Below are positions 1 to 64,000 of a DNA stretch of 64,000 nucleotides, piece after piece (position 1 is the stretch's first letter; each line of letters begins with the position of its first letter). The notes below the pieces were generated by a model, which saw only the letters and a list, made by a program, of their open reading frames with translations, was not told where the DNA came from and made no database searches. The position numbers were made by a program, and so were the translations under genes. This DNA is from Petropleomorpha daqingensis. GTDB taxonomy: Bacteria > Actinomycetota > Actinomycetes > Mycobacteriales > Geodermatophilaceae. The DNA is taken from the NCBI RefSeq assembly GCF_013408985.1, contig NZ_JACBZT010000001.1, positions 62,001 to 126,000 of the forward strand, written 5' to 3'.

Positions 1-1
1 G

Positions 2-349
2 TACGGGTCGCTGCTCGCCGTGGGCGCACCGTTCGTCGCCAACGCGGCCGGCTGGATCTTCACCGAGATGGGTCGCCAGCCGTTCGTCGTCGTCCCCAAC
101 CCGGACGTGCCGGTCGGCGAGCAGGTCTACTTCTTCACCGCCCAGGCCGTCTCCCCGGGCATCTCCGCCGCCGAGGTGCTGACCTCGCTGATCACGCTCG
201 GCGTCGTCTACGGCGTGCTCGCGGTCATCGAGCTCGGCCTGATCACCCGCTTCGTCCGCAAGGGCGTCGCCCAGCAGCCCTCCCCCACCCCGGGGACGCC
301 GCCCGAGGGCGCACCCGAGTCCGACGACGTCCTCTCGTTCGCCTACTAG
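2..349 (+). CDS. cydA: Cytochrome bd ubiquinol oxidase subunit I, C-terminal part
   Basis: This is the C-terminal 115 residues of a reading frame that enters from outside the window. It holds the late transmembrane segments of CydA. The GWIFTEMGRQP stretch near residues 17-27 is a strongly conserved CydA block preceding the last helix, and the tail after that helix is Pro-rich and cytoplasmic-looking. CydA carries the haems and the quinol site of the membrane-bound bd oxidase. The stop lies 9 bases before cydB, as in a standard cydAB operon. The start and the quinol-binding region are not visible. Confidence 0.93.
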   Translation, partial: YGSLLAVGAPFVANAAGWIFTEMGRQPFVVVPNPDVPVGEQVYFFTAQAVSPGISAAEVLTSLITLGVVYGVLAVIELGLITRFVRKGVAQQPSPTPGTPPEGAPESDDVLSFAY

Positions 350-358
350 GAGCCGACC

Positions 359-1354
359 GTGGATCTCCAGACGATCTGGTTCGCCGCCGTCGCCGTGCTG
401 TGGACCGGCTTCCTCCTCCTCGAGGGCTTCGATCTCGGCGTGGCCGCGCTGCTGCCGGTGCTCGGGCGCACCCGCTCCGAGAAGCACCTGATGCTGCGCA
501 CCATCGGCCCGCTCTGGGACGGCAACGAGGTGTGGCTGATCACCGCGGCCGGCGCGATCTTCGCGGCCTTCCCCGGCTGGTACGCCACCTGGCTGCCGGC
601 GCTGTACCTGCCGTTCGTGCTGGTGCTGCTCGGGCTGATCGTGCGGGCGGTGGCGTTCGAGTGGCGGCACTCCCGCTCGGAGGAGCGCTGGGACACGGCC
701 TGGACGAACGTCATCACCGGCGGCTCGCTGGTCGCGGGGCTCGGGGTCGGCGCGGCGCTGGGGGCGACGACCCTGGGACTGCCCATCGGCGCGGACGGCG
801 AGCGGGTCGGCGGCGCGTTCTCGGGCCTCGGCTGGCCGGCGCTGCTCGGCGCGGTCGCGGTCGCCGGGTTCGCCCTCGTGCACGGCGCGCTGTTCCTCGC
901 GCTGAAGTCCGACGGGCCGGTGCGGCTGCGGGCGCGGGCGTTCGCGCTGCGCTGGTCGCCGGTCGCGGCGCTGCCGCTGCTCGCATGGGCGGGTCTGGTG
1001 CAGCTGCGCGAGGGGACGGCGGTCACCGCGGTGCTGTGGGTCGTGGCCGCGCTGGCCGTGCTCCTCACGTGGACGCGGATCAGGGTCGACCGCGAGGGGC
1101 AGGCCTTCGCCGGCTGGGCGCTCGTGCTGGTCGCCTCGGCCGCGACGCTCTTCGGCGCGGCGTACCCGGTGGTCATCCCCTCGACGGTCGACCCGGCGTT
1201 CGACCTCACCGTCGGCCAGGCCTCGGTCAGCGACTACACGCTCACCGTGATGACCTGGGTCGCCGGCGTCGGGCTGCCGGTCGTGCTCGCCTACCAGGCC
1301 TGGACGTACTGGGTGTTCCGCAAGCGGCTGTCCGCCGAGCCGGTGCACGCATGA
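359..1354 (+). CDS. cydB: Cytochrome bd ubiquinol oxidase subunit II
   Basis: A 331-residue polytopic membrane protein, the normal length for CydB. The N-terminus shows the family blocks LLLEGFDLGVAALLP (about residues 20-34) and GPLWDGNEVWLI (about 50-61), followed by multiple hydrophobic helices. CydB pairs with CydA to form the high-affinity terminal oxidase that reduces O2 with quinol. The GTG start follows cydA by 9 bases with an AGGAG-like site overlapping the cydA stop. The stop overlaps the ATG of the next gene (ATGA), which implies translational coupling. Confidence 0.96.
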   Translation: MDLQTIWFAAVAVLWTGFLLLEGFDLGVAALLPVLGRTRSEKHLMLRTIGPLWDGNEVWLITAAGAIFAAFPGWYATWLPALYLPFVLVLLGLIVRAVAFEWRHSRSEERWDTAWTNVITGGSLVAGLGVGAALGATTLGLPIGADGERVGGAFSGLGWPALLGAVAVAGFALVHGALFLALKSDGPVRLRARAFALRWSPVAALPLLAWAGLVQLREGTAVTAVLWVVAALAVLLTWTRIRVDREGQAFAGWALVLVASAATLFGAAYPVVIPSTVDPAFDLTVGQASVSDYTLTVMTWVAGVGLPVVLAYQAWTYWVFRKRLSAEPVHA

Positions 1355-4300
1355 GCTCGCGGGGACCGCTCGGGGCGCTGACCGGCGTCCCGGGACTGCG
1401 CGGCGCCCTGGTGCGGTCCGCGTTCGCCGCCCTGGCCTCGACGGTGGGGCTCGTGCTGCTGGCCGGCGGGCTGGCGACGGCGCTCGCCCGGATCGCGGAT
1501 CTTGCTCCTGGCCCCGCCTCGGTCCCTCTGGCGGTCGCCGTGGCCGGGGTCGCGCTGCGGTCGATCGCGGGAACCGTCGGCGAGGCGCTGGCCGCCCGCG
1601 ACGCCCGCCGGGCCGAGGACGCGCTGCGCCGGTCGCTGGTCGCCCGGCTGGCCGGCTCGCCGGCCGCGGTCGAGGCGGCGGGCGGTCCCGGTCCGGCCGC
1701 CGTCCTGGCCACCACCCGGCTGGCCGACCTCGGCCCGGGGCTGGCCACGTTCCTGCCGGCGTTCGCGCAGACCGTCGTCGTCCCGCCGGTGCTGCTGCTG
1801 GTGCTGGCCCGGCTCGACCTGCTCTCGGCGGTGCTGGTCGCCGCGACCCTGCCGCTGGTGCCGCTGTTCATGGTGCTGGTCGGCAAGCACACCCGGGACG
1901 GGACGACGTCCGCCGCCCGCGCGCTGGACCGGATCGCCGGGCACGTCGCCGAGCTGGTCCGCGGCCTGCCGGTGCTGGTCGGCCTCGGCCGTGCCGCCGA
2001 CCAGGCCGCCGCGCTCGCCTCGCTGGGCGAGGCCTCGCGGCGGAAGACGCTGGCCACGCTGCGGATCGCGTTCCTCTCGGCGCTGGTGCTCGAGCTGATC
2101 GCCACGCTGTCGGTCGCGCTGGTCGCGGTCACCGTCGGCCTGCGGCTGGTGCACGGTGAGATGACGCTGGCCGTCGGGCTGACCGCGCTGCTGCTCGCGC
2201 CGGAGGCGTTCGCCCCGCTGCGCGCGGTGGGTGCGGCGCACCACGCGAACGAGGCGGCGTCGCTCGCGGCCGCCGAGGCGCGCGCGGTGCTGGCCGCGCC
2301 GGCGGTGCCGTCGGTGGTGCGCGGCGGTCCGGACGACGACCCGCGCGGGGCCGACGTGGCCGTCTCCGGCCTCTCGGTGCGCTACCCGGGACGGTCGCGG
2401 GCCGCGCTGCCGCCGGTCGACCTCGCCGTCCGGCCCGGGGAGCTGGTCGCCCTGCGCGGCGCCAGCGGATCGGGCAAGTCGACGCTGCTCGCCGTCCTGG
2501 CCGGGCTGCTGCCGCCCTCTGCGCTCGTCTCCGGGGAGGTCAGCGGGCTCGGCGCCGTGGCCTCCGTGCCGCAGCACCCGCGGACCACCGGGGCGACCGT
2601 GGCCGACGAGCTGCGGCGGCACGGCGCCGACCCCGACGACCTCGCTGTGGTCCTGGCGCGGGTGGGCGCGTCGGCGCTGGCCGATCGGGCGTGCACGAGC
2701 CTCTCCCCCGGTGAGCTGCAGCGGATCGCGCTGGCCCGCGCGCTGGTGCGGATCCGCCGCGGCGCGCGGCTGCTGCTGCTCGACGAGCCGACCGCGCACC
2801 TGGACGACGCCGCCGCGGCGACCGTGGCCCGGGTGCTCGCCGACCTGCGCGGCACGGTGACGACGGTGCTGGTCACCCACGACCCGGCGCTCGCCGCGCT
2901 CGCCGACCGCACCGTGACGCTGCCGACCATGCCGGCAGAAGTCGCGACTCCTGCCGTCCGCGGCACCGTTGCGGAGGCTCAGAGCGCAGAAAACCTGCGC
3001 GCTGAGCCTCCGAAGCGGCGGGCGATGGCGCGGGCGGTCGTGGCCGGGGCGCTGTCCTCGGGCGCCGGCGTCGCGCTGACCGCGCTGTCCGGGTGGCTGA
3101 TCGTGCGGGCCGCGCAGATGCCGCCGATCCTCACGCTGCTGGTGGCCATCGTCGGCGTCCGCGCGTTCAGCGTCGGCCGGGCCGGTCTGCGCTGGGTGGA
3201 GCGGATGACCGCGCACGACGCCGCCCTGCGGGAGGCCGCGGACACCCGGGTCCGGGTCTGGCGGGCGCTGGCCGCGCAGGGGCTCGCCGCCGACCGCACG
3301 CCGGGCGCCGCTCTGGCGCGGGTGGTCGGGGACGTCGGCCTGGTGCAGGACCTCTCGGTGCGGGTCCGGCCGCCGCTGCTCGTCGCGGCCAGCGTGCTCA
3401 CCGGCACCGTCGCCGCCCTGGCGCTGCTCGACCCGTGGGCCGCGGCGGGGATCGCCGTCGTCCTGGCGTCGACCGTCGGGCTCGTCGTGCTCGCCCACCG
3501 GCGGGTGGACGCCGGCGCCGCACGCCGGGACGGCGCCCTTCGGGTGGCCGCGCTGCAGGAGACCGCCACCGTGCTCGAGGGCGCCGGCGACCTGCGGGCG
3601 CACGGCCTGGCCGCCCGGACAGCGGAGGACCTCGCCGCGCTCGCCGACCGGCAGGGGTCCGCGCAGCGGGTCGGTGCCCGGGCCGCCGCGGTCGGCAACG
3701 GCCTCGTCGTGCTCGGCACCGGACTGGCCGCGGTGGTCGCCGCCGCGATCGGTGCCGCGGGCACGCTGGACGGGCCTGGGGTCGCCGTCCTGGCCCTCGC
3801 GCCGCTCGCGCTCACCGAGCCGCTGGCGGGGGTCGTCTCGGCCCTGCAGCGGCGCGGCGCCCTGGCCGACGCGCGCACCCGGCTCGACGCCGTCCTCACC
3901 GCCCCGGTGCCGGCCGACCCGGCCGACCCGGTGCCGGCGCCGCGCACCGTCACCGAGCTGGCCGTGCGCGACCTCGCGGCCGGGTGGCCCGGCGGCCCCG
4001 ACGTCCTGGCCCACCTCGACGCCGACGCCGGGACCGACGGCTGGCTGGTCGTGCGCGGCCCGTCCGGCGCGGGCAAGTCGACGTTCCTGGCCGTCCTCAT
4101 GGCGGCGCTGCGGCCGCGGGCCGGGGACTACGCGCTTGGGGACGTCGACACGGCGCGGATCGCCGGCGACGACCTGCGGGCCCGCATGGCGTGGCTGCCG
4201 CAGGAGTCGCACGTGTTCGCCTCGAGCATCCGGGCCAACCTGGCCGTGGCCGCCCCGCGCGGCGGGCTGGCCGGGCCGGACGGCGAGGCGCGGATGCGGG

Positions 4301-4647
4301 CCGCGCTGACCGCGAGCGGCCTCGGCGACCTGCTCGTCGGCCTTCCCGACGGCCTCGACACCCAGGTCGGCGCGGGCGGCACCGCGCTGTCGGGCGGCGA
4401 GCGGCGGCGGCTGGCCGCGGCCCGCGCGCTGCTGGCCGACCGCGACGTCGTCCTCCTCGACGAGCCGACCGCGCACCTGGACCCGCCGACGGCGGCCGCG
4501 CTGGTGCGCGATCTGCGCCGCGCGCTCGCCGGCCGCGTGGTGGTCTGCGTCACGCACGACGACGACGTGGCTGGTCCGGGCGACGCCGAGATCCGGCTCG
4601 GCGCGCACGCCGGCCTGGCGGGAACGGGACGACGCCCCGGCGCGTGA
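1351..4647 (+). CDS. cydDC: Fused CydD-CydC ABC transporter (bd oxidase assembly)
   Basis: A 1098-residue fusion of two half-transporters, each with a transmembrane region followed by an ATPase. CydDC exports thiols (cysteine/glutathione in E. coli) and is needed for haem insertion into cytochrome bd. The first ATPase has Walker A GASGSGKST (residues 370-378), signature LSPGELQ and Walker B LLLLDEPT. The second has Walker A GPSGAGKST (903-911), signature LSGGERR and VVLLDEPT. Fusion of the two halves is known in actinomycetes. The joining linker, about residues 528-555, is encoded by two palindromic DNA repeats described separately. The ATG overlaps the cydB stop. Confidence 0.93.
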   Translation: MSSRGPLGALTGVPGLRGALVRSAFAALASTVGLVLLAGGLATALARIADLAPGPASVPLAVAVAGVALRSIAGTVGEALAARDARRAEDALRRSLVARLAGSPAAVEAAGGPGPAAVLATTRLADLGPGLATFLPAFAQTVVVPPVLLLVLARLDLLSAVLVAATLPLVPLFMVLVGKHTRDGTTSAARALDRIAGHVAELVRGLPVLVGLGRAADQAAALASLGEASRRKTLATLRIAFLSALVLELIATLSVALVAVTVGLRLVHGEMTLAVGLTALLLAPEAFAPLRAVGAAHHANEAASLAAAEARAVLAAPAVPSVVRGGPDDDPRGADVAVSGLSVRYPGRSRAALPPVDLAVRPGELVALRGASGSGKSTLLAVLAGLLPPSALVSGEVSGLGAVASVPQHPRTTGATVADELRRHGADPDDLAVVLARVGASALADRACTSLSPGELQRIALARALVRIRRGARLLLLDEPTAHLDDAAAATVARVLADLRGTVTTVLVTHDPALAALADRTVTLPTMPAEVATPAVRGTVAEAQSAENLRAEPPKRRAMARAVVAGALSSGAGVALTALSGWLIVRAAQMPPILTLLVAIVGVRAFSVGRAGLRWVERMTAHDAALREAADTRVRVWRALAAQGLAADRTPGAALARVVGDVGLVQDLSVRVRPPLLVAASVLTGTVAALALLDPWAAAGIAVVLASTVGLVVLAHRRVDAGAARRDGALRVAALQETATVLEGAGDLRAHGLAARTAEDLAALADRQGSAQRVGARAAAVGNGLVVLGTGLAAVVAAAIGAAGTLDGPGVAVLALAPLALTEPLAGVVSALQRRGALADARTRLDAVLTAPVPADPADPVPAPRTVTELAVRDLAAGWPGGPDVLAHLDADAGTDGWLVVRGPSGAGKSTFLAVLMAALRPRAGDYALGDVDTARIAGDDLRARMAWLPQESHVFASSIRANLAVAAPRGGLAGPDGEARMRAALTASGLGDLLVGLPDGLDTQVGAGGTALSGGERRRLAAARALLADRDVVLLDEPTAHLDPPTAAALVRDLRRALAGRVVVCVTHDDDVAGPGDAEIRLGAHAGLAGTGRRPGA
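2933..2956. repeat. 24-base TCGCGA-centred palindrome inside cydDC
   Basis: The arms CGGCAGAAG and CTCCTGCCG flank a central TCGCGA. It differs from a perfect palindrome by one base at 2950 and from the intergenic copy at 52172-52195 by the same base. It lies in frame in the CydD-CydC linker and encodes part of PAEVATPAV. Function unknown; it looks like a dispersed repeat captured in a gene. Confidence 0.8.
2972..3012. repeat. Large inverted repeat in the cydDC linker
   Basis: Two 18-base arms (left CGGAGGCTCAGAGCGCAG, right 2995-3012) pair with one mismatch around an AAAAC loop at 2990-2994. It follows the 24-base palindrome by 15 bases and encodes the Ala/Glu-rich linker SAENLRAEPPK. It is an unusually strong hairpin for the middle of a reading frame. 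Confidence 0.75.
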
Positions 4648-4655
4648 GATCAGGC

Positions 4656-5090
4656 GTGGACGGAGTCCGGCTGATCCTGAATGCGATCTGGTTCGTGCTG
4701 CACGGCTGGCTGCTGGCCCTGGCCTATCTGCTGGCCGGGCTGCTCGCCTGCCTGCTGATCGTCACGATCCCGTTCGGCATCGCCTGCTTCCGGCTGGCCG
4801 GCTTCGCCGCGCTGCCGTTCGGGCGGACGACGGTGTCGACCCCCGGCGCCGGGGTCGGGTCGGCGCTGGGCAACGTGCTGTGGTTCCTGCTGATCGGCTG
4901 GTGGCTGTCGCTGCTGCACATCGTGGCCGGCATCGCCTACTGCGTGACGATCATCGGCATCCCGTTCGGCCTCGCGCTGTTCAAGCTCGCCCTCGTCGGG
5001 CTGTTCCCGCTCGGCAAGCAGGTCGTCCACAGCGACGCACCGGTGTCCTACGTCCACGCCGGCGCCACCGTGGCGGCGCCGGCGCGGTGA
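4656..5090 (+). CDS. YccF-family (DUF307) inner-membrane protein
   Basis: A 144-residue protein with four hydrophobic segments in two homologous halves. Each half carries the VTIPFGIACFRLA or VTIIGIPFGLALFKLA signature typical of YccF domains. The molecular function of this family is not established. The GTG start at 4656 follows cydDC by 8 bases and leaves the first helix complete, so it is probably read with the cyd genes. The stop is one base from the stop of the convergent hydrolase. Confidence 0.85.
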   Translation: MDGVRLILNAIWFVLHGWLLALAYLLAGLLACLLIVTIPFGIACFRLAGFAALPFGRTTVSTPGAGVGSALGNVLWFLLIGWWLSLLHIVAGIAYCVTIIGIPFGLALFKLALVGLFPLGKQVVHSDAPVSYVHAGATVAAPAR

Positions 5091-5091
5091 G

Positions 5092-5913
5092 TCACTCGCC
5101 CAGGAAGGCCAGCAGGTCCTGGGTGAACTCCTTGTCGTGGGCGCCGGTCAGGCCGTGCGGAGCGCCCGGGTAGACCTTGAGCCGGCCCTGCGACAGCTGC
5201 TCGGCCGTCCTCGGGGCCGCTGAGGCGAACGGCACGATCTGGTCGTCGTTCCCGTGCGCCACGAGGACCGGGATGTCGATCTTGGCGAGGTCGTCGGTGA
5301 AGTCGGTCTCCGAGAACGCCTTGATGCAGTCGTACGAGGGGACGACACCGGCCTGCATGGACCACAGCCAGAACGCGTCCTTCGCCCCTTGGGAGACGGT
5401 GGCGCCGTCCCGGTTGGCGCCGTAGAACGGCACGGCGAGGTCCTTGTAGAACTGGGAGCGGTCACCCGCCACGCCGGCCCGGAGCTCGTCGAACACCTCG
5501 ATCGGGAGCGCCTCCGGGTTGTCCTCGGTCCGCAGCCTCAGGGGCGGGACGGCGCTCAGCAGGACGGCGGACCGGACCCGGTCTGCCCCGTGCCGGCTGA
5601 GGTACCGGACCACCTCGCCCCCGCCGGTGGAGTGCCCGACCAGGGTCGCGTCGTGCAGGTCGAGGGCCTCGATGACCGCGGCGAGGTCGTCGGCGTAGGT
5701 GTCCATGTCGTTGCCGGTGGACGTCTGCGTCGACCGGCCGTGGCCCCGCCGGTCGTGCGCGACCCCTCGGTAGCCGGCGGCGGCGACCGCCTGCAGCTGC
5801 GTGTCCCACGCATCGGCGTTCAGCGGCCAGCCGTGGCTGAAGACGACCGGGCGTCCGCTCCCCCAGTCCTTGTAGAAGATCTCGACGCCGTCCCGTGCGG
5901 GAACGAAGGGCAT
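5092..5913 (-). CDS. Alpha/beta hydrolase, non-haem chloroperoxidase/arylesterase type
   Basis: A 273-residue alpha/beta hydrolase. The nucleophile elbow GHSTGGGE places Ser at 95. The catalytic acid is Asp222 or Asp223 in HGNDDQIVP, and the His is 252 in GAPHGL. The oxyanion-hole HGWP motif is near residue 27. FYKDWG near the start and the GHSTGGGE elbow are typical of the cofactor-free haloperoxidase/esterase group. The natural substrate is unknown. A GAGGAG ribosome site precedes the ATG. It is divergent from an AraC regulator, which probably controls it. Confidence 0.9.
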
Positions 5914-6101
5914 GGCTGGCTCCTCTGGCAGTTGCGGCCGCTACCGGTTCCGGACGCCGACGCTAGGGGCGGCCCGGCGGATGTTCTGGTCCCTGCCTGC
6001 CAGGTGCCTGCTCGTGGCTGCCTCTTTACAGCGCAGGAGCGGTCCCACCACGATCGTCGCTACCGAAGGCAGCGTCGCCCTCCGTCCTCCGAGGAGGCCC
6101 C

Positions 6102-7058
6102 GTGGTCACGCTGCTCGACACCGCCGCCCTCCCGGCCCTCGACCGCCGCCCGGCGTTCACCGCGGCGATGGCCGAGGCGACGATGCCCTCCACCGTGCGG
6201 GTCCACGAGATCGACCGGCCGTGGACCGCCCGGCTGGACGCCTGGGACCTCGGTGGGCTGCCGGTGCTGCGTTCCGAGGTGTCCGGCGGCCTGTCGCTGG
6301 TGCGCCCGCAGCGGCTGCTGCGGTCGGGGGAGGACGAGATCCTGTCCGTCTCGGTGCAGGAGCGCGGCACCGGCCTGCATGCGCAGTTCGGAGGCCAGCG
6401 CGCCGTTCCGGCCGGCGCGCTGGCGATCACCGAGCTCACCGCGCCCTACGAGTACCGATGGCACGGCGCCGGTGCCGGCCGTGCGGTGCACGTCCCGATC
6501 CGCCGTCTGGGCATGTCCGTCGACACCATCCGTGCGGCTGCACCGCTGATCTGGCGCAGCCCCCTGTACGCGCTGGTCGGGGCGCACGTGGACGCCGTGA
6601 CGCGCAACGCCGAACGGTGGGAGACCGACCCGGGAGCGGCGGCGCTCGCCGACGCGACGATCGCTCTGGTCCGGGCGCTGCTGGCCTCCACGGTCGAGGA
6701 CCGGGCTGCGGCGGCCGACACCCTGCTGGTGCGGGTGCGCGCTTACGTCCGCGCACATCTCGACGATCCGGACCTCTCGCCCGAACGGATCGCCCGCGCG
6801 CATGCCGTCTCCGTGCGCTCCCTCTACCGGCTCTGCCGGGACGCCGGCCTGAGCCTGGAGCAGTCGATCATCGAGCAGCGGCTGGCCGGCGCCTCCGCCG
6901 ACCTGGCCGACCCGGCCGGCCGGCACCGGTCGATCGCCCTCGTGGCCCGCCGCTGGGGGTTCGCCGACCCGTCACACTTCAGCCGTCGATTCCGTGAGGC
7001 GTACGGGATGACTCCGCGGGAGTGGCGCCGGGAAGCGGGTCAGCGGGTGCCGCGGTAG
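6102..7058 (+). CDS. AraC-family transcriptional regulator
   Basis: 318 residues: an N-terminal ligand-sensing domain of the AraC-binding-like type (about 30-190) and a C-terminal double helix-turn-helix. The second HTH shows the family end motif ALVARRWGFADPSHFSRRFREAYGMTPREWR. The GTG start has a GAGGAGG site 4-5 bases upstream. It is separated by 188 bases from the divergent hydrolase gene, the usual arrangement for a local activator. Its 3' end overlaps the convergent downstream gene by 19 bases. Confidence 0.92.
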   Translation: MVTLLDTAALPALDRRPAFTAAMAEATMPSTVRVHEIDRPWTARLDAWDLGGLPVLRSEVSGGLSLVRPQRLLRSGEDEILSVSVQERGTGLHAQFGGQRAVPAGALAITELTAPYEYRWHGAGAGRAVHVPIRRLGMSVDTIRAAAPLIWRSPLYALVGAHVDAVTRNAERWETDPGAAALADATIALVRALLASTVEDRAAAADTLLVRVRAYVRAHLDDPDLSPERIARAHAVSVRSLYRLCRDAGLSLEQSIIEQRLAGASADLADPAGRHRSIALVARRWGFADPSHFSRRFREAYGMTPREWRREAGQRVPR

Positions 7059-7549
7059 CGGACGAGCACCCCGCTGCCCTGGGTGCGCGCCGCGGCCAGG
7101 CACAGCAGCGCCCGCCGGCGGACCTCCGCCGCGTCCAGCCCCCGCTCCAGAGCGACGACCCCGGCGGCCGCGGCGATGCCCGTGATGACGCCTCCGACCG
7201 CGCCGACCAGGCGGCGGACGGCGACCTCGGCGGCATCCACGTCGCCGTCGACGAGCACCGCGAACTCCGCGGCGCCCTCACGGGCCAGCCAGTCGTCGGC
7301 GCGCAGGCCACCGGCCAGCAGCGCGGTCACGGTCGCGAGCACGGCGGGCGAGGTCGGCCAGCCGTCGTCGCGGCGCAGCAGGCCGATCACGGCGAGCGTC
7401 ACCGGCTGTTCGTCGACGACGGCCAGCGCACCGTCGAGCCGGTCCAGCAGCGCCGCCGGCCCCGGCAGCAGGCTGTCCTCGGCGAACGGCTCGCCGGAGA
7501 GGACGGCGTCGACCGACGACGCGACCTCGGGCACGAGTGGGAAAGACAT
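7040..7549 (-). CDS. Degenerate GGDEF-like protein
   Basis: A 169-residue protein without clear family markers at the N-terminus. Residues about 110-160 resemble the end of a diguanylate cyclase domain: EGAAEFAVLVDGDVDAAEVAVRRL aligns by eye with GGDEFAVLL...A...A..L, but the GG[DE]EF catalytic signature is replaced by EGAAEF. If the assignment holds it cannot synthesise cyclic di-GMP and might bind nucleotide or act as a scaffold. The call rests on weak similarity. Ala-rich composition could also produce it by chance. Confidence 0.45.
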   Translation of the reverse strand: MSFPLVPEVASSVDAVLSGEPFAEDSLLPGPAALLDRLDGALAVVDEQPVTLAVIGLLRRDDGWPTSPAVLATVTALLAGGLRADDWLAREGAAEFAVLVDGDVDAAEVAVRRLVGAVGGVITGIAAAAGVVALERGLDAAEVRRRALLCLAAARTQGSGVLVRYRGTR

Positions 7550-7613
7550 GAGGACGTTCTCGGTCCCGCACGGGTGGCTTTCAGCGGAACCGGACGGTTT
7601 CCCCCGAAAGGGG

Positions 7614-8252
7614 TTACTCCGCGGGGACGTCGACCGGGATCTCGGTGCCGAGCGTCGCGTCCTGCAGCAGCTCGAGGTCGTCGCCGGACCAGAAGCTGCC
7701 CGGGTCGTACCAGTTGCGCGGCCGCTCGGCCGGCAGCAGGCCCATCGCGGTGTACGTGGCGGCGACCAGCTCGGCGCAGTAGACGGTCTCGCTCGCCGTG
7801 CCGCGCCGCAGCCGCCCGTTCACCCAGCCGGTGGCCAGGCCGCGGGTGGTCGGGAACGGCTTGCCGTCGAGCCGGGCGATGGTCCGCAGGACGGCGTCCT
7901 CCATCTCTGGGGGAACCCCGCCGTCGTCGGCCGGGCCGACCAGCTGGCGCAGCCAGGCGCGCTGGCCGTAGCGCCGGCGCCAGGTGAGGACGGCGTCGCG
8001 CAGGTCGTGCAGCTGCACGCCGCGGTGGTGGTCGCCGGTCCACGCGTCGGGCAGCGACTTGCCGAGCTCGGCGTGCCAGAGCAGCGGCGGCAGGTCCTCC
8101 AGGACGACGGCCATGCCGACGTGGTTGACCGGCGCGTTGGTGACCGTCTGGATGACCCGGTCGGCCGCCGAGCCGCCGCGGAAGACCCAGACGTCACCGG
8201 TGCGGGTCAGCTCGACCGCCTCGTCCAGCGGCAGCGCACGGGAACGGGACAC
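7614..8252 (-). CDS. Permuted papain-fold (YiiX/NlpC-P60-like) protein
   Basis: 212 residues. GDVWVFRGG near residue 19 and APVNHVGMAVVL (about 40-51) match the first half of the circularly permuted papain-like fold, with the His first. YCAELVAATYTAMGLL (about 157-172) supplies the nucleophile Cys after it. Proteins of this kind are putative amidases or lipid-acting hydrolases. No signal peptide is visible, so a cytoplasmic location is likely. The ATG lies 18 bases from the divergent small gene. Confidence 0.75.
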   Translation of the reverse strand: MSRSRALPLDEAVELTRTGDVWVFRGGSAADRVIQTVTNAPVNHVGMAVVLEDLPPLLWHAELGKSLPDAWTGDHHRGVQLHDLRDAVLTWRRRYGQRAWLRQLVGPADDGGVPPEMEDAVLRTIARLDGKPFPTTRGLATGWVNGRLRRGTASETVYCAELVAATYTAMGLLPAERPRNWYDPGSFWSGDDLELLQDATLGTEIPVDVPAE

Positions 8253-8270
8253 GGCGCTAGGTTAGTGATC

Positions 8271-8516
8271 ATGCGCGTCTGGAAGGTGCTGGGACTGGCC
8301 GGGCTCGCCGGGGTGGCGGCCACCGGCGCCGTCCTGGCCCGCAACGAGCGGCAGCGGCGCGCCTACACGCCCGACGACGTCCGGGCCCGGTTGCACGAAC
8401 GCCACGAGGCGCTCGAGGCCGTGCCCGACCCGGCTCCGGAACCCGCGGCGCCGACCGCCGCGGAGCTCACCGCCGGGCGCACCCACCGCCTCGCGCGGGT
8501 CCTCCGCCGTCCCTGA
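8271..8516 (+). CDS. Small hypothetical membrane-anchored protein
   Basis: 81 residues with one N-terminal hydrophobic segment (about residues 5-24, VLGLAGLAGVAATGAVLA) followed by a charged, Pro/Ala-rich tail. I recognise no family. The ATG is immediately downstream of the divergent papain-fold gene, and the stop is followed within 3 bases by a strong convergent hairpin, which supports a real gene boundary. Confidence 0.6.
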   Translation: MRVWKVLGLAGLAGVAATGAVLARNERQRRAYTPDDVRARLHERHEALEAVPDPAPEPAAPTAAELTAGRTHRLARVLRRP

Positions 8517-8518
8517 GC

Positions 8519-8556
8519 GGAGTGCCACGGCGCGGATCCCGCGCCCGTGGCACTCC
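8519..8556. terminator. Bidirectional hairpin terminator
   Basis: Twelve-base perfect arms GGAGTGCCACGG and CCGTGGCACTCC enclose a GC-rich centre that can extend the stem. It fills the 42-base gap between two convergent stops. No T-run is present, as is usual in high-GC actinomycetes. Confidence 0.7.
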
Positions 8557-8558
8557 AC

Positions 8559-9917
8559 CTAGTCGCTGTCGGGGACGAGCGCGGTCAGCTCGCGCACGTA
8601 GACGCCGGTGCCGTGCCCGAAGCCGGACACCATCGGCTGCAGGCGGCCGACACCGGCCACGGCGCGGTCGAGCAGGGTCCGCAGCCGCGGGACCCGCACC
8701 CGCCGGCCGGAGATGGTGAGCACGAGGAAACCGGCGACCAGCGCCATCAGCGCCACGGAACCGACCGCGACCGGCAGGCCCGCGGTCTGCGCGAGCAGCC
8801 CGATCGCCGGCGGACCGCCGAGCAGGCCCGTGTAGCCCACCGTGGTGGCCAGGGCGATGCCCTTCGCGCCGCCGAGCAGGCCCGCGCGGCCGATCGCCAG
8901 CGGGAAGACGTTGGCCAGGCCCAGCCCGACGAGCACGAACCCACCCAGGGCGACGCCGAGGGACGACGTCGTCACCGCCGCGAGCGCGCCGACGGCGGCC
9001 AGCACCGTGCCGCCGACCAGCAGCCGCCGCTCCCCCATCGCCTGCAGCAGCCGGCCGCCGACCAGCCGCCCGACCGCCATGGCGAGGGAGAACCCGGCGT
9101 AACCCGCCGCCGCGACGGTGGCCGGCGCGGCGAGCTGCTCGCGCAGCAGCAGGGCGCCCCAGTCGGTGAGCGCGCCCTCCCCGAATGCGGTGCAGCCGGC
9201 GATCGCACCGAGGACGACGAGAACCGCGGTGGACCGCCGGGTCGGTCCGTCGGTGCGGTCGCCGGTCCGCGGCCGGGGCACGTGCCGCCGGGCACCCACC
9301 AGGGTCGGCAGGGCCCAGGCGCTGACGAACAGACCCGCGGCGGCGACCAGCGCGAGGTGCGCGCTCACCCCGAGGACCGCGGACACGGCGCCGCCCAGCA
9401 GCGCGCCGCCGAGCCCGCCGAGGCTGAAGCCGGCGTGCAGCCCGGACAGAATCGGCCGGCCCACCTGGTCCTCGACCTCGACGCCGACCGAGTTCGCGGC
9501 GACGTTGACCATGCCGGTGGCCGCGCCGAACAGGAACAGCGAGAAGCAGAGAGCGGGGAGGCTCGACACCAGGCCGGGCAGGATCGCTCCGGCGGAGACG
9601 GCGACCGCGGCGACGGCGGCCACCCGACCGGCACCGAACCGGGCGCACCAGGCGCCGGTGACGCGCATGGAGACCAGCGCGCCCGACGACAGGCACAGCA
9701 GGGCGACGCCGAGCGTGCTGTGCGAGGCGCCGACCTGGGCGGCCACGTCGGGCACGCGGGAGGCCCAGCTGCCGAACACCGCGCCGTCCAGCACGAACAG
9801 CACGGTCACCGCGGCCCGCAGCCGCTGCACGGAGGGCTGCGGCGCCTTCTGCGCGGTCGCGCGGACCAGCCCGGCGACCGGTTCGCGGGCGCGTGTCAGC
9901 AAGGAAGGAGTCGTCAT
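8559..9917 (-). CDS. MFS transporter
   Basis: A 452-residue protein from the ATG at MTTPSLL, with about twelve hydrophobic helices. The N-terminal half has FVLDGAVFGSWASRVPDVAAQVG (helix 1 and following loop) and GMVNVAANSVGVEVE (after helix 4), typical of the fucose/drug-type MFS subgroup that includes YbjJ. Helices of the C-terminal half are evident, and the last 45 residues form a basic cytoplasmic tail. The substrate cannot be told from sequence. An upstream in-frame ATG at 9974 would add 19 residues without a good ribosome site. Confidence 0.88.
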   Translation of the reverse strand: MTTPSLLTRAREPVAGLVRATAQKAPQPSVQRLRAAVTVLFVLDGAVFGSWASRVPDVAAQVGASHSTLGVALLCLSSGALVSMRVTGAWCARFGAGRVAAVAAVAVSAGAILPGLVSSLPALCFSLFLFGAATGMVNVAANSVGVEVEDQVGRPILSGLHAGFSLGGLGGALLGGAVSAVLGVSAHLALVAAAGLFVSAWALPTLVGARRHVPRPRTGDRTDGPTRRSTAVLVVLGAIAGCTAFGEGALTDWGALLLREQLAAPATVAAAGYAGFSLAMAVGRLVGGRLLQAMGERRLLVGGTVLAAVGALAAVTTSSLGVALGGFVLVGLGLANVFPLAIGRAGLLGGAKGIALATTVGYTGLLGGPPAIGLLAQTAGLPVAVGSVALMALVAGFLVLTISGRRVRVPRLRTLLDRAVAGVGRLQPMVSGFGHGTGVYVRELTALVPDSD

Positions 9918-10059
9918 GGGAGTTCTCTCGGGGAGGGCGAGGGGGCAAAGGGCAGAGCACACGACCTCGGGCACCCGTTGTCTCCACGGTGCCCCAGGTC
10001 CTGTGTCGCTTCACGTCCCCGACCGGTGAACTTCCCGTGACTCGAACCACGGTCGCGTC

Positions 10060-10098
10060 ACAGGAGCCGCTCCCCTGCTCACGGGGAACGGCTCCTGT
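10060..10098 (-). terminator. Hairpin terminator after the TIGR03086 gene
   Basis: Sixteen-base arms (10060-10075 and 10083-10098, ACAGGAGCCG as the outer part) pair with one mismatch around a 7-base loop. It sits 19 bases beyond the stop of the minus-strand gene. Confidence 0.7.
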
Positions 10099-10117
10099 GC
10101 GGGCGGTCTCGAGTCGT

Positions 10118-10726
10118 CTACGACGTCCGCGCGGGATCGCGTCCCGCGAGCCCGAGGGCGCGGTCGAAGGCCGGGGCGTCGGCCGGCACCGGGACCTCGG
10201 GGCCGTACCAGCCGCCGTCGCGGCCCATCTGGGCCATGCCCTCGACCGCGGCGAGGACGACGGAGCCGACGTCGTCGGGCACCTCGTAGCGCGCGCCCAC
10301 GGACCGGGCGACGTCCCACCCGTGGACGGCGAACTCCGCGAGCATCATCGGCCCGACCACCGACGCCGGCATGGACGTGGTGCCCATGACCGTGTCGCCG
10401 TCCCAGGCGCCGGGTGCGGCCCACGCGTCGGCGGCCGCCAGCAGCTCCTTCTCGATCGCCGGCGCCCACTGCGCGGGCTCGAGGCCGGCCAGGTAGGGCG
10501 GGGGCTCGGGCTTGCTCCAGTCGCGGTCCAGCGGCGTCCGCTCGGCGGCGCTCCGCGAGAGAGCGGCGCCCCACGCGAGGTGGTCGACGAGGGTCTTCAG
10601 GTCGTAGTCCGCGCAGGGGGTGGGCGCCGACCAGCGGTCCGGGCCGATGGCGGCGACGGCGGACGCGGCCAGCTCCGCCGCGGTCCGCACCAACGGGGCG
10701 TCGCGGTGCGCAGTCGTGTTCGTCAT
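10118..10726 (-). CDS. TIGR03086-family metal-binding protein (mycothiol/DinB type)
   Basis: 202 residues. The region WSAPTPCADYDLKTLVDHLAWGA (about 32-54) is the hallmark of the TIGR03086 branch of maleylpyruvate-isomerase-like DinB-fold proteins, with a His that would bind metal. EFAVHGWDVARSVG (about 130-143) supplies a second conserved His. Some relatives are mycothiol-dependent thiol transferases; the reaction here is unknown. The gene is divergent from an AraC-type regulator, 60 bases apart, so it is a probable target. Confidence 0.85.
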   Translation of the reverse strand: MTNTTAHRDAPLVRTAAELAASAVAAIGPDRWSAPTPCADYDLKTLVDHLAWGAALSRSAAERTPLDRDWSKPEPPPYLAGLEPAQWAPAIEKELLAAADAWAAPGAWDGDTVMGTTSMPASVVGPMMLAEFAVHGWDVARSVGARYEVPDDVGSVVLAAVEGMAQMGRDGGWYGPEVPVPADAPAFDRALGLAGRDPARTS

Positions 10727-10786
10727 GCCCCCAGCCCACCCGGGCGGGCGAGCGCCGGTCTTGAAGATTCGCGACAGAATGCCGTG

Positions 10787-11596
10787 GTGAGCCGCCTGCC
10801 GCCGACCGGGAACTGGCGCGGGATCGTGCACCCCCGCGCCACCGAGGCGGTCTTCGACGTCGCCCAGCACCCGTGCTCGCCAGCCCTGGCGCCGTTCGTC
10901 ACCTACCTCTGGACCGTCGAGTGGGATCTGCCCGAGGGCCGCCGGCACGTGCAGCGGATCCTGCCCAACCCCTCGGTGCACCTGTCGTTCGAGCCGGACC
11001 GCTCCCGGGTCACCGGTCCGCTGCGCCGCTCGACCAACGGCTACGAGCTGACCGGTCGCGGCCGGGTCGTGGGGGTGCGCTTCCGGCCGGGTGGCGCGCG
11101 GCCGTGGCTGTCCGGGCCGGTCTCGGCGCTGGCCGACACGGAGGTGCCGGTGACGGAGCTGGTCGCGCTGGACGCAGGAGAAGTCCGGGCCCGGGCGCAG
11201 GAGGCGCCCGACGCGGCGACGGCGGCAGCACTGGTGGACGACGTCCTCGCGCCGCTGTGCCCGCCGCCGGATCCCGCGGTCGACCGGGCCGACGAGCTGG
11301 TGCGGCTGGTGGACGCCGAGCCGGGGATCCGCCGCGTGGAGGACCTCGCCGCCCGGCTGGCCACGACGCCGCGCAGCCTCCAGCGCTTCTGCGCCGAGTG
11401 GATCGGCGTCGGCCCGAAGGAGCTGGTGCGGTGGGCGCGGCTGCACGAGGCGGCCGGCCGCGCCGCCGCGGGCCCGGTCGACTGGGCCGCGCTCGCCGCC
11501 GAGCTCGGCTACGCCGACCAGGCGCACCTGGTCCGCGACTTCACCCGCGTGGTCGGCGAACCGCCCGCCCGCTACGCCCGAACAGAGACCGGCTGA
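10787..11596 (+). CDS. AraC-type HTH regulator with DUF6597-like N-terminal domain
   Basis: 269 residues. The N-terminal half (about 18-125) matches the DUF6597-type domain: FVTYLWTVEWDLPEGRRHVQRILPNPSVHLSFE then GVRFRPGGARPWL. The C-terminal half is an AraC HTH with VEDLAARLATTPRSLQRFCAEWIGVGPKELVRWARLHEA and a second helix pair ending near ADQAHLVRDFTRVVGEPPARY. The start is one of two adjacent GTG codons (10784 or 10787). It is divergent from the TIGR03086 gene and probably controls it. Confidence 0.88.
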   Translation: MSRLPPTGNWRGIVHPRATEAVFDVAQHPCSPALAPFVTYLWTVEWDLPEGRRHVQRILPNPSVHLSFEPDRSRVTGPLRRSTNGYELTGRGRVVGVRFRPGGARPWLSGPVSALADTEVPVTELVALDAGEVRARAQEAPDAATAAALVDDVLAPLCPPPDPAVDRADELVRLVDAEPGIRRVEDLAARLATTPRSLQRFCAEWIGVGPKELVRWARLHEAAGRAAAGPVDWAALAAELGYADQAHLVRDFTRVVGEPPARYARTETG

Positions 11597-11600
11597 GGCT

Positions 11601-11672
11601 GCCGAGAAGGCGATCCGTGCACGCTGGGACGGCGTGTCCCGCCGTGTCGCGGGCACGGAGTGCCTTCTCGGC
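11601..11672. terminator. Long bidirectional hairpin terminator
   Basis: Eleven-base perfect outer arms GCCGAGAAGGC and GCCTTCTCGGC, with inner CCGTGC/GCACGG pairing, occupy most of the gap between two convergent stops at 11596 and 11688. Confidence 0.65.
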
Positions 11673-11687
11673 CAGGTCGGCCACGAC

Positions 11688-12563
11688 TCAGATGCTGCGC
11701 CAGCGGCCGTGGGTGGCGTTGCCCTCCGGCTGCGACTCGAAGACGTTGCCGACCTTCGGCCCGATCGAGTCGCGGGCGGTCGCGGCCAGGTCCATCAGCG
11801 GCGTCACCAGCAGGTCGTAGAGCCCGGGCAGGAACCGGAACCCGGCGGTGATCAGCGGGTTGAGGACGCCGGCCTGCACGAGCCGCCGCGGTCGGTCCAC
11901 CGCGCCGATCACCTTCCGCGCGACCCGCTCCGGCGAGTACACCGGCGGCGGCGGACGGCCGGTGCTGCCCATGTAGGAGGCGCCCTGCACGTAGATCGGC
12001 GTGTTCACCCCGCCGGGTGCGACGGCGGTGACCGAGACGCCCGGTGCGTCGCGCACCTCCTGCTGGAGCACCCGGACCAGGCCGAGCTGCCCCCACTTGG
12101 CGGCGATGTAGCTGCCCATCTGCGGGGCTGCGACCGACGCGAGCAGCGAGCTGACCACCACCAGCGAGCCGGACTCCTGGCGGCGGAACACCGGCAGCAC
12201 GGCCCGCGCCACGTTCGCCGTCCCGTGCATCGCGGTGTCGACGACCGCCTCGTAGACCTTCGCCGGCACCTCCTCGATCCGGCCGTACGCCATCACCTGC
12301 GCGGCGTGCACGACGGCGTCCAGCCGCCCGGATCGGGCGACGGTCGACTGGACCACCGCCCGGACCGCGTCCTCGTCGGTGACGTCGGCCGGGCAGACGA
12401 CGGCCTCGGCGGCGCCCGCGGCACGCACCTCCGCGGCGGCCTCCTCGAGCGCCGGGCGTCCGCGGGCCACCAGGACGACGACCGCCCCGCGCTCGCCGAA
12501 CTGCCGGGCGGTCGCACGGCCGATGCCGGACGAGGCGCCGGTGACGAGCACGGTCTGCGGCAT
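11688..12563 (-). CDS. Short-chain dehydrogenase/reductase
   Basis: 291 residues with a classical SDR Rossmann fold: TGASSGIG at residues 8-15, Asp60 in CPADV, Ser138/139 in VVVSS, and the Tyr152-x3-Lys156 pair in YIAAK. The usual NNAG is changed to VHAAQ. The C-terminal 60 residues carry extra hydrophobic segments (FRFLPGLYDLLVTPLMDLA) often seen in SDRs acting on membrane lipids. The substrate is unknown. A GAGGGAG site precedes the ATG. Confidence 0.9.
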   Translation of the reverse strand: MPQTVLVTGASSGIGRATARQFGERGAVVVLVARGRPALEEAAAEVRAAGAAEAVVCPADVTDEDAVRAVVQSTVARSGRLDAVVHAAQVMAYGRIEEVPAKVYEAVVDTAMHGTANVARAVLPVFRRQESGSLVVVSSLLASVAAPQMGSYIAAKWGQLGLVRVLQQEVRDAPGVSVTAVAPGGVNTPIYVQGASYMGSTGRPPPPVYSPERVARKVIGAVDRPRRLVQAGVLNPLITAGFRFLPGLYDLLVTPLMDLAATARDSIGPKVGNVFESQPEGNATHGRWRSI

Positions 12564-12631
12564 GCGGGCACTCCCTCGGTCTCGGGTGGGTTGTGCACGA
12601 CCTACCCGACGCCCGCAGGTTCACGCCCCGG

Positions 12632-12940
12632 TCAGGCGAACAGATTCGCCCACGGCCGGACGCGCCACTCCTCCACCATCCCGGCGCGGACGAACGGGTC
12701 GCCCTCGGCGAACGCCCGCGCGTCCTCCTCGCTGCCCAGGATGCCCATCGTGCGCAGCGGCTCGTCGCCCAGGAAGGCGCCGGCCATGAGCAGGACGCCC
12801 TGCGCGTGCAGCTCCCGGGACCGCGCGACGTGCGCCGCGAGGTCCTGCGGCGCCGACGCCTGCACCTCGGCGAACGACCGGTACCGCGTCGTCATCGTCA
12901 GGACGTAGAACCTCGGCACACCCGTCAGCTCGATGCCCAT
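12632..12940 (-). CDS. YciI-family protein
   Basis: 102 residues forming a compact ferredoxin-like fold of the YciI/DGPF group. Recognisable are RSRELHAQGVLLMAGAF (about 41-57) and the late block EEDARAFAEGDPFVRAGMVEEWRVRPW, where the Asp-Pro-F context contains the conserved acidic residue. YciI domains are proposed small-molecule enzymes without an established reaction. It is one of two YciI-type genes here; the other, at 24458, sits beside a sigma factor. Confidence 0.85.
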   Translation of the reverse strand: MGIELTGVPRFYVLTMTTRYRSFAEVQASAPQDLAAHVARSRELHAQGVLLMAGAFLGDEPLRTMGILGSEEDARAFAEGDPFVRAGMVEEWRVRPWANLFA

Positions 12941-12968
12941 GGCGACAGGCTGGCAGCAGCCACCGGCA

Positions 12969-13358
12969 TCAGCCCAGCAGGTCCAGCAGCCAGCCCGGTC
13001 CCACGACGGGCACGCCGTCCGGGAGCCGCGCCCGCAGCCCGCGGTCGGCGGTGACCACCAGCAGGGCCTCCCCGCCGGCGGCGAGCTCCGCGGCTGTCGC
13101 GGCCAGGGCGTCGTCCCCGCTGCCGGGTGCGCGCACCACCCGCACGCCGTCGGGCGCCGCGGCGGCCCGCGCCTGCCCCTCGACGACGGCGACCACCTCG
13201 CGCACCGTCAGCTCCCCGCCGCCCGGCGCGGGCGCGGTGCGCCCGGGCAGGACGGCGAGGCGGGTCAGCAGGCGCTCGGTGGCACCGGCGCGGTCGCGCC
13301 ACCAGCCGTCCGGCCGCGCGCCGACGACGTTCGCGGCGTCCACCAGCAGCACGGTCAT
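12969..13358 (-). CDS. NYN/PIN-like nuclease-fold protein
   Basis: 129 residues. MTVLLVDAANVVGARPDGWWRDRAGA at the N-terminus is the NYN-domain signature, with Asp7 as the first metal-binding acid. The end of the fold shows SGDDALAATAA and LLVVTADRGLRARLPDG, the Asp residues expected in the active site. NYN proteins are predicted RNA nucleases. The ATG was chosen because it places the conserved beta strand at the N-terminus; the longer frame upstream has low-complexity sequence. Confidence 0.8.
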   Translation of the reverse strand: MTVLLVDAANVVGARPDGWWRDRAGATERLLTRLAVLPGRTAPAPGGGELTVREVVAVVEGQARAAAAPDGVRVVRAPGSGDDALAATAAELAAGGEALLVVTADRGLRARLPDGVPVVGPGWLLDLLG

Positions 13359-13464
13359 GGCGACGGCCCTACCCCGCATCCCCCGATCAGGCGACACGGA
13401 GGCCGTTTTCGCAGGTCGCGCACGGGGAACCCACGACCGACCCCCCGCGACCGAGGAGGCTCGC

Positions 13465-14097
13465 ATGGCAACGACGCAGGAACCCGCAGGCACGGACCCC
13501 ACGGCGTCCACCACGACGACCGAGGGAGCGCACGCCACCCGCGGTGCTGCCCGCGACGCGGTCGCCGCGCAACGCGCCCGCTTCGGCGGCATCAAGTGGG
13601 GAGCGGCGTTCTTCGGCTGGCTGTCGGCCAACGGCCTGGCCGTCGTGCTCATCGCGCTGCTGTCCGCGGCCGGTGTGGCGATCGGCCTGACCAACGGCGT
13701 CGACACCGCCGACGAGGCGGCCGCGCAGGCCGACACCCTCGGCATCGCCGGCGGGATCGCCGTCCTGGTCGTCCTGTTCCTGGCCTACCTGGCCGGCGGC
13801 TACGTGGCCGGGCGGATGGCCCGCTTCGACGGCGTCCGGCAGGGGCTGGCCGTCTGGGTGATCGGGCTGGTCGTCGTCCTGCTGCTGGCGCTGGCCGGCG
13901 CCGTCCTGGGCGCGCAGTACAACGTGCTCGAGCAGCTGAACCTGCCGCGCATCCCGGTCGACGAGGGTGCCGCGACCACCGCCGCGATCATCACGCTCGT
14001 GGCGATCCTCGTGGTCACGCTCGTGGGCGCGGTGCTCGGCGGCAAGCTCGGCGACCGCTACCACCGGCGGATCGACCGGGCCGGTTTCGTCGTCTGA
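13465..14097 (+). CDS. Multi-pass membrane protein of unknown function
   Basis: 210 residues. A hydrophilic Thr/Ala-rich N-terminus of about 40 residues is followed by four hydrophobic segments, and the C-terminus is basic (KLGDRYHRRIDRAGF). Glycine motifs GGYVAGRMAR and GAVLGGKLGDRYHRR recall the membrane-stress TIGR04086/YrzE-like arrangement, but I would not assign it. A GAGGAGG ribosome site lies 5 bases before the ATG. It may be co-transcribed with the next gene, 20 bases on. Confidence 0.75.
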   Translation: MATTQEPAGTDPTASTTTTEGAHATRGAARDAVAAQRARFGGIKWGAAFFGWLSANGLAVVLIALLSAAGVAIGLTNGVDTADEAAAQADTLGIAGGIAVLVVLFLAYLAGGYVAGRMARFDGVRQGLAVWVIGLVVVLLLALAGAVLGAQYNVLEQLNLPRIPVDEGAATTAAIITLVAILVVTLVGAVLGGKLGDRYHRRIDRAGFVV

Positions 14098-14116
14098 GGT
14101 CCGTAGGCTGCCGGCC

Positions 14117-14389
14117 ATGTGCCGGAACATCCGACCGCTGGCCAACTTCGAGCCGCCGGTGACGACCGACGAGATCCAGGCGGCCGCGTTGCAGTACGTC
14201 CGCAAGATCAGCGGGACGACGCGGCCGTCGCAGGTCAACACCGCCGCGTTCGAGCACGCCGTCGCCGAGGTCGCCGCTGCCTCGGCGCGGCTGCTCGACG
14301 CGCTGGTGACGACGGCGCCGCCCAAGGACCGCGAGGTCGAGGCGGCCAAGGCGCGGCAGCGGGCCGCCGTCCGCTACGGCACCGCTTAG
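14117..14389 (+). CDS. DUF2277 protein
   Basis: A 90-residue small protein. It begins MCRNIRPLANFEPP, the invariant opening of DUF2277 proteins with Cys2, and continues with EIQAAALQYVRKISGTTRPSQVN. The C-terminal LVTTAPPKDREVEAAKARQRAA is also family-typical. The function is unknown; the conserved Cys and basic residues suggest binding of a ligand or nucleic acid. It is followed after 6 bases by another gene. Confidence 0.88.
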   Translation: MCRNIRPLANFEPPVTTDEIQAAALQYVRKISGTTRPSQVNTAAFEHAVAEVAAASARLLDALVTTAPPKDREVEAAKARQRAAVRYGTA

Positions 14390-14395
14390 AACCGC

Positions 14396-14908
14396 ATGGC
14401 CGCCGGCACCGAGCACGAGGGACGGGAGCGCGAGACCCGCTCGCAGCGGATCAACCGCGAGCTGATCGAGCTGCTCAACGAGCTGCGGGTCGCGCTGCCG
14501 GGTGTCCAGTTCCTCTTCGCGTTCCTCCTCGTCGTCCCCTTCCAGCAGCGCGGCGGCCAGACCACCGACTTCCAGCGCGACGTCTACTTCGTGACCCTGG
14601 TGGCCGCGGCCGTGGCCACCGCGCTGCTCATCGCGCCGGCGGCGCAGCACCGCGTGCTGTTCCGCCAGCACGACAAGGAGCGGCTGCTCAGGCGCAGCAG
14701 CCTCATGGCCTACGCGGGGTTGCTCGTGCTCGCGGTCGCGATCGCGTCCGCGGTGCTGCTCGTCGTCGACGTCCTGTTCGGCCGGGCCCGCGCCTGGTGG
14801 ACCGCCGGCCTGATCGAGGTGCTGCTCGTCTACCTCTGGGTCGTCGTGCCGTTCGTACAGCGATCGCGGGGCGAGATCGAGTCGCTCGACGACAACCCCG
14901 ACGATTAG
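14396..14908 (+). CDS. DUF6328 membrane protein
   Basis: 170 residues with the DUF6328 layout. The charged N-terminus contains RINRELIELLNELRVALPGVQFLFAFLL, which runs into the first helix. A second helix follows, then APAAQHRVLFRQHDKERLLRRSSL, then two further helices and an acidic tail. Four transmembrane segments in total. Function unknown. It has no evident ribosome site of its own and probably relies on coupling to the preceding DUF2277 gene. Confidence 0.8.
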   Translation: MAAGTEHEGRERETRSQRINRELIELLNELRVALPGVQFLFAFLLVVPFQQRGGQTTDFQRDVYFVTLVAAAVATALLIAPAAQHRVLFRQHDKERLLRRSSLMAYAGLLVLAVAIASAVLLVVDVLFGRARAWWTAGLIEVLLVYLWVVVPFVQRSRGEIESLDDNPDD

Positions 14909-14911
14909 GCG

Positions 14912-15346
14912 GTGACCGAACCAGTTCTCCGCCAGGCCCCCTTCGCCGAGCTGACCGGGCTGGAGGTGTACGGCCTGTGCCGGCTGCGGGTCGACGTCTT
15001 CGTCGTGGAGCAGCAGTGCCCCTACCCCGAGCTCGACGGCCGCGACGTGGAGCCGACGACGGTGCACCTGTGGTTCGAGGCCGACGGGGTGCCGGTCGCC
15101 ACGATCCGCGTGCTGCGCGAGGAGACCGGCTGGGCGATCGGCCGGGTGGCCACCGCGGCGGCCTGGCGCGGCCGGGGCCTGGCCGCGCAGCTGATGACCG
15201 CCGGTATGGCGCTGTGCGGCGACGAGCCGATCGTGCTCGGTGCCCAGGCCTACCTGGAGGGCTGGTACGAGCGCTTCGGATTCCGGCGCAGCGGGCCGGA
15301 CTACGTCGAGGACGGCATCCCGCACCTGCCGATGCGGCGAGGCTGA
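14912..15346 (+). CDS. ElaA-like GNAT N-acetyltransferase
   Basis: 144 residues. LYGLCRLRVDVFVVEQQCPYPELDGRD-like sequence at about 21-45 is the ElaA signature. The acetyl-CoA-binding loop is IGRVATAAAWRGRGLAAQLM (about 80-99), containing the Q/RxxGxG/A motif. YLEGWYERFGFRRSG closes the fold. The acetyl acceptor of ElaA proteins is not known. The GTG start follows the DUF6328 stop by 3 bases. Confidence 0.88.
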   Translation: MTEPVLRQAPFAELTGLEVYGLCRLRVDVFVVEQQCPYPELDGRDVEPTTVHLWFEADGVPVATIRVLREETGWAIGRVATAAAWRGRGLAAQLMTAGMALCGDEPIVLGAQAYLEGWYERFGFRRSGPDYVEDGIPHLPMRRG

Positions 15347-15367
15347 TGCCGGCCGACGGGTCCCCCC

Positions 15368-15400
15368 GTCCTCCCGGCGCCCCCGTGACGCCGGGAGGAC
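15368..15400 (+). terminator. Hairpin terminator after the GNAT gene
   Basis: Twelve-base perfect arms GTCCTCCCGGCG and CGCCGGGAGGAC surround a 9-base loop, 21 bases beyond the stop. It closes the 13465-15346 plus-strand group. Confidence 0.75.
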
Positions 15401-15539
15401 GCCCGTGGCCATGGCGAGACTATCGAAGACGATGCTGTTCCGCTTCGTCTGCTTCCGACGAACCGCACCGCCGGATCGGTCAGCTGAGCACAGAAAGCGC
15501 CGAAGCGGCGGCGATTTGTACCGTCAAGGGGTGACACCG

Positions 15540-15872
15540 ATGGACGACGCCGCGCTACTGCGCACCGCGGCCGAGCGGCTCACCGCCCTCGCCGCGCGCA
15601 GCACCGCCGGCGACTGGCGTGTCGGCGGCCTGCTCGCCAGCCGCCCCGAGGTCGTCGCGCACCGCCCGGACGGCGGCTCCGAGCACGTCGCCGAGGCGCG
15701 GGCGGCCAGCGCCGGGTGGATCGCCGGCCTCTCCCCCGCCGTCGCCGTCCCGCTGGCCGACCTGCTGCGCGCCGCCGCCGATCGCCCGGAACCAGGGGAG
15801 CCGGCGCTCCGCCTCGCGCGGCTGCTCCTCGAGCGGCTCGGCGGGGATCACCAGGCGACGCCCGGCTCGTAG
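15540..15872 (+). CDS. Hypothetical protein
   Basis: A 110-residue Ala/Leu-rich protein of predicted helices with the segment STAGDWRVGGLLASRPEVVAHRPDGGSEHVAEARAASAGWIAGLSP. It reads like a small conserved actinobacterial protein, but I can name no family. A GTG 9 bases upstream in frame is an alternative start. Its 3' end overlaps the convergent VOC gene by 25 bases. Confidence 0.6.
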   Translation: MDDAALLRTAAERLTALAARSTAGDWRVGGLLASRPEVVAHRPDGGSEHVAEARAASAGWIAGLSPAVAVPLADLLRAAADRPEPGEPALRLARLLLERLGGDHQATPGS

Positions 15873-16237
15873 CTGCCGAAGCTCCACTCCCCGCCCTCGG
15901 GGTCGAGCACCCGGGCCCGCCGGGTCCCCCACTCGGTGTGCTCCGGGCCGAACACCGAGCGGCCGCCGGCCGCCACCGCGCGGTCGTGGCAGCGGTCGAC
16001 GTCGTCCACCAGCAGGTAGAGACCGTCGCCCGTCGAGCTGCCGACCAGCGGCGCGCGCACGTACTCCGCGTCGGCGGAGGCGATCATCAGGACGACGTCC
16101 CCGAGCCGGACCTCGCTGTGGAGCACCCGGCCGCCCTCGTCGTCCTGGCGCCGGACCACGTCGAACCCGAGAGCGGTCAGCCAGTCGAGGACGGCCGGGG
16201 CGTCGCGGTAACTGCGGTAGGCGAAGAGCCGCGCCAT
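15848..16237 (-). CDS. VOC-superfamily (glyoxalase-like) protein
   Basis: 129 residues in the two-module VOC layout. The N-terminal half is YRDAPAVLDWLTALGFDVVRRQDDEGGRVLHSEVRLGDVVLMI and the C-terminal half is LYLLVDDVDRCHDRAVAAGG...VLDPEGGEWSFGSY. Glu or His ligands of a metal site are partly preserved (HSEV, Glu in GGEWSFG). VOC proteins include lyases, dioxygenases and resistance proteins; which one this is cannot be said. It overlaps the end of the convergent hypothetical gene. Confidence 0.85.
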   Translation of the reverse strand: MARLFAYRSYRDAPAVLDWLTALGFDVVRRQDDEGGRVLHSEVRLGDVVLMIASADAEYVRAPLVGSSTGDGLYLLVDDVDRCHDRAVAAGGRSVFGPEHTEWGTRRARVLDPEGGEWSFGSYEPGVAW

Positions 16238-16271
16238 GCGCCGCAGGATAGTGGCGCACAACCGGATGGCG

Positions 16272-17054
16272 TCAAGCCGAGGCGCCGGTGTAGTGCCGCA
16301 GCGCGTACCGCCACACCAGCCGCGTGACGGTGAACAGCACGGCGGTGAAGGCGACCGCGCCGAGCAGCACCCACCCCGAGACCTCGCGCGTCAGCGTCGA
16401 GGCCGGCACCGTGATCGCGAACGCCAGCGGCAGCAGGAAGGTGAAGGCGATCCGCAGCCAGCCCGGGTAGATGCCGACCGGCCACCGCCCGGCCTGGTAC
16501 AGCCCGTCGAACAGCTCCACCAGGAAGTCGACCCGCACGATCCAGAACGCGCTCACCGACAGCAGCAGCCAGACGCAGTAGAACGCGACCATCCCGAGCA
16601 GCAGGGTCAGCGCGAACGCCAGCACGTCGGGCACGCTCACCGGCCGGCCGATCCGGACCAGGCCGACCACCACCAGGGCCGCGCCGACGAGCACGTCGAC
16701 GCCCTGCCAGAGGTCGAACTTCCGGGCGCTGACCAGCAGCTGGCTGTCGGCGGGCTTGGTGAGCAGCCCGTCGAGGGTGCCGCGTTCGACGTCCACCATG
16801 AGCTGCTGCATGTTCGGCTGGATGACCGACCGGACCACCCCACCCATGAGCACGAACACGCCCATGACCACGACGAGCTGGTCGCTGCTCCAGCCGCGCA
16901 GCGAGTCGGTGTGCAGGAACACCAGCGCGAGCACGGCCAGCGACGTGCCGACCGACACCAGCGACTGGACGAGGCTCAGCACGAAGTTGACCCGGTACTG
17001 CAGCTCGTTCTGCACCCCGACCCGGACGAAGGTGCCGACCACCGAGCGCGCCAT
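16272..17054 (-). CDS. ABC-2 type exporter permease
   Basis: 260 residues with six hydrophobic segments. NELQYRVNFVLSLVQSLVSVGTSLAVLALVF at the start and RGTLDGLLTKPADSQLLVSARKFD in the first large loop are typical of the ABC-2 permeases of the DUF990-like/daunorubicin-type group (COG4587/COG3694). It pairs with the next permease and the ATPase to form one exporter. Its ATG overlaps the stop of the preceding permease (TGATG), indicating coupled translation. Confidence 0.87.
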   Translation of the reverse strand: MARSVVGTFVRVGVQNELQYRVNFVLSLVQSLVSVGTSLAVLALVFLHTDSLRGWSSDQLVVVMGVFVLMGGVVRSVIQPNMQQLMVDVERGTLDGLLTKPADSQLLVSARKFDLWQGVDVLVGAALVVVGLVRIGRPVSVPDVLAFALTLLLGMVAFYCVWLLLSVSAFWIVRVDFLVELFDGLYQAGRWPVGIYPGWLRIAFTFLLPLAFAITVPASTLTREVSGWVLLGAVAFTAVLFTVTRLVWRYALRHYTGASA

Positions 17055-17857
17055 CAGCCACCCACCGACGAGAAGCGCTTGATCCCCGCCCGCCAGACCA
17101 CCGCGACCAGCACCGCGCCGACGGCGATCCAGACCGCCTGCTGCAGCAGCCCGGTGAACAGCTCGGACGTGGAGAGGTCCCCGGCCAGCACGTCGATCGG
17201 GTAGCCGAACGTCGAGGGGAACGGCGAGAAGTTCGCGACCGTCGCGGCCCACGCCGGCAGCAGGGCCAGGGGCAGGAGCCGGCCGGAGAGCAGCAGCTCG
17301 GCGGTGAAGTAGAGCTGGTAGAGCGCGCCGACCCGCGTCGTCCAGAAGGTGACCATGCCGAGCACCCACAGCAGCAGCGACCGGATCAGATAGGCGCCCC
17401 AGATCGCGAGGAAGAAGACGACGCCCTCCAGCCAGCTGACGTCGAAGGTGGGCCGGAACAGCAGCGAGAGCACCACCGCGATCGGCAGCCACAGCACGAT
17501 GACGACGACCTTCCACCCGGCGAAGTAGGCGAGGTCGTAGTGGATGGGGTGCACCGGCCGGACCAGCTGCCCGGACAGCTCCCCCTGCTGGATGCGCTCC
17601 TCCCACCCGTAGGGCGTGAAGACGATGTTCATGTTCCGGACCAGCGTCCAGACGATGTAGTACGCGGCGAACTGCCCCGTGGTGATGCCCTCGACCGCGC
17701 CACCCTGCGCCCGGGCGACGGTCTGCCAGACGACGAGGTAGACGATCGGCTCGGCCACCATGCCGACCATGTAGAGGTAGTTGGCCGTGCGGTACTGGAA
17801 CTGGGCCTGCACCGCGGTCGCGGCCACGACCCGGTAGAAGCCGAGCAGGCCCGTCAC
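17054..17857 (-). CDS. ABC-2 type exporter permease
   Basis: 267 residues and six hydrophobic segments. FQYRTANYLYMVGMVAEPIVYLVVWQTVAR opens the protein, and QQGELSGQLVRPVHPIHYDLAYFAGWK marks the conserved cytoplasmic loop. It is the sister permease of the downstream gene. The GTG start overlaps the ATPase stop (GTGA). The exporter's substrate is unknown; relatives handle drugs, lipids or peptides. Confidence 0.87.
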   Translation of the reverse strand: MTGLLGFYRVVAATAVQAQFQYRTANYLYMVGMVAEPIVYLVVWQTVARAQGGAVEGITTGQFAAYYIVWTLVRNMNIVFTPYGWEERIQQGELSGQLVRPVHPIHYDLAYFAGWKVVVIVLWLPIAVVLSLLFRPTFDVSWLEGVVFFLAIWGAYLIRSLLLWVLGMVTFWTTRVGALYQLYFTAELLLSGRLLPLALLPAWAATVANFSPFPSTFGYPIDVLAGDLSTSELFTGLLQQAVWIAVGAVLVAVVWRAGIKRFSSVGG

Positions 17858-18852
17858 GCCGGCTCCCGGGAACCGGCGAAGACCTGCTCGATGACGTCCT
17901 CGACGGGCGGGTCCTCGATGGTCAGCCCGCTCACGCCGGTGCCGGTGAGCAGCGCCGCGGCCACCTCGGAGCTGCGCTCGGTGGGCACCCGCAGCACGAC
18001 CCGCCCCTCGTCGTCCGGCGGCTGCACGATCTCGCCGTAGCCGGACAGGTCGAGGGTCGGGTCGGGCAGGGTGACGGTGAGCGTCCGGTGCGGCGAGAAC
18101 CGCGTGGTCAGCTCGCGCAGGCCGCCGTCGTACAGGACGACGCCGCCGTCGATGACGATCACCCGGCGGCACAGCGCCTGGACGTCGGCCATGTAGTGGC
18201 TGGTGAGCAGCACCGAGGCGCCGTGCCGGCGGTTGTACTCGGCGAGGAACGCGCGGATGCGCTTCTGCGCGGTGACGTCGAGGCCGATCGTGGGCTCGTC
18301 GAGGAACAGCACGCGCGGGCGGTGCAGCAGCGCCCCGCAGATCTCGGCCTTCATCCGCTCGCCGAGCGAGAGGTTGCGCACCGGCTTCTTGACCAGGTCA
18401 CCGAGCTCGAGCAGCTCGACCAGCTCGTCGCGGGTGCGCCGGAACTCCGCGTCCGGGATCCGGTAGATCGCCCGGTTCATCTCGAAGGAGTCCCCGGCCG
18501 GGATGTCCCACTGCAGCTGGTTGCGGTTGCCCATGACCAGGGTGATCTGCCGCAGGTAGTCCTTCTCCCGCCGCTGCGGCGTGTGGCCGAGGACGACGGC
18601 CTCACCGGAGGTCGGGTAGAGCAGCCCCGAGAGCATCTTCAGCGTGGTCGTCTTGCCCGCGCCGTTGGGCCCGAGGAAGCCGACCACCTCACCCGGCGCG
18701 ATGTCGAAGGACACCCCCGCGACGGCGTGCACGTCGCGGTGCGTGCGGCGGACCAGGCTCTTCAGCGAGGCCTTGAGGCCGGCCTCGCGCTCGGGCACCC
18801 GGAACGTCTTGCGCAGCTCGCGCACCCGGATGACCGGATCGTCGTCGTCCAC
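17854..18852 (-). CDS. ABC exporter ATP-binding protein
   Basis: 332 residues. Walker A GPNGAGKT (61-68), a Q-loop-like GNRNQLQWDIPA, signature LSLGERMKAE and Walker B VLFLDEPTIGLD are all intact, with the switch His in LTSHYM. The long N-terminal strand pair and the GNRNQLQWDIP block match the COG4586 ATPases that accompany paired ABC-2 permeases. The C-terminal 90 residues form the accessory regulatory domain. It is first in the operon and drives the two following permeases. Confidence 0.93.
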   Translation of the reverse strand: MDDDDPVIRVRELRKTFRVPEREAGLKASLKSLVRRTHRDVHAVAGVSFDIAPGEVVGFLGPNGAGKTTTLKMLSGLLYPTSGEAVVLGHTPQRREKDYLRQITLVMGNRNQLQWDIPAGDSFEMNRAIYRIPDAEFRRTRDELVELLELGDLVKKPVRNLSLGERMKAEICGALLHRPRVLFLDEPTIGLDVTAQKRIRAFLAEYNRRHGASVLLTSHYMADVQALCRRVIVIDGGVVLYDGGLRELTTRFSPHRTLTVTLPDPTLDLSGYGEIVQPPDDEGRVVLRVPTERSSEVAAALLTGTGVSGLTIEDPPVEDVIEQVFAGSREPA

Positions 18853-18894
18853 GGCCCGAACCTAACCGGGCACGCGGCTCGGGTCGTGCCGATT

Positions 18895-19386
18895 TCAGGA
18901 GCTGCGGACGACGAGGTCGATCCGGGTCGCGGCGGGCGTGCAGTCCTCCAGCGCCCGGATCCCCCAGCGGCCGGTCAGCCCGTTGCCGGTGAAGTTGGAC
19001 TCGGCGTCGCGCTCCTCGGTCTCGCCCTCGGTGAGGGTGATCCCGGCGGCGGCGTAGGCCTGCTGGAGGTCGGCCAGGACGTCGGGTTCGGCCGCGGGCA
19101 CCACGCCGGTGAGCACCGTCCGCCCGTCGTCGCGCTGGTCGACGGCGACCACGACCGTGCCCTGGGGCAGCGGGGCCGACAGGTCGCCGGGGACGTCGAC
19201 GGGGGTGGCGTCGGCGGGGCAGTCGACCGTCGCCGGCGTACCCGATCGCTCGGCGCCGACCTCCTCCCCCTCGTCCTCCTCGTGCTTCGTCGACGAGGAG
19301 GACGACGCGGCCTCGGCACCCTGGTCGCCGCAGCCCGCGAGCAGACCCGCCAGCAGCAGCAGGGCGAGCAGCGGTCGACGGCTCAC
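18895..19386 (-). CDS. Putative lipoprotein
   Basis: 163 residues. The lipobox LLAGLLAGCG places the lipidated Cys near residue 19, after a basic, Leu-rich signal. A Ser/Glu/Asp-rich spacer follows, then a compact alpha/beta domain of about 110 residues with two Cys (DCPAD and EDCTP) that could pair. No family recognised. The GTG start overlaps the stop of the secreted BNR-type protein, so the two are probably made together at the cell surface. Confidence 0.75.
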   Translation of the reverse strand: MSRRPLLALLLLAGLLAGCGDQGAEAASSSSSTKHEEDEGEEVGAERSGTPATVDCPADATPVDVPGDLSAPLPQGTVVVAVDQRDDGRTVLTGVVPAAEPDVLADLQQAYAAAGITLTEGETEERDAESNFTGNGLTGRWGIRALEDCTPAATRIDLVVRSS

Positions 19387-21182
19387 TTGTGACCCTTCTT
19401 CGTCTTCGTGGTCGTCGTCGCCGGGTCGTAGGCGCTGAACAGCCGCGGCCCGTCGGTCTGCCGGGCGATCGTGGCCAGGGCGTCGTAGTTCTGCGCCCCG
19501 CCGGACGCCGCGCACGTGCCGGTGCACCCGTCCGCGAACGCCACCAGCACCCGCCCCTGCCCGTCGACCGTCACGTCGATGAAGTCCAGCAGGTTGCGGT
19601 CGTCCCCGCACGTCGTCCCGCCGGTGCAGATCGAGCCGCGCTGGACCGGGTCGTTCGGCGTGGCGTCGACGGTCTTCCACGACTGCCCGCCGTCGATGGT
19701 CGTGGCGACGTAGAGGTGCCAGACACCGGTGAAGTTCGCGGTGTCCTGGTAGTTGCCGCCGGTCATCGTCCCGAGGAAGGCGAACGCGGCCCGGTTGTCG
19801 TCGCCGGCCACCATCGCCGGGAAGACGACGTTCTGGACGCCGAGCTGGGCGCCCACGTCCTGACCGTCGACCCACGTCTCGCCGTGGTCGTGGCTGACCG
19901 CGATCCGGGCGTGCCCGTCGGCGGCCTGGTAGCCGAAGTAGACGGTGCCGTTGCTGCCGATGCCGACCGACGGGTCGGAGTCGCCGGGGGTGGAGCCGGG
20001 CACCGGCCGGACGCTCCAGTGCAGGCCGTTGTCCTCGGAGACCGCGAGCGCCTGGCCGGAGCCGCAGCCCTTGTTCGGCACGTAGACGGTGCCGGTCACC
20101 GGGTCGACCTTGACGTGGCCGTGCAGGCCGCCGCACTGGGTGAGGTCGTAGATCGGGACGGCCGGGCCGTAGGTCAGGCCGCCGTCGTGGCTGCTGGCGC
20201 ACAGCGCATCGGCGATGTCCTGCGAGCAGTAGTAGACGGCGTCCGGGTAGCCGGTCAGCGCGCCCAGGCCGTTGTCGGCGAAGGGGCCACCGCCGATCGT
20301 CTGGTGGTCGACGCCGGAGTTGATTCCCGAGCCGGTCGTCGTCGTCCAGGTGTCGCCGTCGTCGTCGGTGTAGCAGGTGAGCGCGGTCTTGCCGGCCAGC
20401 TGCGACTCGAACGTGCGCCCGGTGGTCCGGTCGGTGTAGAGGATCGGGTCGAGGCTCTCGGTGCTGCCCAGCGGGCAGCCGTTGCCGGCGTTGGCGCTCT
20501 TGTCCTGCCAGGTGGCGGACGTGCCCGAGAAGCCGACGCGGTAGGTCGACAGGTACGACTGGTACATCACGGCGCCGGTCGTCGGGTTGACGCCGATCGA
20601 GGGCTCGCCGGCGTTGTGCGCGTCGCCCAGGCTCTCGGGTGCGGCGTAGGTGCCGTAGGCCGGTGCGGGGAAGGTGGCCGGAGCGGGGTTGGCCGGGGTC
20701 GTGGTCAGCTGCGCCGTCCCGGTGAAGGACTCGCCGAGGGGCGCGAACGGGACGACGCGGACGGTGTAGTCACCGGTGTCCGGCGGGAGCAGCACCTGCT
20801 CGGGGTCGGCGCTGGACGCCGAGGTGCCGACGACGTCGCCCGCGGCGTCGAGCACGTACAGGTCGAAGTCGGCCGCGGTGTTCGCCCAGGAGACCGAGAT
20901 GGCCAGCTGGTGGCCGTCGCCGTAGCCGGGCGGGGTGCTGACGTGCAGCGTGTAGTCGTCGCACAGCTGCTCCGAGCCGCACACCGGGTCGCCGGCCTGC
21001 GCGCTGGCGTTCGGGGCGACGAACGGGCCGGCCGTCCAGGTGGTCGACGTCGCCGTGTCGCTCACCGACCCCTCGGTCGGTGCCGCCGCGTCGGCAGGCA
21101 GCACGACGGCCGCCGCCAGGGCGGCCGCACCTGCGGCAGCCACCGTGATCCGAGTCCTCGCTGATCCCCGACCGAGTCGCAT
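19383..21182 (-). CDS. Secreted BNR/sialidase-like beta-propeller protein
   Basis: 599 residues. The Sec signal peptide has an Ala-rich core and an ADAAA cleavage region near residue 33. Residues about 90-165 form a pre-peptidase-type beta domain (DFDLYVLDAAGDVVG...DTGDYTVRVVPFAP). The rest contains repeated Asp-box-like units such as SHDGGLTYG, SEDNGLHWS, SHDHGETWV and TIDGGQSWK, each matching S-x-D-x-G-x-x-W, as in exo-alpha-sialidase propellers. Sialidase catalytic Arg residues are not obvious, so a sialidase reaction is unproven. Several Cys pairs fit an extracellular protein. Confidence 0.85.
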   Translation of the reverse strand: MRLGRGSARTRITVAAAGAAALAAAVVLPADAAAPTEGSVSDTATSTTWTAGPFVAPNASAQAGDPVCGSEQLCDDYTLHVSTPPGYGDGHQLAISVSWANTAADFDLYVLDAAGDVVGTSASSADPEQVLLPPDTGDYTVRVVPFAPLGESFTGTAQLTTTPANPAPATFPAPAYGTYAAPESLGDAHNAGEPSIGVNPTTGAVMYQSYLSTYRVGFSGTSATWQDKSANAGNGCPLGSTESLDPILYTDRTTGRTFESQLAGKTALTCYTDDDGDTWTTTTGSGINSGVDHQTIGGGPFADNGLGALTGYPDAVYYCSQDIADALCASSHDGGLTYGPAVPIYDLTQCGGLHGHVKVDPVTGTVYVPNKGCGSGQALAVSEDNGLHWSVRPVPGSTPGDSDPSVGIGSNGTVYFGYQAADGHARIAVSHDHGETWVDGQDVGAQLGVQNVVFPAMVAGDDNRAAFAFLGTMTGGNYQDTANFTGVWHLYVATTIDGGQSWKTVDATPNDPVQRGSICTGGTTCGDDRNLLDFIDVTVDGQGRVLVAFADGCTGTCAASGGAQNYDALATIARQTDGPRLFSAYDPATTTTKTKKGHK

Positions 21183-21261
21183 GCCGATCCAACGAGGGCG
21201 CCGGTCAGAGGTGACGGTCTCACGTGATGCAGTTCAGCGCGGCGTTTAGGGAGCTAACGGT

Positions 21262-21271
21262 TAGACGTCTA
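21262..21271. promoter_or_regulatory. Candidate MarR operator
   Basis: TAGACGTCTA is a perfect 10-base palindrome flanked by imperfect repeats (AACGGT on the left, CGGTT on the right), 11 bases before the marR start and within the 100-base divergent region shared with the secreted-protein operon. Autoregulation is inferred from position only. Confidence 0.4.
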
Positions 21272-21282
21272 CGGTTGCCGTC

Positions 21283-21711
21283 ATGGCGCCCGGCGAGCTC
21301 CCCCTCGGTCTGCTCGTGGCGCGCACGGCCAAGGCGCTCGACCGGGCCTTCGACGATCACCTCTCGGCAGTCGGCGGCTCCGGTGCCACCTGGCTGGTCC
21401 TTTCGTCACTGAAGGACGGCGGGCACCGGACGCAGGGCGAGCTCGCCGCGGCGGTCGGCGTCCGCTCCCCCACGCTGACCCACCACCTCGACGGGCTGGA
21501 GCGCGCCGGGCTGGTGACCCGCGAGCGCGACCCGGCAAACCGCCGCGTGCAGCAGGTCGCGCTCACCGAGGCCGGGGAGGCGCTGTTCGTCCGGCTGCGG
21601 CGGTCGGCCGCCGCGTTCGACGGCCGGCTCAGGGCGGGTCTGGACGACGACGAGGTCGCCCTGCTGCGCCGGCTGCTCGCGCACCTGGTGGAGAACTCGC
21701 AGCCGGACTGA
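21283..21711 (+). CDS. MarR-family transcriptional regulator
   Basis: 142 residues. The winged HTH is clear: TQGELAAAVGVRSPTLTHHLDGLERAGLVTRERDPANRRVQQVALTEAG (about 46-94), with the DxRxx(R) wing motif as RDPANRR. Flanking helices form the dimer interface. The ligand is unknown. It heads a plus-strand string with a hypothetical, a methyltransferase and a VOC gene, and is divergent from the secreted-protein operon. Confidence 0.92.
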   Translation: MAPGELPLGLLVARTAKALDRAFDDHLSAVGGSGATWLVLSSLKDGGHRTQGELAAAVGVRSPTLTHHLDGLERAGLVTRERDPANRRVQQVALTEAGEALFVRLRRSAAAFDGRLRAGLDDDEVALLRRLLAHLVENSQPD

Positions 21712-21721
21712 GGATGAGTGC

Positions 21722-22054
21722 ATGACCCGCACGCCGTTCGCCCACGACGCCGTCGTGGCGATGGACCCGACCGACGACGAGCGCGCGCCGGGCGCGGCGA
21801 TCACCGTCGCCCTCTGCGGCAGCTGGGACCACGACCCACCGTGCCCGCTGGCGCCGCACTTCACCGGTGCCGAGCGGGCCGGCGAGGAGGTGCGGCTGCG
21901 GATCCTGTTCGCCGCCGAGCCGGGCGACGAGCGGCGGGTGCGCGAGCTGATCGACGGCGCGCTCGCGAACGGCACCTGGCGGCTGGTGAGCTCCGCGCCC
22001 TCACCCGTGCGGCCGGCCGAACAGGACCACGCCGCCCGGCTCACGCGCAGCTGA
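21722..22054 (+). CDS. Conserved hypothetical protein
   Basis: 110 residues. The central part, CGSWDHDPPCPLAPHFTGAERAGEEVRLRILFAAEPGDERRVRELIDGAL, has two Cys and a His that might bind a metal. It resembles small actinobacterial proteins of unknown function that I recall with the same DPPCPLAPH motif. It follows marR by 10 bases and precedes the methyltransferase by 3 bases, which suggests one transcript. Confidence 0.65.
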   Translation: MTRTPFAHDAVVAMDPTDDERAPGAAITVALCGSWDHDPPCPLAPHFTGAERAGEEVRLRILFAAEPGDERRVRELIDGALANGTWRLVSSAPSPVRPAEQDHAARLTRS

Positions 22055-22057
22055 CCG

Positions 22058-22765
22058 ATGGCCGACGCGCACTTCACCGAGCCACGGCTCGTCGCGCTCT
22101 ACGACGTCCTGGAAGGCGGCCGCGAGGACCTCGCCCCCTACCTGGCGCTCGCCGAGGAGGTCGGCGCGCGCAGCGTCGTGGACGTCGGCTGCGGCACCGG
22201 GACTCTCGCCTGCCTGCTGGCCGAACGGGGACTGGACGTGGTCGGGGTCGACCCGGCCGCCGCGTCCCTGGAGGTGGCCCGCCGCAAACCGCACGCCGAC
22301 CGGGTGCGCTGGGTGCTCGGGGACGCGACGGCTCTCCCGCCGCTGCAGGCCGACCTGGTCACGATGACCGGCAACGTCGCCCAGGTGTTCCTCGAGGACG
22401 ACGACTGGGCCGCGGCACTGCGGGCGGTGCACGCGGCGCTGCGCCCGGGTGGCCGGTTCGTGTTCGAGACCCGGCGGCCCGAGCGGGAGGCCTGGCGGGA
22501 ATGGACGCCGGAGCGGACGACGACGCGGATCGGCGACGTCGAGACGTGGCAAGACGTCACCGACGTCCGCGACGGCCGGGTCTCCTTCCGGACCACGTTC
22601 GTGTTCGAGGACGGCGTCCTCACCTCCGACTCCACGCTGCGGTTCCGCACCCGCGCGGAGCTGGACGGGTCGCTGGCCGAGGCGGGATTCGTGGTCGACG
22701 ACGTCCGCGACGCGCCCGACCGGCCGGGCCGCGAGTTCGTCGTCCTCTGCCGCCGCGCGGGCTGA
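22058..22765 (+). CDS. Class I SAM-dependent methyltransferase
   Basis: 235 residues. The SAM-binding motif I is VVDVGCGTGTLACLLAERG (about 40-58). The acidic residue after strand 2 is in VVGVDPAA, and motif II is DLVTMTGNVAQVF. The ALRPGGRFVFETRRP block is motif III. The substrate cannot be predicted; relatives include ubiquinone/menaquinone-type and small-molecule methyltransferases. Confidence 0.9.
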   Translation: MADAHFTEPRLVALYDVLEGGREDLAPYLALAEEVGARSVVDVGCGTGTLACLLAERGLDVVGVDPAAASLEVARRKPHADRVRWVLGDATALPPLQADLVTMTGNVAQVFLEDDDWAAALRAVHAALRPGGRFVFETRRPEREAWREWTPERTTTRIGDVETWQDVTDVRDGRVSFRTTFVFEDGVLTSDSTLRFRTRAELDGSLAEAGFVVDDVRDAPDRPGREFVVLCRRAG

Positions 22766-22787
22766 CCGCGTGCGCGAGGATGCCCCG

Positions 22788-23162
22788 GTGACCGACGTGC
22801 CGAAGCCGTTCGGGATGACGCTGCAGGTGCAGGTCGACGATCTCGAGCGGGCTCGCCGCTTCTTCTGCCTGGTCCTCGGCAGGGCGCCGGAGTTCGACCC
22901 GCAGGGCGGCGATGTCCTCGCGTGGCGGGTCGGCGACGGCGAGACGTGGCTCGAGGTGGTCGGGGTGACCGGGCCGGTGCGTCCCCTGGTCACCCGGGTG
23001 CGCTTCGGCATCGACGACCTCAACGCCGCCCGCGCCACGGTGGAGGCCGCCGGGACGCCGGTCTCGGCGGCGACATCGCTGCCCGGCCTCGCGCGGTGGG
23101 CCGACTTCACCGACCCGTGGGGGAACCAGCTCGGCTTCTACGAGGTCCTCGACGCCGGCTGA
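22788..23162 (+). CDS. VOC-superfamily (glyoxalase-like) protein
   Basis: 124 residues with VOC halves: MTLQVQVDDLERARRFFCLVLGRAPEF at the front and RFGIDDLNAARATVEAAG...ADFTDPWGNQLGFYEVL at the end. The DPWGNQLGFYE motif carries the C-terminal metal-site Glu. The start is uncertain: GTG at 22788 is preferred, but an in-frame GTG at 22770 would add six residues. Its reaction is unknown. Confidence 0.82.
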   Translation: MTDVPKPFGMTLQVQVDDLERARRFFCLVLGRAPEFDPQGGDVLAWRVGDGETWLEVVGVTGPVRPLVTRVRFGIDDLNAARATVEAAGTPVSAATSLPGLARWADFTDPWGNQLGFYEVLDAG

Positions 23163-23168
23163 CGACGC

Positions 23169-24458
23169 CTACGCGAGCTCGCCGGGCGAACCGGCGCAGG
23201 CCGCGGCGCGGTCGAGCAGCAGGGCGCGCTCCCGCTCGTTGCGGGTGAGCGCGGCCGCCTCCTCGAACTCCGCGCGCGCCTCGGCGAGCCGGCCGAGCTG
23301 CTCGAGCAGGTCGCCGCGGACGCTGGGCAGCAGGTGGTAGCCGCGCAGCACGTCGTCCTCGCGCAGGGCGTCGACCAGCTCCAGGCCGGCTGCCGGCCCG
23401 TAGGCGCGCGAGACGGCGACCGCACGGTTGAGCTCGACCACCGGCGAGGGCGTCAGCTCGGCGAGCGCCTCGTACAGCGCGGCGATCCGCACCCAGTCGG
23501 TCTCCTCGACCGAGCGGGCGCGGGTGTGGCAGGCCGCGATCGCCGCCTGCAGCGCGTACGGGCCGAGGCTGCCGCCGACCGCCTGCGCCCGGTCCAGCGC
23601 GGTCAGGCCGCGGCCGATGAGCACGCGGTCCCAGCGGCTGCGGTCCTGGTCGCCGAGCAGCACGGGTGCGCCGTCCGGGCCGACCCGCGCCCGCAGCCGG
23701 GAGGCCTGGATCTCCATGAGCGCGACGAGGCCGTGCACCTCGGACTCCCCCGGCGTCAGCTCGGCCAGGATGCGGCCCAGCCGCAGCGCCTCCTGGCACA
23801 GCGTCGGGCGGATCCAGTCCTCGCCGGCGGTGGCCGCGTAGCCCTCGTTGAAGACCAGGTAGACCACCTCGAGCACCGAGGAGAGCCGGGCGGTGAACTC
23901 CGTGCCGGCCGGCACCTCGAACGGCACCCGGGCCGCGGTGAGCGTGCGCTTGGCGCGGACGATCCGCTGCGCCAGCGTCGCCTCGGGCACGAGGAAGGCC
24001 CGGGCGATCTCGTCGGTGGTCAGGCCGCCGACCAGCCGGAGGGTGAGCGCGACCCGCGCCTCGCGGCCGAGCACCGGGTGGCAGGAGATGAACACCAGCC
24101 GCAGGACGTCGTCCTCGACGACCTCGTCGAGCTGCGCCGCCCAGTCGGGCTCGTCGGCCTGGGTGAGCTCCCGGCCGAGCTCGGCGGTCTTGCGCTGCAG
24201 CGTGGCGCCGCGGCGGAACGCGTCGATGGCGCGGTGCTTGGCGGTGGACATGAGCCAGGCACCGGGCCTGTCCGGGACGCCGTCGGCCGGCCACTGCTCG
24301 AGCGCGGCGACCAGCGCGTCCTGCGCCAGTTCCTCGGCGAGCCCGACGTTCCCGGTGACGCGGGTCAGCGCACCGAGCAGCTTGGCCGACTCCATGCGCC
24401 AGACGGCGTCGACGACGCGGTGGACGTCCACCGTCGCCGTCGACGCCGGGTCGCTCAT
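23169..24458 (-). CDS. ECF42-type RNA polymerase sigma factor (DUF6596)
   Basis: 429 residues, twice the size of ordinary ECF sigma factors. Region 2 shows LAEELAQDALVAALEQWPADGVPDRPGAWLMSTAKHRAIDAFRR (about 43-86), and region 4 is GLTTDEIARAFLVPEATLAQRIVRAKRTL. The extra C-terminal half has FNEGYAATAG, HGLVALMEIQASR and LNRAVAVSRAYGPAAGLELVD, the DUF6596/TPR-like extension of the ECF42 class. No anti-sigma factor is adjacent. As usual for this class the partner is a YciI protein, whose stop overlaps this ATG (TGATG). Confidence 0.93.
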   Translation of the reverse strand: MSDPASTATVDVHRVVDAVWRMESAKLLGALTRVTGNVGLAEELAQDALVAALEQWPADGVPDRPGAWLMSTAKHRAIDAFRRGATLQRKTAELGRELTQADEPDWAAQLDEVVEDDVLRLVFISCHPVLGREARVALTLRLVGGLTTDEIARAFLVPEATLAQRIVRAKRTLTAARVPFEVPAGTEFTARLSSVLEVVYLVFNEGYAATAGEDWIRPTLCQEALRLGRILAELTPGESEVHGLVALMEIQASRLRARVGPDGAPVLLGDQDRSRWDRVLIGRGLTALDRAQAVGGSLGPYALQAAIAACHTRARSVEETDWVRIAALYEALAELTPSPVVELNRAVAVSRAYGPAAGLELVDALREDDVLRGYHLLPSVRGDLLEQLGRLAEARAEFEEAAALTRNERERALLLDRAAACAGSPGELA

Positions 24459-24880
24459 CAGGCGTGCTGCGCCGCGGACTGCGCCCGCAGCTGCGCTTCC
24501 TTCTCCTGCAGCTCGGCGGTGTAGGCCTCGCCGAGGTCCTCGGCCTCGGCGACCTTGCGGACCTCGACCTCGGCGTCGCGGAACGGCGCCTTCTTCACCC
24601 ACTCCAGGACCTCCTCGCGCGAGGAGACCTGCAGGATCCAGAAGCCGGCGACCAGCTCCTTGGTCTCGGCGAACGGGCCGTCGAGCACCGTGGTCCGCCC
24701 GTCGTTGCCGAACCGCACCCGGGCGCCCTTCGAGCTCGGCGTCAGGCCCTCGCCGGCCAGCAGCACGCCGGCCTTGACGAGCTCCTCGTTGTAGGCGCCC
24801 ATCTCGGCGAACTCCTCCTGGGTCGGCAGGACGCCGTTCTCGGTGTCCTCGGTCGCCTTGACGATCACCATGTAGCGCAT
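24458..24880 (-). CDS. YciI/DGPF-family protein paired with the ECF42 sigma factor
   Basis: 140 residues. MRYMVIVKATEDTENG, the conserved GAYNEELVKAGVLLAGEGLTPSSKGARVRF and the signature LDGPFAETKELVAGFWILQV identify the DGPF/YCII class. The C-terminal tail is a charged helix rich in Glu, Ala and Gln. It lies immediately upstream of the sigma gene with overlapping stop/start codons and has a GGAGGAG ribosome site. Its biochemical role, probably upstream or downstream of the sigma factor, is not known. Confidence 0.92.
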   Translation of the reverse strand: MRYMVIVKATEDTENGVLPTQEEFAEMGAYNEELVKAGVLLAGEGLTPSSKGARVRFGNDGRTTVLDGPFAETKELVAGFWILQVSSREEVLEWVKKAPFRDAEVEVRKVAEAEDLGEAYTAELQEKEAQLRAQSAAQHA

Positions 24881-24987
24881 CGGTCTGCTCCTCCGTCGGT
24901 GGCGAGGCGTGATCCCCGCACTGCACGCACGTCGAACGGCGAGCCGGCGGATCGACAACCGGCCGCGAACTTTTTTCTACCGGGGGA

Positions 24988-25524
24988 TCAGGACACCGGC
25001 TGCAGGTCGGCGGCACCGAAGGAGACGTTGAACCGGTCGCACCAGACCACGACGCTCGTGTACGAGGTCGCATCGACGCCGTCGGGCACCTCGTAGTTCT
25101 GGTCGCCGATGTTGCCCTTGAGCGGGCCGAGGTCGACGTAGTCGTCGTCGAAGGCGTCGTCGTCCCCGTTGGCCTGGTTCTTCGACAGCCAGACGACGAG
25201 CACCGGCCCGTTCGAGGTCTCGAAGCCCTCGAACCGGACGATCACCCTCCCGTCCGGCAGCTGCAGGACCTTCGCCGTCCCCACCGTGTCGTGCTCGCGC
25301 GAGATGAAGGTGCCGGTGGCCAGTTCCACCGGGCCGGCGGGTGCGGACGGCGACGCGGTCCCCGACGGCATCGCGGACTCCTCGGCGGCCACGCTGGGCA
25401 GCGCCTCGTTCACGCGGTCGTCGTAGAAGAGCTTCTGCGGCTGGAACCAGATCAGGGTGACCGCGGCCAGCACCACCAGCACCGCCGCGCCGAGCCAGAT
25501 CCATGTCCTGCGCCGGAGAGCCAT
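24988..25524 (-). CDS. DM13-domain membrane-anchored protein
   Basis: 178 residues. An N-terminal membrane anchor (about residues 8-26) is followed by a Ser/Pro/Ala-rich linker and a DM13 domain (about 68-178). Domain marks are FEGFETSNGPVLVVWLS, DLGPLKGNIGDQNYEVP and YTSVVVWCDRFNVSFGAADL, including the single conserved Cys in VVWCDRF. DM13 domains are proposed redox or adhesion modules outside the membrane. It is transcribed alone. Confidence 0.85.
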   Translation of the reverse strand: MALRRRTWIWLGAAVLVVLAAVTLIWFQPQKLFYDDRVNEALPSVAAEESAMPSGTASPSAPAGPVELATGTFISREHDTVGTAKVLQLPDGRVIVRFEGFETSNGPVLVVWLSKNQANGDDDAFDDDYVDLGPLKGNIGDQNYEVPDGVDATSYTSVVVWCDRFNVSFGAADLQPVS

Positions 25525-25600
25525 GGCGGCGGAGGGTAGTGGCGCCGGCGGCCGCGCATCAGGCCTCCGGACGCGCCGATCCGGCCTGTGGACAAGACGC

Positions 25601-25636
25601 CGACGCCCCTCCGGCCGGGTGGCCGGAGAGGCGTCG
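25601..25636 (-). terminator. Hairpin terminator after the LppU-like gene
   Basis: Sixteen-base arms CGACGCCCCTCCGGCC and its complement pair with one mismatch around a GGGT loop. It lies 15 bases beyond the minus-strand stop at 25652. Confidence 0.72.
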
Positions 25637-25651
25637 GGACGAGCGGAGAGG

Positions 25652-26095
25652 TCAGATCTCCTCGGCGCAGTAGACGGTGCCGTCCTCGGTCAGCTGGTCG
25701 CCGTACCAGGCCGCGTAGACCGCGGTCGGGAAGGAGGCGCAGACGTCCGGGTCGTTCTGGAAGTCGCCGTAGTTCTGCTTCTTCTCCTCGACGCCGACGA
25801 TCTTGTAGGCGGCCGCCTCGTCGTCGCAGGCGACCATGTCGAAGGAGCTGCCGTCGGGCTCGATGCAGTCACCGACGCTCGGGTCGCCGGCGCCGAAGCC
25901 ACCGGTCAGGCGGAACGCGGCGAGCCCACCGGCGACGACGACGGCGCCCGCGATGGAGCCCCACTTCTTGACGTTGCTCTTGGCCGGGGCCGGAGCGGGG
26001 GGCGTGGCGAGCTGCTGCTGCTGGTCCGGGCCCCACTGCTGGTAGGGCTGCCCGGGCTGCGCAGGCGGCTGGACGTCCGGTCCGGTCGTGGTCAT
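25652..26095 (-). CDS. LppU-like membrane-anchored protein
   Basis: 147 residues. The N-terminal 40 residues are Pro/Gln-rich and cytoplasmic (QPGQPYQQWGPDQQQQ), followed by one transmembrane helix (about 48-65) and an exported domain. That domain has four Cys (GDCIEPDG, VACDDEAA, DVCASFP, VYCAEE) spaced as in the actinobacterial LppU/SCO3897 group, where they form disulphides. The function is unknown. An AGGAG site precedes the ATG. Confidence 0.75.
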   Translation of the reverse strand: MTTTGPDVQPPAQPGQPYQQWGPDQQQQLATPPAPAPAKSNVKKWGSIAGAVVVAGGLAAFRLTGGFGAGDPSVGDCIEPDGSSFDMVACDDEAAAYKIVGVEEKKQNYGDFQNDPDVCASFPTAVYAAWYGDQLTEDGTVYCAEEI

Positions 26096-26202
26096 GTGGA
26101 TCTCCTGGGAGGTGGCTGTGCGAGGTCGGCACACCTTCCCCGACGACGTTCCGTACGTAAGCGGTGACACGCCGCAGTGAGACTCGTTGTTGCCGGAAGT
26201 TT

Positions 26203-26889
26203 CTAGAGCCAGGCCGGCAGGGTCGGCAGCGGACCGTCCGCCTCGAGCCCCTCGCCCGCACCGCGGCCGGTCACCCAGGCGGTGACGGCCGGCAGCGGGC
26301 CCGCGACGGCGAGCGAGCCGGTCCCCCACTCCCGGTCGCCGGCGAACAGGACGACGTCGGGCGCCTCCTCGCGGCGGTCCCACACCCGGAACACCTCGTC
26401 GACCAGCGCCGCCTGCACGTCCTCCGGGACGTCGGCGAAGGTGACGCCGGCGTCGAGGTCCACCGCGTGCACCCACACCTCGCAGCAGCGCATCCACGGG
26501 ATGTCGGCGCCGGTCACCTCCCGGCCGCGGTTGGTGCGGACGTGCGCCGCCCAGTCCGGCTCGCGCATCTCGCGGACGGCGGCGACCAGCCGCTGCGTGG
26601 CGGCGAGCACCTGCGCCCGCAGCTGGTCGGGTGGGAGCGCCGACTTCTCCTCGATGCCGGCGTCGCGCGCCTCCTGGGAGGCGTACATCGGCGTCTCGAC
26701 GCCCGTCCGCGCCCAGGTGAGCAGGTTGATCAGCGCGTCGGCGTTGTTGGCGACGTGGGCCAGGACGTGCGCCCGCGTCCACCCGGGCAGCAGCGACGGC
26801 CGGTCGAAGTCCTCGTCGACCAGCCGGCCGACCGCGGTGGCGAGGTGCTTCTCGCCGTCCTCCCACCAGGGCAAGGTCTCGGGGATCAC
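26203..26889 (-). CDS. Maleylpyruvate isomerase-family mycothiol-dependent enzyme
   Basis: 228 residues. The N-terminal DinB-like domain shows DFDRPSLLPGWTRAHVLAHVANNADALINLLTWARTG (about 27-63), with the metal-binding His in LAHVANN, and EVWVHAVDLDAGV with the later His-x3-Asp pair. The C-terminal domain (about 170-228) is the small MDMPI C-terminal type (LPAVTAWVTGRGAGEGLEADGPLPTLPAWL). Family members use mycothiol as cofactor; the substrate here is unknown. Confidence 0.9.
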   Translation of the reverse strand: MIPETLPWWEDGEKHLATAVGRLVDEDFDRPSLLPGWTRAHVLAHVANNADALINLLTWARTGVETPMYASQEARDAGIEEKSALPPDQLRAQVLAATQRLVAAVREMREPDWAAHVRTNRGREVTGADIPWMRCCEVWVHAVDLDAGVTFADVPEDVQAALVDEVFRVWDRREEAPDVVLFAGDREWGTGSLAVAGPLPAVTAWVTGRGAGEGLEADGPLPTLPAWL

Positions 26890-26907
26890 GACGCGGACGC
26901 TAACGGC

Positions 26908-27039
26908 TCAGGATGCGACCGTGTAGATCACCACCCAGACGACCGCCACGATCACGACGACGAGCACGAGCCCGCCGATCACGATCAGGCGCGCGCGGCG
27001 CCGCTGCGCGTCCGGGGGCCCTTGCTCCGAGCTGCTCAT
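26908..27039 (-). CDS. Small single-pass membrane protein
   Basis: A 43-residue gene. The hydrophilic, basic N-terminus SSSEQGPPDAQRRRAR is followed by one long Val/Ile-rich helix LIVIGGLVLVVVIVAVVWVV and a short tail. A strong AGGAGG ribosome site lies 8 bases before the ATG. The stop is 18 bases before the maleylpyruvate-isomerase-family gene on the same strand, so the two may form an operon. No family recognised; the topology fits an inside N-terminus. Confidence 0.65.
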   Translation of the reverse strand: MSSSEQGPPDAQRRRARLIVIGGLVLVVVIVAVVWVVIYTVAS

Positions 27040-27164
27040 CGAGGTTCCTCCTGGATCGCCTTCCCGGCGGTACCGGGATGCTTCGCCCGGGCTGGGCTTT
27101 CCGGATGCAGGGTCGTCACGACAGACTCGGGCTGCTTCGGACGACGACGTCTCGGGAGGCCGGT

Positions 27165-28661
27165 ATGCCCTACCCCTTCGACCGCAGTGGAACCCAGACC
27201 GGGCCGGACGGCGTCCGGCGCTACACCGGGCTGCCGCAGAACCTGGTGCAGATGCTGCGGACCGCCGTCGACGGCTCCCCCGCCGCCGAGGCGCTGGTCG
27301 AGCTCGGCGGCGACCGGGCCACCTACCGGCAGCTGTGGGACCGCGCGGTACGGGTCGCCGGTGGACTGCGGGCGGCCGGCGTCGGGCCGGGCGACCGCGT
27401 GGCCAACCGGCTGCCCAACGGCAACGACTGGGTCTACGCGTTCTGGGGAACGCTGCTGGCCGGCGCGGTCGTCGTCCCGGTGAACACCCGCTTCGCCGAG
27501 CCCGAGGTGCGCTACGTCGTCGAGGACTCCGGTGCCGCGTACGTGTTCGAGCCGGGGAGCCCGCTGCCGGACGGCGACCCCGTGGAGACGACCGACCAGG
27601 CGCACACCGACCTGGCCGGCATCTTCTACACCAGCGGCACGACCGGCTTCCCCAAGGGTGCGATGACCACCCACGAGAACTTCCTGTCCAACATCGAGAC
27701 CTGCCTGCGCTGCCTCGGCCTGCCGCGCGAGCCCCGCACCACCCTGATCTCCGTCCCGCTGTTCCACGTCACCGGCTGCAACTCGCAGCTGCTGGTGGTC
27801 ACGGCGGTGGCCGGGAAGTCGGTGATCATGCCGGCGTTCGAGGTGCAGGCCTTCCTGCGGGCGATCGAGGAGGAACGGGTCGACGTCCTCACCACCGTGC
27901 CGGCGATCTACTGGCTGGCGCTGCAGCAGCCGAACTTCGCCGAGATCGACACCTCGTCGGTGATCTCGCTGAGCTACGGCGGCGCGCCGATCGCGCCCGA
28001 CCTGGTGCACCGCATCCAGCAGGCGTTCCCGACCGCGCGCGTCGGCAACGGGTTCGGGCTGACCGAGACCTCGTCGGTGTCGACCTACCTGCCCGACGAG
28101 TACGCCGCCGCGCACGCCGACTCCGTCGGGTTCCCGGCGCCGGTGGTCGACCTGCAACTGGACGAGCCCGACCCGGAGAGCCGGGTCGGTGAGCTGCTGA
28201 TCCGCGGGCCGAACATCGTGCGCGGGTACTGGCAGAAGGAGCAGCAGACCGCGGAGACCTTCGTCGACGGCTGGCTGCACAGCGGCGACCTGGCGCGCAT
28301 CGACGACGAGGGGCTCGTCTACGTCGTCGACCGCAAGAAGGACATGATCAACCGCGGCGGCGAGAACGTGTACAGCGTCGAGGTGGAGAACGCGCTGGCC
28401 GCGCACCCGGCCGTCGGCGAGGTCGCGGTGGTCGGCGTCCCGGACTCGATGATGGGCGAGAAGGTCGGCGCCGTCGTCGTCCCCCTGCCCGGGCACGAGC
28501 TGGACCCGCAGGAGCTGGTGGTGTTCGCCAAGGAGCGGCTCGCCGACTTCAAGGTGCCGCAGTACGTCGCGGTGCGCGCCGAACCGCTGCCCCGCAACCC
28601 CGGCGGCAAGGTGCTCAAGCCGCCGCTGCGCGAGCAGACCGACTGGCAACCCGTCCGCTGA
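27165..28661 (+). CDS. Acyl-CoA synthetase (AMP-binding, long-chain type)
   Basis: 498 residues. The AMP-binding P-loop is FYTSGTTGFPKGAM (about 157-170). A5 is NGFGLTETSSVSTYL, A7 is LHSGDLARIDDEG, A8 is VVDRKKDMINRGGENVYSVEVE, and the A10 catalytic Lys is in NPGGKVLK. All motifs are intact, so it should activate a carboxylic acid to the adenylate and CoA thioester. It precedes a phosphotriesterase-family gene by 32 bases, suggesting a shared catabolic role. The class I acid specificity is open. Confidence 0.92.
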   Translation: MPYPFDRSGTQTGPDGVRRYTGLPQNLVQMLRTAVDGSPAAEALVELGGDRATYRQLWDRAVRVAGGLRAAGVGPGDRVANRLPNGNDWVYAFWGTLLAGAVVVPVNTRFAEPEVRYVVEDSGAAYVFEPGSPLPDGDPVETTDQAHTDLAGIFYTSGTTGFPKGAMTTHENFLSNIETCLRCLGLPREPRTTLISVPLFHVTGCNSQLLVVTAVAGKSVIMPAFEVQAFLRAIEEERVDVLTTVPAIYWLALQQPNFAEIDTSSVISLSYGGAPIAPDLVHRIQQAFPTARVGNGFGLTETSSVSTYLPDEYAAAHADSVGFPAPVVDLQLDEPDPESRVGELLIRGPNIVRGYWQKEQQTAETFVDGWLHSGDLARIDDEGLVYVVDRKKDMINRGGENVYSVEVENALAAHPAVGEVAVVGVPDSMMGEKVGAVVVPLPGHELDPQELVVFAKERLADFKVPQYVAVRAEPLPRNPGGKVLKPPLREQTDWQPVR

Positions 28662-28693
28662 CCCGATCCTCCCCCCGCGACCGAAGGAGAACT

Positions 28694-29674
28694 GTGCCCA
28701 CCGTCGAGACCGTCCGTGGCCCCATCGACACCGCCGACATGGGTGCCACGCTCATGCACGAGCACGTGTTCGTCGTGTCCACCGAGCATGTCCAGAACTA
28801 CGGGATCGGCTCGTGGTGGGACGAGGACGAGCGTGTCGCCGACGCGGTCGAGAAGCTGAACGAGCTCAAGTCGCTCGGCATCGACACGATCGTCGACCCG
28901 ACGGTGTGGGGGCTGGGCCGCTACATCCCCCGGGTGCAGCGGGTGGCCGAGCAGACCGACCTCAACATCATCGTGGCGACCGGGCTCTACACCTACGACG
29001 AGATCCCGCACCAGTACGAGAACCGCGGGCCGGGGCTGCCGCTGGACCTGCCCACCGACCCGATGGTCGACGACTTCACCCGCGACATCCGCGACGGCAT
29101 CGCCGACACCGGCGTGAAGGCGGCGTTCCTCAAGTGCGTGGTCGAGGCCAAGGGCCTCACGCCCGGGGTCGAGCGCACCGTGCGCGCCTGCGCCGCGACG
29201 CACCGGGCCACGGGCGCGCCGATCACCGTGCACACGTCGTCCCCCACCCAGGCCGGCCGGCTGGTGCTGCAGGTGTTCCGCGACGAGGGCGTCGACCTGA
29301 CCAAGGTCGTGATCGGGCATGCCGGCGACAGCAACGACCTCGACTACCTCAGCGAGCTGGCCGAGGCCGGCTGCCTGCTGGGCATGGACCGGTTCGGGCT
29401 CGACATCTTCAACCCGACGGCGAACCGGGTCGACACGATCGTCGCCATGGCCGAGCGGGGCTACACCGACCGGATGGTGCTCGCCCACGACGCGAGCTGC
29501 TTCATCGACTACTTCCCCGACCCCGCGGCCCGGGCGGCCTTCCAGCAGGTCCAGCCGAACTGGAACTTCCGGCACCTCAGCCAGGACGTGCTGCCTCTGC
29601 TGCGGGAGCGCGGGCTCACCGAGGAGCAGCTGCGGCAGATGCTCGTCGACACCCCGCGGCGGTACTTCGAGTAG
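28694..29674 (+). CDS. Phosphotriesterase-family metal hydrolase
   Basis: 326 residues with the PTE amidohydrolase barrel. Metal ligands are His22 and His24 (LMHEHVF), the carbamylatable Lys147 (FLKCV), His180 (TVHTSS), His209 (IGHAGD) and Asp266 (AHDASC). All are present, so a binuclear metal site is expected. Substrates in the family include lactones, phosphotriesters and acyl compounds. It follows the acyl-CoA ligase, with an AAGGAG site before the GTG start. A lactonase or amidase role beside that ligase is a reasonable guess. Confidence 0.9.
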   Translation: MPTVETVRGPIDTADMGATLMHEHVFVVSTEHVQNYGIGSWWDEDERVADAVEKLNELKSLGIDTIVDPTVWGLGRYIPRVQRVAEQTDLNIIVATGLYTYDEIPHQYENRGPGLPLDLPTDPMVDDFTRDIRDGIADTGVKAAFLKCVVEAKGLTPGVERTVRACAATHRATGAPITVHTSSPTQAGRLVLQVFRDEGVDLTKVVIGHAGDSNDLDYLSELAEAGCLLGMDRFGLDIFNPTANRVDTIVAMAERGYTDRMVLAHDASCFIDYFPDPAARAAFQQVQPNWNFRHLSQDVLPLLRERGLTEEQLRQMLVDTPRRYFE

Positions 29675-29710
29675 CGGAACAGACGGTTGAGTCTTGTAGT
29701 TGTCGCGCGT

Positions 29711-29992
29711 ATGGCTACCGCGACCTGGAACGGCACCGTTCTCGCCGAGTCCGACGACATCGTCACCGTGGAGGGCAACGCGTACTTCCCGCGCGCGTCC
29801 CTGCGCGAGGACGTCCTGCGCCCGTCGGACACCCACACGATCTGCCCGTGGAAGGGCACCGCCTCGTACTACAGCCTCGAGGTCGACGGCCAGGTCAACG
29901 CCGACGCCGTCTGGTACTACCCGGAGCCCAAGGACGCCGCCAAGGAGATCACCGACCGCGTCGCCTTCTGGCACGGCGTCACCGTCAGTTGA
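29711..29992 (+). CDS. DUF427 protein
   Basis: 93 residues covering one complete DUF427 beta fold: MATATWNGTVLAESDDIVTVEGNAYFPRASLREDVL, then DTHTICPWKGTASYYSLEVDG and AVWYYPEPKDAAKEITDRVAFWHGVTV. The CPWKGTASYY block is the family hallmark. The function of DUF427 proteins is unknown. The ATG gives the typical start of the fold. A strong convergent terminator follows the stop. Confidence 0.9.
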   Translation: MATATWNGTVLAESDDIVTVEGNAYFPRASLREDVLRPSDTHTICPWKGTASYYSLEVDGQVNADAVWYYPEPKDAAKEITDRVAFWHGVTVS

Positions 29993-29999
29993 AAAAGGA

Positions 30000-30050
30000 C
30001 CCCCTCGCCCCCCGCCACTCGCACGCTCGCGGCGGGCCCCTGCGAGGGGG
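30000..30050. terminator. Bidirectional two-tier hairpin terminator
   Basis: Outer arms CCCCCTCGC (30000-30008) and GCGAGGGGG (30042-30050) enclose inner arms CCCGCC and GGCGGG. An A-run GAAAAA precedes the stem, which serves as a T-run for the minus-strand gene that ends at 30053. Confidence 0.78.
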
Positions 30051-30052
30051 CC

Positions 30053-30457
30053 TCAGGCCGGGCGGGTGCCGGCGAGGGCCTGCGCGGACGCCGCGTCGTC
30101 GGCGTCCTCGCCGGCGAGCAGGTCCTGGAAGGTGTCCCACGCCTGCGCGGGCGCGATCCCGAGGGCCGCGCCGATCTCCTCCCAGTCGGCGCCGCCGCGC
30201 AGCGCCGCCCGCATCCCGGTCAGCCGGCTGTCGTGCGCCTTGCGGCTGACCACCTCGCCGAGGGCCAGCAGCTCCAGCGACTCGTGGACGTCCAGCGACG
30301 TCCCGCCGGTGGCGATCGCCCGCCAGTCGTCCTCGTCGACCTCCGTCACCGTGTTGAGGGCGGAGCCGCCGTCGTCGCGGCGGCTGAGGAAGTCCAGACG
30401 GGTGGCCGCGGTGGTGAGGGAGAACTCCCCCGCGAGCGCCTCGGGCGTGATGTCCAT
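30053..30457 (-). CDS. Hypothetical protein with possible HTH
   Basis: 134 residues. The C-terminal half contains MRAALRGGADWEEIGAALGIAPAQAWDTFQDLL, which by eye fits a helix-turn-helix of the kind used by small sigma-like or antitoxin-like proteins. The N-terminal half (FSLTTAATRLDFLSRRDDGG, WRAIATGGTSLDVHESLELLALGEVVSRK) matches nothing I can name. The start MDITPEALAG was chosen because the longer frame begins with shadow sequence. Transcribed alone between two terminators. Confidence 0.6.
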   Translation of the reverse strand: MDITPEALAGEFSLTTAATRLDFLSRRDDGGSALNTVTEVDEDDWRAIATGGTSLDVHESLELLALGEVVSRKAHDSRLTGMRAALRGGADWEEIGAALGIAPAQAWDTFQDLLAGEDADDAASAQALAGTRPA

Positions 30458-30481
30458 GCCCCCACCCTCCCGCAGCACGCG

Positions 30482-30519
30482 CGAGGCCCGCACCCCCGGC
30501 GTCGGGGATGCGGGCCTCG
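30482..30519 (-). terminator. Hairpin terminator after the ferritin-like gene
   Basis: Eleven-base perfect arms CGAGGCCCGCA and TGCGGGCCTCG enclose a further CCCC/GGGG pairing. It is 18 bases beyond the minus-strand stop at 30537. Confidence 0.72.
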
Positions 30520-30536
30520 TCCGCGTGCTAGGTGCG

Positions 30537-31508
30537 TCAGCTGGAGACGCCGACGGCCTCCTTGGCCAGGGCGGCCAGCTGCGTCTGCGCGGCGCTGGCC
30601 ACGCTCGACCGGTTCTTGTGCGTCTCCTCGTAGCGGATGACGACGTTGATGTCGTGCGCGGTCTTCAGCTGCTTGACCGCCTTGATGGCGTCCGGCTGCG
30701 CGAGCGAGTCGTAGTTCTTGATCGGCAGCTCGTCGGCGGAGACGTCGCCGAGCTCCTCGCGGGCGGCCTTGACCAGGTTCGCCTCGTCCTTGCGGCCCTC
30801 GCGGCGGGCGATCCGCTCGGCGCGGCGCAGCGAGGCGCTCCGGCCGGCGGCCAGGGTCTCGCGGACCGCGCCGGTCAGCTGACCGGCCTTGCCGGCCACC
30901 TCACCGAGGCGCTCCTCGGCCTGCTCGCGCCGCTGCGCGACGCTGTCGAGGGTCTCGTTCACCCGGTTGGTGACGAAGCGGTACGGGGCGATCGCCACGT
31001 TCGCGGCACCACCGGCGACCCGCTGCAGCGGCGTCGGCTGCAGCGCGGCCGGCCCACCGATGGCCTCCTCGGCGAGGACGACGGTCAGCCACTCGACGGT
31101 GGCCTCGTGCGCGGTGATCAGCCGCTCGGCGAGCTGGCGCACCTTGGGCAGCTCGGCCTTCTCGGCGAGCACCTTCAGGTAGGTGGCGCGGTCGAGCAGC
31201 TGGTGCTCGAGCTGCAGGTCCTGCAGCAGCGCCTCCTCCAGCGGCTCGGCCTGCTCGAAGGTGGCCTTGAGGACGGCGGAGAGCCGGCCGATCGCGGGGG
31301 TCACCACGTCCGGCACGCCGCCGAGGGCGCGCAGCTGGTCGGTGATGGCCTGCGTCCGCTCCGCCGCGTGGTCGGCGTTCTGGTTCAGCTCACGTCGGAC
31401 GGCGTCGGTGCGGGCCTGCGAGATCCGCGTCCGCGCGATCTGCTCCTCGGTCTGCGTGAGCAGCACGAGCGCACGGAGCTGGTTGAGGATCTTGGCGTTG
31501 GCGGTCAC
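30537..31508 (-). CDS. Ferritin-like domain protein
   Basis: 323 residues. The N-terminal 170 residues are long helices with ferritin-like E/ExxH spacing: LLTQTEEQIARTRISQARTD, LLQDLQLEHQLLDRATYLKVLAEKAE and LAERLITAHEATVEWL. The rest is a charged, Ala-rich helical tail ending in IKNYDSLAQPDAIKAVKQLKTAHDINVVIRYEETHKNRSSV. An iron or stress role is inferred from the fold only. The GTG start has GGAG at 8 bases; ATG codons at 31526 and 31553 in the same frame are alternatives. Confidence 0.7.
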   Translation of the reverse strand: MTANAKILNQLRALVLLTQTEEQIARTRISQARTDAVRRELNQNADHAAERTQAITDQLRALGGVPDVVTPAIGRLSAVLKATFEQAEPLEEALLQDLQLEHQLLDRATYLKVLAEKAELPKVRQLAERLITAHEATVEWLTVVLAEEAIGGPAALQPTPLQRVAGGAANVAIAPYRFVTNRVNETLDSVAQRREQAEERLGEVAGKAGQLTGAVRETLAAGRSASLRRAERIARREGRKDEANLVKAAREELGDVSADELPIKNYDSLAQPDAIKAVKQLKTAHDINVVIRYEETHKNRSSVASAAQTQLAALAKEAVGVSS

Positions 31509-31597
31509 TGGGAGAACTCCAGACATCGGAAACGTCCTGACCTCTTCAGCCATGCCCCGTTGACCTGCAGTGCTAACTCCAGCAAGCGGAATGCTTG

Positions 31598-31613
31598 CGT
31601 GAGCTAGCTCACG
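31598..31613. repeat. Perfect 16-base palindrome near the tetR 3' end
   Basis: CGTGAGCTAGCTCACG is fully palindromic and overlaps the tetR stop. A second stem, GCAAGC-GGAAT-GCTTGC, lies just beside it. Position suggests a terminator for tetR, though an operator for the ferritin-like gene is possible. Confidence 0.45.
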
Positions 31614-32385
31614 CCCTCCGGACCAGCGCGTAGGCGTCGGCGATGCCCAGGAGGTCGGCGACGCTGTGCAGCTCGGCCTCGAAGAACGAGCCGGCGTCGT
31701 CCAGGGCGAACTTGAGGTGCCCGAAGATCTCCATGGCCACCAGTCCGTAGAGCCGCACCCAGCAGCTGAGGAACACGCGGACGACGCCCAGCGGCAGCTC
31801 GGCCGGGAACTCCGCCATCCACCCGCGCAGCTGCTCGGCCAGCGCCGGGTCGATGTCCTCCTCCGCCGGTACGGGGAACGGCCGCTCGAGGAAGACCTGC
31901 GCGATCAGCGCGGCGAACACCTCGCCGAAGCGGTGCGCGGCGGCGTGCGCGGGGCTGTCCGGGTCGTTGTGCAACCGGTCGGTCGACGGGACGACGCCGT
32001 CCCCTGCGCCGCCGAACAGCAGGCCGAACTCCTGCCGGTGGCCGATCGCCCAGCGCCGGAACGCGCGGCTGCACGCGAGCAGCTGGACGGCGGGGACCGC
32101 GGGGTCGGCCTCGTCCCGCGCGGCCACCAGGTGCGCCACCAGCTCGTCGTAGAGGTCGGCGACGACGTGCTCGACCAGGTTCTCCCGGCTGTCGAAGTAG
32201 CGGTACAGGGCCGGCGCGCTCATGCCCATCTCCCGCGCGATCGCACGCAGCGCGAAGCCCTCGCCACCCTGCTCGACCAGCACGCGGCGGGCGGTGTCCT
32301 TGATCTCGCGGACCGTGTCGGCGCGCACGCGGTCGCGCCGGCTGAGGGGCTCCACCGACACCCCGGCCGACATGGCATCTGTCAT
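31609..32385 (-). CDS. TetR-family transcriptional regulator
   Basis: 258 residues. The N-terminal HTH is DTARRVLVEQGGEGFALRAIAREMGMSAPALYRYFDSRENLVEHVVADLYDEL (about 30-82), fully typical of TetR. The C-terminal ligand domain resembles the TetR_C_13/WHG group, with LLACSRAFRRWAIGHRQEFGLLFG. It is divergent from an MMPL exporter, 103 bases apart, and is very probably its repressor. The ATG at 32385 is preceded by GGAAGG at a suitable distance; an ATG four codons in is an alternative. Confidence 0.9.
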   Translation of the reverse strand: MTDAMSAGVSVEPLSRRDRVRADTVREIKDTARRVLVEQGGEGFALRAIAREMGMSAPALYRYFDSRENLVEHVVADLYDELVAHLVAARDEADPAVPAVQLLACSRAFRRWAIGHRQEFGLLFGGAGDGVVPSTDRLHNDPDSPAHAAAHRFGEVFAALIAQVFLERPFPVPAEEDIDPALAEQLRGWMAEFPAELPLGVVRVFLSCWVRLYGLVAMEIFGHLKFALDDAGSFFEAELHSVADLLGIADAYALVRRA

Positions 32386-32411
32386 GACTCGCGCCTTCCC
32401 GCTTGACTTCC

Positions 32412-32457
32412 GTGAACAGTGTATGCAGAGTGAGCGCCGTTCGCTAACGCTGTTCAC
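32412..32457. promoter_or_regulatory. Inverted repeat, candidate TetR operator half-sites
   Basis: GTGAACAG (32412-32419) and CTGTTCAC (32450-32457) are perfect complements in the tetR/mmpL divergent region. Each half site resembles one arm of a compact TetR operator. Their 30-base separation suggests two bound dimers, or sites for the two promoters. Confidence 0.45.
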
Positions 32458-32488
32458 TTCGGTGATCGACGGTAACACGGGAGACGTC

Positions 32489-34663
32489 ATGTTCGAGGCA
32501 CTCGGGCGAGTGATCTACCGGCGCCGGCGGTGGGTGGTGGCGCTCGCGCTGCTGCTGGTCGCGGGCGCTGCCGTGTGGGGCACCGGCGTCTTCGGCAAGC
32601 TCACCGGCGCCGGCTTCGACGACCCCGGCAGCGAGAGCGCGCACGCGGCGGAGGTCGCCGCCGCGCACCTCGGGCGCGACAGCGCCGACGTCGTCGTCCT
32701 GTACTCCAGCCGGGACCGGACCGTCGACGACCCGGCCTTCCGCGACGCGGTCACGCAGACCCTCGGCGCGCTGCCGGCGAGCGAGGTCGCGAAGACGGTC
32801 ACCTTCTGGAGCACCGGTGCCGCGCCGCTGGTCAGCGACGACCGGCACGCGACCTACGCCGTCCTGAGCCTGGGGCCTGACGGCGACGCCGCCGAGATCC
32901 GCGACCACGTGGACGCGCCCGGTCTGACCACGCGGGTCGGCGGCAACGCGGTGATCAACGAGGACATCAACAGCCGCGTGAGCGCCGACATCGGCCGCGC
33001 CGAGTCGATCTCGATGCCGGTCCTGCTCCTGCTGCTCGTCGTCATCTTCGGCAGCCTCGCCGCGGCCAGCCTGCCGCTGGCGATCGGCGGGACGGCGATC
33101 CTCGGCTCGTTCGCCGCGCTGCGCGCCTTCACCAGCTTCACCGACGTGTCGGTGTTCGCGGTCAACGTCGTCACGATCATGGGCCTGGGTCTCGCGATCG
33201 ACTACGGGCTGTTCATGGTCAGCCGGTTCCGCGAGGAGATCCGCCGCCAGGCCACGGTCGAGGACGCGGTGGCCCGCACCATGGCCACGGCCGGGCGCAC
33301 GGTCAGCGTCTCGGCGCTCACCGTCGCGATCTCGCTGGCCGGGCTGCTGATCTTCCCGCAGGTGTTCCTGCGCTCGATGGGCTTCGGCGGCATGAGCGCC
33401 GTCCTCATCGCGATGCTGGCGGCCCTGACCCTGCTGCCGGCGCTGCTCGGGATGCTCGGCCCGCGGGTGGACGCGCTGTCGGTGCGCCCGCTGTTCCGGC
33501 GGCTGTTCCGCCTGCCCCCGCGCGACGTCACGAGCGAGTCGCAGGGCTTCTGGTACCGCCTGGCGCACAGCGTGATGCGCCGCCCGGTGCTCTACACCGT
33601 CGTCGTCACCGGGGTGCTGGTCGCGCTGGCGCTGCCGTTCCTGCGGGTGCAGTTCGGCGGGATCGACGTCCGCGTGCTGCCGGCCGGCACGGAGAGCCGG
33701 GTGGTCGCCGAGACCATCGAGCAGGACTTCCCGGAGTCGCCGAACGGGCCGATCACCGCGATCGTCACCCTGCCCGAGGCGGTCGCCTCACCGGAGGGCC
33801 AGGCGGCGCTGCAGTCCTACACGAGCGCGGTCGCCGCCGTCCCGGGCGTGGACGGTGCACAGGTCACGGCCGCGGCAGGCGACACCGCCCGCGTCTCGAT
33901 CGCCTACGCCGGCGACCCGGTGGACCAGGCCGCCCGCGACCTGGTCGGCGCGGTCCGCGAGGTCCCCGCGCCGGACGGCGGGCAGGCGCTGATCGGCGGC
34001 CGGAGCGCGGAGATCACCGACCTGCTGGCCAGCCTCGGCTCGCTGCTGCCGTGGATGGCGCTGATGGTCGTCCTCACCACGTTCGTGCTGCTGTTCCTGG
34101 CCTTCGGCTCGATCGTGCTGCCGATCAAGGCGCTGGTCATGAACGTGCTGTCGATCGGCGCCTCGTTCGGCGCGCTGGTCTGGATCTTCCAGGAGGGTCA
34201 CCTGTCGGGGTTCCTCGACTTCGAGCCCACCGGGTTCATCGAGGCGACGCAGCCGATCCTCGTGCTGGCGATCGTCTTCGGGCTCTCGATGGACTACGAG
34301 GTGTTCCTCATGTCGCGGATCCGGGAGCAGTACGACCTGACCGGCGACAACACCCAGGCGGTGGCCACGGGGCTGCAGCGCACCGGCGGCATCATCACCA
34401 GCGCCGCGCTGCTGCTGATGATCGTGATCGCGGCGTTCTCCCTGTCGGGGATCACGTTCATCAAGATGATCGGCGTCGCGATGCTGATCGCGGTGCTGAT
34501 CGACGCCACCGTCGTCCGGAGCCTGCTGGTGCCGGCCACGATGCGGCTGCTCGGCCGGGCCAACTGGTACGCCCCCGGTCCGCTGCGCCGGTTCTACGCC
34601 CGCTACGGCATCCGCGAGAGCGACGCCCCCGCCACCCCCGCGGAACACCCCGCCCTCGTGTAA
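32489..34663 (+). CDS. MMPL/RND-family exporter
   Basis: 724 residues with the two-repeat RND layout. Each half has a transmembrane helix, a large periplasmic-side loop (about 35-165 and 385-510) and five further helices. Signature blocks are GLGLAIDYGLFMVSRFREE in the first half and VFGLSMDYEVFLMSRIREQYD in the second, with the proton-relay DY pairs intact. Actinobacterial MMPL proteins export lipids, siderophores or drugs. Divergent TetR control is likely. A GGGAG site precedes the ATG, and a large palindrome follows the stop. Confidence 0.93.
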   Translation: MFEALGRVIYRRRRWVVALALLLVAGAAVWGTGVFGKLTGAGFDDPGSESAHAAEVAAAHLGRDSADVVVLYSSRDRTVDDPAFRDAVTQTLGALPASEVAKTVTFWSTGAAPLVSDDRHATYAVLSLGPDGDAAEIRDHVDAPGLTTRVGGNAVINEDINSRVSADIGRAESISMPVLLLLLVVIFGSLAAASLPLAIGGTAILGSFAALRAFTSFTDVSVFAVNVVTIMGLGLAIDYGLFMVSRFREEIRRQATVEDAVARTMATAGRTVSVSALTVAISLAGLLIFPQVFLRSMGFGGMSAVLIAMLAALTLLPALLGMLGPRVDALSVRPLFRRLFRLPPRDVTSESQGFWYRLAHSVMRRPVLYTVVVTGVLVALALPFLRVQFGGIDVRVLPAGTESRVVAETIEQDFPESPNGPITAIVTLPEAVASPEGQAALQSYTSAVAAVPGVDGAQVTAAAGDTARVSIAYAGDPVDQAARDLVGAVREVPAPDGGQALIGGRSAEITDLLASLGSLLPWMALMVVLTTFVLLFLAFGSIVLPIKALVMNVLSIGASFGALVWIFQEGHLSGFLDFEPTGFIEATQPILVLAIVFGLSMDYEVFLMSRIREQYDLTGDNTQAVATGLQRTGGIITSAALLLMIVIAAFSLSGITFIKMIGVAMLIAVLIDATVVRSLLVPATMRLLGRANWYAPGPLRRFYARYGIRESDAPATPAEHPALV

Positions 34664-34669
34664 CCCCTT

Positions 34670-34715
34670 GCGCTTTATCGCGATAAAGCACGCGTGCTTT
34701 ATCGCGATAAAGCGC
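34670..34715. repeat. 46-base perfect palindrome made of two TCGCGA-centred units
   Basis: Two identical 18-base palindromes GCTTTATCGCGATAAAGC (34672-34689 and 34696-34713) flank ACGCGT, itself palindromic. The whole block is a perfect palindrome. It lies between the convergent stops of the MMPL exporter and a zinc-ribbon gene, one base from the latter. It is AT-richer than its surroundings and could terminate both genes, but the doubled structure is more than a terminator needs. Confidence 0.88.
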
Positions 34716-34716
34716 G

Positions 34717-34872
34717 TCAGGCGGGGGTGGGAGCCGCCTCGGGGGCGATCCGCTGCAGCACCCGGCGGGAGGGCAGTGCGGACGGCGGCAGGCGGCGACC
34801 GCAGCTCACGCAGAAGCGGCTGCGGGAGCGGCCGGCGGGTTGTTCCGAAGCATGGCAGTGCGAGCACGACAT
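34717..34872 (-). CDS. Small zinc-ribbon protein
   Basis: 51 residues. CSHC and CVSCGRR give two CxxC knuckles separated by 16 residues, a rubredoxin-like zinc ribbon, followed by a basic Pro-rich tail (RRLPPSALPSRRVLQRIAPE). It is clearly related to the gene at 38054 (MTCTHC...FCVGCGRRLLPP). The short length fits a regulatory or adaptor role. Function unknown. It is divergent from the tandem lipoprotein genes. Confidence 0.65.
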   Translation of the reverse strand: MSCSHCHASEQPAGRSRSRFCVSCGRRLPPSALPSRRVLQRIAPEAAPTPA

Positions 34873-35020
34873 CCCGGGCCTCCTCAGGTCCGATACCCCG
34901 GAACGGGGTGCGGGGACCGTGGCAGACCGGCAGCCCGAAAACTCGCAACGACGCCGGGGCGTTACCGGAGCGAGACGTCGCGGCTGTCGCGGAGGGCCGC
35001 GCGGTGCCAGGCTCGTCGGC

Positions 35021-36322
35021 ATGACCGGGCGCCGGCTGGCCGGGGTCGCGATCGCCGTGCTGGTCCTGGCGACGCTGACCGGCTGCCCCGCGACCGAGCA
35101 CCGCGCCGAGCCGACCCCCACGCCGTCGCGCGCGTCGGCCAGCGCCTCCGGGGAGGAACCCCGCCCGGCGCTGGCCACCCGCGCGAGCACCGACCGGCCG
35201 GCCTACGGCGGGCCGCCGGCCGGGGCGCCCCCCAGCCTCGGACCGCTCACCCTCCTGCACGCCACGGTCGACCTCACACCGGCCACGCCGACCGTCTTCT
35301 CCGTGCCGGCCGCGGCCGCCGCCACGCCCGACGGGCGGGTGCTGGTCGCGCTGCGGCCGGTCGACAGCTCCCCGCCGCGGCTGGCGACCGTCTCCCCCGA
35401 CGGCGCGGTCACCGGCGCGGTCGACCTGCCGCCGTTCACCGATCTCGCCGACCTGCACGTGCTGCCGGACGGGCGAGCGGTCGTCGTCGGCGCGCTCGGC
35501 CCGGTGGACGACGCCGCCGGCGGCTACGGCCTCGCGGTCGTCGACCCGGCGACGGGCCAGGCGCGGACGACCGTCGCCGTCCGCTTCGACCGGACCGTGG
35601 TCATCCCCTACGGCCGCTCCGCGGTGTCGGCCGACGGCTCCCGCGCCTACCTGTTCGTCACCTCGATCGGCCGGCGCCAGGAGTTCCCCGAGCAGCTGGT
35701 CGCGATCGACCTGGACACCGGGCAGGTCGTCGGCCGCCGCGCGGTCACCGACGACATCGCCCGGGTCTCGGTGTTCCCGGCGAAGTTCGAGGCGGCCGGG
35801 CTGGAGTCGCGCCCGGGCGGCGGGGCGAGCCTGCTGCTGGACGCCTCACCGGTCGCCGCCCGGCTCGAGCGGCTCCCGACGCTGCTGCCGTTCGACGCCG
35901 ACCTGAACCCCGCCGGCGACCCGGTGCGGCTCACCGACCTGGCCGAGGGCGCCGAGACGCAGGCGGTCACCACGAGTGCCGACGGCACCGTCTTCGTCGT
36001 CGTCGAGGTCCGGGACGGCGACTGGGTGCTCGCCGTCCCCGACGGCGGTGGCGCGGGCCCGGTGCTCGCCCAGTTCCCGGATCCCGCGCACGACTACGCG
36101 CTGGAGGTCGAGCCGGCGCAGGAGTGGGCACTGCTGCCCTCGCTCGGCGGCGTCCGGGCGATCGACCTGCGCACCGGGGAGCAGCCGCCGCCGCTGGACC
36201 TCGGCTGCGCCGGCGGGCTGCACGTGCGCGGGATCGTCCCGACGGCGGCCGGGGCCGCGGTCTTCGGCGAGTGCGGGGCGGTCGCCCAGCGCACGGCGCT
36301 GCTCTGGCTGGTCGGTCCGTGA
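35021..36322 (+). CDS. Lipoprotein with beta-propeller-like repeats (copy 1)
   Basis: 433 residues. The lipoprotein signal ends in LATLTGCP, so Cys is near residue 22. A Thr/Ser/Pro linker follows, then a domain of repeating beta strands with VSPDGAV, VVDPATGQARTTV, VSADGSRAYLFV, AIDLDTGQVVGR and AVPDGGGAGPVL units, as in WD/YncE-like propellers. The last strand ends LLWLVGP. It is the first of a tandem pair, and its stop overlaps the GTG of the second (GTGA). The ligand or partner is unknown. Confidence 0.8.
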   Translation: MTGRRLAGVAIAVLVLATLTGCPATEHRAEPTPTPSRASASASGEEPRPALATRASTDRPAYGGPPAGAPPSLGPLTLLHATVDLTPATPTVFSVPAAAAATPDGRVLVALRPVDSSPPRLATVSPDGAVTGAVDLPPFTDLADLHVLPDGRAVVVGALGPVDDAAGGYGLAVVDPATGQARTTVAVRFDRTVVIPYGRSAVSADGSRAYLFVTSIGRRQEFPEQLVAIDLDTGQVVGRRAVTDDIARVSVFPAKFEAAGLESRPGGGASLLLDASPVAARLERLPTLLPFDADLNPAGDPVRLTDLAEGAETQAVTTSADGTVFVVVEVRDGDWVLAVPDGGGAGPVLAQFPDPAHDYALEVEPAQEWALLPSLGGVRAIDLRTGEQPPPLDLGCAGGLHVRGIVPTAAGAAVFGECGAVAQRTALLWLVGP

Positions 36323-37596
36323 CACGGGCCGGGCTGCTGGTGGTGGGCGCGCTGCTCGCCATCGCGTCCGGTTGTCCGGCGGAGCCGCACCCGGTGCCGG
36401 AGCCGACGTCCTCCCCGCAGCCGTCGCACACGGCGCTGCCCGGCCGCCCGACCACCGCCTCCACCGGCCTGCCGGCCTACACCGGCCCGCCGGCGAACGC
36501 CCCGCCGAGCACCGGCCCGCTGACCACGCTGCGGGCCGCGGTCGACCTGACGCCGGCGACCCAGGGTGCGTTCTGGCGGGCCGACGAGGCGGTCGCGGCC
36601 CCGGACGGCGGCGCGTACGTCGTCCTCAGCTCGGAGGGACCGGGGCGGCCGCAGCGGCTGGCCACCGTGGCGCGGACCGGGGACGGCTTCGCGGTGACCG
36701 GGTCGGTCGCCGTGCCGCGGGTCGACCACGTGGTGGGCGCGCACCTGCTGCCCGACGGGACGGTGGCGGTCGCCGGCCGGCTGTCCTCGTCCGACCTCGG
36801 TCTGGAGGTGGTGGACCCGCGCACCGGCGCCACCCGCGCCGTCCCGCTCGTGCCGTACGAGCGGGGGACGACGTCGGCCGACCTGCGCACCGCCCTCTCC
36901 CCCGACGGGCGCACGCTGTACCTGGTCGCCACGGTGACCATCGGCCGGCGGGTCAGCGAGACGCTGTCCGCGGTCGATCCGCTCGCCGGCACGGTGCTCG
37001 CCCAGCGCGGCCTGATCGACGACGTCTCGCTCGTCTCCGTCTACCCGATGGGTCGGCAGCTGGCCGGCCTGGTCGCCCGGCCCGGCGGCGGCGCGACCGT
37101 CGTCTTCGACGCCTCGCCGACCGAGGTGGCGCAGCTGCGCATCCCCACGCTGCTGCGCTACGACGCCTCGCTCACCACCCTCGAGGAGCCGGTGCGGGTG
37201 ACCAGCCTGGCCGAGCGGGCCGAGACGCAGTCGGTGGCGGTCGGCATCGACGGCACCGTGTTCCTCGTGGTCGACGTCCCGGACGGCGCCTGGATCCTCG
37301 CGGTGCCGGACGGCGGCGGAGCGGGCCCGGTGCTCGTGCAGCTGACCGATCGGATCTTCGACTACGCGCTCACGGTGGAGCCCGCGCAGCAGTGGGCGCT
37401 GCTGCCGGCGATCGAGGGGGCGCGGGCGGTCGACCTGCGCACCGGCGAGATCCGGGGGCCGCTCGACGTCGGCTGCTCGCTGGGGCCGGACGTCCGGGCG
37501 ATCGCGCCGGCGTGGCAGGACGCCGGAGCGCTCGTGGTCGGCCAGTGCGACGTCGGCAGCCGGTGGGTGGAGATGCTCTGGATCGCCGGCCCCTAG
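36319..37596 (+). CDS. Lipoprotein with beta-propeller-like repeats (copy 2)
   Basis: 425 residues and an evident paralogue of the preceding gene. It has the same lipobox position (AIASGCP), the same linker motif AYTGPPANAPPSTGPLTTL against AYGGPPAGAPPSLGPLTLL, matching propeller blocks (ALSPDGRTLYLVATVTIGRR, AVPDGGGAGPVL, YALTVEPAQQWALLP) and the same end MLWIAGP. The shared VEPAQ-WALLP segment is the best-conserved part. Tandem duplication is the simplest explanation. Translational coupling implies equal production and perhaps a heteromer. Confidence 0.8.
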   Translation: MTRAGLLVVGALLAIASGCPAEPHPVPEPTSSPQPSHTALPGRPTTASTGLPAYTGPPANAPPSTGPLTTLRAAVDLTPATQGAFWRADEAVAAPDGGAYVVLSSEGPGRPQRLATVARTGDGFAVTGSVAVPRVDHVVGAHLLPDGTVAVAGRLSSSDLGLEVVDPRTGATRAVPLVPYERGTTSADLRTALSPDGRTLYLVATVTIGRRVSETLSAVDPLAGTVLAQRGLIDDVSLVSVYPMGRQLAGLVARPGGGATVVFDASPTEVAQLRIPTLLRYDASLTTLEEPVRVTSLAERAETQSVAVGIDGTVFLVVDVPDGAWILAVPDGGGAGPVLVQLTDRIFDYALTVEPAQQWALLPAIEGARAVDLRTGEIRGPLDVGCSLGPDVRAIAPAWQDAGALVVGQCDVGSRWVEMLWIAGP

Positions 37597-38057
37597 AGCG
37601 CGCCGGCCAAACGGTCGAGGAAGGGCAGCTGGCCCTTCACCAGCTTCTCCCGCGCGGTGCCCAGGTCGACCCACTCCGCGCGGTCGATCTCCGGGAACTC
37701 CTGCATCCGCCCCGAGCGCGGCGGCCACTCCAGCTCGAAGGTGTTGCTGACGCAGGCGGTCGCGTCCAGGTCGCCCTCTGCCGCCCAGACGGTGATCGAC
37801 TTGCCGCTCGCCTTCACCTCGCCGAGCGGCGTGAAGTCCGACGCCGGGCAGGGCGAGCCGAGCTCCTCCTCGAACTCGCGCAGCGCGACGGCGAACGCCT
37901 CCTCGCCGTCCTCGACCTCGCCCTTGGGGATCGACCAGCCGTGGGCGTCCTTCTTGGCCCAGAACGGGCCGCCCATGTGCCCGATCAGCACCTCCACGCC
38001 GGTCCCGGCCCGCCGGTAGAGCAGCACACCCGCACTGGTCCTGGCCATCGCCGTCAT
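37593..38057 (-). CDS. NUDIX hydrolase
   Basis: 154 residues. The Nudix box is complete: GEVEDGEEAFAVALREFEEELG (about 52-73) fits Gx5Ex7REUxEExG. The preceding SIPKGEV and the opening TSAGVLLYRR with EVLIGHMGGPFWAKKD resemble the Ap4A/diadenosine-type or general housecleaning group. It should cleave a nucleoside-diphosphate linkage. The start at 38057 overlaps the stop of the zinc-ribbon gene (ATGA); an ATG three codons in is an alternative. Confidence 0.88.
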   Translation of the reverse strand: MTAMARTSAGVLLYRRAGTGVEVLIGHMGGPFWAKKDAHGWSIPKGEVEDGEEAFAVALREFEEELGSPCPASDFTPLGEVKASGKSITVWAAEGDLDATACVSNTFELEWPPRSGRMQEFPEIDRAEWVDLGTAREKLVKGQLPFLDRLAGAL

Positions 38058-38263
38058 CGTCCCCCGGCGGCCACCTCGCTGACGTGCGGGACCCGCGGCT
38101 GCGGCACGCGGTCGAGGCGGAGCACCGGCTGGGTGAGGTCGAGATCGGCCTGGAGACGCCGCGGGACCGGCCGCATCGGCTGCAGCGGCGGGAGCAGCCG
38201 CCGGCCGCAGCCGACGCAGAACCGGCCCCGCTGGGTCTCGGCGTCGCAGTGCGTGCAGGTCAT
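38054..38263 (-). CDS. Small zinc-ribbon protein, coupled to the NUDIX gene
   Basis: 69 residues. The CTHC and CVGCGRR knuckles define a zinc ribbon closely similar to the 51-residue protein encoded at 34717. The tail is rich in Pro, Arg and Val (PMRPVPRRLQADLDLTQPVLRLDRVPQPRVP). Its stop overlaps the NUDIX start, so the two are translated together. The two related ribbons bracket the tandem lipoproteins. Confidence 0.65.
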   Translation of the reverse strand: MTCTHCDAETQRGRFCVGCGRRLLPPLQPMRPVPRRLQADLDLTQPVLRLDRVPQPRVPHVSEVAAGGR

Positions 38264-38374
38264 GGCGCCTCCTGGGTGCTCGCGCCCCGGCCACCGCTGC
38301 CGGGTCCACGCCGACCGTGCCAGGTGCGGGCGCGTTCCAGACCCGGATCGCGCGCCGTGGTGCGACCCGCAAAG

Positions 38375-38402
38375 GAACCGTCATGTACTGGTACGACGGT
38401 TC
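38375..38402 (-). terminator. Hairpin at the end of the hydantoin operon
   Basis: Arms GAACCGTC and GACGGTTC, plus inner GTAC/GTAC, form a stem that overlaps the stop of the amidase gene on the minus strand. A likely terminator for the gntR-hyuAB operon. Confidence 0.5.
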
Positions 38403-39009
38403 AGAGGTGCGCGAGCGCCTCCGCCAGGTCCGTGACGTCGGCGTACTTGGCGTCGAGGTCGGTGAGGTTGTTCTCGTGCACGGCCGGCGTCCGGTCGGCG
38501 CAGGCCTCGCGCACGACCTGCGGGCGGAAGCCGGAGTTCAGCGCGTCCATCGCCGTCGCCCGCACGCAGCCGGACGTCGACACCCCCGTGACGACGACGG
38601 TGTCCACGCCGGCGACCCGCAGCGTCGCGGCCAGCGAGGTGCCGGAGAACGCCGAGGCGTACTGCTTGACCACCACCGGCTCGCCCGCCCCGGGCTTCAG
38701 GGTCAGCTCGCCCCAGCCGCCGGGCGCGTCCTCGGCGAAGCAGGCCAGCGCCGGCACCTTGTGCACGAACAGACCGGCGTCGCCCAGCCCGGCGGTGAAC
38801 CGGACGGTGGTCCAGACGACGAGGCGCCCGTGCGCGCGGGCGGCGTCGACCAGGCGCTGCGTCGCCGCCACCGCAGGGCCCGTGTCCGGCAGCCCGAACG
38901 GCCCGTCCGGCTCGGTGTAGGCACGCACCAGGTCGACGACGACGAGCGCCGGCGTCGTCCCCCACCCGACCCGGCCGCTGAACCCGGAGCCGTGCGGGCC
39001 GGATGTCAC
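38401..39009 (-). CDS. N-carbamoylsarcosine amidase-like isochorismatase-fold hydrolase
   Basis: 202 residues. The cysteine-hydrolase triad is Asp26 (VVVDLVRAY), Lys115 (VVVKQY) and Cys148 (STSGCVRATA). The run from the catalytic loop to ACADRTPAVHENNLTDLDAKYADV closely resembles N-carbamoylsarcosine amidohydrolase, which hydrolyses N-carbamoylsarcosine to sarcosine, CO2 and ammonia. The GTG start overlaps the hyuB stop, which fits the product of N-methylhydantoin opening being passed to this enzyme. A related carbamoyl amino-acid substrate is possible. Confidence 0.87.
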   Translation of the reverse strand: MTSGPHGSGFSGRVGWGTTPALVVVDLVRAYTEPDGPFGLPDTGPAVAATQRLVDAARAHGRLVVWTTVRFTAGLGDAGLFVHKVPALACFAEDAPGGWGELTLKPGAGEPVVVKQYASAFSGTSLAATLRVAGVDTVVVTGVSTSGCVRATAMDALNSGFRPQVVREACADRTPAVHENNLTDLDAKYADVTDLAEALAHL

Positions 39010-40877
39010 GTCCACACGGGCCGCTTCGGCGCCGGCAGCCCGGTCTCCTCCTCGCAGCGGGCCAGCAGCTCCTCGATCGGCGGGCCGGAGTCGAACACCG
39101 GAAGCTCGGCCGGCCGGTCGGCGCGCATCCGGTCCCGCAGCGCCCGCGTGGCCTCCTCGTCCACTCCGCCGTCGCCACCCACCACGACGCCGTAGCGCCG
39201 GGCGCCGTCCGCCGACACGAGCCCGCGGGCGACCTCCGTGGCCACGAGCTCCGCGTCCCGCTCGAGCGGGTCGCCCCACCCGCCGCCGCCCCAGGTGACG
39301 AAGTGCAGGACGTCGCCGGGCTCCACCCGGACCCCGTGGCACTTGGAGGGCAGCACCTCGCGGGTGCCGTCGGCGCGGTCGACCCACTTGGTGCCCCGGG
39401 CGCCGGGCCGGCCGCCGTTGACGCCCCACGGGTAGGTCAGCCAGCGGTCGTCGTGGATGGCGATCTCGCCCGGCTCCTCGAAGACGTAGGCGACGTCGAC
39501 GCCGTTGCCGCCGCGGTGCAGGCCGGCACCGCCGGTGTCGGCGATCGTCTCCCACCGCTCGATGCGCAGCGGGTAGTACGACTCGAGGTACTCGCACGGG
39601 ATGTTCACGAAGCTCGGCCACAGCGAGTGGCCGTCCGGGCCGTCGCCGAGCGGCCGGCCGGGGATGCCGCCGAAGCCGATCGAGTAGAGCTGGAACCACT
39701 CTCCCTTGCGCTCGCCGGAGGAGTAGAAGCCGGAGTACATGAAGTGCGGCGAGGAGGAGAACCCGGCGGCGTTGAGCAGCGCCGGGTTGGTCTGCCCGAG
39801 CAGCCCGCCGAACAGGTCGAACACCCGCCCGATGCCGTGGTTGCGGCCGTTGAGCGCGGCCGGGAACTTCGGCTTCCAGTACGAGCCGTCCGGGATCGTG
39901 ACGTCGACCAGCGGGTAGAAGCCGTCGTTCCAGAGGATCTGCGGATCGGCGACGGTGATCATGTAGATCCCGAAGAACATCCGGGTCAGGTTGTCGTTGA
40001 TGTAGTAGTTCACCGGCCCGAGCGCCTGCGGCGACGAGCCGGTGAAGTCCAGGTGCACCTTGTCGCCGGTGCGGGTCAGCGACAGCTTCAGCTCGTAGGG
40101 GCCGTTGCCGACCCCGTCGTCGTCGATGTAGTCGGTGAACGACAGGGTGCGCCCCTCCTCGAACACCACCTGCAGCAGCACCTTCATGGCGTCGTAGTTG
40201 CGCTGCAGCAGGGCGTCGAGGGCGGAGAGGTAGGTCGCCGTCCCGAACCGCTGGCACATCTCGACCACCCGCCGGGAGGCCGTGCGGCACGCGGCGACCA
40301 GGCCGTTGAGGTCGGCGCGGTTCCAGTCGGGCATGCGGACCTGGTTGAGGATGATCCGCAGCGCGTCGTCGTTCAGCTCGCCCTTGCGGTAGAGCTTGAA
40401 CGGCGGGATGACCACGCCCTCCTCGTAGATCGTCCGGGCGTCGGTCGGCATCGACGACGGCGTCTTGCCGCCCACGTCGGACATGTGCCCGAACATCGAC
40501 GCCCAGCCGACCAGCCGGCCCTCGTGGAAGACCGGCAGGACCAGCAGCCAGTCGTTGGCGTGGCTGATCGCGGCGCCGCAGGAGTACGGGTCCGACGTCA
40601 GCAGGACGTCGCCCTCCTCGATGGTGTCGTCGAACCCGTCGAGGAAGTCGGGGATGGACAGCCCGAACTGGCCGACGACCATCTTCCCGCTGGGGTCGCC
40701 GATCAGCGGGAACTCGTCGTGCTGCTCGCGGATCCCGGGCGACAGCGCCGTCCGGAACAGCACCTCGTCCATCTCGTAGCGGGCGTTGCGCAGCCCGTTC
40801 TCGATGAGGTCGAGGGTCACCGGGTCGACGTCGACCTCGTCGATCGCGCCGGTCGCGGTCTCGATGATGCGTGCCAC
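39006..40877 (-). CDS. hyuB: N-methylhydantoinase B / oxoprolinase-type subunit
   Basis: 623 residues, slightly longer than typical HyuB. Family blocks include DPVTLDLIENGLRNARYEMDEVLFRTALSP (about 17-46), LLTSDPYSCGAAISHANDWLLVLPVFHEGRLVGWASMFGHMSDVGGKTPSSMPTDA (about 95-150), FTGSSPQALGPVNYYINDN and PCEYLESYYPLRIERWETIADTGGAGLHRGGNG. With HyuA it forms the ATP-dependent enzyme that opens a hydantoin or oxoproline ring. It starts 3 bases after the hyuA stop and is coupled to the downstream amidase. Confidence 0.93.
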   Translation of the reverse strand: MARIIETATGAIDEVDVDPVTLDLIENGLRNARYEMDEVLFRTALSPGIREQHDEFPLIGDPSGKMVVGQFGLSIPDFLDGFDDTIEEGDVLLTSDPYSCGAAISHANDWLLVLPVFHEGRLVGWASMFGHMSDVGGKTPSSMPTDARTIYEEGVVIPPFKLYRKGELNDDALRIILNQVRMPDWNRADLNGLVAACRTASRRVVEMCQRFGTATYLSALDALLQRNYDAMKVLLQVVFEEGRTLSFTDYIDDDGVGNGPYELKLSLTRTGDKVHLDFTGSSPQALGPVNYYINDNLTRMFFGIYMITVADPQILWNDGFYPLVDVTIPDGSYWKPKFPAALNGRNHGIGRVFDLFGGLLGQTNPALLNAAGFSSSPHFMYSGFYSSGERKGEWFQLYSIGFGGIPGRPLGDGPDGHSLWPSFVNIPCEYLESYYPLRIERWETIADTGGAGLHRGGNGVDVAYVFEEPGEIAIHDDRWLTYPWGVNGGRPGARGTKWVDRADGTREVLPSKCHGVRVEPGDVLHFVTWGGGGWGDPLERDAELVATEVARGLVSADGARRYGVVVGGDGGVDEEATRALRDRMRADRPAELPVFDSGPPIEELLARCEEETGLPAPKRPVWT

Positions 40878-40880
40878 GGA

Positions 40881-42944
40881 TCAGCCCTCCACCGGGTTGA
40901 TGAGGAGCGAGCCCGACGCGTGCACCACGGCGGAGTGCTCGGGCAGGACGAGGGTGGTCGAGTCCATCTCGGTCACGATCGCCGGACCCCGGATGACGTC
41001 GCCGGCGCGCAGTCTCGCCCGGTCGTAGACCGACGCGGTCACCTGCTCACCGCCGACGTGGATCGGGTGGGTGTCCACCAGCGCGCCGGCCGGGTCGCCG
41101 TCGCCGTCCTCGAGCCGGACCGGGGCGACGTCCGGCCGCGGCCCGGTGACCGTCGCGCGGGCGTTGACCAGCTCGTGGTCGACCTGCAGGAGGAAGCCGA
41201 ACAGCCGGTCGTGCTCGGCGTCGAACGCGCCGCTCAGCTTCCCCAGAGCGCCGTCCACGTCGTCCAGCCACGCCGGCTCGACGTCCACCGGGATCTCGAA
41301 GCCCTGCCCGTGGTAGCGGACGTCGACCTGGAAGCGCACCGACTGCTGGTCGGCCGGCAGGCCCTGCCCGGTGAGCCGCTCGCCGGCGTCGGCCGCCAGC
41401 TCGCGGAGGATCAGCGCCAGCTCGCTGCCGGAGAGGTCGGCGAAGCGGCGCAGTACGGTGCGTGCCGACTCGTCGCGCAGGCTGGTGGTGGCGTCGCCGA
41501 GCGCGCAGAGCACCCCGGGGGACGGCGGCACGATGACCGGCCACGCGCCGGTGAGCTTCCCGAGCGCGTTGGCGTGCAGCGGCCCGGCGCCGCCGAAGGC
41601 GACCAGCGCGAAGTCGCGCGGGTCGAAGCCCTGCTGCACCGAGACCAGCCGCAGCCCGCCGAGCATGTTCTCGTTGACGATGTCGACGATGCCGGCGGCC
41701 GCGGCCTCCGGGGACTCCAGCCCCATCGCCTCGGCGACCGTGCCGACCGCGGTGCGCGCGGCGTCGACGTCCAGGGTGATCTCGCCGCCGGCCAGCGACG
41801 AGGGCAGGTAGCCGAGGACGACGTTGGCGTCGGTGACCGTCGGCTCGGTGCCGCCCTTGCCGTAGGCGGCCGGGCCGGGGTCGGCGCCGGCGGACTGCGG
41901 GCCGACCCGCAGCGCCTTGGTGAGCTCGGGCACGTGGGCGATCGACCCGCCGCCCGCGCCGACCGTGCGCACGTCGACGCTGGAGGCGCGCACGGTGAGG
42001 TCGCCGACCTTGGTCTCCCGGCCGATGCGCGGGGTCAGCCCCTGCACCAGCGCGACATCGGTGGAGGTGCCGCCCATGTCGAAGGTGATCAGGTCGGAGT
42101 AGCCGCACTGCTCGGCCACCCACACCGCGCCGGTCACCCCGCCGGCGGGGCCGGAGAGCAGCATCGTCACCGGCGCGGCGAGCGCGGCGGTCGCCGACTG
42201 CAGCCCGCCGTCGCTGCGCAGGATCGCCAGCTCCCCGGCCACCCCGCCCTGCGCCAGCCGGTCGGAGAGGTTCTGCACGTACTTCTTGACCTGCGGCTGC
42301 ACGTAGCCGTTGGCGACGGTGGTCAGCGTGCGCTCGTACTCGCGCAGCTCGGGCAGCACGTCGGAGGACAGCGACACCGGGACGCCGGGCAGCAGCTCGG
42401 CGGCGAGCTCGGCGATGCGCCGCTCGTGCGCCGGGTCGGCGAAGGCGTTGATCAGCGAGACGGCCAGCGCCTGGACGCCGCGGCCCTGCAACCTGGTGAG
42501 CTGCCGGCGGACGTCGTCCTCGTCGAGTTTGCGGATCACGGTGCCGTCGCTGGCGATCCGCTCGTCGACCTCGACGGTGTTGCGCAGGTCGGCCAGCGGT
42601 TCGGGCTTGGGCCAGATGATCCAGCCGGCCAGCCCGCCGGGCACGAAGGACCGGGCAATCTGCAGCACCTGCCGGAAGCCCTTGGTGGTGACCAGCCCGA
42701 CGGTCGCGCCCTTGCCCTCGAGGATCGCGTTGGTCGCCACCGTCGTGCCGTGCAGCACCTGCGCGACCTCGGCCAGCTCGATGCCGGCGTCCGCGCAGAC
42801 CTTCTCGATGCCGTGCAGGACGCCGACCGCCTGGTCGGCCGGGGTGGAGGCGGTCTTGGCCCGCCAGGTCGCACCGCTGCCCTCCTCGACGAGCAGCACG
42901 TCGGTGAAGGTGCCGCCGACGTCGACACCGAGCCGGTAGCTCAT
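40881..42944 (-). CDS. hyuA: N-methylhydantoinase A / oxoprolinase-type ATP-binding subunit
   Basis: 687 residues with the ASKHA-like fold: phosphate-1 loop RLGVDVGGTFTDVLLVEE at the N-terminus, HGTTVATNAILEGKGATVGLVTT (about 65-87), and the second loop DLITFDMGGTSTDVALVQG. VGAGGGSIAHV, the conserved FGGAGPLHA and the C-terminal swivel domain are all present. It activates the ring carbonyl by phosphorylation from ATP. Its ATG overlaps the gntR stop (ATGA). Together with HyuB and the amidase it suggests use of N-methylhydantoin, a creatinine degradation intermediate. Confidence 0.93.
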   Translation of the reverse strand: MSYRLGVDVGGTFTDVLLVEEGSGATWRAKTASTPADQAVGVLHGIEKVCADAGIELAEVAQVLHGTTVATNAILEGKGATVGLVTTKGFRQVLQIARSFVPGGLAGWIIWPKPEPLADLRNTVEVDERIASDGTVIRKLDEDDVRRQLTRLQGRGVQALAVSLINAFADPAHERRIAELAAELLPGVPVSLSSDVLPELREYERTLTTVANGYVQPQVKKYVQNLSDRLAQGGVAGELAILRSDGGLQSATAALAAPVTMLLSGPAGGVTGAVWVAEQCGYSDLITFDMGGTSTDVALVQGLTPRIGRETKVGDLTVRASSVDVRTVGAGGGSIAHVPELTKALRVGPQSAGADPGPAAYGKGGTEPTVTDANVVLGYLPSSLAGGEITLDVDAARTAVGTVAEAMGLESPEAAAAGIVDIVNENMLGGLRLVSVQQGFDPRDFALVAFGGAGPLHANALGKLTGAWPVIVPPSPGVLCALGDATTSLRDESARTVLRRFADLSGSELALILRELAADAGERLTGQGLPADQQSVRFQVDVRYHGQGFEIPVDVEPAWLDDVDGALGKLSGAFDAEHDRLFGFLLQVDHELVNARATVTGPRPDVAPVRLEDGDGDPAGALVDTHPIHVGGEQVTASVYDRARLRAGDVIRGPAIVTEMDSTTLVLPEHSAVVHASGSLLINPVEG

Positions 42945-43621
42945 GAGGCCTCCTCTTGTCGGACTGCGTTCTCACGGGCCGCGCGGACCATCACGGCCCG
43001 GGCGTTGCTGATGTGCGCGGTCATCACCGCCTGCGCCCACGCCGGGTCACCGGCGCGGACGGCGGCGACGATCTCTGCGTGGTGGGCGAGGCTGCGGCGC
43101 AGCGACGCCTCGTCGTACGTGTGGAAGTTGCGCAGCACGATCGGCGGGTGGATCGCCGCGGCCAGCGCGGTGGCCAGCGCCGGGTGGTCGGCGAGCCCGA
43201 CCAGCCGGTCGTGGAAGGCACGGTTGAGCGGGACCAGCGCGTCGAGGTCCTGGTCCGGGCCCGGCGTGCCGACGGCGAGCATCCGCTGCGCGAGCTCCTC
43301 GAGGGCCGCGACGTCGTCGGCGGTGGCCCGGCCGACGGCGAAGCCGGTCAGCTGCGGCTCGAGGGAGGCGCGCAGGTCGAACACGCCCTCGAGCTCGGCG
43401 ACGGTCCACGTGGCCACCCGGGCGCCCCGGTTGGGGGCGAGGTCGACCAGGCCCTCGGCGGCCAGCCGGGTGAGCGCCTCGCGGACGGGGGTGCGGCTGA
43501 CGCCGAGCCGCTCGGCGAGCTCGACCTCGCCGAGCCGGGTGCCGGGGCGCAGATCGCCGTCCAGGATCAGCTCCCGGAGCGCCGCGAGCGTCCGCTCGGC
43601 CGACGTCACCGCACGTGTCAC
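42941..43621 (-). CDS. GntR-family (FCD domain) transcriptional regulator
   Basis: 226 residues. The winged HTH is LRELILDGDLRPGTRLGEVELAERLGVSRTPVREALTRLAAEGLVDLAPNRGARV (about 15-69). The all-helical FCD domain follows, with metal-ligand-type residues in FHDRLVGLADHP and HHAEIVAAVRAGD. It is first in the hyuAB-amidase operon and so probably autoregulated. Matching operator-like sequences occur in its own promoter and in that of the divergent isocitrate-lyase-family gene. The effector is perhaps a hydantoin or its product. Confidence 0.92.
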   Translation of the reverse strand: MTRAVTSAERTLAALRELILDGDLRPGTRLGEVELAERLGVSRTPVREALTRLAAEGLVDLAPNRGARVATWTVAELEGVFDLRASLEPQLTGFAVGRATADDVAALEELAQRMLAVGTPGPDQDLDALVPLNRAFHDRLVGLADHPALATALAAAIHPPIVLRNFHTYDEASLRRSLAHHAEIVAAVRAGDPAWAQAVMTAHISNARAVMVRAARENAVRQEEAS

Positions 43622-43641
43622 CCGTCACACTCCTCGGCAGA

Positions 43642-43656
43642 TTGTGTGCAAACGTA
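43642..43656 (-). promoter_or_regulatory. GntR operator and promoter of the gntR-hyuAB operon
   Basis: TTGTGTGCAAAC at 43642-43653 fits TTGTnTGCAnAC, the same 12-base pattern found inverted at 43703. On the minus strand it overlaps a candidate -10 TACGTT (43651-43656). A possible -35 TTGCCT lies 18 bases away at 43675-43680. Binding would block RNA polymerase, consistent with autorepression. Confidence 0.5.
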
Positions 43657-43690
43657 GGGCGATCGGGTTCCAGGAGGCAATGGCTGCCGG

Positions 43691-43714
43691 TAAATTCTGG
43701 ATGTCTGCATACAA
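43691..43714 (+). promoter_or_regulatory. Promoter and GntR operator of the lyase-family gene
   Basis: A candidate -10 TAAATT (43691-43696) has a weak -35 TTCCAG 17 bases upstream. The operator-like GTCTGCATACAA (43703-43714) starts 7 bases downstream of the -10 and is the reverse complement pattern of the site at 43642. A bound repressor there would cover the transcription start. Confidence 0.45.
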
Positions 43715-43728
43715 CGAGGGGGCCAGCC

Positions 43729-44619
43729 GTGGCGAACCTGCTGAGCACGGACCGCACTCCCCGGCGCCGGCTGCGCGAGCTGCTCGGCCGCCCGGAGCCG
43801 CTGGTCGCCCCGGGCGCGTACGACGCGCTGTCGGCCCGGCTGATCGAGCAGGCCGGCTTCGACGCGGTCTACATGACCGGCTTCGGGACGACGGCCTCGC
43901 TGATCGGCCGCCCCGACGTCGGGCTGCTGACCGGGTCGGAGATGGTCGACAACGCCCGGCGGATCGTCGCCGCCGTCGACGTCCCCGTGATCGCCGACGC
44001 CGACACCGGCTACGGCAACGCGATCAACGTGGTGCGCACCGTGCAGCTCTACGAGCAGGCCGGCGTGGCCGGCATCCAGCTCGAGGACCAGGTGCTGCCG
44101 AAGAAGTGCGGGCACATGAGCGGCAAGGCGCTGATCGGCGCCGAGGAGATGGTCGGGAAGATCCGCGCCGCCGTCGAGGCCCGCCGCGATCCCGACCTGG
44201 TGGTCATCGCCCGCACCGACGCGGTCGCCGTCCTCGGGCTGGACGAGGCGATCGGCCGGGCGAAGGCGTTCGCCGACGCCGGGGCCGACCTGCTGTTCGT
44301 CGAGGCGCCGACCGCCGAGGACGACATCGCGCGGGTCGCCACCGAGCTGCGCGACGTCGCGCCGCTGGTGTTCAACTGGGCCGAGGGCGGCAAGACGCCG
44401 CCGCTGTCGCTCGCACGGATGACCGAGCTGGGCTTCTCGCTGGTCATCTACCCGATCGGCACGCTCCTGGCGGCGACCGCGGGCATCCGTGCGCTGCTCG
44501 CGACGCTGAAGCGCGACGGCATCCCGTCGCTGGACGGCTTGCCGGCGTTCGGCGAGTTCACCGACCTCATCGGCCTGCCCGAGATCCAGGAGCTGGAGCA
44601 GCGCTTCGCCGGCGGCTGA
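43729..44619 (+). CDS. Isocitrate lyase/PEP mutase-family enzyme
   Basis: 296 residues. VAPGAYDALSARLIEQAGFDAVYMTGFGTTAS opens the barrel. The metal site appears in VIADADTGYGNA and GVAGIQLEDQVLPKKCGHMSGK, where KKCGH carries the catalytic Cys of the lyase branch. VVIARTDAVAV and VFNWAEGGKTPPLS follow as expected. Candidates are methylisocitrate lyase, dimethylmalate lyase or oxaloacetate decarboxylase; sequence does not decide. It is divergent from the gntR-hyuAB operon and appears to share its GntR operator, so its substrate may belong to the same pathway. Confidence 0.9.
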   Translation: MANLLSTDRTPRRRLRELLGRPEPLVAPGAYDALSARLIEQAGFDAVYMTGFGTTASLIGRPDVGLLTGSEMVDNARRIVAAVDVPVIADADTGYGNAINVVRTVQLYEQAGVAGIQLEDQVLPKKCGHMSGKALIGAEEMVGKIRAAVEARRDPDLVVIARTDAVAVLGLDEAIGRAKAFADAGADLLFVEAPTAEDDIARVATELRDVAPLVFNWAEGGKTPPLSLARMTELGFSLVIYPIGTLLAATAGIRALLATLKRDGIPSLDGLPAFGEFTDLIGLPEIQELEQRFAGG

Positions 44620-44664
44620 CCGTGGAGCTTGAGGCTCTGGGTATCGCATGCTATTGAGGGAGCG

Positions 44665-45951
44665 ATGAACTCCTCCAGCGACCGGGCCGGGGAGTTTTGG
44701 CTGGCCGGCAAACCTACTGACCGGCGCGCAGGCACTCTAACGCTAGAACCTGGCGAAGTAGGCAGACTCACAACCAAGGGCGCGCTAACTACAACAGCCG
44801 TGACGGATTCTCCGGGTGTCTACCACCTTGAGCCTGACACGCTCGCGAGGACTGTTCACGGCGTGCTCCACAATGGCACGCCCGTAACCTTGTTAGACTC
44901 ATTGAATACCGGATACATCGGCGGTTTGCTACCTAACGAGCAGGACGAACAGCGAATCTCTCTTCAGGTGATCCTAGGGGCTCATCTATCCGGTCGCGAC
45001 CATAGATTCACGAGGACACGTTTCTGCATTCAGGGGCTAAATGCTCCGACCATCATTCCCGACGAATCCGTCCCGGTTACAGGTGGCGGATCGATCAACA
45101 TCGAGCTGCGTGACTCCGCCACCTGGCTGACGATGGAGGATCTACCTGAGGCAAGCATCCGCGAACTCGACCGGCGGTATATGCGACCGCTTGCAAGTCT
45201 GGTCAGCCTCGCCTGTGGTCAGGACGCCGGCCTGCTCGGCGTCGAGGTGGCTTCAGGTAAGCAATGGCTGAAGGTCCACAGCCCCTCCCATCGAACCCAG
45301 AATATCCCCTGGCCGGCCCAGTCGCTACTCCATCCCGGCGATCTACACTTGCAGACTCTTGCCCATTGGCTAGACCGCGTCGAGCTTCTCGGGCCGCTTC
45401 CGCCGGTCGTTGTCAGGATGCTCGATGGCGACAACACACTCGAGGCGCAGGTGCTCGAGCTAGCGACCGTTGCGGAGGGATTGCATCGACGCCTACGGCC
45501 CGACACTTTGCGATTTCCAGTGGAGGTTGGCGCTGCCGTTCGGGCAGCAGCGGTCGACGCCGCTGCCTCAATCGAACCCGCTGCGAGAGATGCGGTCAAA
45601 GGGTTTCTGACTTTCGTGCACGAACCGGGCTACGCTCAAAGGCTGAAAGAACTTGCCGAGATGGCGGAGCTCGTCGCTCCCGGCATCACGGGTAAGACCT
45701 CCAAATGGAGGGTGCACGTATATGAGGCTCGAAACGACTTCGCCCATCGATCCCGTCAAGGCTGGCTCGACGAGGCGGAAATCGACAGATATCTCGCCGT
45801 CGCAGTTTCGCTTAGATGGCTCCTTCGAGCCGTCCTGCTCGACCAAGCCGGCTTGTCACACGAACACTTGAGGCAGCGCTTCAGGACCTACGGGCCATAT
45901 CAACTCTTCTTGAGCCAAGCGCGGGACTGGCTTCCTGACACTTACGGCTAA
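44665..45951 (+). CDS. apeA: ApeA-type HEPN anti-phage protein
   Basis: 428 residues. The N-terminal region (about 1-300, opening GEFWLAGKP...AGTLTLEPGEVGRL) matches the ApeA N-terminal domain by eye. The C-terminal helical domain is HEPN, with the RNase motif R356-N-D-F-A-H361 (Rx4H). ApeA proteins are predicted abortive-infection RNases triggered by phage. Base composition is unlike the neighbours: two lines inside the gene count 62% and 57% GC against 77% in the adjacent gene, and it uses a TTA codon at 44893 and many ATA, CTA and AGA codons. This signals recent transfer. A GAGGGAG site precedes the ATG. Confidence 0.8.
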   Translation: MNSSSDRAGEFWLAGKPTDRRAGTLTLEPGEVGRLTTKGALTTTAVTDSPGVYHLEPDTLARTVHGVLHNGTPVTLLDSLNTGYIGGLLPNEQDEQRISLQVILGAHLSGRDHRFTRTRFCIQGLNAPTIIPDESVPVTGGGSINIELRDSATWLTMEDLPEASIRELDRRYMRPLASLVSLACGQDAGLLGVEVASGKQWLKVHSPSHRTQNIPWPAQSLLHPGDLHLQTLAHWLDRVELLGPLPPVVVRMLDGDNTLEAQVLELATVAEGLHRRLRPDTLRFPVEVGAAVRAAAVDAAASIEPAARDAVKGFLTFVHEPGYAQRLKELAEMAELVAPGITGKTSKWRVHVYEARNDFAHRSRQGWLDEAEIDRYLAVAVSLRWLLRAVLLDQAGLSHEHLRQRFRTYGPYQLFLSQARDWLPDTYG

Positions 45952-46056
45952 TCGAAGGTGCGGATCGATTCGCATGGCTGGCCATAGCGGGACATGGCGC
46001 GGGCTCTCTTGCTCTGCCCCGCCGCGGGAGTGAGCACGACGGATCCGCGGGAGCTG

Positions 46057-46086
46057 GTGCTCTGCCCAGCACGCTGGGCAGAGCAC
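46057..46086. repeat. 30-base inverted repeat downstream of apeA
   Basis: Fourteen-base perfect arms GTGCTCTGCCCAGC and GCTGGGCAGAGCAC are separated by only AC. It lies between the ApeA island and the SMP-30 start at 46100. The near-zero loop makes it more like an operator or recombination footprint than a terminator. A partial copy of the arm, GCTCTGCCC, occurs about 50 bases upstream. Confidence 0.7.
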
Positions 46087-46099
46087 TAGCGTCCGCAGC

Positions 46100-46996
46100 A
46101 TGACGACGAGGTCGCTGACCACCCTGTTCCCCGGCGGCTCCTACTTCGAGGGCCCGCGCTGGCACGACGGTGCGTGGTGGGTCTCGGACTTCTACACCCA
46201 CCAGGTCACCCGGATCACCCCGGACGGTCAGGGCACCGTCGTCGCCGAGGTCGAGCAGCAGCCCTCGGGCCTCGGCTGGCTGCCCGACGGGTCGATGGTC
46301 ATCGTCTCGATGAAGGACCAGCGGCTGCTCCGCCTCGCCGGCGGCGAGCTGTCCACCTACGCCGACCTCGCCCCCTACTGCGGCGGCCCCCTCAACGACT
46401 GCGTCGTCGACGACGTGGGTCGCGTGTTCGTCGGCGACTTCGGCTTCGACCTCATGGGCGGCGCGGACATCCGCCCGACCACGCTCAAGCGGGTCGACCC
46501 CGACGGCAGCGTCACCGTCGTCGCCGAGGACCTGCACTTCCCCAACGGCTCGGTGATCCTCGCGGACGGCACGCTGGTCGTCGGGGAGACCTGGGGCAAC
46601 CGGTTCACCGCGTTCACCATCGGTGAGGACGGCAGCCTGACCGACCGCCGCGTCTGGGCCGAGTTCGGCCCGCTGCCCACCGGCAGCACCGTCGAGGAGC
46701 TGGCGCCGCAGATCGTCGTCGGCCCCGACGGCTGCACCTCCGACGCCGAGGGCCACGTGTGGGTCGCCGACGGTTTCCACGGCCGCGTCGTCCGGGTCGC
46801 CCCGGGCGGGGCGATCGTCGACGAGGTCGCCGGGCCCGACGGCATGGGCGTGTTCGCCTGCATGCTCGGCGGGGACGACGGCCGCACGCTGCTCATCGCG
46901 GCCGCCCCGGACTTCTTCGAGCACACCCGCGCACCGGTCCGCGAGGCGGTCCTCGTGACGACGCAGGTCGAGGTCCCGCACGCCGGCCGGCCGTAG
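46100..46996 (+). CDS. SMP-30/gluconolactonase-like beta-propeller protein
   Basis: 298 residues. The six-bladed propeller features are FFPGGSYFEGPRWHDGAWWVSDFYTHQV-like opening (metal-ligand Glu in FEGPRW), GPLNDCVVDDVGRVFVGDFGFD (Asn-Asp ligand pair), LHFPNGSVILADGTLVVGETWGNR and VWVADGFHGRVVRV (Asp). The four positions that bind the divalent metal in SMP-30 lactonases are therefore present, and a lactonase reaction is plausible. It is a high-GC gene, in contrast with the island before it. No signal peptide is seen. Confidence 0.88.
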   Translation: MTTRSLTTLFPGGSYFEGPRWHDGAWWVSDFYTHQVTRITPDGQGTVVAEVEQQPSGLGWLPDGSMVIVSMKDQRLLRLAGGELSTYADLAPYCGGPLNDCVVDDVGRVFVGDFGFDLMGGADIRPTTLKRVDPDGSVTVVAEDLHFPNGSVILADGTLVVGETWGNRFTAFTIGEDGSLTDRRVWAEFGPLPTGSTVEELAPQIVVGPDGCTSDAEGHVWVADGFHGRVVRVAPGGAIVDEVAGPDGMGVFACMLGGDDGRTLLIAAAPDFFEHTRAPVREAVLVTTQVEVPHAGRP

Positions 46997-47000
46997 CCGC

Positions 47001-48812
47001 TCAGTGGTACGGGTTGTCCGGCAGCGCCAGGGCCAGGTACTTCCCGTCGAGGCAGAGCACCAGGTCGCGCTCGACGAACCCGGCCAGCGCCCGGTCGAGC
47101 TCCTCGGGTGTGAAGCCCTCGACGGCGGCCAGCTCTTCGCGCGTGCGGGCATCGGCGCAGAACTCGTACAGCGCGGCGTCCCGCCCGTCGTAGCGGTACG
47201 CGCGACGGCTCTCCCCGCGCCCGTCGTGGATGCTCACCGACTGCCAGGTCTTCACGTACCGCAGGTACGGCCGTTGCTCCGCGTTCCACCGCGACTTCCA
47301 GTTCGCCACCAGCGACCGGCACTCCCGCGGCCCGTCGACCGGCAGGTCGACGTCGAAGCCGTGCTCGAAGAAGTACGCGATGCGGCGCAGGTCGTACTCG
47401 GGCGGGTAGATGTACCGGTAGCAGGCCGACGGCCGCAGGAACGAGATCGCGTGCTCGCCGGGCTCCTCGTGCATCGGCGAGCCGCGGTCCGGTCGGGCCT
47501 GCGCCATCGCGTACGGCGGCTGCAGGTGCGGGATCCGGCGCAGGACCTCCGCCTGCGCCCGGTAGTCGGCCTCGGTCTCGCCCGGGAAGCCGTAGAGGAT
47601 GTTGTAGGAGTTGTTGATCCCGTAGTACGTCGTCCACTTGAGCAGCTCGAGGTTGCCGATCCCGGTGACGTTCTTGCGCATGAGCTCGAGCACGTGGGTC
47701 GAGAAGCTCTCGATGCCCGGCTGCACCGACACCAGCCCGCCACGGCGCAGGTCGCGCAGCTGCGCGCGCGAGATCTTCGGCCGGATCTCGTAGTGCAGCC
47801 GCAGGTCGGTGTGCTCCTCGGCCAGCCGGCCGAACAGCCGCGCCGTGTAGGCCGGCGCCAGGATGTTGTCGATCGCGTTGAACCACCGCGTGCCGTACCG
47901 GCTGGACAGCTGCTGGAGCATGTCCAGCACCTGCTCGGGGCTCCTGCGCCGGAACTCCATGCCCGCCCGGTTGAGCCCGCAGAAGACGCAGTGGTGCTTC
48001 ATGCCGTACCAGCAGCCGCGGGCGGTCTCGATCGGCAGCATCACCTCGCGCCGGTCACCGGGTCCGCGGCTGGCGTAGTACTCGTCGAAGTCGGGGACCG
48101 GTGAGCTGTCGAGGTCGGCGAAGTTGGGTGCGCGGCCCTCGGAGCGGACGGCGCCGTCGTCGTCCCGCCACAGCACCCCGGCCAGGCCGGCGAGCGACTC
48201 GCCGGTCTGCAGCCGGCGGACCAGCTCGGGTGCGGTGACGTCGGCGTCGCCGCAGTGGACGACGTCGACCGCCGGGTTGCGGAGCATCACCTCCAGCGCG
48301 ATGTCGTCCTCGAACGTCGCGCCGCCCAGCACGACCGGCACCTCGGGGTGCCGTCGCTTCAGCGCCCGCGCGAACGCCAGCGAGGCGACCATCTGCTGGA
48401 AGGTGATGGACAGGCCGACGACGCCGAACTGCGACCAGTCGGTGCCCTCGACCACCTCGGCGAGCCACGCGGGGGCGACGACGTCGCGCACGTGCCGCAG
48501 GTCCTCGACCGTGCACCCGGCGCGGCCGCAGATCGCGGCGAGGTTGCTCTCGTAGTGCGCGAGGTACTCGTCGCCGTCGTTGCGCGGGCCGAACGCGGCG
48601 GTCGTCCAGATCCACTCGCCGACCATGCACGGGTAGACGTCGGCCAGCGCCTCGTTGAGCGCCGGCCCGAGCCGCTGCGCGAACCGCAGGAACAGCGACA
48701 TCGGCCGCACCTCGTACCCGGCCCGCTCCAGCACCGGCGTCAGCAGCGCCAGCTGGAAGGACGGGAAGCGGGTGCTCATCGTCGGCATGCTCACCAGCGC
48801 GACCGGCTTCAC
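47001..48812 (-). CDS. B12-binding radical SAM enzyme, RiPP-maturation type
   Basis: 603 residues. The N-terminal 200 residues form a cobalamin-binding-like Rossmann domain (VGLSITFQQMVASLAFARALKRRHPEVPVVLGGATFEDD). The radical SAM cluster motif is C267-W-Y-G-M-K-H-H-C275-V-F-C278-GLN, the CX7CX2C form seen in TIGR03975 RiPP maturation radical SAM proteins. It should make C-C or C-methyl bonds on a peptide. The C-terminal 110 residues look like a winged or peptide-recognition domain. The GTG start overlaps the stop of the AMMECR1-fusion gene, and the first gene of the operon encodes a repeat-rich candidate substrate. Confidence 0.85.
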   Translation of the reverse strand: MKPVALVSMPTMSTRFPSFQLALLTPVLERAGYEVRPMSLFLRFAQRLGPALNEALADVYPCMVGEWIWTTAAFGPRNDGDEYLAHYESNLAAICGRAGCTVEDLRHVRDVVAPAWLAEVVEGTDWSQFGVVGLSITFQQMVASLAFARALKRRHPEVPVVLGGATFEDDIALEVMLRNPAVDVVHCGDADVTAPELVRRLQTGESLAGLAGVLWRDDDGAVRSEGRAPNFADLDSSPVPDFDEYYASRGPGDRREVMLPIETARGCWYGMKHHCVFCGLNRAGMEFRRRSPEQVLDMLQQLSSRYGTRWFNAIDNILAPAYTARLFGRLAEEHTDLRLHYEIRPKISRAQLRDLRRGGLVSVQPGIESFSTHVLELMRKNVTGIGNLELLKWTTYYGINNSYNILYGFPGETEADYRAQAEVLRRIPHLQPPYAMAQARPDRGSPMHEEPGEHAISFLRPSACYRYIYPPEYDLRRIAYFFEHGFDVDLPVDGPRECRSLVANWKSRWNAEQRPYLRYVKTWQSVSIHDGRGESRRAYRYDGRDAALYEFCADARTREELAAVEGFTPEELDRALAGFVERDLVLCLDGKYLALALPDNPYH

Positions 48813-51526
48813 GGCAGCTCCCCCAGCGCGAGCACCGCCGACAGGGCGTGGTGCACGTAGTCGATCCGCACGTCGCTCCGGGTGGCCGTCGTCCGCACGC
48901 CGCCCAGCGCCCAGTCGGGGTCGGGCAGGACGGCGACGTCCCGCGGCTGGTAGACCAGCCGGTCGAGGAACGCCAGGCCGCGCGCGCAGGCGTCGCGGTA
49001 GCGCTCCACATCGCCCCCGGCGGCGAGGACCGCGGCGAGGCCCTCCAGGTAGAGGGCCGTGGTCGCGCCGGGCGCCTGCGGTGCGTGGTCGTTGAGGAAG
49101 CCGCCGGACTTCCGCGACTGGAACCGCAGGGCGACGTCGGCGACCTCGTGGGCGAACCGGGTGTGCTCGGCGCCGAGCAGGCCGCCCCACGCGGCGTACG
49201 CCTGGGCCAGCCAGGAGACCGCGCCCCAGGCGGTGTTCTGCCGGAACCGCCGCCGGTAGTGCGCGAGCGCCCGCTCGACCGGCCCGGTGGGGACGTCGAC
49301 ACCGGCGGCCGCAGCGCGAGCGAGGGCGAGCAGCGCCTGGCCGGGCGCGTAGTCCTGGTGCTCGGTGTCGAAGCGCCCGTGCCGGTCGATCGCGTCGACC
49401 AACCGGCCGACGTCCGGCGTGCGGCCCAGCGCCAGGTCGGCCAGCGCGACGAACGCCGGCTCGGCGATCGAGTCGGGCTCGCCCAGCCGGGCCAGGTCGG
49501 CGTGCGCCTCGGCGACCAGCCCGGCGCGGGCCTTGACCCAGGCGCCGTAGGCGATCCGCGCCGGGTGCGCGCCGGCGTGCAGCCGGTTGCCGAACACCTC
49601 GTACCGGACGAGGTAGGGCTCGTCGGCCGGGACGGAGTGCCGCAGTGTGTAGCGCCGCAGCAGCGGCTCCAGCCGGGCGCGCTGCTCGGCCGGCGTGGCC
49701 GCCGGGGCACCCTCGGGGAGGGCGCCGCGCAGCCGCCGGACACCGTCGCCGTCGGCGAGCCAGGTGGCGCAGTCGTAGCGCGTCCAGGAGTACGGCGGCC
49801 GGGTGATGCCGGCCTTGTCGATCACCTCGAGCACGTAGCCGCGCGGGGACAGGTCGTGGGTGACGGCGACGAACGGCAGCACGAACCCCGCGCGGTCGCC
49901 CTGGCGGACGGCGAGCGCCTGGTCGGCGAAGCGGGTCGGGCCCTCGACCCACTCCGGCGTGGCGGTGCCGATCTCGTGCCGGGCGAACAGCAGCGAGACG
50001 CTGACCGCGATCGGGTCGTCCGTCCCTGCGCCGCGGAACCGCCGGTCGGAGACGGCGGCCGCGGCGAACTCCCCCAGCCGGGTCGCGCAGTCGGCGGCGA
50101 ACGCCCCGGCGCAGCCGATCAGCCGGCCGCCGGCGTAGACGGTGACGAACAGCCCCTGGACGCCGTCCGCGACACCAGGCACGAACGGCTCCGGCCCCGG
50201 CCGGTCCAGGGCGCGGAGCACCGCCGCCCGGGCCGCCTCGGCCACCGGCCGGGCGAGCGCCGGGTCGTCGGACCAGACCGGGCCGGCCACCGGGACACCG
50301 GTGGGCTGCCAGGACTCCCCCGGCTCGACCAGCTTCTCGACCGTGTGCCGGTACACGACGTGCGGCTCGAGCGGCAGCAGCCCGGCGTTGCGCCGGGCGG
50401 CGTGCACGTACTGCTCCCACTCGGTCGCGATGCCGGGCATGCGGGGCAGGGCCCCGCCCATCCGCGAGTCCCGCTCCCGGCTGCGGACGACGATGCCGTA
50501 CCGGTCGTCGTCGAGGTCGGCGACGGTGCACTCCTCCAGGGCGCCGAAGAACGTGACCGCGACCGCGCACTGGTCGAGCACGGCGAGCGGGTCGTCGGCG
50601 CCGCGCAGCTGCTGCGCCGTCTGGACCGCGGCCCGGACGACGTCGGCCGCCACCGGGCCGGAGGGCTCGCCCGGGAAGTGCCAGAACCCGCTGCGCGCCG
50701 GCCGGTCGTGGATCCGGGAGCGCCGCCGAAGGCTCACCCAGCAGCCGCCGGCGCCGTCGTACGCGCGGTCGAGCCGGCGCGGTGCGCGCGGCACCTCGCC
50801 GGTGCGCAGGTGCTCGGCGATCACCTCGCGGGCGAGCGCAGCCGGGTGCAGGCCGTCCGCCAGCCACGCGCCGGTCGCCGCCGGCAGCGGCCGCTTCGTC
50901 GGGTTGGCCGGGTGGTCGGACTCGTCGTCCATGGCCCGCATGAAGTCGGCGTAGATGTCGAAGACGGTCGCCACCCGGAGTCCCGCCTCCACCAGCCGGG
51001 CAGGCCCGCGGTCGTAGCCGAACCCCACGAGCGCGACCGCGCCCTCCACCTCGAACCCGGCCTCGCGGAGCACCCGGGTGCAGGTGAGCATCGAGTGCCC
51101 GGAGCTGATCGAGTCATCGACCAGCACCACCGGTTCGCCCGGATCAAGCCGGCCCTCGATCAGCTTGAGCGAGCCGTGCGCCTTGCGCTCCTTGCGGACC
51201 AGCAGGCCCGAATACCTGCCGCCGCCCAGCAGCACGCAGCCCTGCACCAGCGGGACGCCGGTCAGGCCGAGGGTCGCGAGCTGCCGGCCCTCGAACCGCT
51301 CCAGCAGCCGCAGCAGCTCGCGCGCGGCCAGGGTGGCGCCCCGCGGGGTCAGCGTGACCGGCAGCGAGTCGAGCATCCACCGCGCCGAGGAGCCGTCCCG
51401 CGACAGCACGGGCTGCTCGTCGGAGCGGTGGAGGATGCCGTCGCGGCGCAGCAACGCGAGCAGCTCCGCGCGGTCGTCGTCCGGCGCGGGCTCCCGCACC
51501 GGGGTCGGGAACGGGAGGACAGCCAC
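48809..51526 (-). CDS. Phosphoribosyltransferase-AMMECR1-helical domain fusion
   Basis: 905 residues in three parts. Residues about 25-190 are an orotate-phosphoribosyltransferase-like fold with PRPP loop VVLVDDSISSGHS (133-145). About 420-590 is AMMECR1: LFVTVYAGGRLIGCAGAF (LRGC changed to LIGC), AAAAVSDRRFRG, IAVSVSLLFARHEI and VLPFVA...VLEVIDKAGI. About 640-905 is an alpha/alpha-toroid-like helical domain with PGQALLALARAA, TALYLEGLAAVL and IDYVHHALSAVLAL. Residues 190-420 are unassigned. I know no described protein with this combination. The GTG start follows the repeat-protein stop by one base. Confidence 0.8.
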   Translation of the reverse strand: MAVLPFPTPVREPAPDDDRAELLALLRRDGILHRSDEQPVLSRDGSSARWMLDSLPVTLTPRGATLAARELLRLLERFEGRQLATLGLTGVPLVQGCVLLGGGRYSGLLVRKERKAHGSLKLIEGRLDPGEPVVLVDDSISSGHSMLTCTRVLREAGFEVEGAVALVGFGYDRGPARLVEAGLRVATVFDIYADFMRAMDDESDHPANPTKRPLPAATGAWLADGLHPAALAREVIAEHLRTGEVPRAPRRLDRAYDGAGGCWVSLRRRSRIHDRPARSGFWHFPGEPSGPVAADVVRAAVQTAQQLRGADDPLAVLDQCAVAVTFFGALEECTVADLDDDRYGIVVRSRERDSRMGGALPRMPGIATEWEQYVHAARRNAGLLPLEPHVVYRHTVEKLVEPGESWQPTGVPVAGPVWSDDPALARPVAEAARAAVLRALDRPGPEPFVPGVADGVQGLFVTVYAGGRLIGCAGAFAADCATRLGEFAAAAVSDRRFRGAGTDDPIAVSVSLLFARHEIGTATPEWVEGPTRFADQALAVRQGDRAGFVLPFVAVTHDLSPRGYVLEVIDKAGITRPPYSWTRYDCATWLADGDGVRRLRGALPEGAPAATPAEQRARLEPLLRRYTLRHSVPADEPYLVRYEVFGNRLHAGAHPARIAYGAWVKARAGLVAEAHADLARLGEPDSIAEPAFVALADLALGRTPDVGRLVDAIDRHGRFDTEHQDYAPGQALLALARAAAAGVDVPTGPVERALAHYRRRFRQNTAWGAVSWLAQAYAAWGGLLGAEHTRFAHEVADVALRFQSRKSGGFLNDHAPQAPGATTALYLEGLAAVLAAGGDVERYRDACARGLAFLDRLVYQPRDVAVLPDPDWALGGVRTTATRSDVRIDYVHHALSAVLALGELP

Positions 51527-51527
51527 C

Positions 51528-52079
51528 TCAGCGCTCCGGGGCCACCTCGGGGGCGACCTCGGGGATCACCTCGGAGGGGTCCGTCGGCCGCGAGGGCTCG
51601 GTCTCCGACGGCTGCACCTCGGGCGCGACCTCCGGCTGGACCTCGGGCGCCACCTCTTCGATCGGGCCGGGGCCGGGCTCGTACGGCGACGGCCGCCCGG
51701 GCGCGACCTCGACGATCCGCTCCGGTGCGACCTCGGTGACCACCTCGGAGGGTTCCGCCGGCCGCGGGGGCTCGGTCTCCGACGGCTGCACCTCCGGCGC
51801 GACCCCCTCGATCGGGCCGGGCTCGTACGGCGACGGGCCGGGACGCCGCTCGGCCGGGCCGTCCGGGGCGACCTCGACGATCTGCTCGGTGCGCGGCTCC
51901 TGCTCCCCGAACAGCGGGCTGGTCGGCGCGACCTCCACGATGATCTCGGAGACGGGGACGAACCCCTCCTCGGGCCGGTCGCCGGACGGCCGCTGGCGGG
52001 CACCGCCCGGCACGACGCCCGGGGGCTCCTCGCGGTCGGGCTCGTCGGACAGGGGCGGACGGTGGGGGTCTTCGGCCAT
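51528..52079 (-). CDS. Repeat-rich acidic protein, candidate modified-peptide substrate
   Basis: 183 residues with no Cys, Trp or long hydrophobic run. The first 44 residues form a leader-like part (MAEDPHRPPLSDEP...GFVPVSE). After it come IIVEVAP, QIVEVAP and RIVEVAP (ends at 52, 72, 127), and two long units PSPYEPGP(GP)IE(G/E)VAPEVQP...SETEP..RP..PSEV..EVAPER (about 82-120 and 130-183). The second unit contains an extra EVAPEVQP. It is first in the operon, one base before the fusion gene, with a GGAGG ribosome site. Val and Pro are the residues methylated by B12 radical SAM enzymes of bottromycin. A disordered scaffold protein is the alternative. Confidence 0.65.
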   Translation of the reverse strand: MAEDPHRPPLSDEPDREEPPGVVPGGARQRPSGDRPEEGFVPVSEIIVEVAPTSPLFGEQEPRTEQIVEVAPDGPAERRPGPSPYEPGPIEGVAPEVQPSETEPPRPAEPSEVVTEVAPERIVEVAPGRPSPYEPGPGPIEEVAPEVQPEVAPEVQPSETEPSRPTDPSEVIPEVAPEVAPER

Positions 52080-52171
52080 GGCTCGACCTCCGTCGACATG
52101 CGAGACGGGAGTGTTTCCGAGAGCCGCGCCAAGGTAGCGCCGCGCCGAGCCGCGCGGAAGCGCCCCCGTCA

Positions 52172-52195
52172 CGGCAGAAGTCGCGACTTCTGCCG
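52172..52195. repeat. 24-base perfect TCGCGA-centred palindrome
   Basis: Arms CGGCAGAAG and CTTCTGCCG around TCGCGA. It lies 2 bases beyond the stop of the DUF6884 gene and 93 bases before the start of the repeat-protein operon. It is the perfect form of the copy inside cydDC at 2933. A terminator role for the upstream gene is possible. Confidence 0.85.
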
Positions 52196-52197
52196 GG

Positions 52198-53025
52198 TCA
52201 GGCGCGGCGGCGGTCCTGCTCGTCGGCGCCGTGCCGGGCGACCAGCCCGCGCAGCCGGTGCAGCGCGGTGCGGGCCGCGTTCTCGTGCTCGCCCTGGTCC
52301 TCGTGCTCCTCGCCCGGCGGGCTCGGGGGCGCGTCGGCGTCGCTCCACATCCCCGGCAGCGGGATCTCCAGCCCGGCACCCCGGCGGGCCAGGGGGGTGC
52401 GCAGCGGCTGGGCGAAGTCGACCCCGCCGTGCACCTCGACGGTGGTACCGGTCAGCCGCACCCGGTCGGCCAGCTGGGCGACCACCCACTCACCCCACGC
52501 CGTCCGGTAGCCCAGCGACTGGTCGCCGAAGAGCACGTCGAACGGCCCGACGACGTCGTCGGGGTCGAGCAGGCCGTGCTTGGCCGACAGCACGAACCAC
52601 GGGTGCCCCGAGGACTGCGCGTGCTCCCGGGCGCGGGCGAACCCGCTGCTGCGGAACAGCCGGGACGCCGGCTGCACCCCGTCGGCGACCGCCCCGGAGG
52701 ACCCGACGAGGACGACGCGGCCGCCGGATCCGCCGTCGGGCAGCTCGGCCGGCTCCCACCGCTGCGGCAGCGGCGACTGGTAGCGGCGGTACCTGCCGCG
52801 GTCGACCCGGTGCAGCAGCGGCGTGCGCCCGGCGAACGGCGCGCCGTCGGGGTGGCTGGCGTTGTCGGTGGCGAACTGGATGTGGGCGGCGATCGAGGAG
52901 ACCCCGACGTCGGGACGGCGCGCGCTCACCCAGTTGATCAGGGCCGCGCGGCTGAACGGCTCGGGCAGCGTCTCGGCCGCCTCCGCCAGCAGCTCCCAGA
53001 TCGTGGGCAGACCCCCGGTGCTCAT
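52198..53025 (-). CDS. DUF6884 protein with N-terminal winged-helix-like domain
   Basis: 275 residues. The N-terminal 75 residues (TIWELLAEAAETLPEPFSRAALINWVSARRPDVGVSSIAAHIQFATDN) look like a winged helix of the DUF7669 kind. About 95-215 is a DUF6884-like domain: VVLVGSSGAVADGVQPASRLFRSSGFARAREHAQSSGHPWFVLSAKHGLLDPDDVVGPFD, with the conserved SAKHGLLDP block. The family is proposed to act on nucleic acid or nucleotides. It is divergent from the Hhe-like helicase gene, with 214 bases between, which suggests a role in the same defence locus. Confidence 0.72.
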   Translation of the reverse strand: MSTGGLPTIWELLAEAAETLPEPFSRAALINWVSARRPDVGVSSIAAHIQFATDNASHPDGAPFAGRTPLLHRVDRGRYRRYQSPLPQRWEPAELPDGGSGGRVVLVGSSGAVADGVQPASRLFRSSGFARAREHAQSSGHPWFVLSAKHGLLDPDDVVGPFDVLFGDQSLGYRTAWGEWVVAQLADRVRLTGTTVEVHGGVDFAQPLRTPLARRGAGLEIPLPGMWSDADAPPSPPGEEHEDQGEHENAARTALHRLRGLVARHGADEQDRRRA

Positions 53026-53239
53026 CCGGCGCACGCTAACCCGGGGGACACTGGGTACGACCGGTCCGAGACCCGAAAGAACCCCATCGGCGTACACATC
53101 GCCGGTCGCGACCCTCCGGAAGGTGGTACCCGCGTACTTCCCGGGTGTGATCCGCGGAAGATCGCCGCAGCAGTCACACAGGCAACAGACACCCGACCCC
53201 TGGGCGGACTGGTCCGTCCTGACCCGGTAGACAGATCGC

Positions 53240-56200
53240 ATGGACACCGCTGACCTCCGGACGGGCGACGTGGTCGCCCCGGTGGCGGCGGTCTCGATCG
53301 ACCTCACCACCACCCCGGTGCTCAGCTACGCGCTGGCGCACAACCGGATCCCGGTGGTCAACCGGCTCGCGCTCACCTCGACCGCCACGGTCGGCGGCGC
53401 GACGGTGCGGCTGTCGGTCCGCGACCCGGAAGGCCCGATCGGCAGCGCCGTCGAGCTCACCGCGGACCTCGACGAGGGCCGGACGACGGTCCTCCAGGAC
53501 GTCGCGCTCACCCTCGACCCCGCGGCGATGCTGCAGGTCGACAGCCAGCGCCCGGGCGTGATCGACGTCGAGGTGGTCGACGGCGAGCGGGTGATCGGCC
53601 ACGCGAGCACGCCGGTGCGGGTGCTCGCCGCCCACCAGTGGCTGGCCACTCCCCTGCCGCTGGCGCTGGAGATGCTCGCCGCCCACGTGCAGCCCAACCA
53701 CCCGGCGGTGTCCGGGCTGATCGAGGAAGCCGCGGCGATCCTCGACCGGGACACCGGCAGCGACCTGGTCGACGGCTACGACGGCGGCCCCGAGCGCGTC
53801 GACGCGATCGTCGCCGCCCTCGCCGAGGCGATCCGCAACCACGGCATCCGGCACAGCGAGCCGCCGGCCAGCTGGGTGGAGATCGGCCAGCAGGTGCGCA
53901 CGCCCGGCGACGTCCTCACCTGGCAGGTCGGCACGCCCCTGGACGTCGTCGTCCTCATGGCCGCCGCGCTGGAGCAGGCCGGCATCCGGCCGCTGCTGTG
54001 GCTCGCGGAAGGCCACGCGTTCCTCGGTTACTGGAAGGAAGAACGCAGCGCCGAGAGCGCCGCCACCACCGACGTCGCCCCGCTGGTCAACCTGGTCGAC
54101 CTCGGGCTGATCGGGCTGGTCGAGCCGAAGCTGCTCACCAGCCTCGGTGAGCCCGGCGCCGACCTGCACCGCCCCGCCTACACCGGCTGGCTGACCGGCG
54201 ACCTCGACCGGGTCCTCGGCGTCACCGACGTCGACCGCGCGCGCCGCGACGGGATCCTGCCGCTGCCCGCCCGCGCCCGCGACGCCGACGGCGTCCTGCA
54301 GATCGTCGAGTACCGGCCGGCCGAGCACCGGCACGCCGCCCCGCACGCCGAGCCGCACCCGGGCAGCGCGCGCCCCGACGCCCCGCCGCGGGTGCTGCAG
54401 TGGAAGAACGCGCTGCTGGACCTGTCGCTGCGCAACCGGCTGATCAACTACACGCCGCGCTCCGGGCTGCCGCTGGTCGTGCCGGCGGAGTCGCTGGGCA
54501 TCCTCGAGAACTTCGTCCACGACGGGACGCCGATCACCCTGCTGCCGTCCGACCAGCTCGCCGCGGTCGCGAAGGAGCGCGGGGCGGCCACCGCCCGCGA
54601 CCTGCCCGGAGAGCAGCTCGCCGAGACGCTGGTCGAGCGGCGGTCGGTGCACGCCGACGTCCCTGACGCCGGCTACCTCAACCGGCTGCGCAACCTCGCC
54701 TACAAGGCGAAGACGGTGGTCGAGGAGACCGGGGCGAACAACCTCTACCTGGCGCTGGGCAGCCTGGTCTGGGAGCTCGACGGCCGCCCGCTGCGCTCGC
54801 CGCTGGTGCTGGTGCCCGTCGTCCTCACCCCCACCTCGCGCACCGGCGCCTACCGGATCACGCTCGACGAGGCGGGCTCGAGCACCCCGAACTACTGCCT
54901 GCTGGAGAAGCTGCGCCAGCTGCACGGGGTGTCGGTCCCGCAGCTCGCCGAGCCGGCCACCGATGCCTCGGGCATCGACCTGGACGCGGCGCTGGAGGCG
55001 ATGCGTTCGGCGCTGGTCGGCTACCGGCTGCCCTACCGCGTGGAGCCGACCGCCGACCTCGCGATCCTGCAGTTCGCGAAGTACCGGCTGTGGAAGGATC
55101 TCGACGAGCACTGGTCGGACTTCGCCGGCAACGCGCTCGTCCAGCACCTGGTCTACGAGCCGAACGAGCCGTTCCAGGACCCGATCTACGACACCGCCGA
55201 GCACACCGACCTCGACGAGCTGGCCGCGGCGCTGCCCGCGCCGGCCGACGCCAGCCAGCTGCGCGCCATCGCCGAGGCGACCGCCGGGCGCACCTTCGTC
55301 CTGGAGGGCCCGCCCGGCACCGGCAAGTCGCAGACGATCACCAACCTGCTCACCCGCGCGGTCGCCGACGGCAAGCGGGTGCTGTTCGTCGCCGAGAAGC
55401 GCGCGGCCCTCGACGTCGTCGCCCGCCGGCTGGACTCGGTCGGCATGGGCCCGTTCGCGCTCGATCTGCACGACAAGGGCAGCCGCGCCTCGGTGGTGCG
55501 CGCGCAGATCCGCGAGGCGATCGAGCACGCGGTCGCCGTCGACGCCCAGGGCCTGGCCGCCGACGGCGAGGACCTGCGCAGCGCCCGCCGGCTGCTGGCC
55601 CGCTACGCCGACCGGCTGCACGCGCCCAACGCCGCGGGCCTGTCGCTCTACACCGCCCGGACGGCGGAGCTGTCGGCCGCGGGCGAGCTCGCGCCGCTGC
55701 CGGTGCCGCTGCCGTTCGTGGCCGGGGCGTCGGAGGAGACGTTCACCGCCGTCCGCCGGGCGCTGGTGCTGCTGCCCGACATCGCCGACCTGACCCGCCC
55801 CTCGACCCGGCACCCGTGGGCGTTCGTCGACTCCCCGGCGATCGAGCTGCCGGCGGCGCAGGCCGCTGCGGTCGAGGTCGACCAGGCGGTGCGCGACCTT
55901 CCGGTCGGGTCAGGGCTGGCCAACGTGCTGCGGCACGCCCGCACCCCGGAGGACCTCGATTCGGTCGCCGCCCTGCTCACCGGCCCGCCGGTCGGCCTCG
56001 ACGTCCTGGACGAGACCTTCACCGAGTACTGGACGGCGGCGACCTCGGCGATCCAGGGCGAGGTCGCGGCGTATCTCGCGTTCCGCCACCCCGGCATGGA
56101 CGTCGCGACGCCGGCTGCCCTCGACCTGCCGCTGGCCGAGATCTACGTGGCCGCGCAGACCGCCGCGGCGGCCGGCTTCTTCAGCCGCCGGCGCAAGCTG

Positions 56201-59140
56201 ATCGCCGTCCGCGACCGCTTGGCGCCGTACCTCAAGCCCGGTGCGCAGGTGAAGCCGAAAGACGTGCCCACCCTGGTCGAGGGCCTGTGGCGGGTGCAGA
56301 ACGGCGTGCACGCGATCGCCCAGCGGGCCGCGTCCATCCCCGGCATCACCGTGCCGGAGGGCTGGAACCCGTTCGCCGACCCGGGCCTGGTCGAGCGGCA
56401 GGTCGCCTGGCTGCGGCGGGCCGCGGTCGCGGTCGACGGCTCGGCGCCGTTCCACGTCGCGCTGCGCAAGCTGATCGTCGCCGGCGAGACGGCCGACCCG
56501 GTCGGCACCGCGAAGGTGACCCGGCTGCGCGATGCCCTGCTGCGGCTGCTCGAGGTGTGCCGCAGCACCTCCCCCGCGCTCGCGCAGTGGGCCGGCGACG
56601 ACGGGTTCGTGCTGCGCTGGACGATGACCCGCCCCGAGCGGGGCGTCGAGCACCCCGGTCTGATGTCGCTGCGCCGCTGGGTGTCCTTCCTCGACACGCT
56701 CGAGCCGCTGCGCACGGCCGGCCTGATCGAGGCCCGGCACCTGCTGGTCACCGGCGCGGTGCTCGCCGACGACGCCGTCCGGGCCTTCGACCGCGGAGTG
56801 GCCACCGCCTCGGTCGAGGAGCGCCGCGACGCCACCGGCCTGGACACCTTCGACCCCGAGTTCCACGAGAAGGCGATCCGCCGGTTCACGGTCGCCTCGC
56901 AGGCGGTCCGCAGGCACCTGACCTCGGCGCTGCCCGCCGCGGTGATCGACGCGCGGCCCTTCGACGCGGCGCTGGGCGCCGGGCAGGTCGGCGCGCTGCA
57001 GCGGGAGCTCGCCCGGCAGCGGCGAGGCCTGGGCGTGCGGCAGCTGCTGGCCCAGTACGGCGAGCTGATCACCACGGTCATGCCGATCGTGCTGGTCAGC
57101 CCCGACTCGGTGGCGCGGTTCTTCCCGGCGCAGGCGCGGCTGTTCGACCTCGTCGTCTTCGACGAGGCCTCGCAGATCCGGGTCGCCGACGCCATCGGCG
57201 CGCTCGGGCGGGCACGGACGGCGGTCGTGGTCGGCGACTCCAAGCAGATGCCGCCGACGTCCTTCGCCGAGCCGACCCCCGGCGCCGAGGACGAGACCTC
57301 CGACTTCGGCGCCGCCGCCGTCGAGGACGAGGAGTCGATCCTCTCCGAGTGCGTGCAGGCGCGCGTGCCGCGGCAGTGGCTGTCGTGGCACTACCGCAGC
57401 CAGGACGAGTCGCTGATCGCGTTCTCCAACGCGCAGTACTACGAGAACCGGCTGGCCTCCTTCCCCGCCCCGACGCACGGCCGGCCCTCCGCCGACCCCG
57501 ACGGCCGCGGGGTCTCGCTGGTCCGGGTCGGCGGCACCTTCCACCGCTCGGGCGGCGGGCGGCTGCTGCGCACCAACCCGGTCGAGGCGGAGGCGATCGT
57601 CGCCGAGATCCGCCGCCGGTTCGCGCTCTCGCGCGATGTGGCGCCGTCCATCGGCGTGGTCACGTTCAACGCCCAGCAGCGGGCGCTCATCGAGACGCTG
57701 CTGCGCGATGGCAACAACACTGCCGACGACGACCGGCTCACCGAGGCGCTGGACCGCGCCGACGGCGAGGGCCTGTTCGTGAAGAACCTGGAGAACGTGC
57801 AGGGCGACGAGCGCGACGTCGTCTTCTTCTCCACCGCGTTCTCGGTGAACGAGAAGGGCCAGCTGCCGCTGAACTTCGGCCCGCTGAACCGGGTCGGCGG
57901 CGAGCGCCGGCTCAACGTGGCGGTCACCCGCGCCCGGCGGCAGGTCGTGGTGTTCTCCTCCTTCGAGCCCGGGCAGCTGCGGGCCGAGGAGACCTCGTCG
58001 GTCGGCATCAAGCACCTGCGCGCCTACCTCGACCTCGCCGCGATGGGCACCGACGTGCTGCCCCGCAGTGCTGGTCTCGGAGCCCGGTCGACCTCGGTGG
58101 TCGACCGGCACCGCGAGCAGATCGCCGCGGCGCTGCGCTCGCGCGGGCTCGTGGTGCGCACCGACGTCGGCCTGTCGGAGTTCCGGATCGACCTGTCGGT
58201 GGCGCGCGCGTCGGACCCCGACACCCCGGTGATGGCGGTGCTGCTCGACGGCCCCGCGTGGGCGCGGCGGCGGACCGTCGGCGACCGGGACGGGCTGCCG
58301 GTCGAGGTGCTCGCCGGGATGCAGCGCTGGCCGGCGGTCGAGCGGGTCTGGCTGCCGGCGTGGCTGGCCGACCCGTCGTCCGTGGTCGAGAAGCTGGTCG
58401 AGGCGGTCGACGCGGCCCGGCTGGAGCCGGCGCCGGTCGTCCCGCTCCAGCTGCCGACCGCGGCGATCGAGTCGTTCAAGGGCGTCGCGGCGCTGCGCGC
58501 GTCGGTCACCGCGTCGCTGCCGGTGCCGCCCCCGGCTGCGGTCGCACCCAAGCCGGCGCCGGCTGCGAAGCCCGCCGGCCCCGCGGTCCTGGACGGCGAG
58601 ACGACCTTCTCCGCGTGGACGCCGAGGACCGCCGGCGAGAAGACGGTGCTCGACGAGCTGCCGGCCGCGAAGTCGGCGCGGGTGGTGCGGCGGGTGCTGA
58701 CCAGCGGCATCAAGGCCGAGGGCCCGATCCACGTCGACCGGCTGGTGCGGCTGACCGCGGCGGCGTTCGGGCTGACCCGGGTCACCGAGGCCCGCAAGAC
58801 CGCGATCCTCTCGGTGCTGCCGCCGTCGGTCCTGACCGACGAGTGGCTGTGGCCCGAGGGCGGCGACCGCGCCGCCTACGACGTCTTCCGCCGGCAGGCC
58901 GCGAGCACCGAGCGGCCGCTGGAGCACGTGCCGCCGGAGGAGATCGGCAACGCGATGACCGCGCTGTGCCGCGCGGCCGCCGGCATGGAGCGCGAGGAGC
59001 TGCTCACCCAGGTGGCGGCGGTGTTCGGCTACAAGCGGCGGACGCCGACCGTGACCCCGGTGCTCGAGGCCGCGGTCGACGCCGCGCTGGCCGCAGGCAA
59101 GCTCACGACGTCCGAGTCGGGCCTGCTCGTCGCCGTCTGA
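53240..59140 (+). CDS. DUF4011-helicase-Vsr-DUF3320 protein (Hhe architecture)
   Basis: 1966 residues. In order: an N-terminal beta region; a transglutaminase-like domain (about 150-270) in which GTCLD is changed to GTPLD at 231-235 while GHAF with His259 remains, so protease activity is doubtful; DUF4011 starting WKNALLDLSLRNRLINY (388); SF1 helicase with Walker A GPPGTGKS (690-697), DEAS (1308-1311) and VVVGDSKQMPPTS; a Vsr-like nuclease domain (about 1618-1720, FRIDLSVA and AVLLDGPAWARRRTVGDRDGLP); and DUF3320 near AEGPIHVDRLVR (about 1827). This is the layout of the Hhe anti-phage system. The preceding 214 bases hold no other gene. Confidence 0.88.
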   Translation: MDTADLRTGDVVAPVAAVSIDLTTTPVLSYALAHNRIPVVNRLALTSTATVGGATVRLSVRDPEGPIGSAVELTADLDEGRTTVLQDVALTLDPAAMLQVDSQRPGVIDVEVVDGERVIGHASTPVRVLAAHQWLATPLPLALEMLAAHVQPNHPAVSGLIEEAAAILDRDTGSDLVDGYDGGPERVDAIVAALAEAIRNHGIRHSEPPASWVEIGQQVRTPGDVLTWQVGTPLDVVVLMAAALEQAGIRPLLWLAEGHAFLGYWKEERSAESAATTDVAPLVNLVDLGLIGLVEPKLLTSLGEPGADLHRPAYTGWLTGDLDRVLGVTDVDRARRDGILPLPARARDADGVLQIVEYRPAEHRHAAPHAEPHPGSARPDAPPRVLQWKNALLDLSLRNRLINYTPRSGLPLVVPAESLGILENFVHDGTPITLLPSDQLAAVAKERGAATARDLPGEQLAETLVERRSVHADVPDAGYLNRLRNLAYKAKTVVEETGANNLYLALGSLVWELDGRPLRSPLVLVPVVLTPTSRTGAYRITLDEAGSSTPNYCLLEKLRQLHGVSVPQLAEPATDASGIDLDAALEAMRSALVGYRLPYRVEPTADLAILQFAKYRLWKDLDEHWSDFAGNALVQHLVYEPNEPFQDPIYDTAEHTDLDELAAALPAPADASQLRAIAEATAGRTFVLEGPPGTGKSQTITNLLTRAVADGKRVLFVAEKRAALDVVARRLDSVGMGPFALDLHDKGSRASVVRAQIREAIEHAVAVDAQGLAADGEDLRSARRLLARYADRLHAPNAAGLSLYTARTAELSAAGELAPLPVPLPFVAGASEETFTAVRRALVLLPDIADLTRPSTRHPWAFVDSPAIELPAAQAAAVEVDQAVRDLPVGSGLANVLRHARTPEDLDSVAALLTGPPVGLDVLDETFTEYWTAATSAIQGEVAAYLAFRHPGMDVATPAALDLPLAEIYVAAQTAAAAGFFSRRRKLIAVRDRLAPYLKPGAQVKPKDVPTLVEGLWRVQNGVHAIAQRAASIPGITVPEGWNPFADPGLVERQVAWLRRAAVAVDGSAPFHVALRKLIVAGETADPVGTAKVTRLRDALLRLLEVCRSTSPALAQWAGDDGFVLRWTMTRPERGVEHPGLMSLRRWVSFLDTLEPLRTAGLIEARHLLVTGAVLADDAVRAFDRGVATASVEERRDATGLDTFDPEFHEKAIRRFTVASQAVRRHLTSALPAAVIDARPFDAALGAGQVGALQRELARQRRGLGVRQLLAQYGELITTVMPIVLVSPDSVARFFPAQARLFDLVVFDEASQIRVADAIGALGRARTAVVVGDSKQMPPTSFAEPTPGAEDETSDFGAAAVEDEESILSECVQARVPRQWLSWHYRSQDESLIAFSNAQYYENRLASFPAPTHGRPSADPDGRGVSLVRVGGTFHRSGGGRLLRTNPVEAEAIVAEIRRRFALSRDVAPSIGVVTFNAQQRALIETLLRDGNNTADDDRLTEALDRADGEGLFVKNLENVQGDERDVVFFSTAFSVNEKGQLPLNFGPLNRVGGERRLNVAVTRARRQVVVFSSFEPGQLRAEETSSVGIKHLRAYLDLAAMGTDVLPRSAGLGARSTSVVDRHREQIAAALRSRGLVVRTDVGLSEFRIDLSVARASDPDTPVMAVLLDGPAWARRRTVGDRDGLPVEVLAGMQRWPAVERVWLPAWLADPSSVVEKLVEAVDAARLEPAPVVPLQLPTAAIESFKGVAALRASVTASLPVPPPAAVAPKPAPAAKPAGPAVLDGETTFSAWTPRTAGEKTVLDELPAAKSARVVRRVLTSGIKAEGPIHVDRLVRLTAAAFGLTRVTEARKTAILSVLPPSVLTDEWLWPEGGDRAAYDVFRRQAASTERPLEHVPPEEIGNAMTALCRAAAGMEREELLTQVAAVFGYKRRTPTVTPVLEAAVDAALAAGKLTTSESGLLVAV

Positions 59141-59281
59141 TCAGCGGGCCGGGCGGCTCTTCGCCCGGTTCTGGTACGAGGCGATGGCCTGCTTGATCTT
59201 CGCCTGGTTCTCGGGCTTGCGGGCCTCGTCGTAGACCTTCTTGGCCACGGCGGCCATGATCGCGGTCCGGATCAGCTTCAC
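59141..59281 (-). CDS. Small conserved basic protein
   Basis: 46 residues. An N-terminal amphipathic segment (KLIRTAIMAAVAKKVYDEA) is followed by KPENQAKIKQAIASYQNRAKSRPAR. The KPENQAKIKQA motif recalls short actinobacterial proteins of unknown function that I have seen before. The GTG start has GAAGGGA at a good distance, and the stop directly abuts the stop of the helicase gene on the opposite strand. Confidence 0.65.
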   Translation of the reverse strand: MKLIRTAIMAAVAKKVYDEARKPENQAKIKQAIASYQNRAKSRPAR

Positions 59282-59335
59282 GGGCTTCCCTTCGTCGGTT
59301 CGTCCTGTGCTGCCCGGTCCAACGCGTGGGCAACC

Positions 59336-59929
59336 TCAGGTGGTTTCGCCCGCCTGTCCGCGGAAGCGGTCGGCCGTCTCCTGCAGGCGCTGCACGTGCT
59401 CCGGCCAGTCGATCCGCGCCAGGTTGTCGTTGGTCTGCCGCAGCCCGACCGCGCCGTCGGCGAGCTCGCGGACGACGTCGGCGTGCCCGGCGTGGCGGTG
59501 CGTCTCGGCGATCACGTGCACCAGCACCCGGTGCAGGGTCGGGTGCCGGCGCTCCTCGGGCCACCACGGCACCGTGCCGGTCGCGGCCAGGTCGAGCGCC
59601 TCGATCGTCGCGTCGGAGTGCGCCCACACGCGGTGGTAGAGCGCCACGAGCTGCTCGCGGCTCTCCTCGGCGGTCGCCCACATGTCGGCGTTCGGCTCGG
59701 CGTCGTCGTCCAGCCACGGCAGCGGCTCGGCGAAGGGCCGGCCGAAGACCTCGCCCAGGTAGCCCGATTCGACGCTCGCGACGTGCTTGACCAGGCCGAG
59801 CAGGTTGGTGCCGGTCGGCGTGAGCGGGCGGCGGACGTCGAACTCCGAGGCGCCGGAGAGCTTCCAGAGCAGGTCCTCCCTCCCGCGCTGGAGGTAGGCG
59901 GCGAGATCGGCCTTCGCGGCATCGGTCAT
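59336..59929 (-). CDS. DinB-family protein (DUF664/mycothiol transferase type)
   Basis: 197 residues with the DinB four-helix layout. The metal-site His residues are in LGLVKHVASVESGYLGEVFGRP (about 43-64) and VLVHVIAETHRHAGHADVVREL (about 137-158). The HVIAETHRHAGHADV block is characteristic of the DUF664 branch, which includes mycothiol and bacillithiol S-transferases. The start MTDAAKADLAAYLQRGR was preferred over the longer frame. Its target molecule is unknown. Confidence 0.87.
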   Translation of the reverse strand: MTDAAKADLAAYLQRGREDLLWKLSGASEFDVRRPLTPTGTNLLGLVKHVASVESGYLGEVFGRPFAEPLPWLDDDAEPNADMWATAEESREQLVALYHRVWAHSDATIEALDLAATGTVPWWPEERRHPTLHRVLVHVIAETHRHAGHADVVRELADGAVGLRQTNDNLARIDWPEHVQRLQETADRFRGQAGETT

Positions 59930-60045
59930 GGACAGCAGTCTGCACACCCGCCCCACTCGTCCCAGGACGGCGCGGCAGGCCGGTGCCTCCCTGTACCGGA
60001 TCTAGCGTCGGCGCCAGCTGGGCACCCCTGGAGGCGAGCACCACC

Positions 60046-60489
60046 GTGCGTTGGGAAGAACCGCGAGACCCGGAGCAGGCGCCGCCGCCGCGCCGTTGGG
60101 GTGTCGGCGCCGCCGTCGCCGGGCTGGGCCTCGCCCTCGTCGTCGGCGCCACCCTCCTCCCCGGCAGTCCGCCACCGCCCGCGCACCGCGGAACCCTCGC
60201 CGTCGCTGCGGTCGACGAGCCGACGGGCCGCGGCGGATTGCCGCACCGCGTGCCGGCCGCGCCGACGACGGCCCCTGCGCCCGCCCCGGTCCCCGCCGCG
60301 CCGGTGGCCGAGGTGGCGGCGACCTCGCGGGCGACGACCTCCGCGCCGGCGGCCGCCCCGCTGGTCGCGCGGATCGGGCAGGCGTGCTCCGCCGCGGGCG
60401 CGACCGCGGTCGACGCGGACGGCACCGCGCTGGTCTGCCAGAGCGGCAAGGGCAACGGCAACGGCGCACCGCGCTGGCGCAAGGCCTGA
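60046..60489 (+). CDS. Hypothetical single-pass exported protein
   Basis: 147 residues. A short basic cytoplasmic start (RWEEPRDPEQAPPPRRWG) precedes one transmembrane segment (about 20-40, GVGAAVAGLGLALVVGATLLPG). After a long Pro/Ala/Thr-rich stretch comes a small C-terminal motif ARIGQACSAAGATAVDADGTALVCQSGKGNG with two Cys that can pair. That end resembles short secreted modules found on actinobacterial Ser/Thr-rich proteins. GTG start; no partner evident. Confidence 0.65.
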   Translation: MRWEEPRDPEQAPPPRRWGVGAAVAGLGLALVVGATLLPGSPPPPAHRGTLAVAAVDEPTGRGGLPHRVPAAPTTAPAPAPVPAAPVAEVAATSRATTSAPAAAPLVARIGQACSAAGATAVDADGTALVCQSGKGNGNGAPRWRKA

Positions 60490-60530
60490 GCCGCTAGCAC
60501 CCTCGTCGGGGCACGATCAGTGTCGAGTGC

Positions 60531-61643
60531 TCAGTCGGGGCGGACGGCGACCAGGCAGAGGTCGTCGGCGAGCGGCCCGCGGGCGAAGCCGGTGACGGCG
60601 GAGACCAGCCCGGCGACGACGTCCTTGGCCGGCGCGCCGGCGAGGTCCCGGACGATCTGCTTGGCCCGCGCCTCGCCGAACAGCGCGACCGGGGTCCCCG
60701 GCGGGCGCCGGACCGGACGCCCCTCGGTCAGGCCGTCGGTGAACACGAGGACGCCGCTGCCCAGCGGTGCCCGGCTGACGGGCGCGGCCGGCTCGACGGG
60801 CCCCACGCCCAGCGGCGTCGTCGCCGCCCCCGTGGCGAGCGACTCCCCGGTGTCGAGCACCCAGGGCGCGGGGTGGCCGGCGGTGGCCCAGCGGACCTCG
60901 GGCTCCGGCGTCCCGCCGATGGTCAGGCACACCGCGGTGACGAACGACGCCCCGTCGCCGGTGCTCTCCCGGAGCGCGGTGTCGGCCAGCCGCAGCAGCT
61001 CCCCGGGATCGCCGGTGAAGTGGGCGAACGTCGCCATGGTCGCGCGGAGGAAGGCGGCGCCCCGGGCGGCCGCGAGCCCGTGCCCGACGACGTCCCCCAC
61101 GACGATCGTGGTCGCGCCGGACGGTCCCCCCACGACGAGGAAGAAGTCGCCGGCGACCTCGCCCTCGGCGGGCACGAACGCGGTCGCCACGTCCAGCCCG
61201 GGCGTGGTCGGGACGACGGCCGGGGTGAGCGCGGCCCGCAGCGCCTCGAGCTCGGCCAGCTCCGCCCGCTGCTCCTCGATCTGCCGGGCCATCCGGCGCT
61301 CCCGGTTGAGCAGCACGGTCACCAGGACCGGGACGCCGAAGAACAGCAGCCCGCGGTTGACGATCGCCCAGCCCATGCTCGTCCCGTTGAAGTCCGGCGC
61401 CGGCGACATGGCCTGGTCGAGCACGAAGTTCCCGAGGGCGACCGCGGCCGTCAGCAGGCCGCCGGGCAGGCCGAACCAGAACACGGCCAGCACGATCGGT
61501 AGCAGCCCGTAGATCGAGATGCCGATCCCCGGCTGGTTGTTCAGCTGCAGCAGGCCGAAGACGCCCGCCAGCAGGACGACGAGGACGCCGATCTGCGCGG
61601 CCACCCGACCGCGGGACCGGCCTCGATCGGGTCGTCGCGGCAC
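60531..61643 (-). CDS. Membrane SpoIIE/PP2C-type serine phosphatase
   Basis: 370 residues. Residues about 15-110 hold three to four transmembrane helices, followed by a coiled linker (NRERRMARQIEEQRAELAELEALRAAL) and a PP2C-SpoIIE domain (about 150-370). Metal-site residues appear in GEVAGDFFLVV, TIVVGDVVGHGLAAARGAAFLRA, LVFTDGLTEGR and ADDLCLVAV. It should dephosphorylate a serine on an anti-sigma-antagonist or similar protein. It is divergent from a membrane Ser/Thr kinase 77 bases away, which may be its opposing enzyme. Confidence 0.9.
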   Translation of the reverse strand: MPRRPDRGRSRGRVAAQIGVLVVLLAGVFGLLQLNNQPGIGISIYGLLPIVLAVFWFGLPGGLLTAAVALGNFVLDQAMSPAPDFNGTSMGWAIVNRGLLFFGVPVLVTVLLNRERRMARQIEEQRAELAELEALRAALTPAVVPTTPGLDVATAFVPAEGEVAGDFFLVVGGPSGATTIVVGDVVGHGLAAARGAAFLRATMATFAHFTGDPGELLRLADTALRESTGDGASFVTAVCLTIGGTPEPEVRWATAGHPAPWVLDTGESLATGAATTPLGVGPVEPAAPVSRAPLGSGVLVFTDGLTEGRPVRRPPGTPVALFGEARAKQIVRDLAGAPAKDVVAGLVSAVTGFARGPLADDLCLVAVRPD

Positions 61644-61720
61644 GCGGGGAACGTAACAGCCGGTGCCGTCCGCACCGGGAACCCGCGGACCGCGCTGCGC
61701 GTGATCGGGGCCGAGGAGGC

Positions 61721-62896
61721 ATGGTGGTCGCGACCGCGACGCCCTACCGTCGGCCTCCCGGTGGCGAACGGGAGGCGCGCGTGGTGGACGAGGAGACCCC
61801 CTCCGCCGAGGGGCTGACCACCGTCGTCGGCACCCGCCGTGTGCACCCGATGGAGCCCGGCGACCCGGTGGCGATCGGCCCGTACACGGTGCTGTGCCGG
61901 CTGCCGCGCGGCGGGCAGGGGGCCGACGTCTTCGTCGCGAAGTCCGACGACGAGTCCGCGCAGCTCGTCGTCATCAAGTGCCTGCCGGCCGACGCCGGGG
62001 AGCTGACCCGCCGGCGGTTCGCCCGCGAGGTGGAGAACGCGGCACGGATCGTCAGCCCGCGGGTGGCGCGGATCGTCGGCCAGGACCTCGAGGCGAAGAG
62101 CCCCTACTACGTGCAGGAGTACGTGCAGGGTCTGCCGCTCGACGAGTGGCTGGCCCAGCGCGAGCGGGTCGGGCTCAACGCCGAGGAGCTGCGCCGGATC
62201 GCGATCGGGCTGCTCCGCGCGCTGCGCGACGTGCACGCGGCCAAGGTCGTCCACCGCGACGTGAAGCCGAGCAACATCATCATCAACGACAAGGGCCTGT
62301 GGCTGGTCGACTTCGGGATCAGCCGCTACCTCGGCACCGAGCACCCCGACGGCACGGTGACCTCGGCGATCAACGGCTTCGGCTCGAAGCTGTTCGCCAG
62401 CCCCGAGCAGCTGCAGGGCCTGCCGCTCACCGAGGCCAGCGACGTCTACAGCTGGGGCATGGTGATCGCCTACGCGGCGGGCGCCAAGCACCCGGTCGAC
62501 CCGGACGACGAGCTCTCCCCCGCCGACTACTGGATCGAGCTCAAGGCCGGGCGGATCGACCTCGCACCGGTGCCGCACAACCTGCTCGACAGCGTCACCC
62601 GCGCGCTGCGGTTCAACCCCGAGCGCCGGCCGTCGCTGTCGGAGCTGGCCCGCGACGTCGAGCAGAGCACCCGGTGGCTCGGCCAGACCTCGGAGATCCC
62701 GTCCCCACGGACGGCGCTGGGCGACTTCCGCTCCCTCGACGCGGTGCTCGATGTCGTCCGCTACCAGCTGGCCCGGGTGGAGCGAGCGGTCGCGGACACC
62801 CAGACCGGCTACGCGGCCGCGATCGGCGTCGCCGTCGTCCTCGGCGTGATCACCGGCCTGGTGCTCGCCGTCCTGTTCCACGTCATCTTCGGATAG
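61721..62896 (+). CDS. Membrane-anchored Ser/Thr protein kinase
   Basis: 391 residues. The kinase domain (about 50-300) has a Gly-rich loop CRLPRGGQGADVFVAK, catalytic Lys in VVIKCLP, HRD at 178-180 (HRDVKPSN), DFG at 197-199 and FASPEQL in place of the usual APE. One C-terminal transmembrane helix (about 365-388) anchors it, with no extracellular sensor domain. Active-site residues are intact. The AGGAGG site sits only one base from the first ATG, so a GTG one codon later may be the true start. The next two genes follow closely. Confidence 0.9.
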   Translation: MVVATATPYRRPPGGEREARVVDEETPSAEGLTTVVGTRRVHPMEPGDPVAIGPYTVLCRLPRGGQGADVFVAKSDDESAQLVVIKCLPADAGELTRRRFAREVENAARIVSPRVARIVGQDLEAKSPYYVQEYVQGLPLDEWLAQRERVGLNAEELRRIAIGLLRALRDVHAAKVVHRDVKPSNIIINDKGLWLVDFGISRYLGTEHPDGTVTSAINGFGSKLFASPEQLQGLPLTEASDVYSWGMVIAYAAGAKHPVDPDDELSPADYWIELKAGRIDLAPVPHNLLDSVTRALRFNPERRPSLSELARDVEQSTRWLGQTSEIPSPRTALGDFRSLDAVLDVVRYQLARVERAVADTQTGYAAAIGVAVVLGVITGLVLAVLFHVIFG

Positions 62897-62907
62897 GGGG
62901 CCCTCGG

Positions 62908-63045
62908 ATGACCGGGATGTACCAGCGGGCGCTGGCCCAGCAGGCGCTGGAGGCGCGGCGCCACCGCTACCTCCAGCGCCAGCGGGTGCTGCTGCTGGTG
63001 TTCGCGGCGACCACCGTCGTCTTCTTCGTGCTGCTGGTCCGATGA
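62908..63045 (+). CDS. Small single-pass membrane protein
   Basis: 45 residues. A charged, Arg/Gln-rich N-terminal helix (YQRALAQQALEARRHRYLQRQR) runs into a hydrophobic helix VLLLVFAATTVVFFVLLV. A GGGGG site precedes the ATG. It lies 11 bases after the kinase stop, and its own stop overlaps the next start (ATGA), so all three genes are one unit. No family recognised. Confidence 0.75.
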   Translation: MTGMYQRALAQQALEARRHRYLQRQRVLLLVFAATTVVFFVLLVR

Positions 63046-64000
63046 GCCGGGACTTCGTCTGCCCCCGCTGCCTGGAGCGGTTCGCGCTGTCGGCCTGGCA
63101 GAACTCCGCCGGCCAGCGGGTCGCCCCGCCGCCGCGGCCGACCGCGTGGCGGCGGTTCACCGACCCGTTCCGGGTGCCCGAGTCCCCGGCCGACGGCGGC
63201 TCGATGGAGCAGCGGGCGGCGCTCGGTGACGCGCGCCGGCTGACCGCGGTCTGCCCCAACGGGCACCGGCTGCCGCCGGACTACCTGGAACGGCCGACCG
63301 TCGTCGTCGGGCTGGTGGGGTTGACCGGCGCGTCGAAGAGCACCTACCTGACCGTGCTGCTCGATCTCCTCTACGCCGGCGCGCTCGCGCCGCTGGACAT
63401 CTCGGTGGAGATGGACGAGGAGAGCGCCGACCGGTTCGAGGTCAACTACCGGCAGCCGCTGATGGTCGACAAGCGGCAGCTGCCGCTCACCCCGCTGCTG
63501 CTGGAGGAGGGCCAGTCGCCGGAGCCGCTGACCGTGGTGTTCCGCCGGTCCAGCCGGGGCGCGCCGGAGCGGTCGATCAACGTCGTCTTCTTCGACGCCT
63601 CGGGCGAGCAGCTCTACCGCAAGGAGGACCTCGGCCGGTTCGGGAAGTTCCTCTACGTGGCGAGCGGGATCATCGTCGTGCTGCCGCCCGGCATCTTTCC
63701 CGGGCTGGCCTCGGCCGCCGACCCCGGCGAGTCCTCGATCGGGCTGGCCCGCCCGACGCAGATGCTGGTCAACCTGGCCGACCTGCTGCGCTCGGCGCGC
63801 GGGCTGAAGAAGGACGCCTACCTGGCCGACGTGTCCGCCTCGGTGATCCTGTCCAAGGCCGACAAGCTGCTCTCGCACCCCGACTTCCCGGCCGACGCCC
63901 TGCGCGACCCCGACCTCTCCCCCGCCGCGCTGCCCCGGTTGTTCGAGGAGGTGCGCGCCAACTCGGGCCGGCTGGTCGACTTCCTCGAGGCCAACGGCGG
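63042..64000 (+). CDS. Double-GTPase-like NTPase, N-terminal part
   Basis: The first 319 residues of a longer protein cut by the window end. The start has a zinc-knuckle-like pair CPRC (7-10) with a later CPNGH, then a P-loop region VVVGLVGLTGASKSTYLTVLLDLLY, where the usual GK(S/T) is SKST. DASGEQLYRKEDLG corresponds to the switch/Walker B region and ILSKADKLL to the NKxD guanine motif, with N changed to S. This fits the TRAFAC double-GTPase proteins that occur beside kinases in conflict-type gene sets. GTP use is inferred. Confidence 0.7.
   Translation, partial: MSRDFVCPRCLERFALSAWQNSAGQRVAPPPRPTAWRRFTDPFRVPESPADGGSMEQRAALGDARRLTAVCPNGHRLPPDYLERPTVVVGLVGLTGASKSTYLTVLLDLLYAGALAPLDISVEMDEESADRFEVNYRQPLMVDKRQLPLTPLLLEEGQSPEPLTVVFRRSSRGAPERSINVVFFDASGEQLYRKEDLGRFGKFLYVASGIIVVLPPGIFPGLASAADPGESSIGLARPTQMLVNLADLLRSARGLKKDAYLADVSASVILSKADKLLSHPDFPADALRDPDLSPAALPRLFEEVRANSGRLVDFLEANG

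Follow-up and report, generated by a model that had tools for sequence, protein, structure and literature searches.

A conserved three-gene cassette of an E[VI][AG]P repeat protein, a four-domain AMMECR1 protein and a B12-binding radical SAM enzyme in Petropleomorpha daqingensis and distant bacteria

Proteusin precursors have a nitrile-hydratase-like leader, and the bottromycin pathway contains peptide-cyclising enzymes and is not known to include an AMMECR1 or OPRTase partner. PoyC of the polytheonamide pathway has a CX7CX2C motif and methylates Val and Ile at C-beta, according to the parts of PMC11285071 and PMC5682303 that deal with this enzyme. The bottromycin enzymes share the CX7CX2C motif (PMC11285071 or PMC5682303), and the section of PMC11285071 on this pathway states that BotRMT1-3 C-methylate Val, Pro and Phe and that the precursor is of the core-follower type. 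The radical SAM enzyme of the locus described here, P0003, resembles PoyC/PoyB as a putative B12-dependent radical SAM enzyme with CX7CX2C, in the case of PoyC by its published description. However, the locus differs from the PoyC/PoyB system in that it has no detected leader and combines a multi-repeat candidate substrate with a four-domain partner. BotRMT1-3 resemble P0003 in the class of enzyme but act in a pathway with a core-follower precursor. The bottromycin parallel drawn in an earlier note on this DNA is a resemblance of class; PoyC is the more direct parallel in view of CX7CX2C and of its preference for Val/Ile. A pheganomycin-like cluster of Streptomyces globosus (L062) contains a radical SAM enzyme that belongs to the same family by annotation and is 36% identical to P0003. 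It also has a precursor of the pheganomycin type, dpgABC and a ligase related to PGM1; over the 25.8 kb read, there is no P0002 match and no ORF has more than one E[VIL][AG]P motif. AmmeMemoRadiSam systems likewise place an AMMECR1 domain alongside a radical SAM enzyme, but the AMMECR1 protein of our locus, P0002, scores below the cut-off of TIGR04335 (AmmeMemoRadiSam protein A; 56.1 bits vs 99), its AMMECR1 part is fused to other domains and the radical SAM enzyme is of another family. PyrE and P0002 have the predicted fold and the larger part of the catalytic signature in common, but P0002 remains below the cut-off of TIGR00336 (PyrE; 53.1 bits vs 106.8). A PyrE-like frame distinct from P0002 is present elsewhere in the host (G000:C1:1386403-1386918).

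The window analysed is a stretch of 64,000 nt of Petropleomorpha daqingensis (GCF_013408985.1, contig NZ_JACBZT010000001.1, positions 62,001-126,000), and all coordinates below are positions in this window. Three genes on its minus strand encode the repeat protein P0001 (51528..52079, 183 aa), the four-domain protein P0002 (48809..51526, 905 aa) and the radical SAM enzyme P0003 (47001..48812, 603 aa). GGAGG precedes the ATG of the P0001 gene, the TGA of P0001 is separated by 1 base from the GTG start of the P0002 gene, and GTGA forms the overlap of the P0002 stop with the GTG start of the P0003 gene, so that the coordinates and junctions agree with the almost fused arrangement reported earlier. 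Neighbours in the window include an ApeA-type HEPN gene, a ProA helicase gene and DUF6884.

P0003 matches TIGR03975 (rSAM_ocin_1) with 531 bits against a curated cut-off of 281.85 and PF02310 (B12-binding) with 38.5 bits against 32.1, and its radical SAM domain also lies above the cut-off. Together with C267-C275-C278, which form the CX7CX2C motif, these matches bear out its earlier description as a radical SAM enzyme of the RiPP-maturation type with a B12-like domain. The three cysteines are invariant in the 12 subfamily rows and in 7 family rows. All 12 subfamily proteins match TIGR03975 at E <= 1e-20 and PF02310 and PF04055 at E <= 1, and they form one clade in a quick tree (SH-aLRT 90). 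With both domains and the CX7CX2C motif, P0003 has the sequence features of a B12-dependent (class B) radical SAM C-methyltransferase. P0003 found no match up to 0.01 among PDB sequences.

P0001 contains no Cys in its 183 residues, as claimed before, is rich in Pro (23%) and Glu (19%) and has no match in Pfam or NCBIfam up to E = 1. Its repeats are not chance, because P0001 has eight E[VIL]AP motifs, all of the form E[VI]AP, whereas 2000 residue shuffles average 0.11 and never exceed 2. The eight copies are coded by seven distinct 12-mers, and therefore it is the peptide that is repeated, rather than the DNA. The earlier note had named the repeat VEVAP. The repeat itself is real, but the element conserved across cassettes is E[VI][AG]P: ten repeat proteins counted have 3-23 copies of E[VI]AP, and some others are dominated by E[VI]GP or EVVA..P. 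The repeat proteins are of low complexity and Pro-rich; the motif is constant, and the spacers vary freely in length, sequence and charge. No N-terminal leader common to all of them is apparent by eye. The motifs set in 11-46 residues after the inferred start in eight cassettes (L100, with an ambiguous start, was omitted), and the L253 protein has a long N-terminal region. NCBIfam contains a model for the nitrile-hydratase-like proteusin leader; no such leader was matched in P0001 in either database at the above threshold, nor in three further repeat proteins in Pfam up to 0.1. Two variants, in L104 (truncated, with no E[VIL][AG]P) and in L252 (17 E[VIL][AG]P), were missed by the first motif patterns and first recognised by eye from the ORFs, and the stricter pattern also misses L108 (HPEVAP).

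The earlier note had treated the three genes as a unit, had suggested a search for their co-occurrence and had named radical SAM homologues of this subfamily without the partners as the finding that would speak against it. A genome scan with the radical SAM alignment gave 79 TIGR03975 loci, 11 closest to P0003 (52-65% identity) and 68 more distant. A P0002 homologue is adjacent in 10 of the 11 closest loci and full-length in nine; that of L102 is interrupted and runs off the contig. The eleventh locus (L103) was left out of the counts, as only 62 bases of its contig precede the radical SAM gene; its genome (G817) has no P0002 elsewhere. All ten close loci with flanking sequence carry an E[VI]AP-based repeat protein, that of L104 being the truncated variant, so that every close homologue apart from the one cut by a contig edge has both partners. 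None of the 68 distant loci, all TIGR03975 members at E <= 1e-80, has a P0002 homologue or a repeat protein in the flanking sequence available. The check named in the note thus speaks for the cassette. Their ORFs contain at most two E[VIL][AG]P motifs each, in contrast to 3-23 in 14 of the 15 cassettes outside the window, with L104 as the exception; with the stricter pattern the best distant ORF has one motif, in contrast to at least three in 13 of the 15 cassettes. A search of 146 Myxococcota genomes with the toroid of P0002 only, an independent ascertainment, yielded five strong homologues (L249-L253). An E[VI][AG]P repeat ORF is adjacent to all five, and a radical SAM gene with 53-58% identity is adjacent to four; in L251 that gene is about 21 kb distant on the same contig. 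A repeat ORF thus adjoins the radical SAM or the P0002 gene in 16/16 cassettes with flanking sequence, which show five gene arrangements and belong to Actinomycetota, Acidobacteriota and Myxococcota. For 10 loci, pairwise identities between the P0002 proteins track those between the P0003 proteins (r = 0.95). As a set, the three genes are a conserved cassette.

No second full-length copy of P0002 was found in 112 genomes of the same family or, with residues 231-905 as query, in 396 genomes of the phylum and 397 of the order; the matches in these searches were PyrE-like frames or pieces. As a close-relative query of genome contigs P0002 gave no match, probably because the exact peptides are not common to relatives. 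In the literature searched, which consisted of largely open-access journal articles, we found no description of the three-gene set, of a four-domain OPRTase-AMMECR1-AMMECR1-toroid protein or of a protein modification such as that proposed below.

P0002 had been described as a fusion of a phosphoribosyltransferase with AMMECR1, which is correct but incomplete, as a second AMMECR1 domain and a C-terminal toroid are also present. The N-terminal region (50927..51484, residues about 15-200) is predicted to carry a type I phosphoribosyltransferase (OPRTase-like) fold, its modelled structure giving a TMt of 0.82 against Mtb OPRTase 5hki_B, and has a near-complete signature. RKxxKxHG (residues 111-118) and the PRPP loop VDDSISSG (residues 136-143) are what we take to be the catalytic signature of OPRTase, and R111, E113, K115, H117, G118, D138, S139, S142 and G143 are invariant in a 10-row alignment. 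Because L105 and L111 (2/10 members) have Gly or Ser instead of K112, catalysis by this domain is not certain; PF00156 (phosphoribosyltransferase) remains below its cut-off in P0002 (18.2 vs 26.3). The two tandem AMMECR1 domains (49742..50845, residues about 230-420 and 450-600) reach 29.8 and 43.8 bits against the Pfam cut-off of 25 (PF01871) when the pieces are scanned separately, and PF01871 is found in 10/10 P0002 homologues. The second domain is accepted because both pieces pass this cut-off and not because of BLAST, which gave nothing convincing among the matches listed when the two copies were compared with each other. The best PDB matches of the modelled AMMECR1 region are 1zq7 and 1vaj. 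The AMMECR1 family includes a human disease gene and, to our knowledge, has no established biochemical function. The remaining residues (48812..49741, about 610-905) are modelled as an (alpha/alpha)6 toroid (pTM 0.90), which aligns with 9l8i_A over 281 residues (Z 23.4, rmsd 3.0, with several families tied within Z 1) and at the level of the fold resembles sugar 2-epimerases, GH76 and class II terpene cyclases. Relatives of P0002 with one AMMECR1 domain lie near more distant radical SAM genes without E[VI]AP repeats (L234, L235), and therefore proteins of this type are not bound to the motif. Proteins in L096 (also L037, Thioclava and Rhizobium plasmid proteins) have an AMMECR1-like-looking part and a toroid related to the P0002 C-terminus; the L096 protein has no Pfam match.

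The recurrence of the cassette in distant bacteria suggests that P0002 and the radical SAM enzyme act on a repeated short motif. The operon probably belongs to a three-gene system, widely distributed but sparse, by which a repeat protein is modified at many sites. From the conserved neighbourhood, P0001 is most likely the multi-site substrate, as the earlier note had supposed, and by analogy with PoyC P0003 probably methylates an unactivated carbon, most likely the C-beta of Val/Ile in E[VI][AG]P. The chemistry that we infer for this modification, the methylation by P0003 and the role of P0002 included, would continue with the four-domain protein binding the motif and/or adding a second group. 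The simplest such group would be a phosphoribosyl unit from PRPP, to be held or reshaped by the toroid with its likeness to sugar epimerases. The repeat protein may itself be the product, modified but left whole, with no peptide excised from it. Several observations count against such a system. Typical RiPP clusters have transporter and protease genes; across 12 loci, no transporter or protease gene, and no further gene that could serve as a MEMO candidate or otherwise, is common to three or more. The repeat proteins have no recognisable leader, and a Pfam scan of the 12 radical SAM proteins detected no PqqD/RRE domain but only weak HTH matches, each in one member. The separate radical SAM gene of L251 and the L234/L235 relatives also count against it, as does the fact that a constant motif with variable spacers fits a docking scaffold as well. 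In one survey, antiSMASH cluster calls for TIGR03975 were set aside as likely false positives, according to the part of PMC9426513 that treats them.

The cassette adds to the B12-radical SAM systems one that combines a constant four-domain partner with a likely substrate made of many repeats and lacking a common leader. AMMECR1 is placed in a specific genetic setting that includes a candidate substrate, and mass shifts at a defined tetrapeptide are a testable prediction. In a more specific form of the proposal, which we consider rather doubtful, the product would be a leaderless repeat polymer in which each E[VI][AG]P is C-methylated and also receives a PRPP-derived group from P0002, the AMMECR1 domains being peptide-binding or catalytic. 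If true, such C-methylated and PRPP-decorated repeats would be a new class of post-translational polymer and give the first biochemical role for AMMECR1.

A possible though less probable reading, which overlaps with multi-site modification by both enzymes, makes P0002 the main modifier: its OPRTase domain would put phosphoribose from PRPP on the motif, the toroid would remodel the sugar and the radical SAM enzyme would prepare the site. The phosphoribose might alternatively be placed on a radical-generated group on the motif. The OPRTase fold with its near-complete signature and the fold-level proximity of the toroid to sugar epimerases and GH76 are consistent with this, and P0002 adjoins the repeat gene even in L251. 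However, K112 is missing in 2/10 members, and we know of no OPRTase that acts on a protein.

It is unlikely that the repeat protein stays unmodified and serves as a scaffold, with E[VI][AG]P as a docking site for P0002 and/or the radical SAM enzyme, many copies of which would be lined up and act together on another substrate. The fixed motif between spacers free in length and charge would suit a scaffold, as would the want of an apparent common leader and of a shared protease or transporter gene. However, the TIGR03975 family takes its name from the maturation of ribosomal peptides, and enzymes with a B12 domain and CX7CX2C act on ribosomal peptides, according to the relevant part of PMC5682303. 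The motif, in which Ala/Gly and Pro come after a branched residue that never varies, resembles a substrate site, and no other gene common to three or more loci offers an alternative substrate.

It is very improbable that P0002 serves B12 by loading, remodelling or protecting the cobalamin on which the radical SAM enzyme depends. Transcobalamin-type carriers share the toroid fold and are among the Foldseek matches of the P0002 toroid (8ixu, E 7.2e-3), and the lower ligands of cobamides are substrates of some phosphoribosyltransferases. However, the toroid fits sugar epimerases, GH76 and terpene cyclases better, and this role leaves the repeat protein and the P0002-free state of the other 68 TIGR03975 loci unexplained. 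An anti-phage defence module, suggested by the stretch with ApeA domains, the ProA helicase (NF058533, 1678 bits vs cut-off 1500) and DUF6884, is the least probable and was rejected, since PADLOC gave no match up to E = 0.01 for P0001, P0002 or P0003, and no other cassette compared shares these neighbours.

Sharing of flanking genes is limited to four pairs of loci. L105 and L111 share SPASM radical SAM and DUF1843 genes among others, and L100-L111 and L103-L108 have one weak pair each, with 32% and 29% identity. In the fourth pair, L102 and L107, both from Acidobacteriota, the gene immediately upstream of the repeat gene encodes a 2OG-Fe(II) oxygenase, an enzyme that might accompany a modified Pro-rich protein. 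Mycobacterium sp. OAS707 has two cassettes with different repeat proteins.

Three minus-strand genes of the window encode the repeat protein P0001 (51528-52079), the four-domain protein P0002 (48809-51526) and the radical SAM enzyme P0003 (47001-48812), and the coordinates, the 1-base gap and the GTGA overlap reported in the earlier note are confirmed. P0001, a Cys-free repeat protein as described there, has 183 amino acids. It contains eight E[VI]AP motifs, spelled by seven different 12-base sequences, whereas 2000 residue shuffles average 0.11 motifs and never exceed 2. P0003 is indeed a B12-type radical SAM enzyme, with 531 bits against TIGR03975 (cut-off 281.85), a B12-binding domain and CX7CX2C. 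The PRTase-AMMECR1 fusion proposed for the middle gene is real, but the design is larger: an OPRTase-like part, two AMMECR1 domains and a C-terminal toroid.

The cassette is conserved among the closest relatives of P0003. A search of a genome-contig collection with an alignment of seven family proteins (A2) gave at least 593 matching stretches, at least 568 of them confirmed, and the best 80 of these at least 593 stretches correspond to 79 loci. Among these best 79 loci, 11 (L100-L108, L110 and L111) are 52-65% identical to P0003 and the other 68 are at most 41% identical. Because all 68 distant loci match TIGR03975 at E <= 1e-80, they are a fair same-family control; five of them are less than 8 kb long. 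Across the best 79 loci, tblastn of P0002 detects a homologue in 10 of the 11 close loci and in none of the 68 distant ones. In L103, from a Myxococcaceae MAG, the sequence begins 62 bases ahead of the radical SAM gene, which hides its upstream neighbour. Close radical SAM homologues without the partners, which the earlier note regarded as decisive against its reading, were not found as far as contig ends allow. The ten P0002-bearing loci derive from Mycobacterium sp. OAS707 (two, bearing different repeat proteins), one Acidimicrobiaceae MAG and seven Acidobacteriota MAGs; most named relatives are metagenome assemblies. The P0002 homologue of L102 (11948-14499) is split between two reading frames and is incomplete at the contig end; it is broken inside the OPRTase part, with residues ~119-177 unmatched, through either assembly error or real loss. 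In L093 (9117-14391), a related radical SAM gene, 38% identical to P0003, has two neighbours, one that weakly matches NTP-transferases and one for a cyclophilin-domain protein.

Every ORF of at least 40 codons in all 79 loci was searched for E[VIL]AP or PE[VILM] repeats. A repeat ORF is present in nine of the ten P0002-bearing loci and in 0 of the 68 distant loci. In the tenth, L104, a repeat ORF directly 3' of the P0002 gene is cut by the contig end and contains repeated RPIVEVVA[DG]IP. E[VIL][AG]P occurs 3-23 times in one ORF in 14 of the 15 non-window cassettes (L104 has 0) and at most twice per ORF among the distant loci. With a stricter six-residue pattern, at least three copies are found in 13 of the 15, against a best of one among the 68. 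Pairwise identities of P0002 and P0003 correlate (r = 0.95, 10 loci). In a quick tree of 88 rows, the 12 radical SAM proteins of the subfamily group as a single clade, with an SH-aLRT of 90 that is under the 95 mark.

A second search, with the P0002 toroid domain alone against 146 Myxococcota genomes (E <= 1e-10), gave matches in seven genomes, five strong (L249-L253) and two weaker (G1217 and G1251). A repeat ORF adjoins in all five strong loci, with the motifs E[IV]AP (L249), VI[RM]E[IV]GP (L250 and L251), VIEIAP (L253) and VVMEVGP (L252). The radical SAM gene, at 53-58% identity, adjoins in four of the five; in L251, from genome G1323, it lies ~21 kb off on the same contig, and no repeat ORF was found in the region read beside it. 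At both places in G1217 (L254 and L255, 19 kb each), only the toroid part of P0002 was matched, and neither a P0003 match nor, by regex, a repeat ORF was found.

The distribution of the P0002-type protein is rare and patchy. It occurs in 1 of 112 genomes of the window's family, in 1 of 396 and 1 of 397 in the phylum and order samples (residues 231-905), in 1 of 118 in the genus of genome G814 and in 1 of 148 in the class of G815. In Acidobacteriota, the phylum of G821, the full protein is present in 3 of 257 sampled genomes, all three already in the set, and a further two carry a variant that lacks the second AMMECR1 domain. Near this OPRTase-AMMECR1-toroid variant (L234, 1605-9812; L235, 350-8112) are genes for a Cys-rich protein, for a protein in which GDLQIKHKLQLGDE-type repeats are visible by eye and for a distant radical SAM enzyme of the B12 type, ~30% identical to P0003. 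This may be a sister system that uses a different repeat motif.

A repeat ORF is present in all 16 cassettes read with flank, window included, one being a truncated variant. The radical SAM gene adjoins in 15 and is in the same genome in the 16th; because ten loci were chosen for their radical SAM gene and the five Myxococcota loci for P0002, neither gene's count is unbiased, whereas the repeat ORF was never a criterion for choosing a locus. Five arrangements are seen: repeat-P0002-radical SAM (window, L100, L101, L106, L108, L110, L249, L250 and L252), repeat-radical SAM-P0002 (L102 and L107), radical SAM-P0002-repeat (L104, L105 and L111), a divergent radical SAM gene (L253) and a remote one (L251).

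In the ten repeat proteins counted (the window and nine loci, L104 left out; stop-to-stop frames for the nine), E[VIL]AP occurs 93 times, with Val 77, Ile 15 and Leu 1 at position 2. Glu directly follows the motif Pro in 61 of the 93; Ile or Val predominates at position -2, and Val, Pro or Thr at position -1. Net charge over stop-to-stop frames ranges from -46 (L106) to +33 (L111). With inferred starts, that of L100 being ambiguous, the ten proteins contain one Cys, in L110. L105 and L111, from two related Acidobacteriota, are identical at 27 of 32 motif positions and 68 of 104 other positions, and codon differences are synonymous in 10 of 15 cases within motifs versus 32 of 68 outside; the numbers are small but fit protein-level constraint. 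In L253 (6243-7322), the VIEIAP repeats are confined to the C-terminal part, and the long N-terminal region without a Pfam match is perhaps a leader-like domain.

P0002 residues ~17-190 group with orotate phosphoribosyltransferases (OPRTases) in NCBIfam and PDB sequence searches, with 53 bits against TIGR00336, under its cut-off of 106.8, and 5hkf_A as best PDB chain (E 2.9e-13). Ten homologues share R111, E113, K115, H117, G118 and, in the loop, D138, S139, S142 and G143 without exception, and K112 is replaced by Gly in L105 and by Ser in L111. Pfam detects two AMMECR1 stretches, and each piece scanned alone is above the cut-off, with 29.8 and 43.8 bits. The AlphaFold2 model (pTM 0.75, mean pLDDT 81.5) resembles the AMMECR1-type structures 1zq7 and 1vaj as well as OPRTases. 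A separate model of the C-terminal 310 residues (pTM 0.90) is an (alpha/alpha)6 toroid, whose best match is a cellobiose 2-epimerase (Z 23.4, 281 residues); several other structures, squalene-hopene cyclase and GH76 among them, lie within Z 1 of this match, and fold likeness by itself is no proof of function. The toroid also aligns with the C-terminal part of a hypothetical protein in L096 (1462-3261). This protein, whose N-terminus is hydrophobic and for which Pfam gives no match, is mutually related to hypothetical proteins of Thioclava (NZ_CP053563.1, 6123-7634) and Rhizobium (NZ_CP050304.1, 216577-217866).

PoyC, which bears CX7CX2C, methylates Val and Ile at C-beta (PMC11285071, PMC5682303). 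CX7CX2C and the B12 domain group P0003 with methylators of peptide sp3 carbons, and the Val, Ile or, once, Leu of every counted motif is thus the leading candidate methylation site. P0003 would methylate this branched residue (Val/Ile), and P0002 would act on the same substrate, as a protein that binds the motif and possibly also attaches a group derived from PRPP, a favoured role to which its predicted fold and its residues point. The main rival explanation is that the repeat protein is a docking scaffold. If the repeat protein is instead the substrate, the lack of an exporter or protease common to at least three loci weakly suggests that it works as an intact modified protein. A sponge survey (PMC9426513) dropped TIGR03975 clusters called by antiSMASH, as probable false positives, which argues that TIGR03975 membership by itself makes no RiPP cluster; the case made here is built on the conserved partner and the repeat.

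When the ORFs of the window and of the 11 close loci, several shortened by contig ends, were compared all against all, no gene beyond the three was common to at least three of these 12 loci, and four pairs of loci had an extra gene in common. The most telling pair is the Acidobacteriota cassettes L102 (8494-9102) and L107 (8819-9388), where a 2OG-Fe(II) oxygenase gene (PF13640; 48.6 and 58.7 bits, cut-off 27) lies directly upstream of the repeat gene. The enzyme is a plausible further modifier of the Pro-rich protein and could hydroxylate the repeats. Upstream of the L111 cassette are a SPASM radical SAM gene and one for a 77-aa DUF1843 protein (6704-8870), matched by ORFs in L105 (~7169-9437); these are perhaps a separate peptide-modification pair. 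In L110, a second radical SAM gene of the P0003 kind (11853-13694), 35% identical to P0003, is directly downstream of the cassette.

In the window, a DUF6884 and DUF7669 protein (52198-53313, minus strand), a weak PADLOC candidate for PDC-M57A, is encoded ~120 bases upstream of the cassette. On the plus strand, a 1966-aa DUF4011 helicase (53240-59140) matches the NCBIfam anti-phage protein ProA (NF058533) with 1678 bits (cut-off 1500), and a protein with ApeA N-terminal and HEPN-ApeA domains (44629-45951) is likely of the abortive-infection type.
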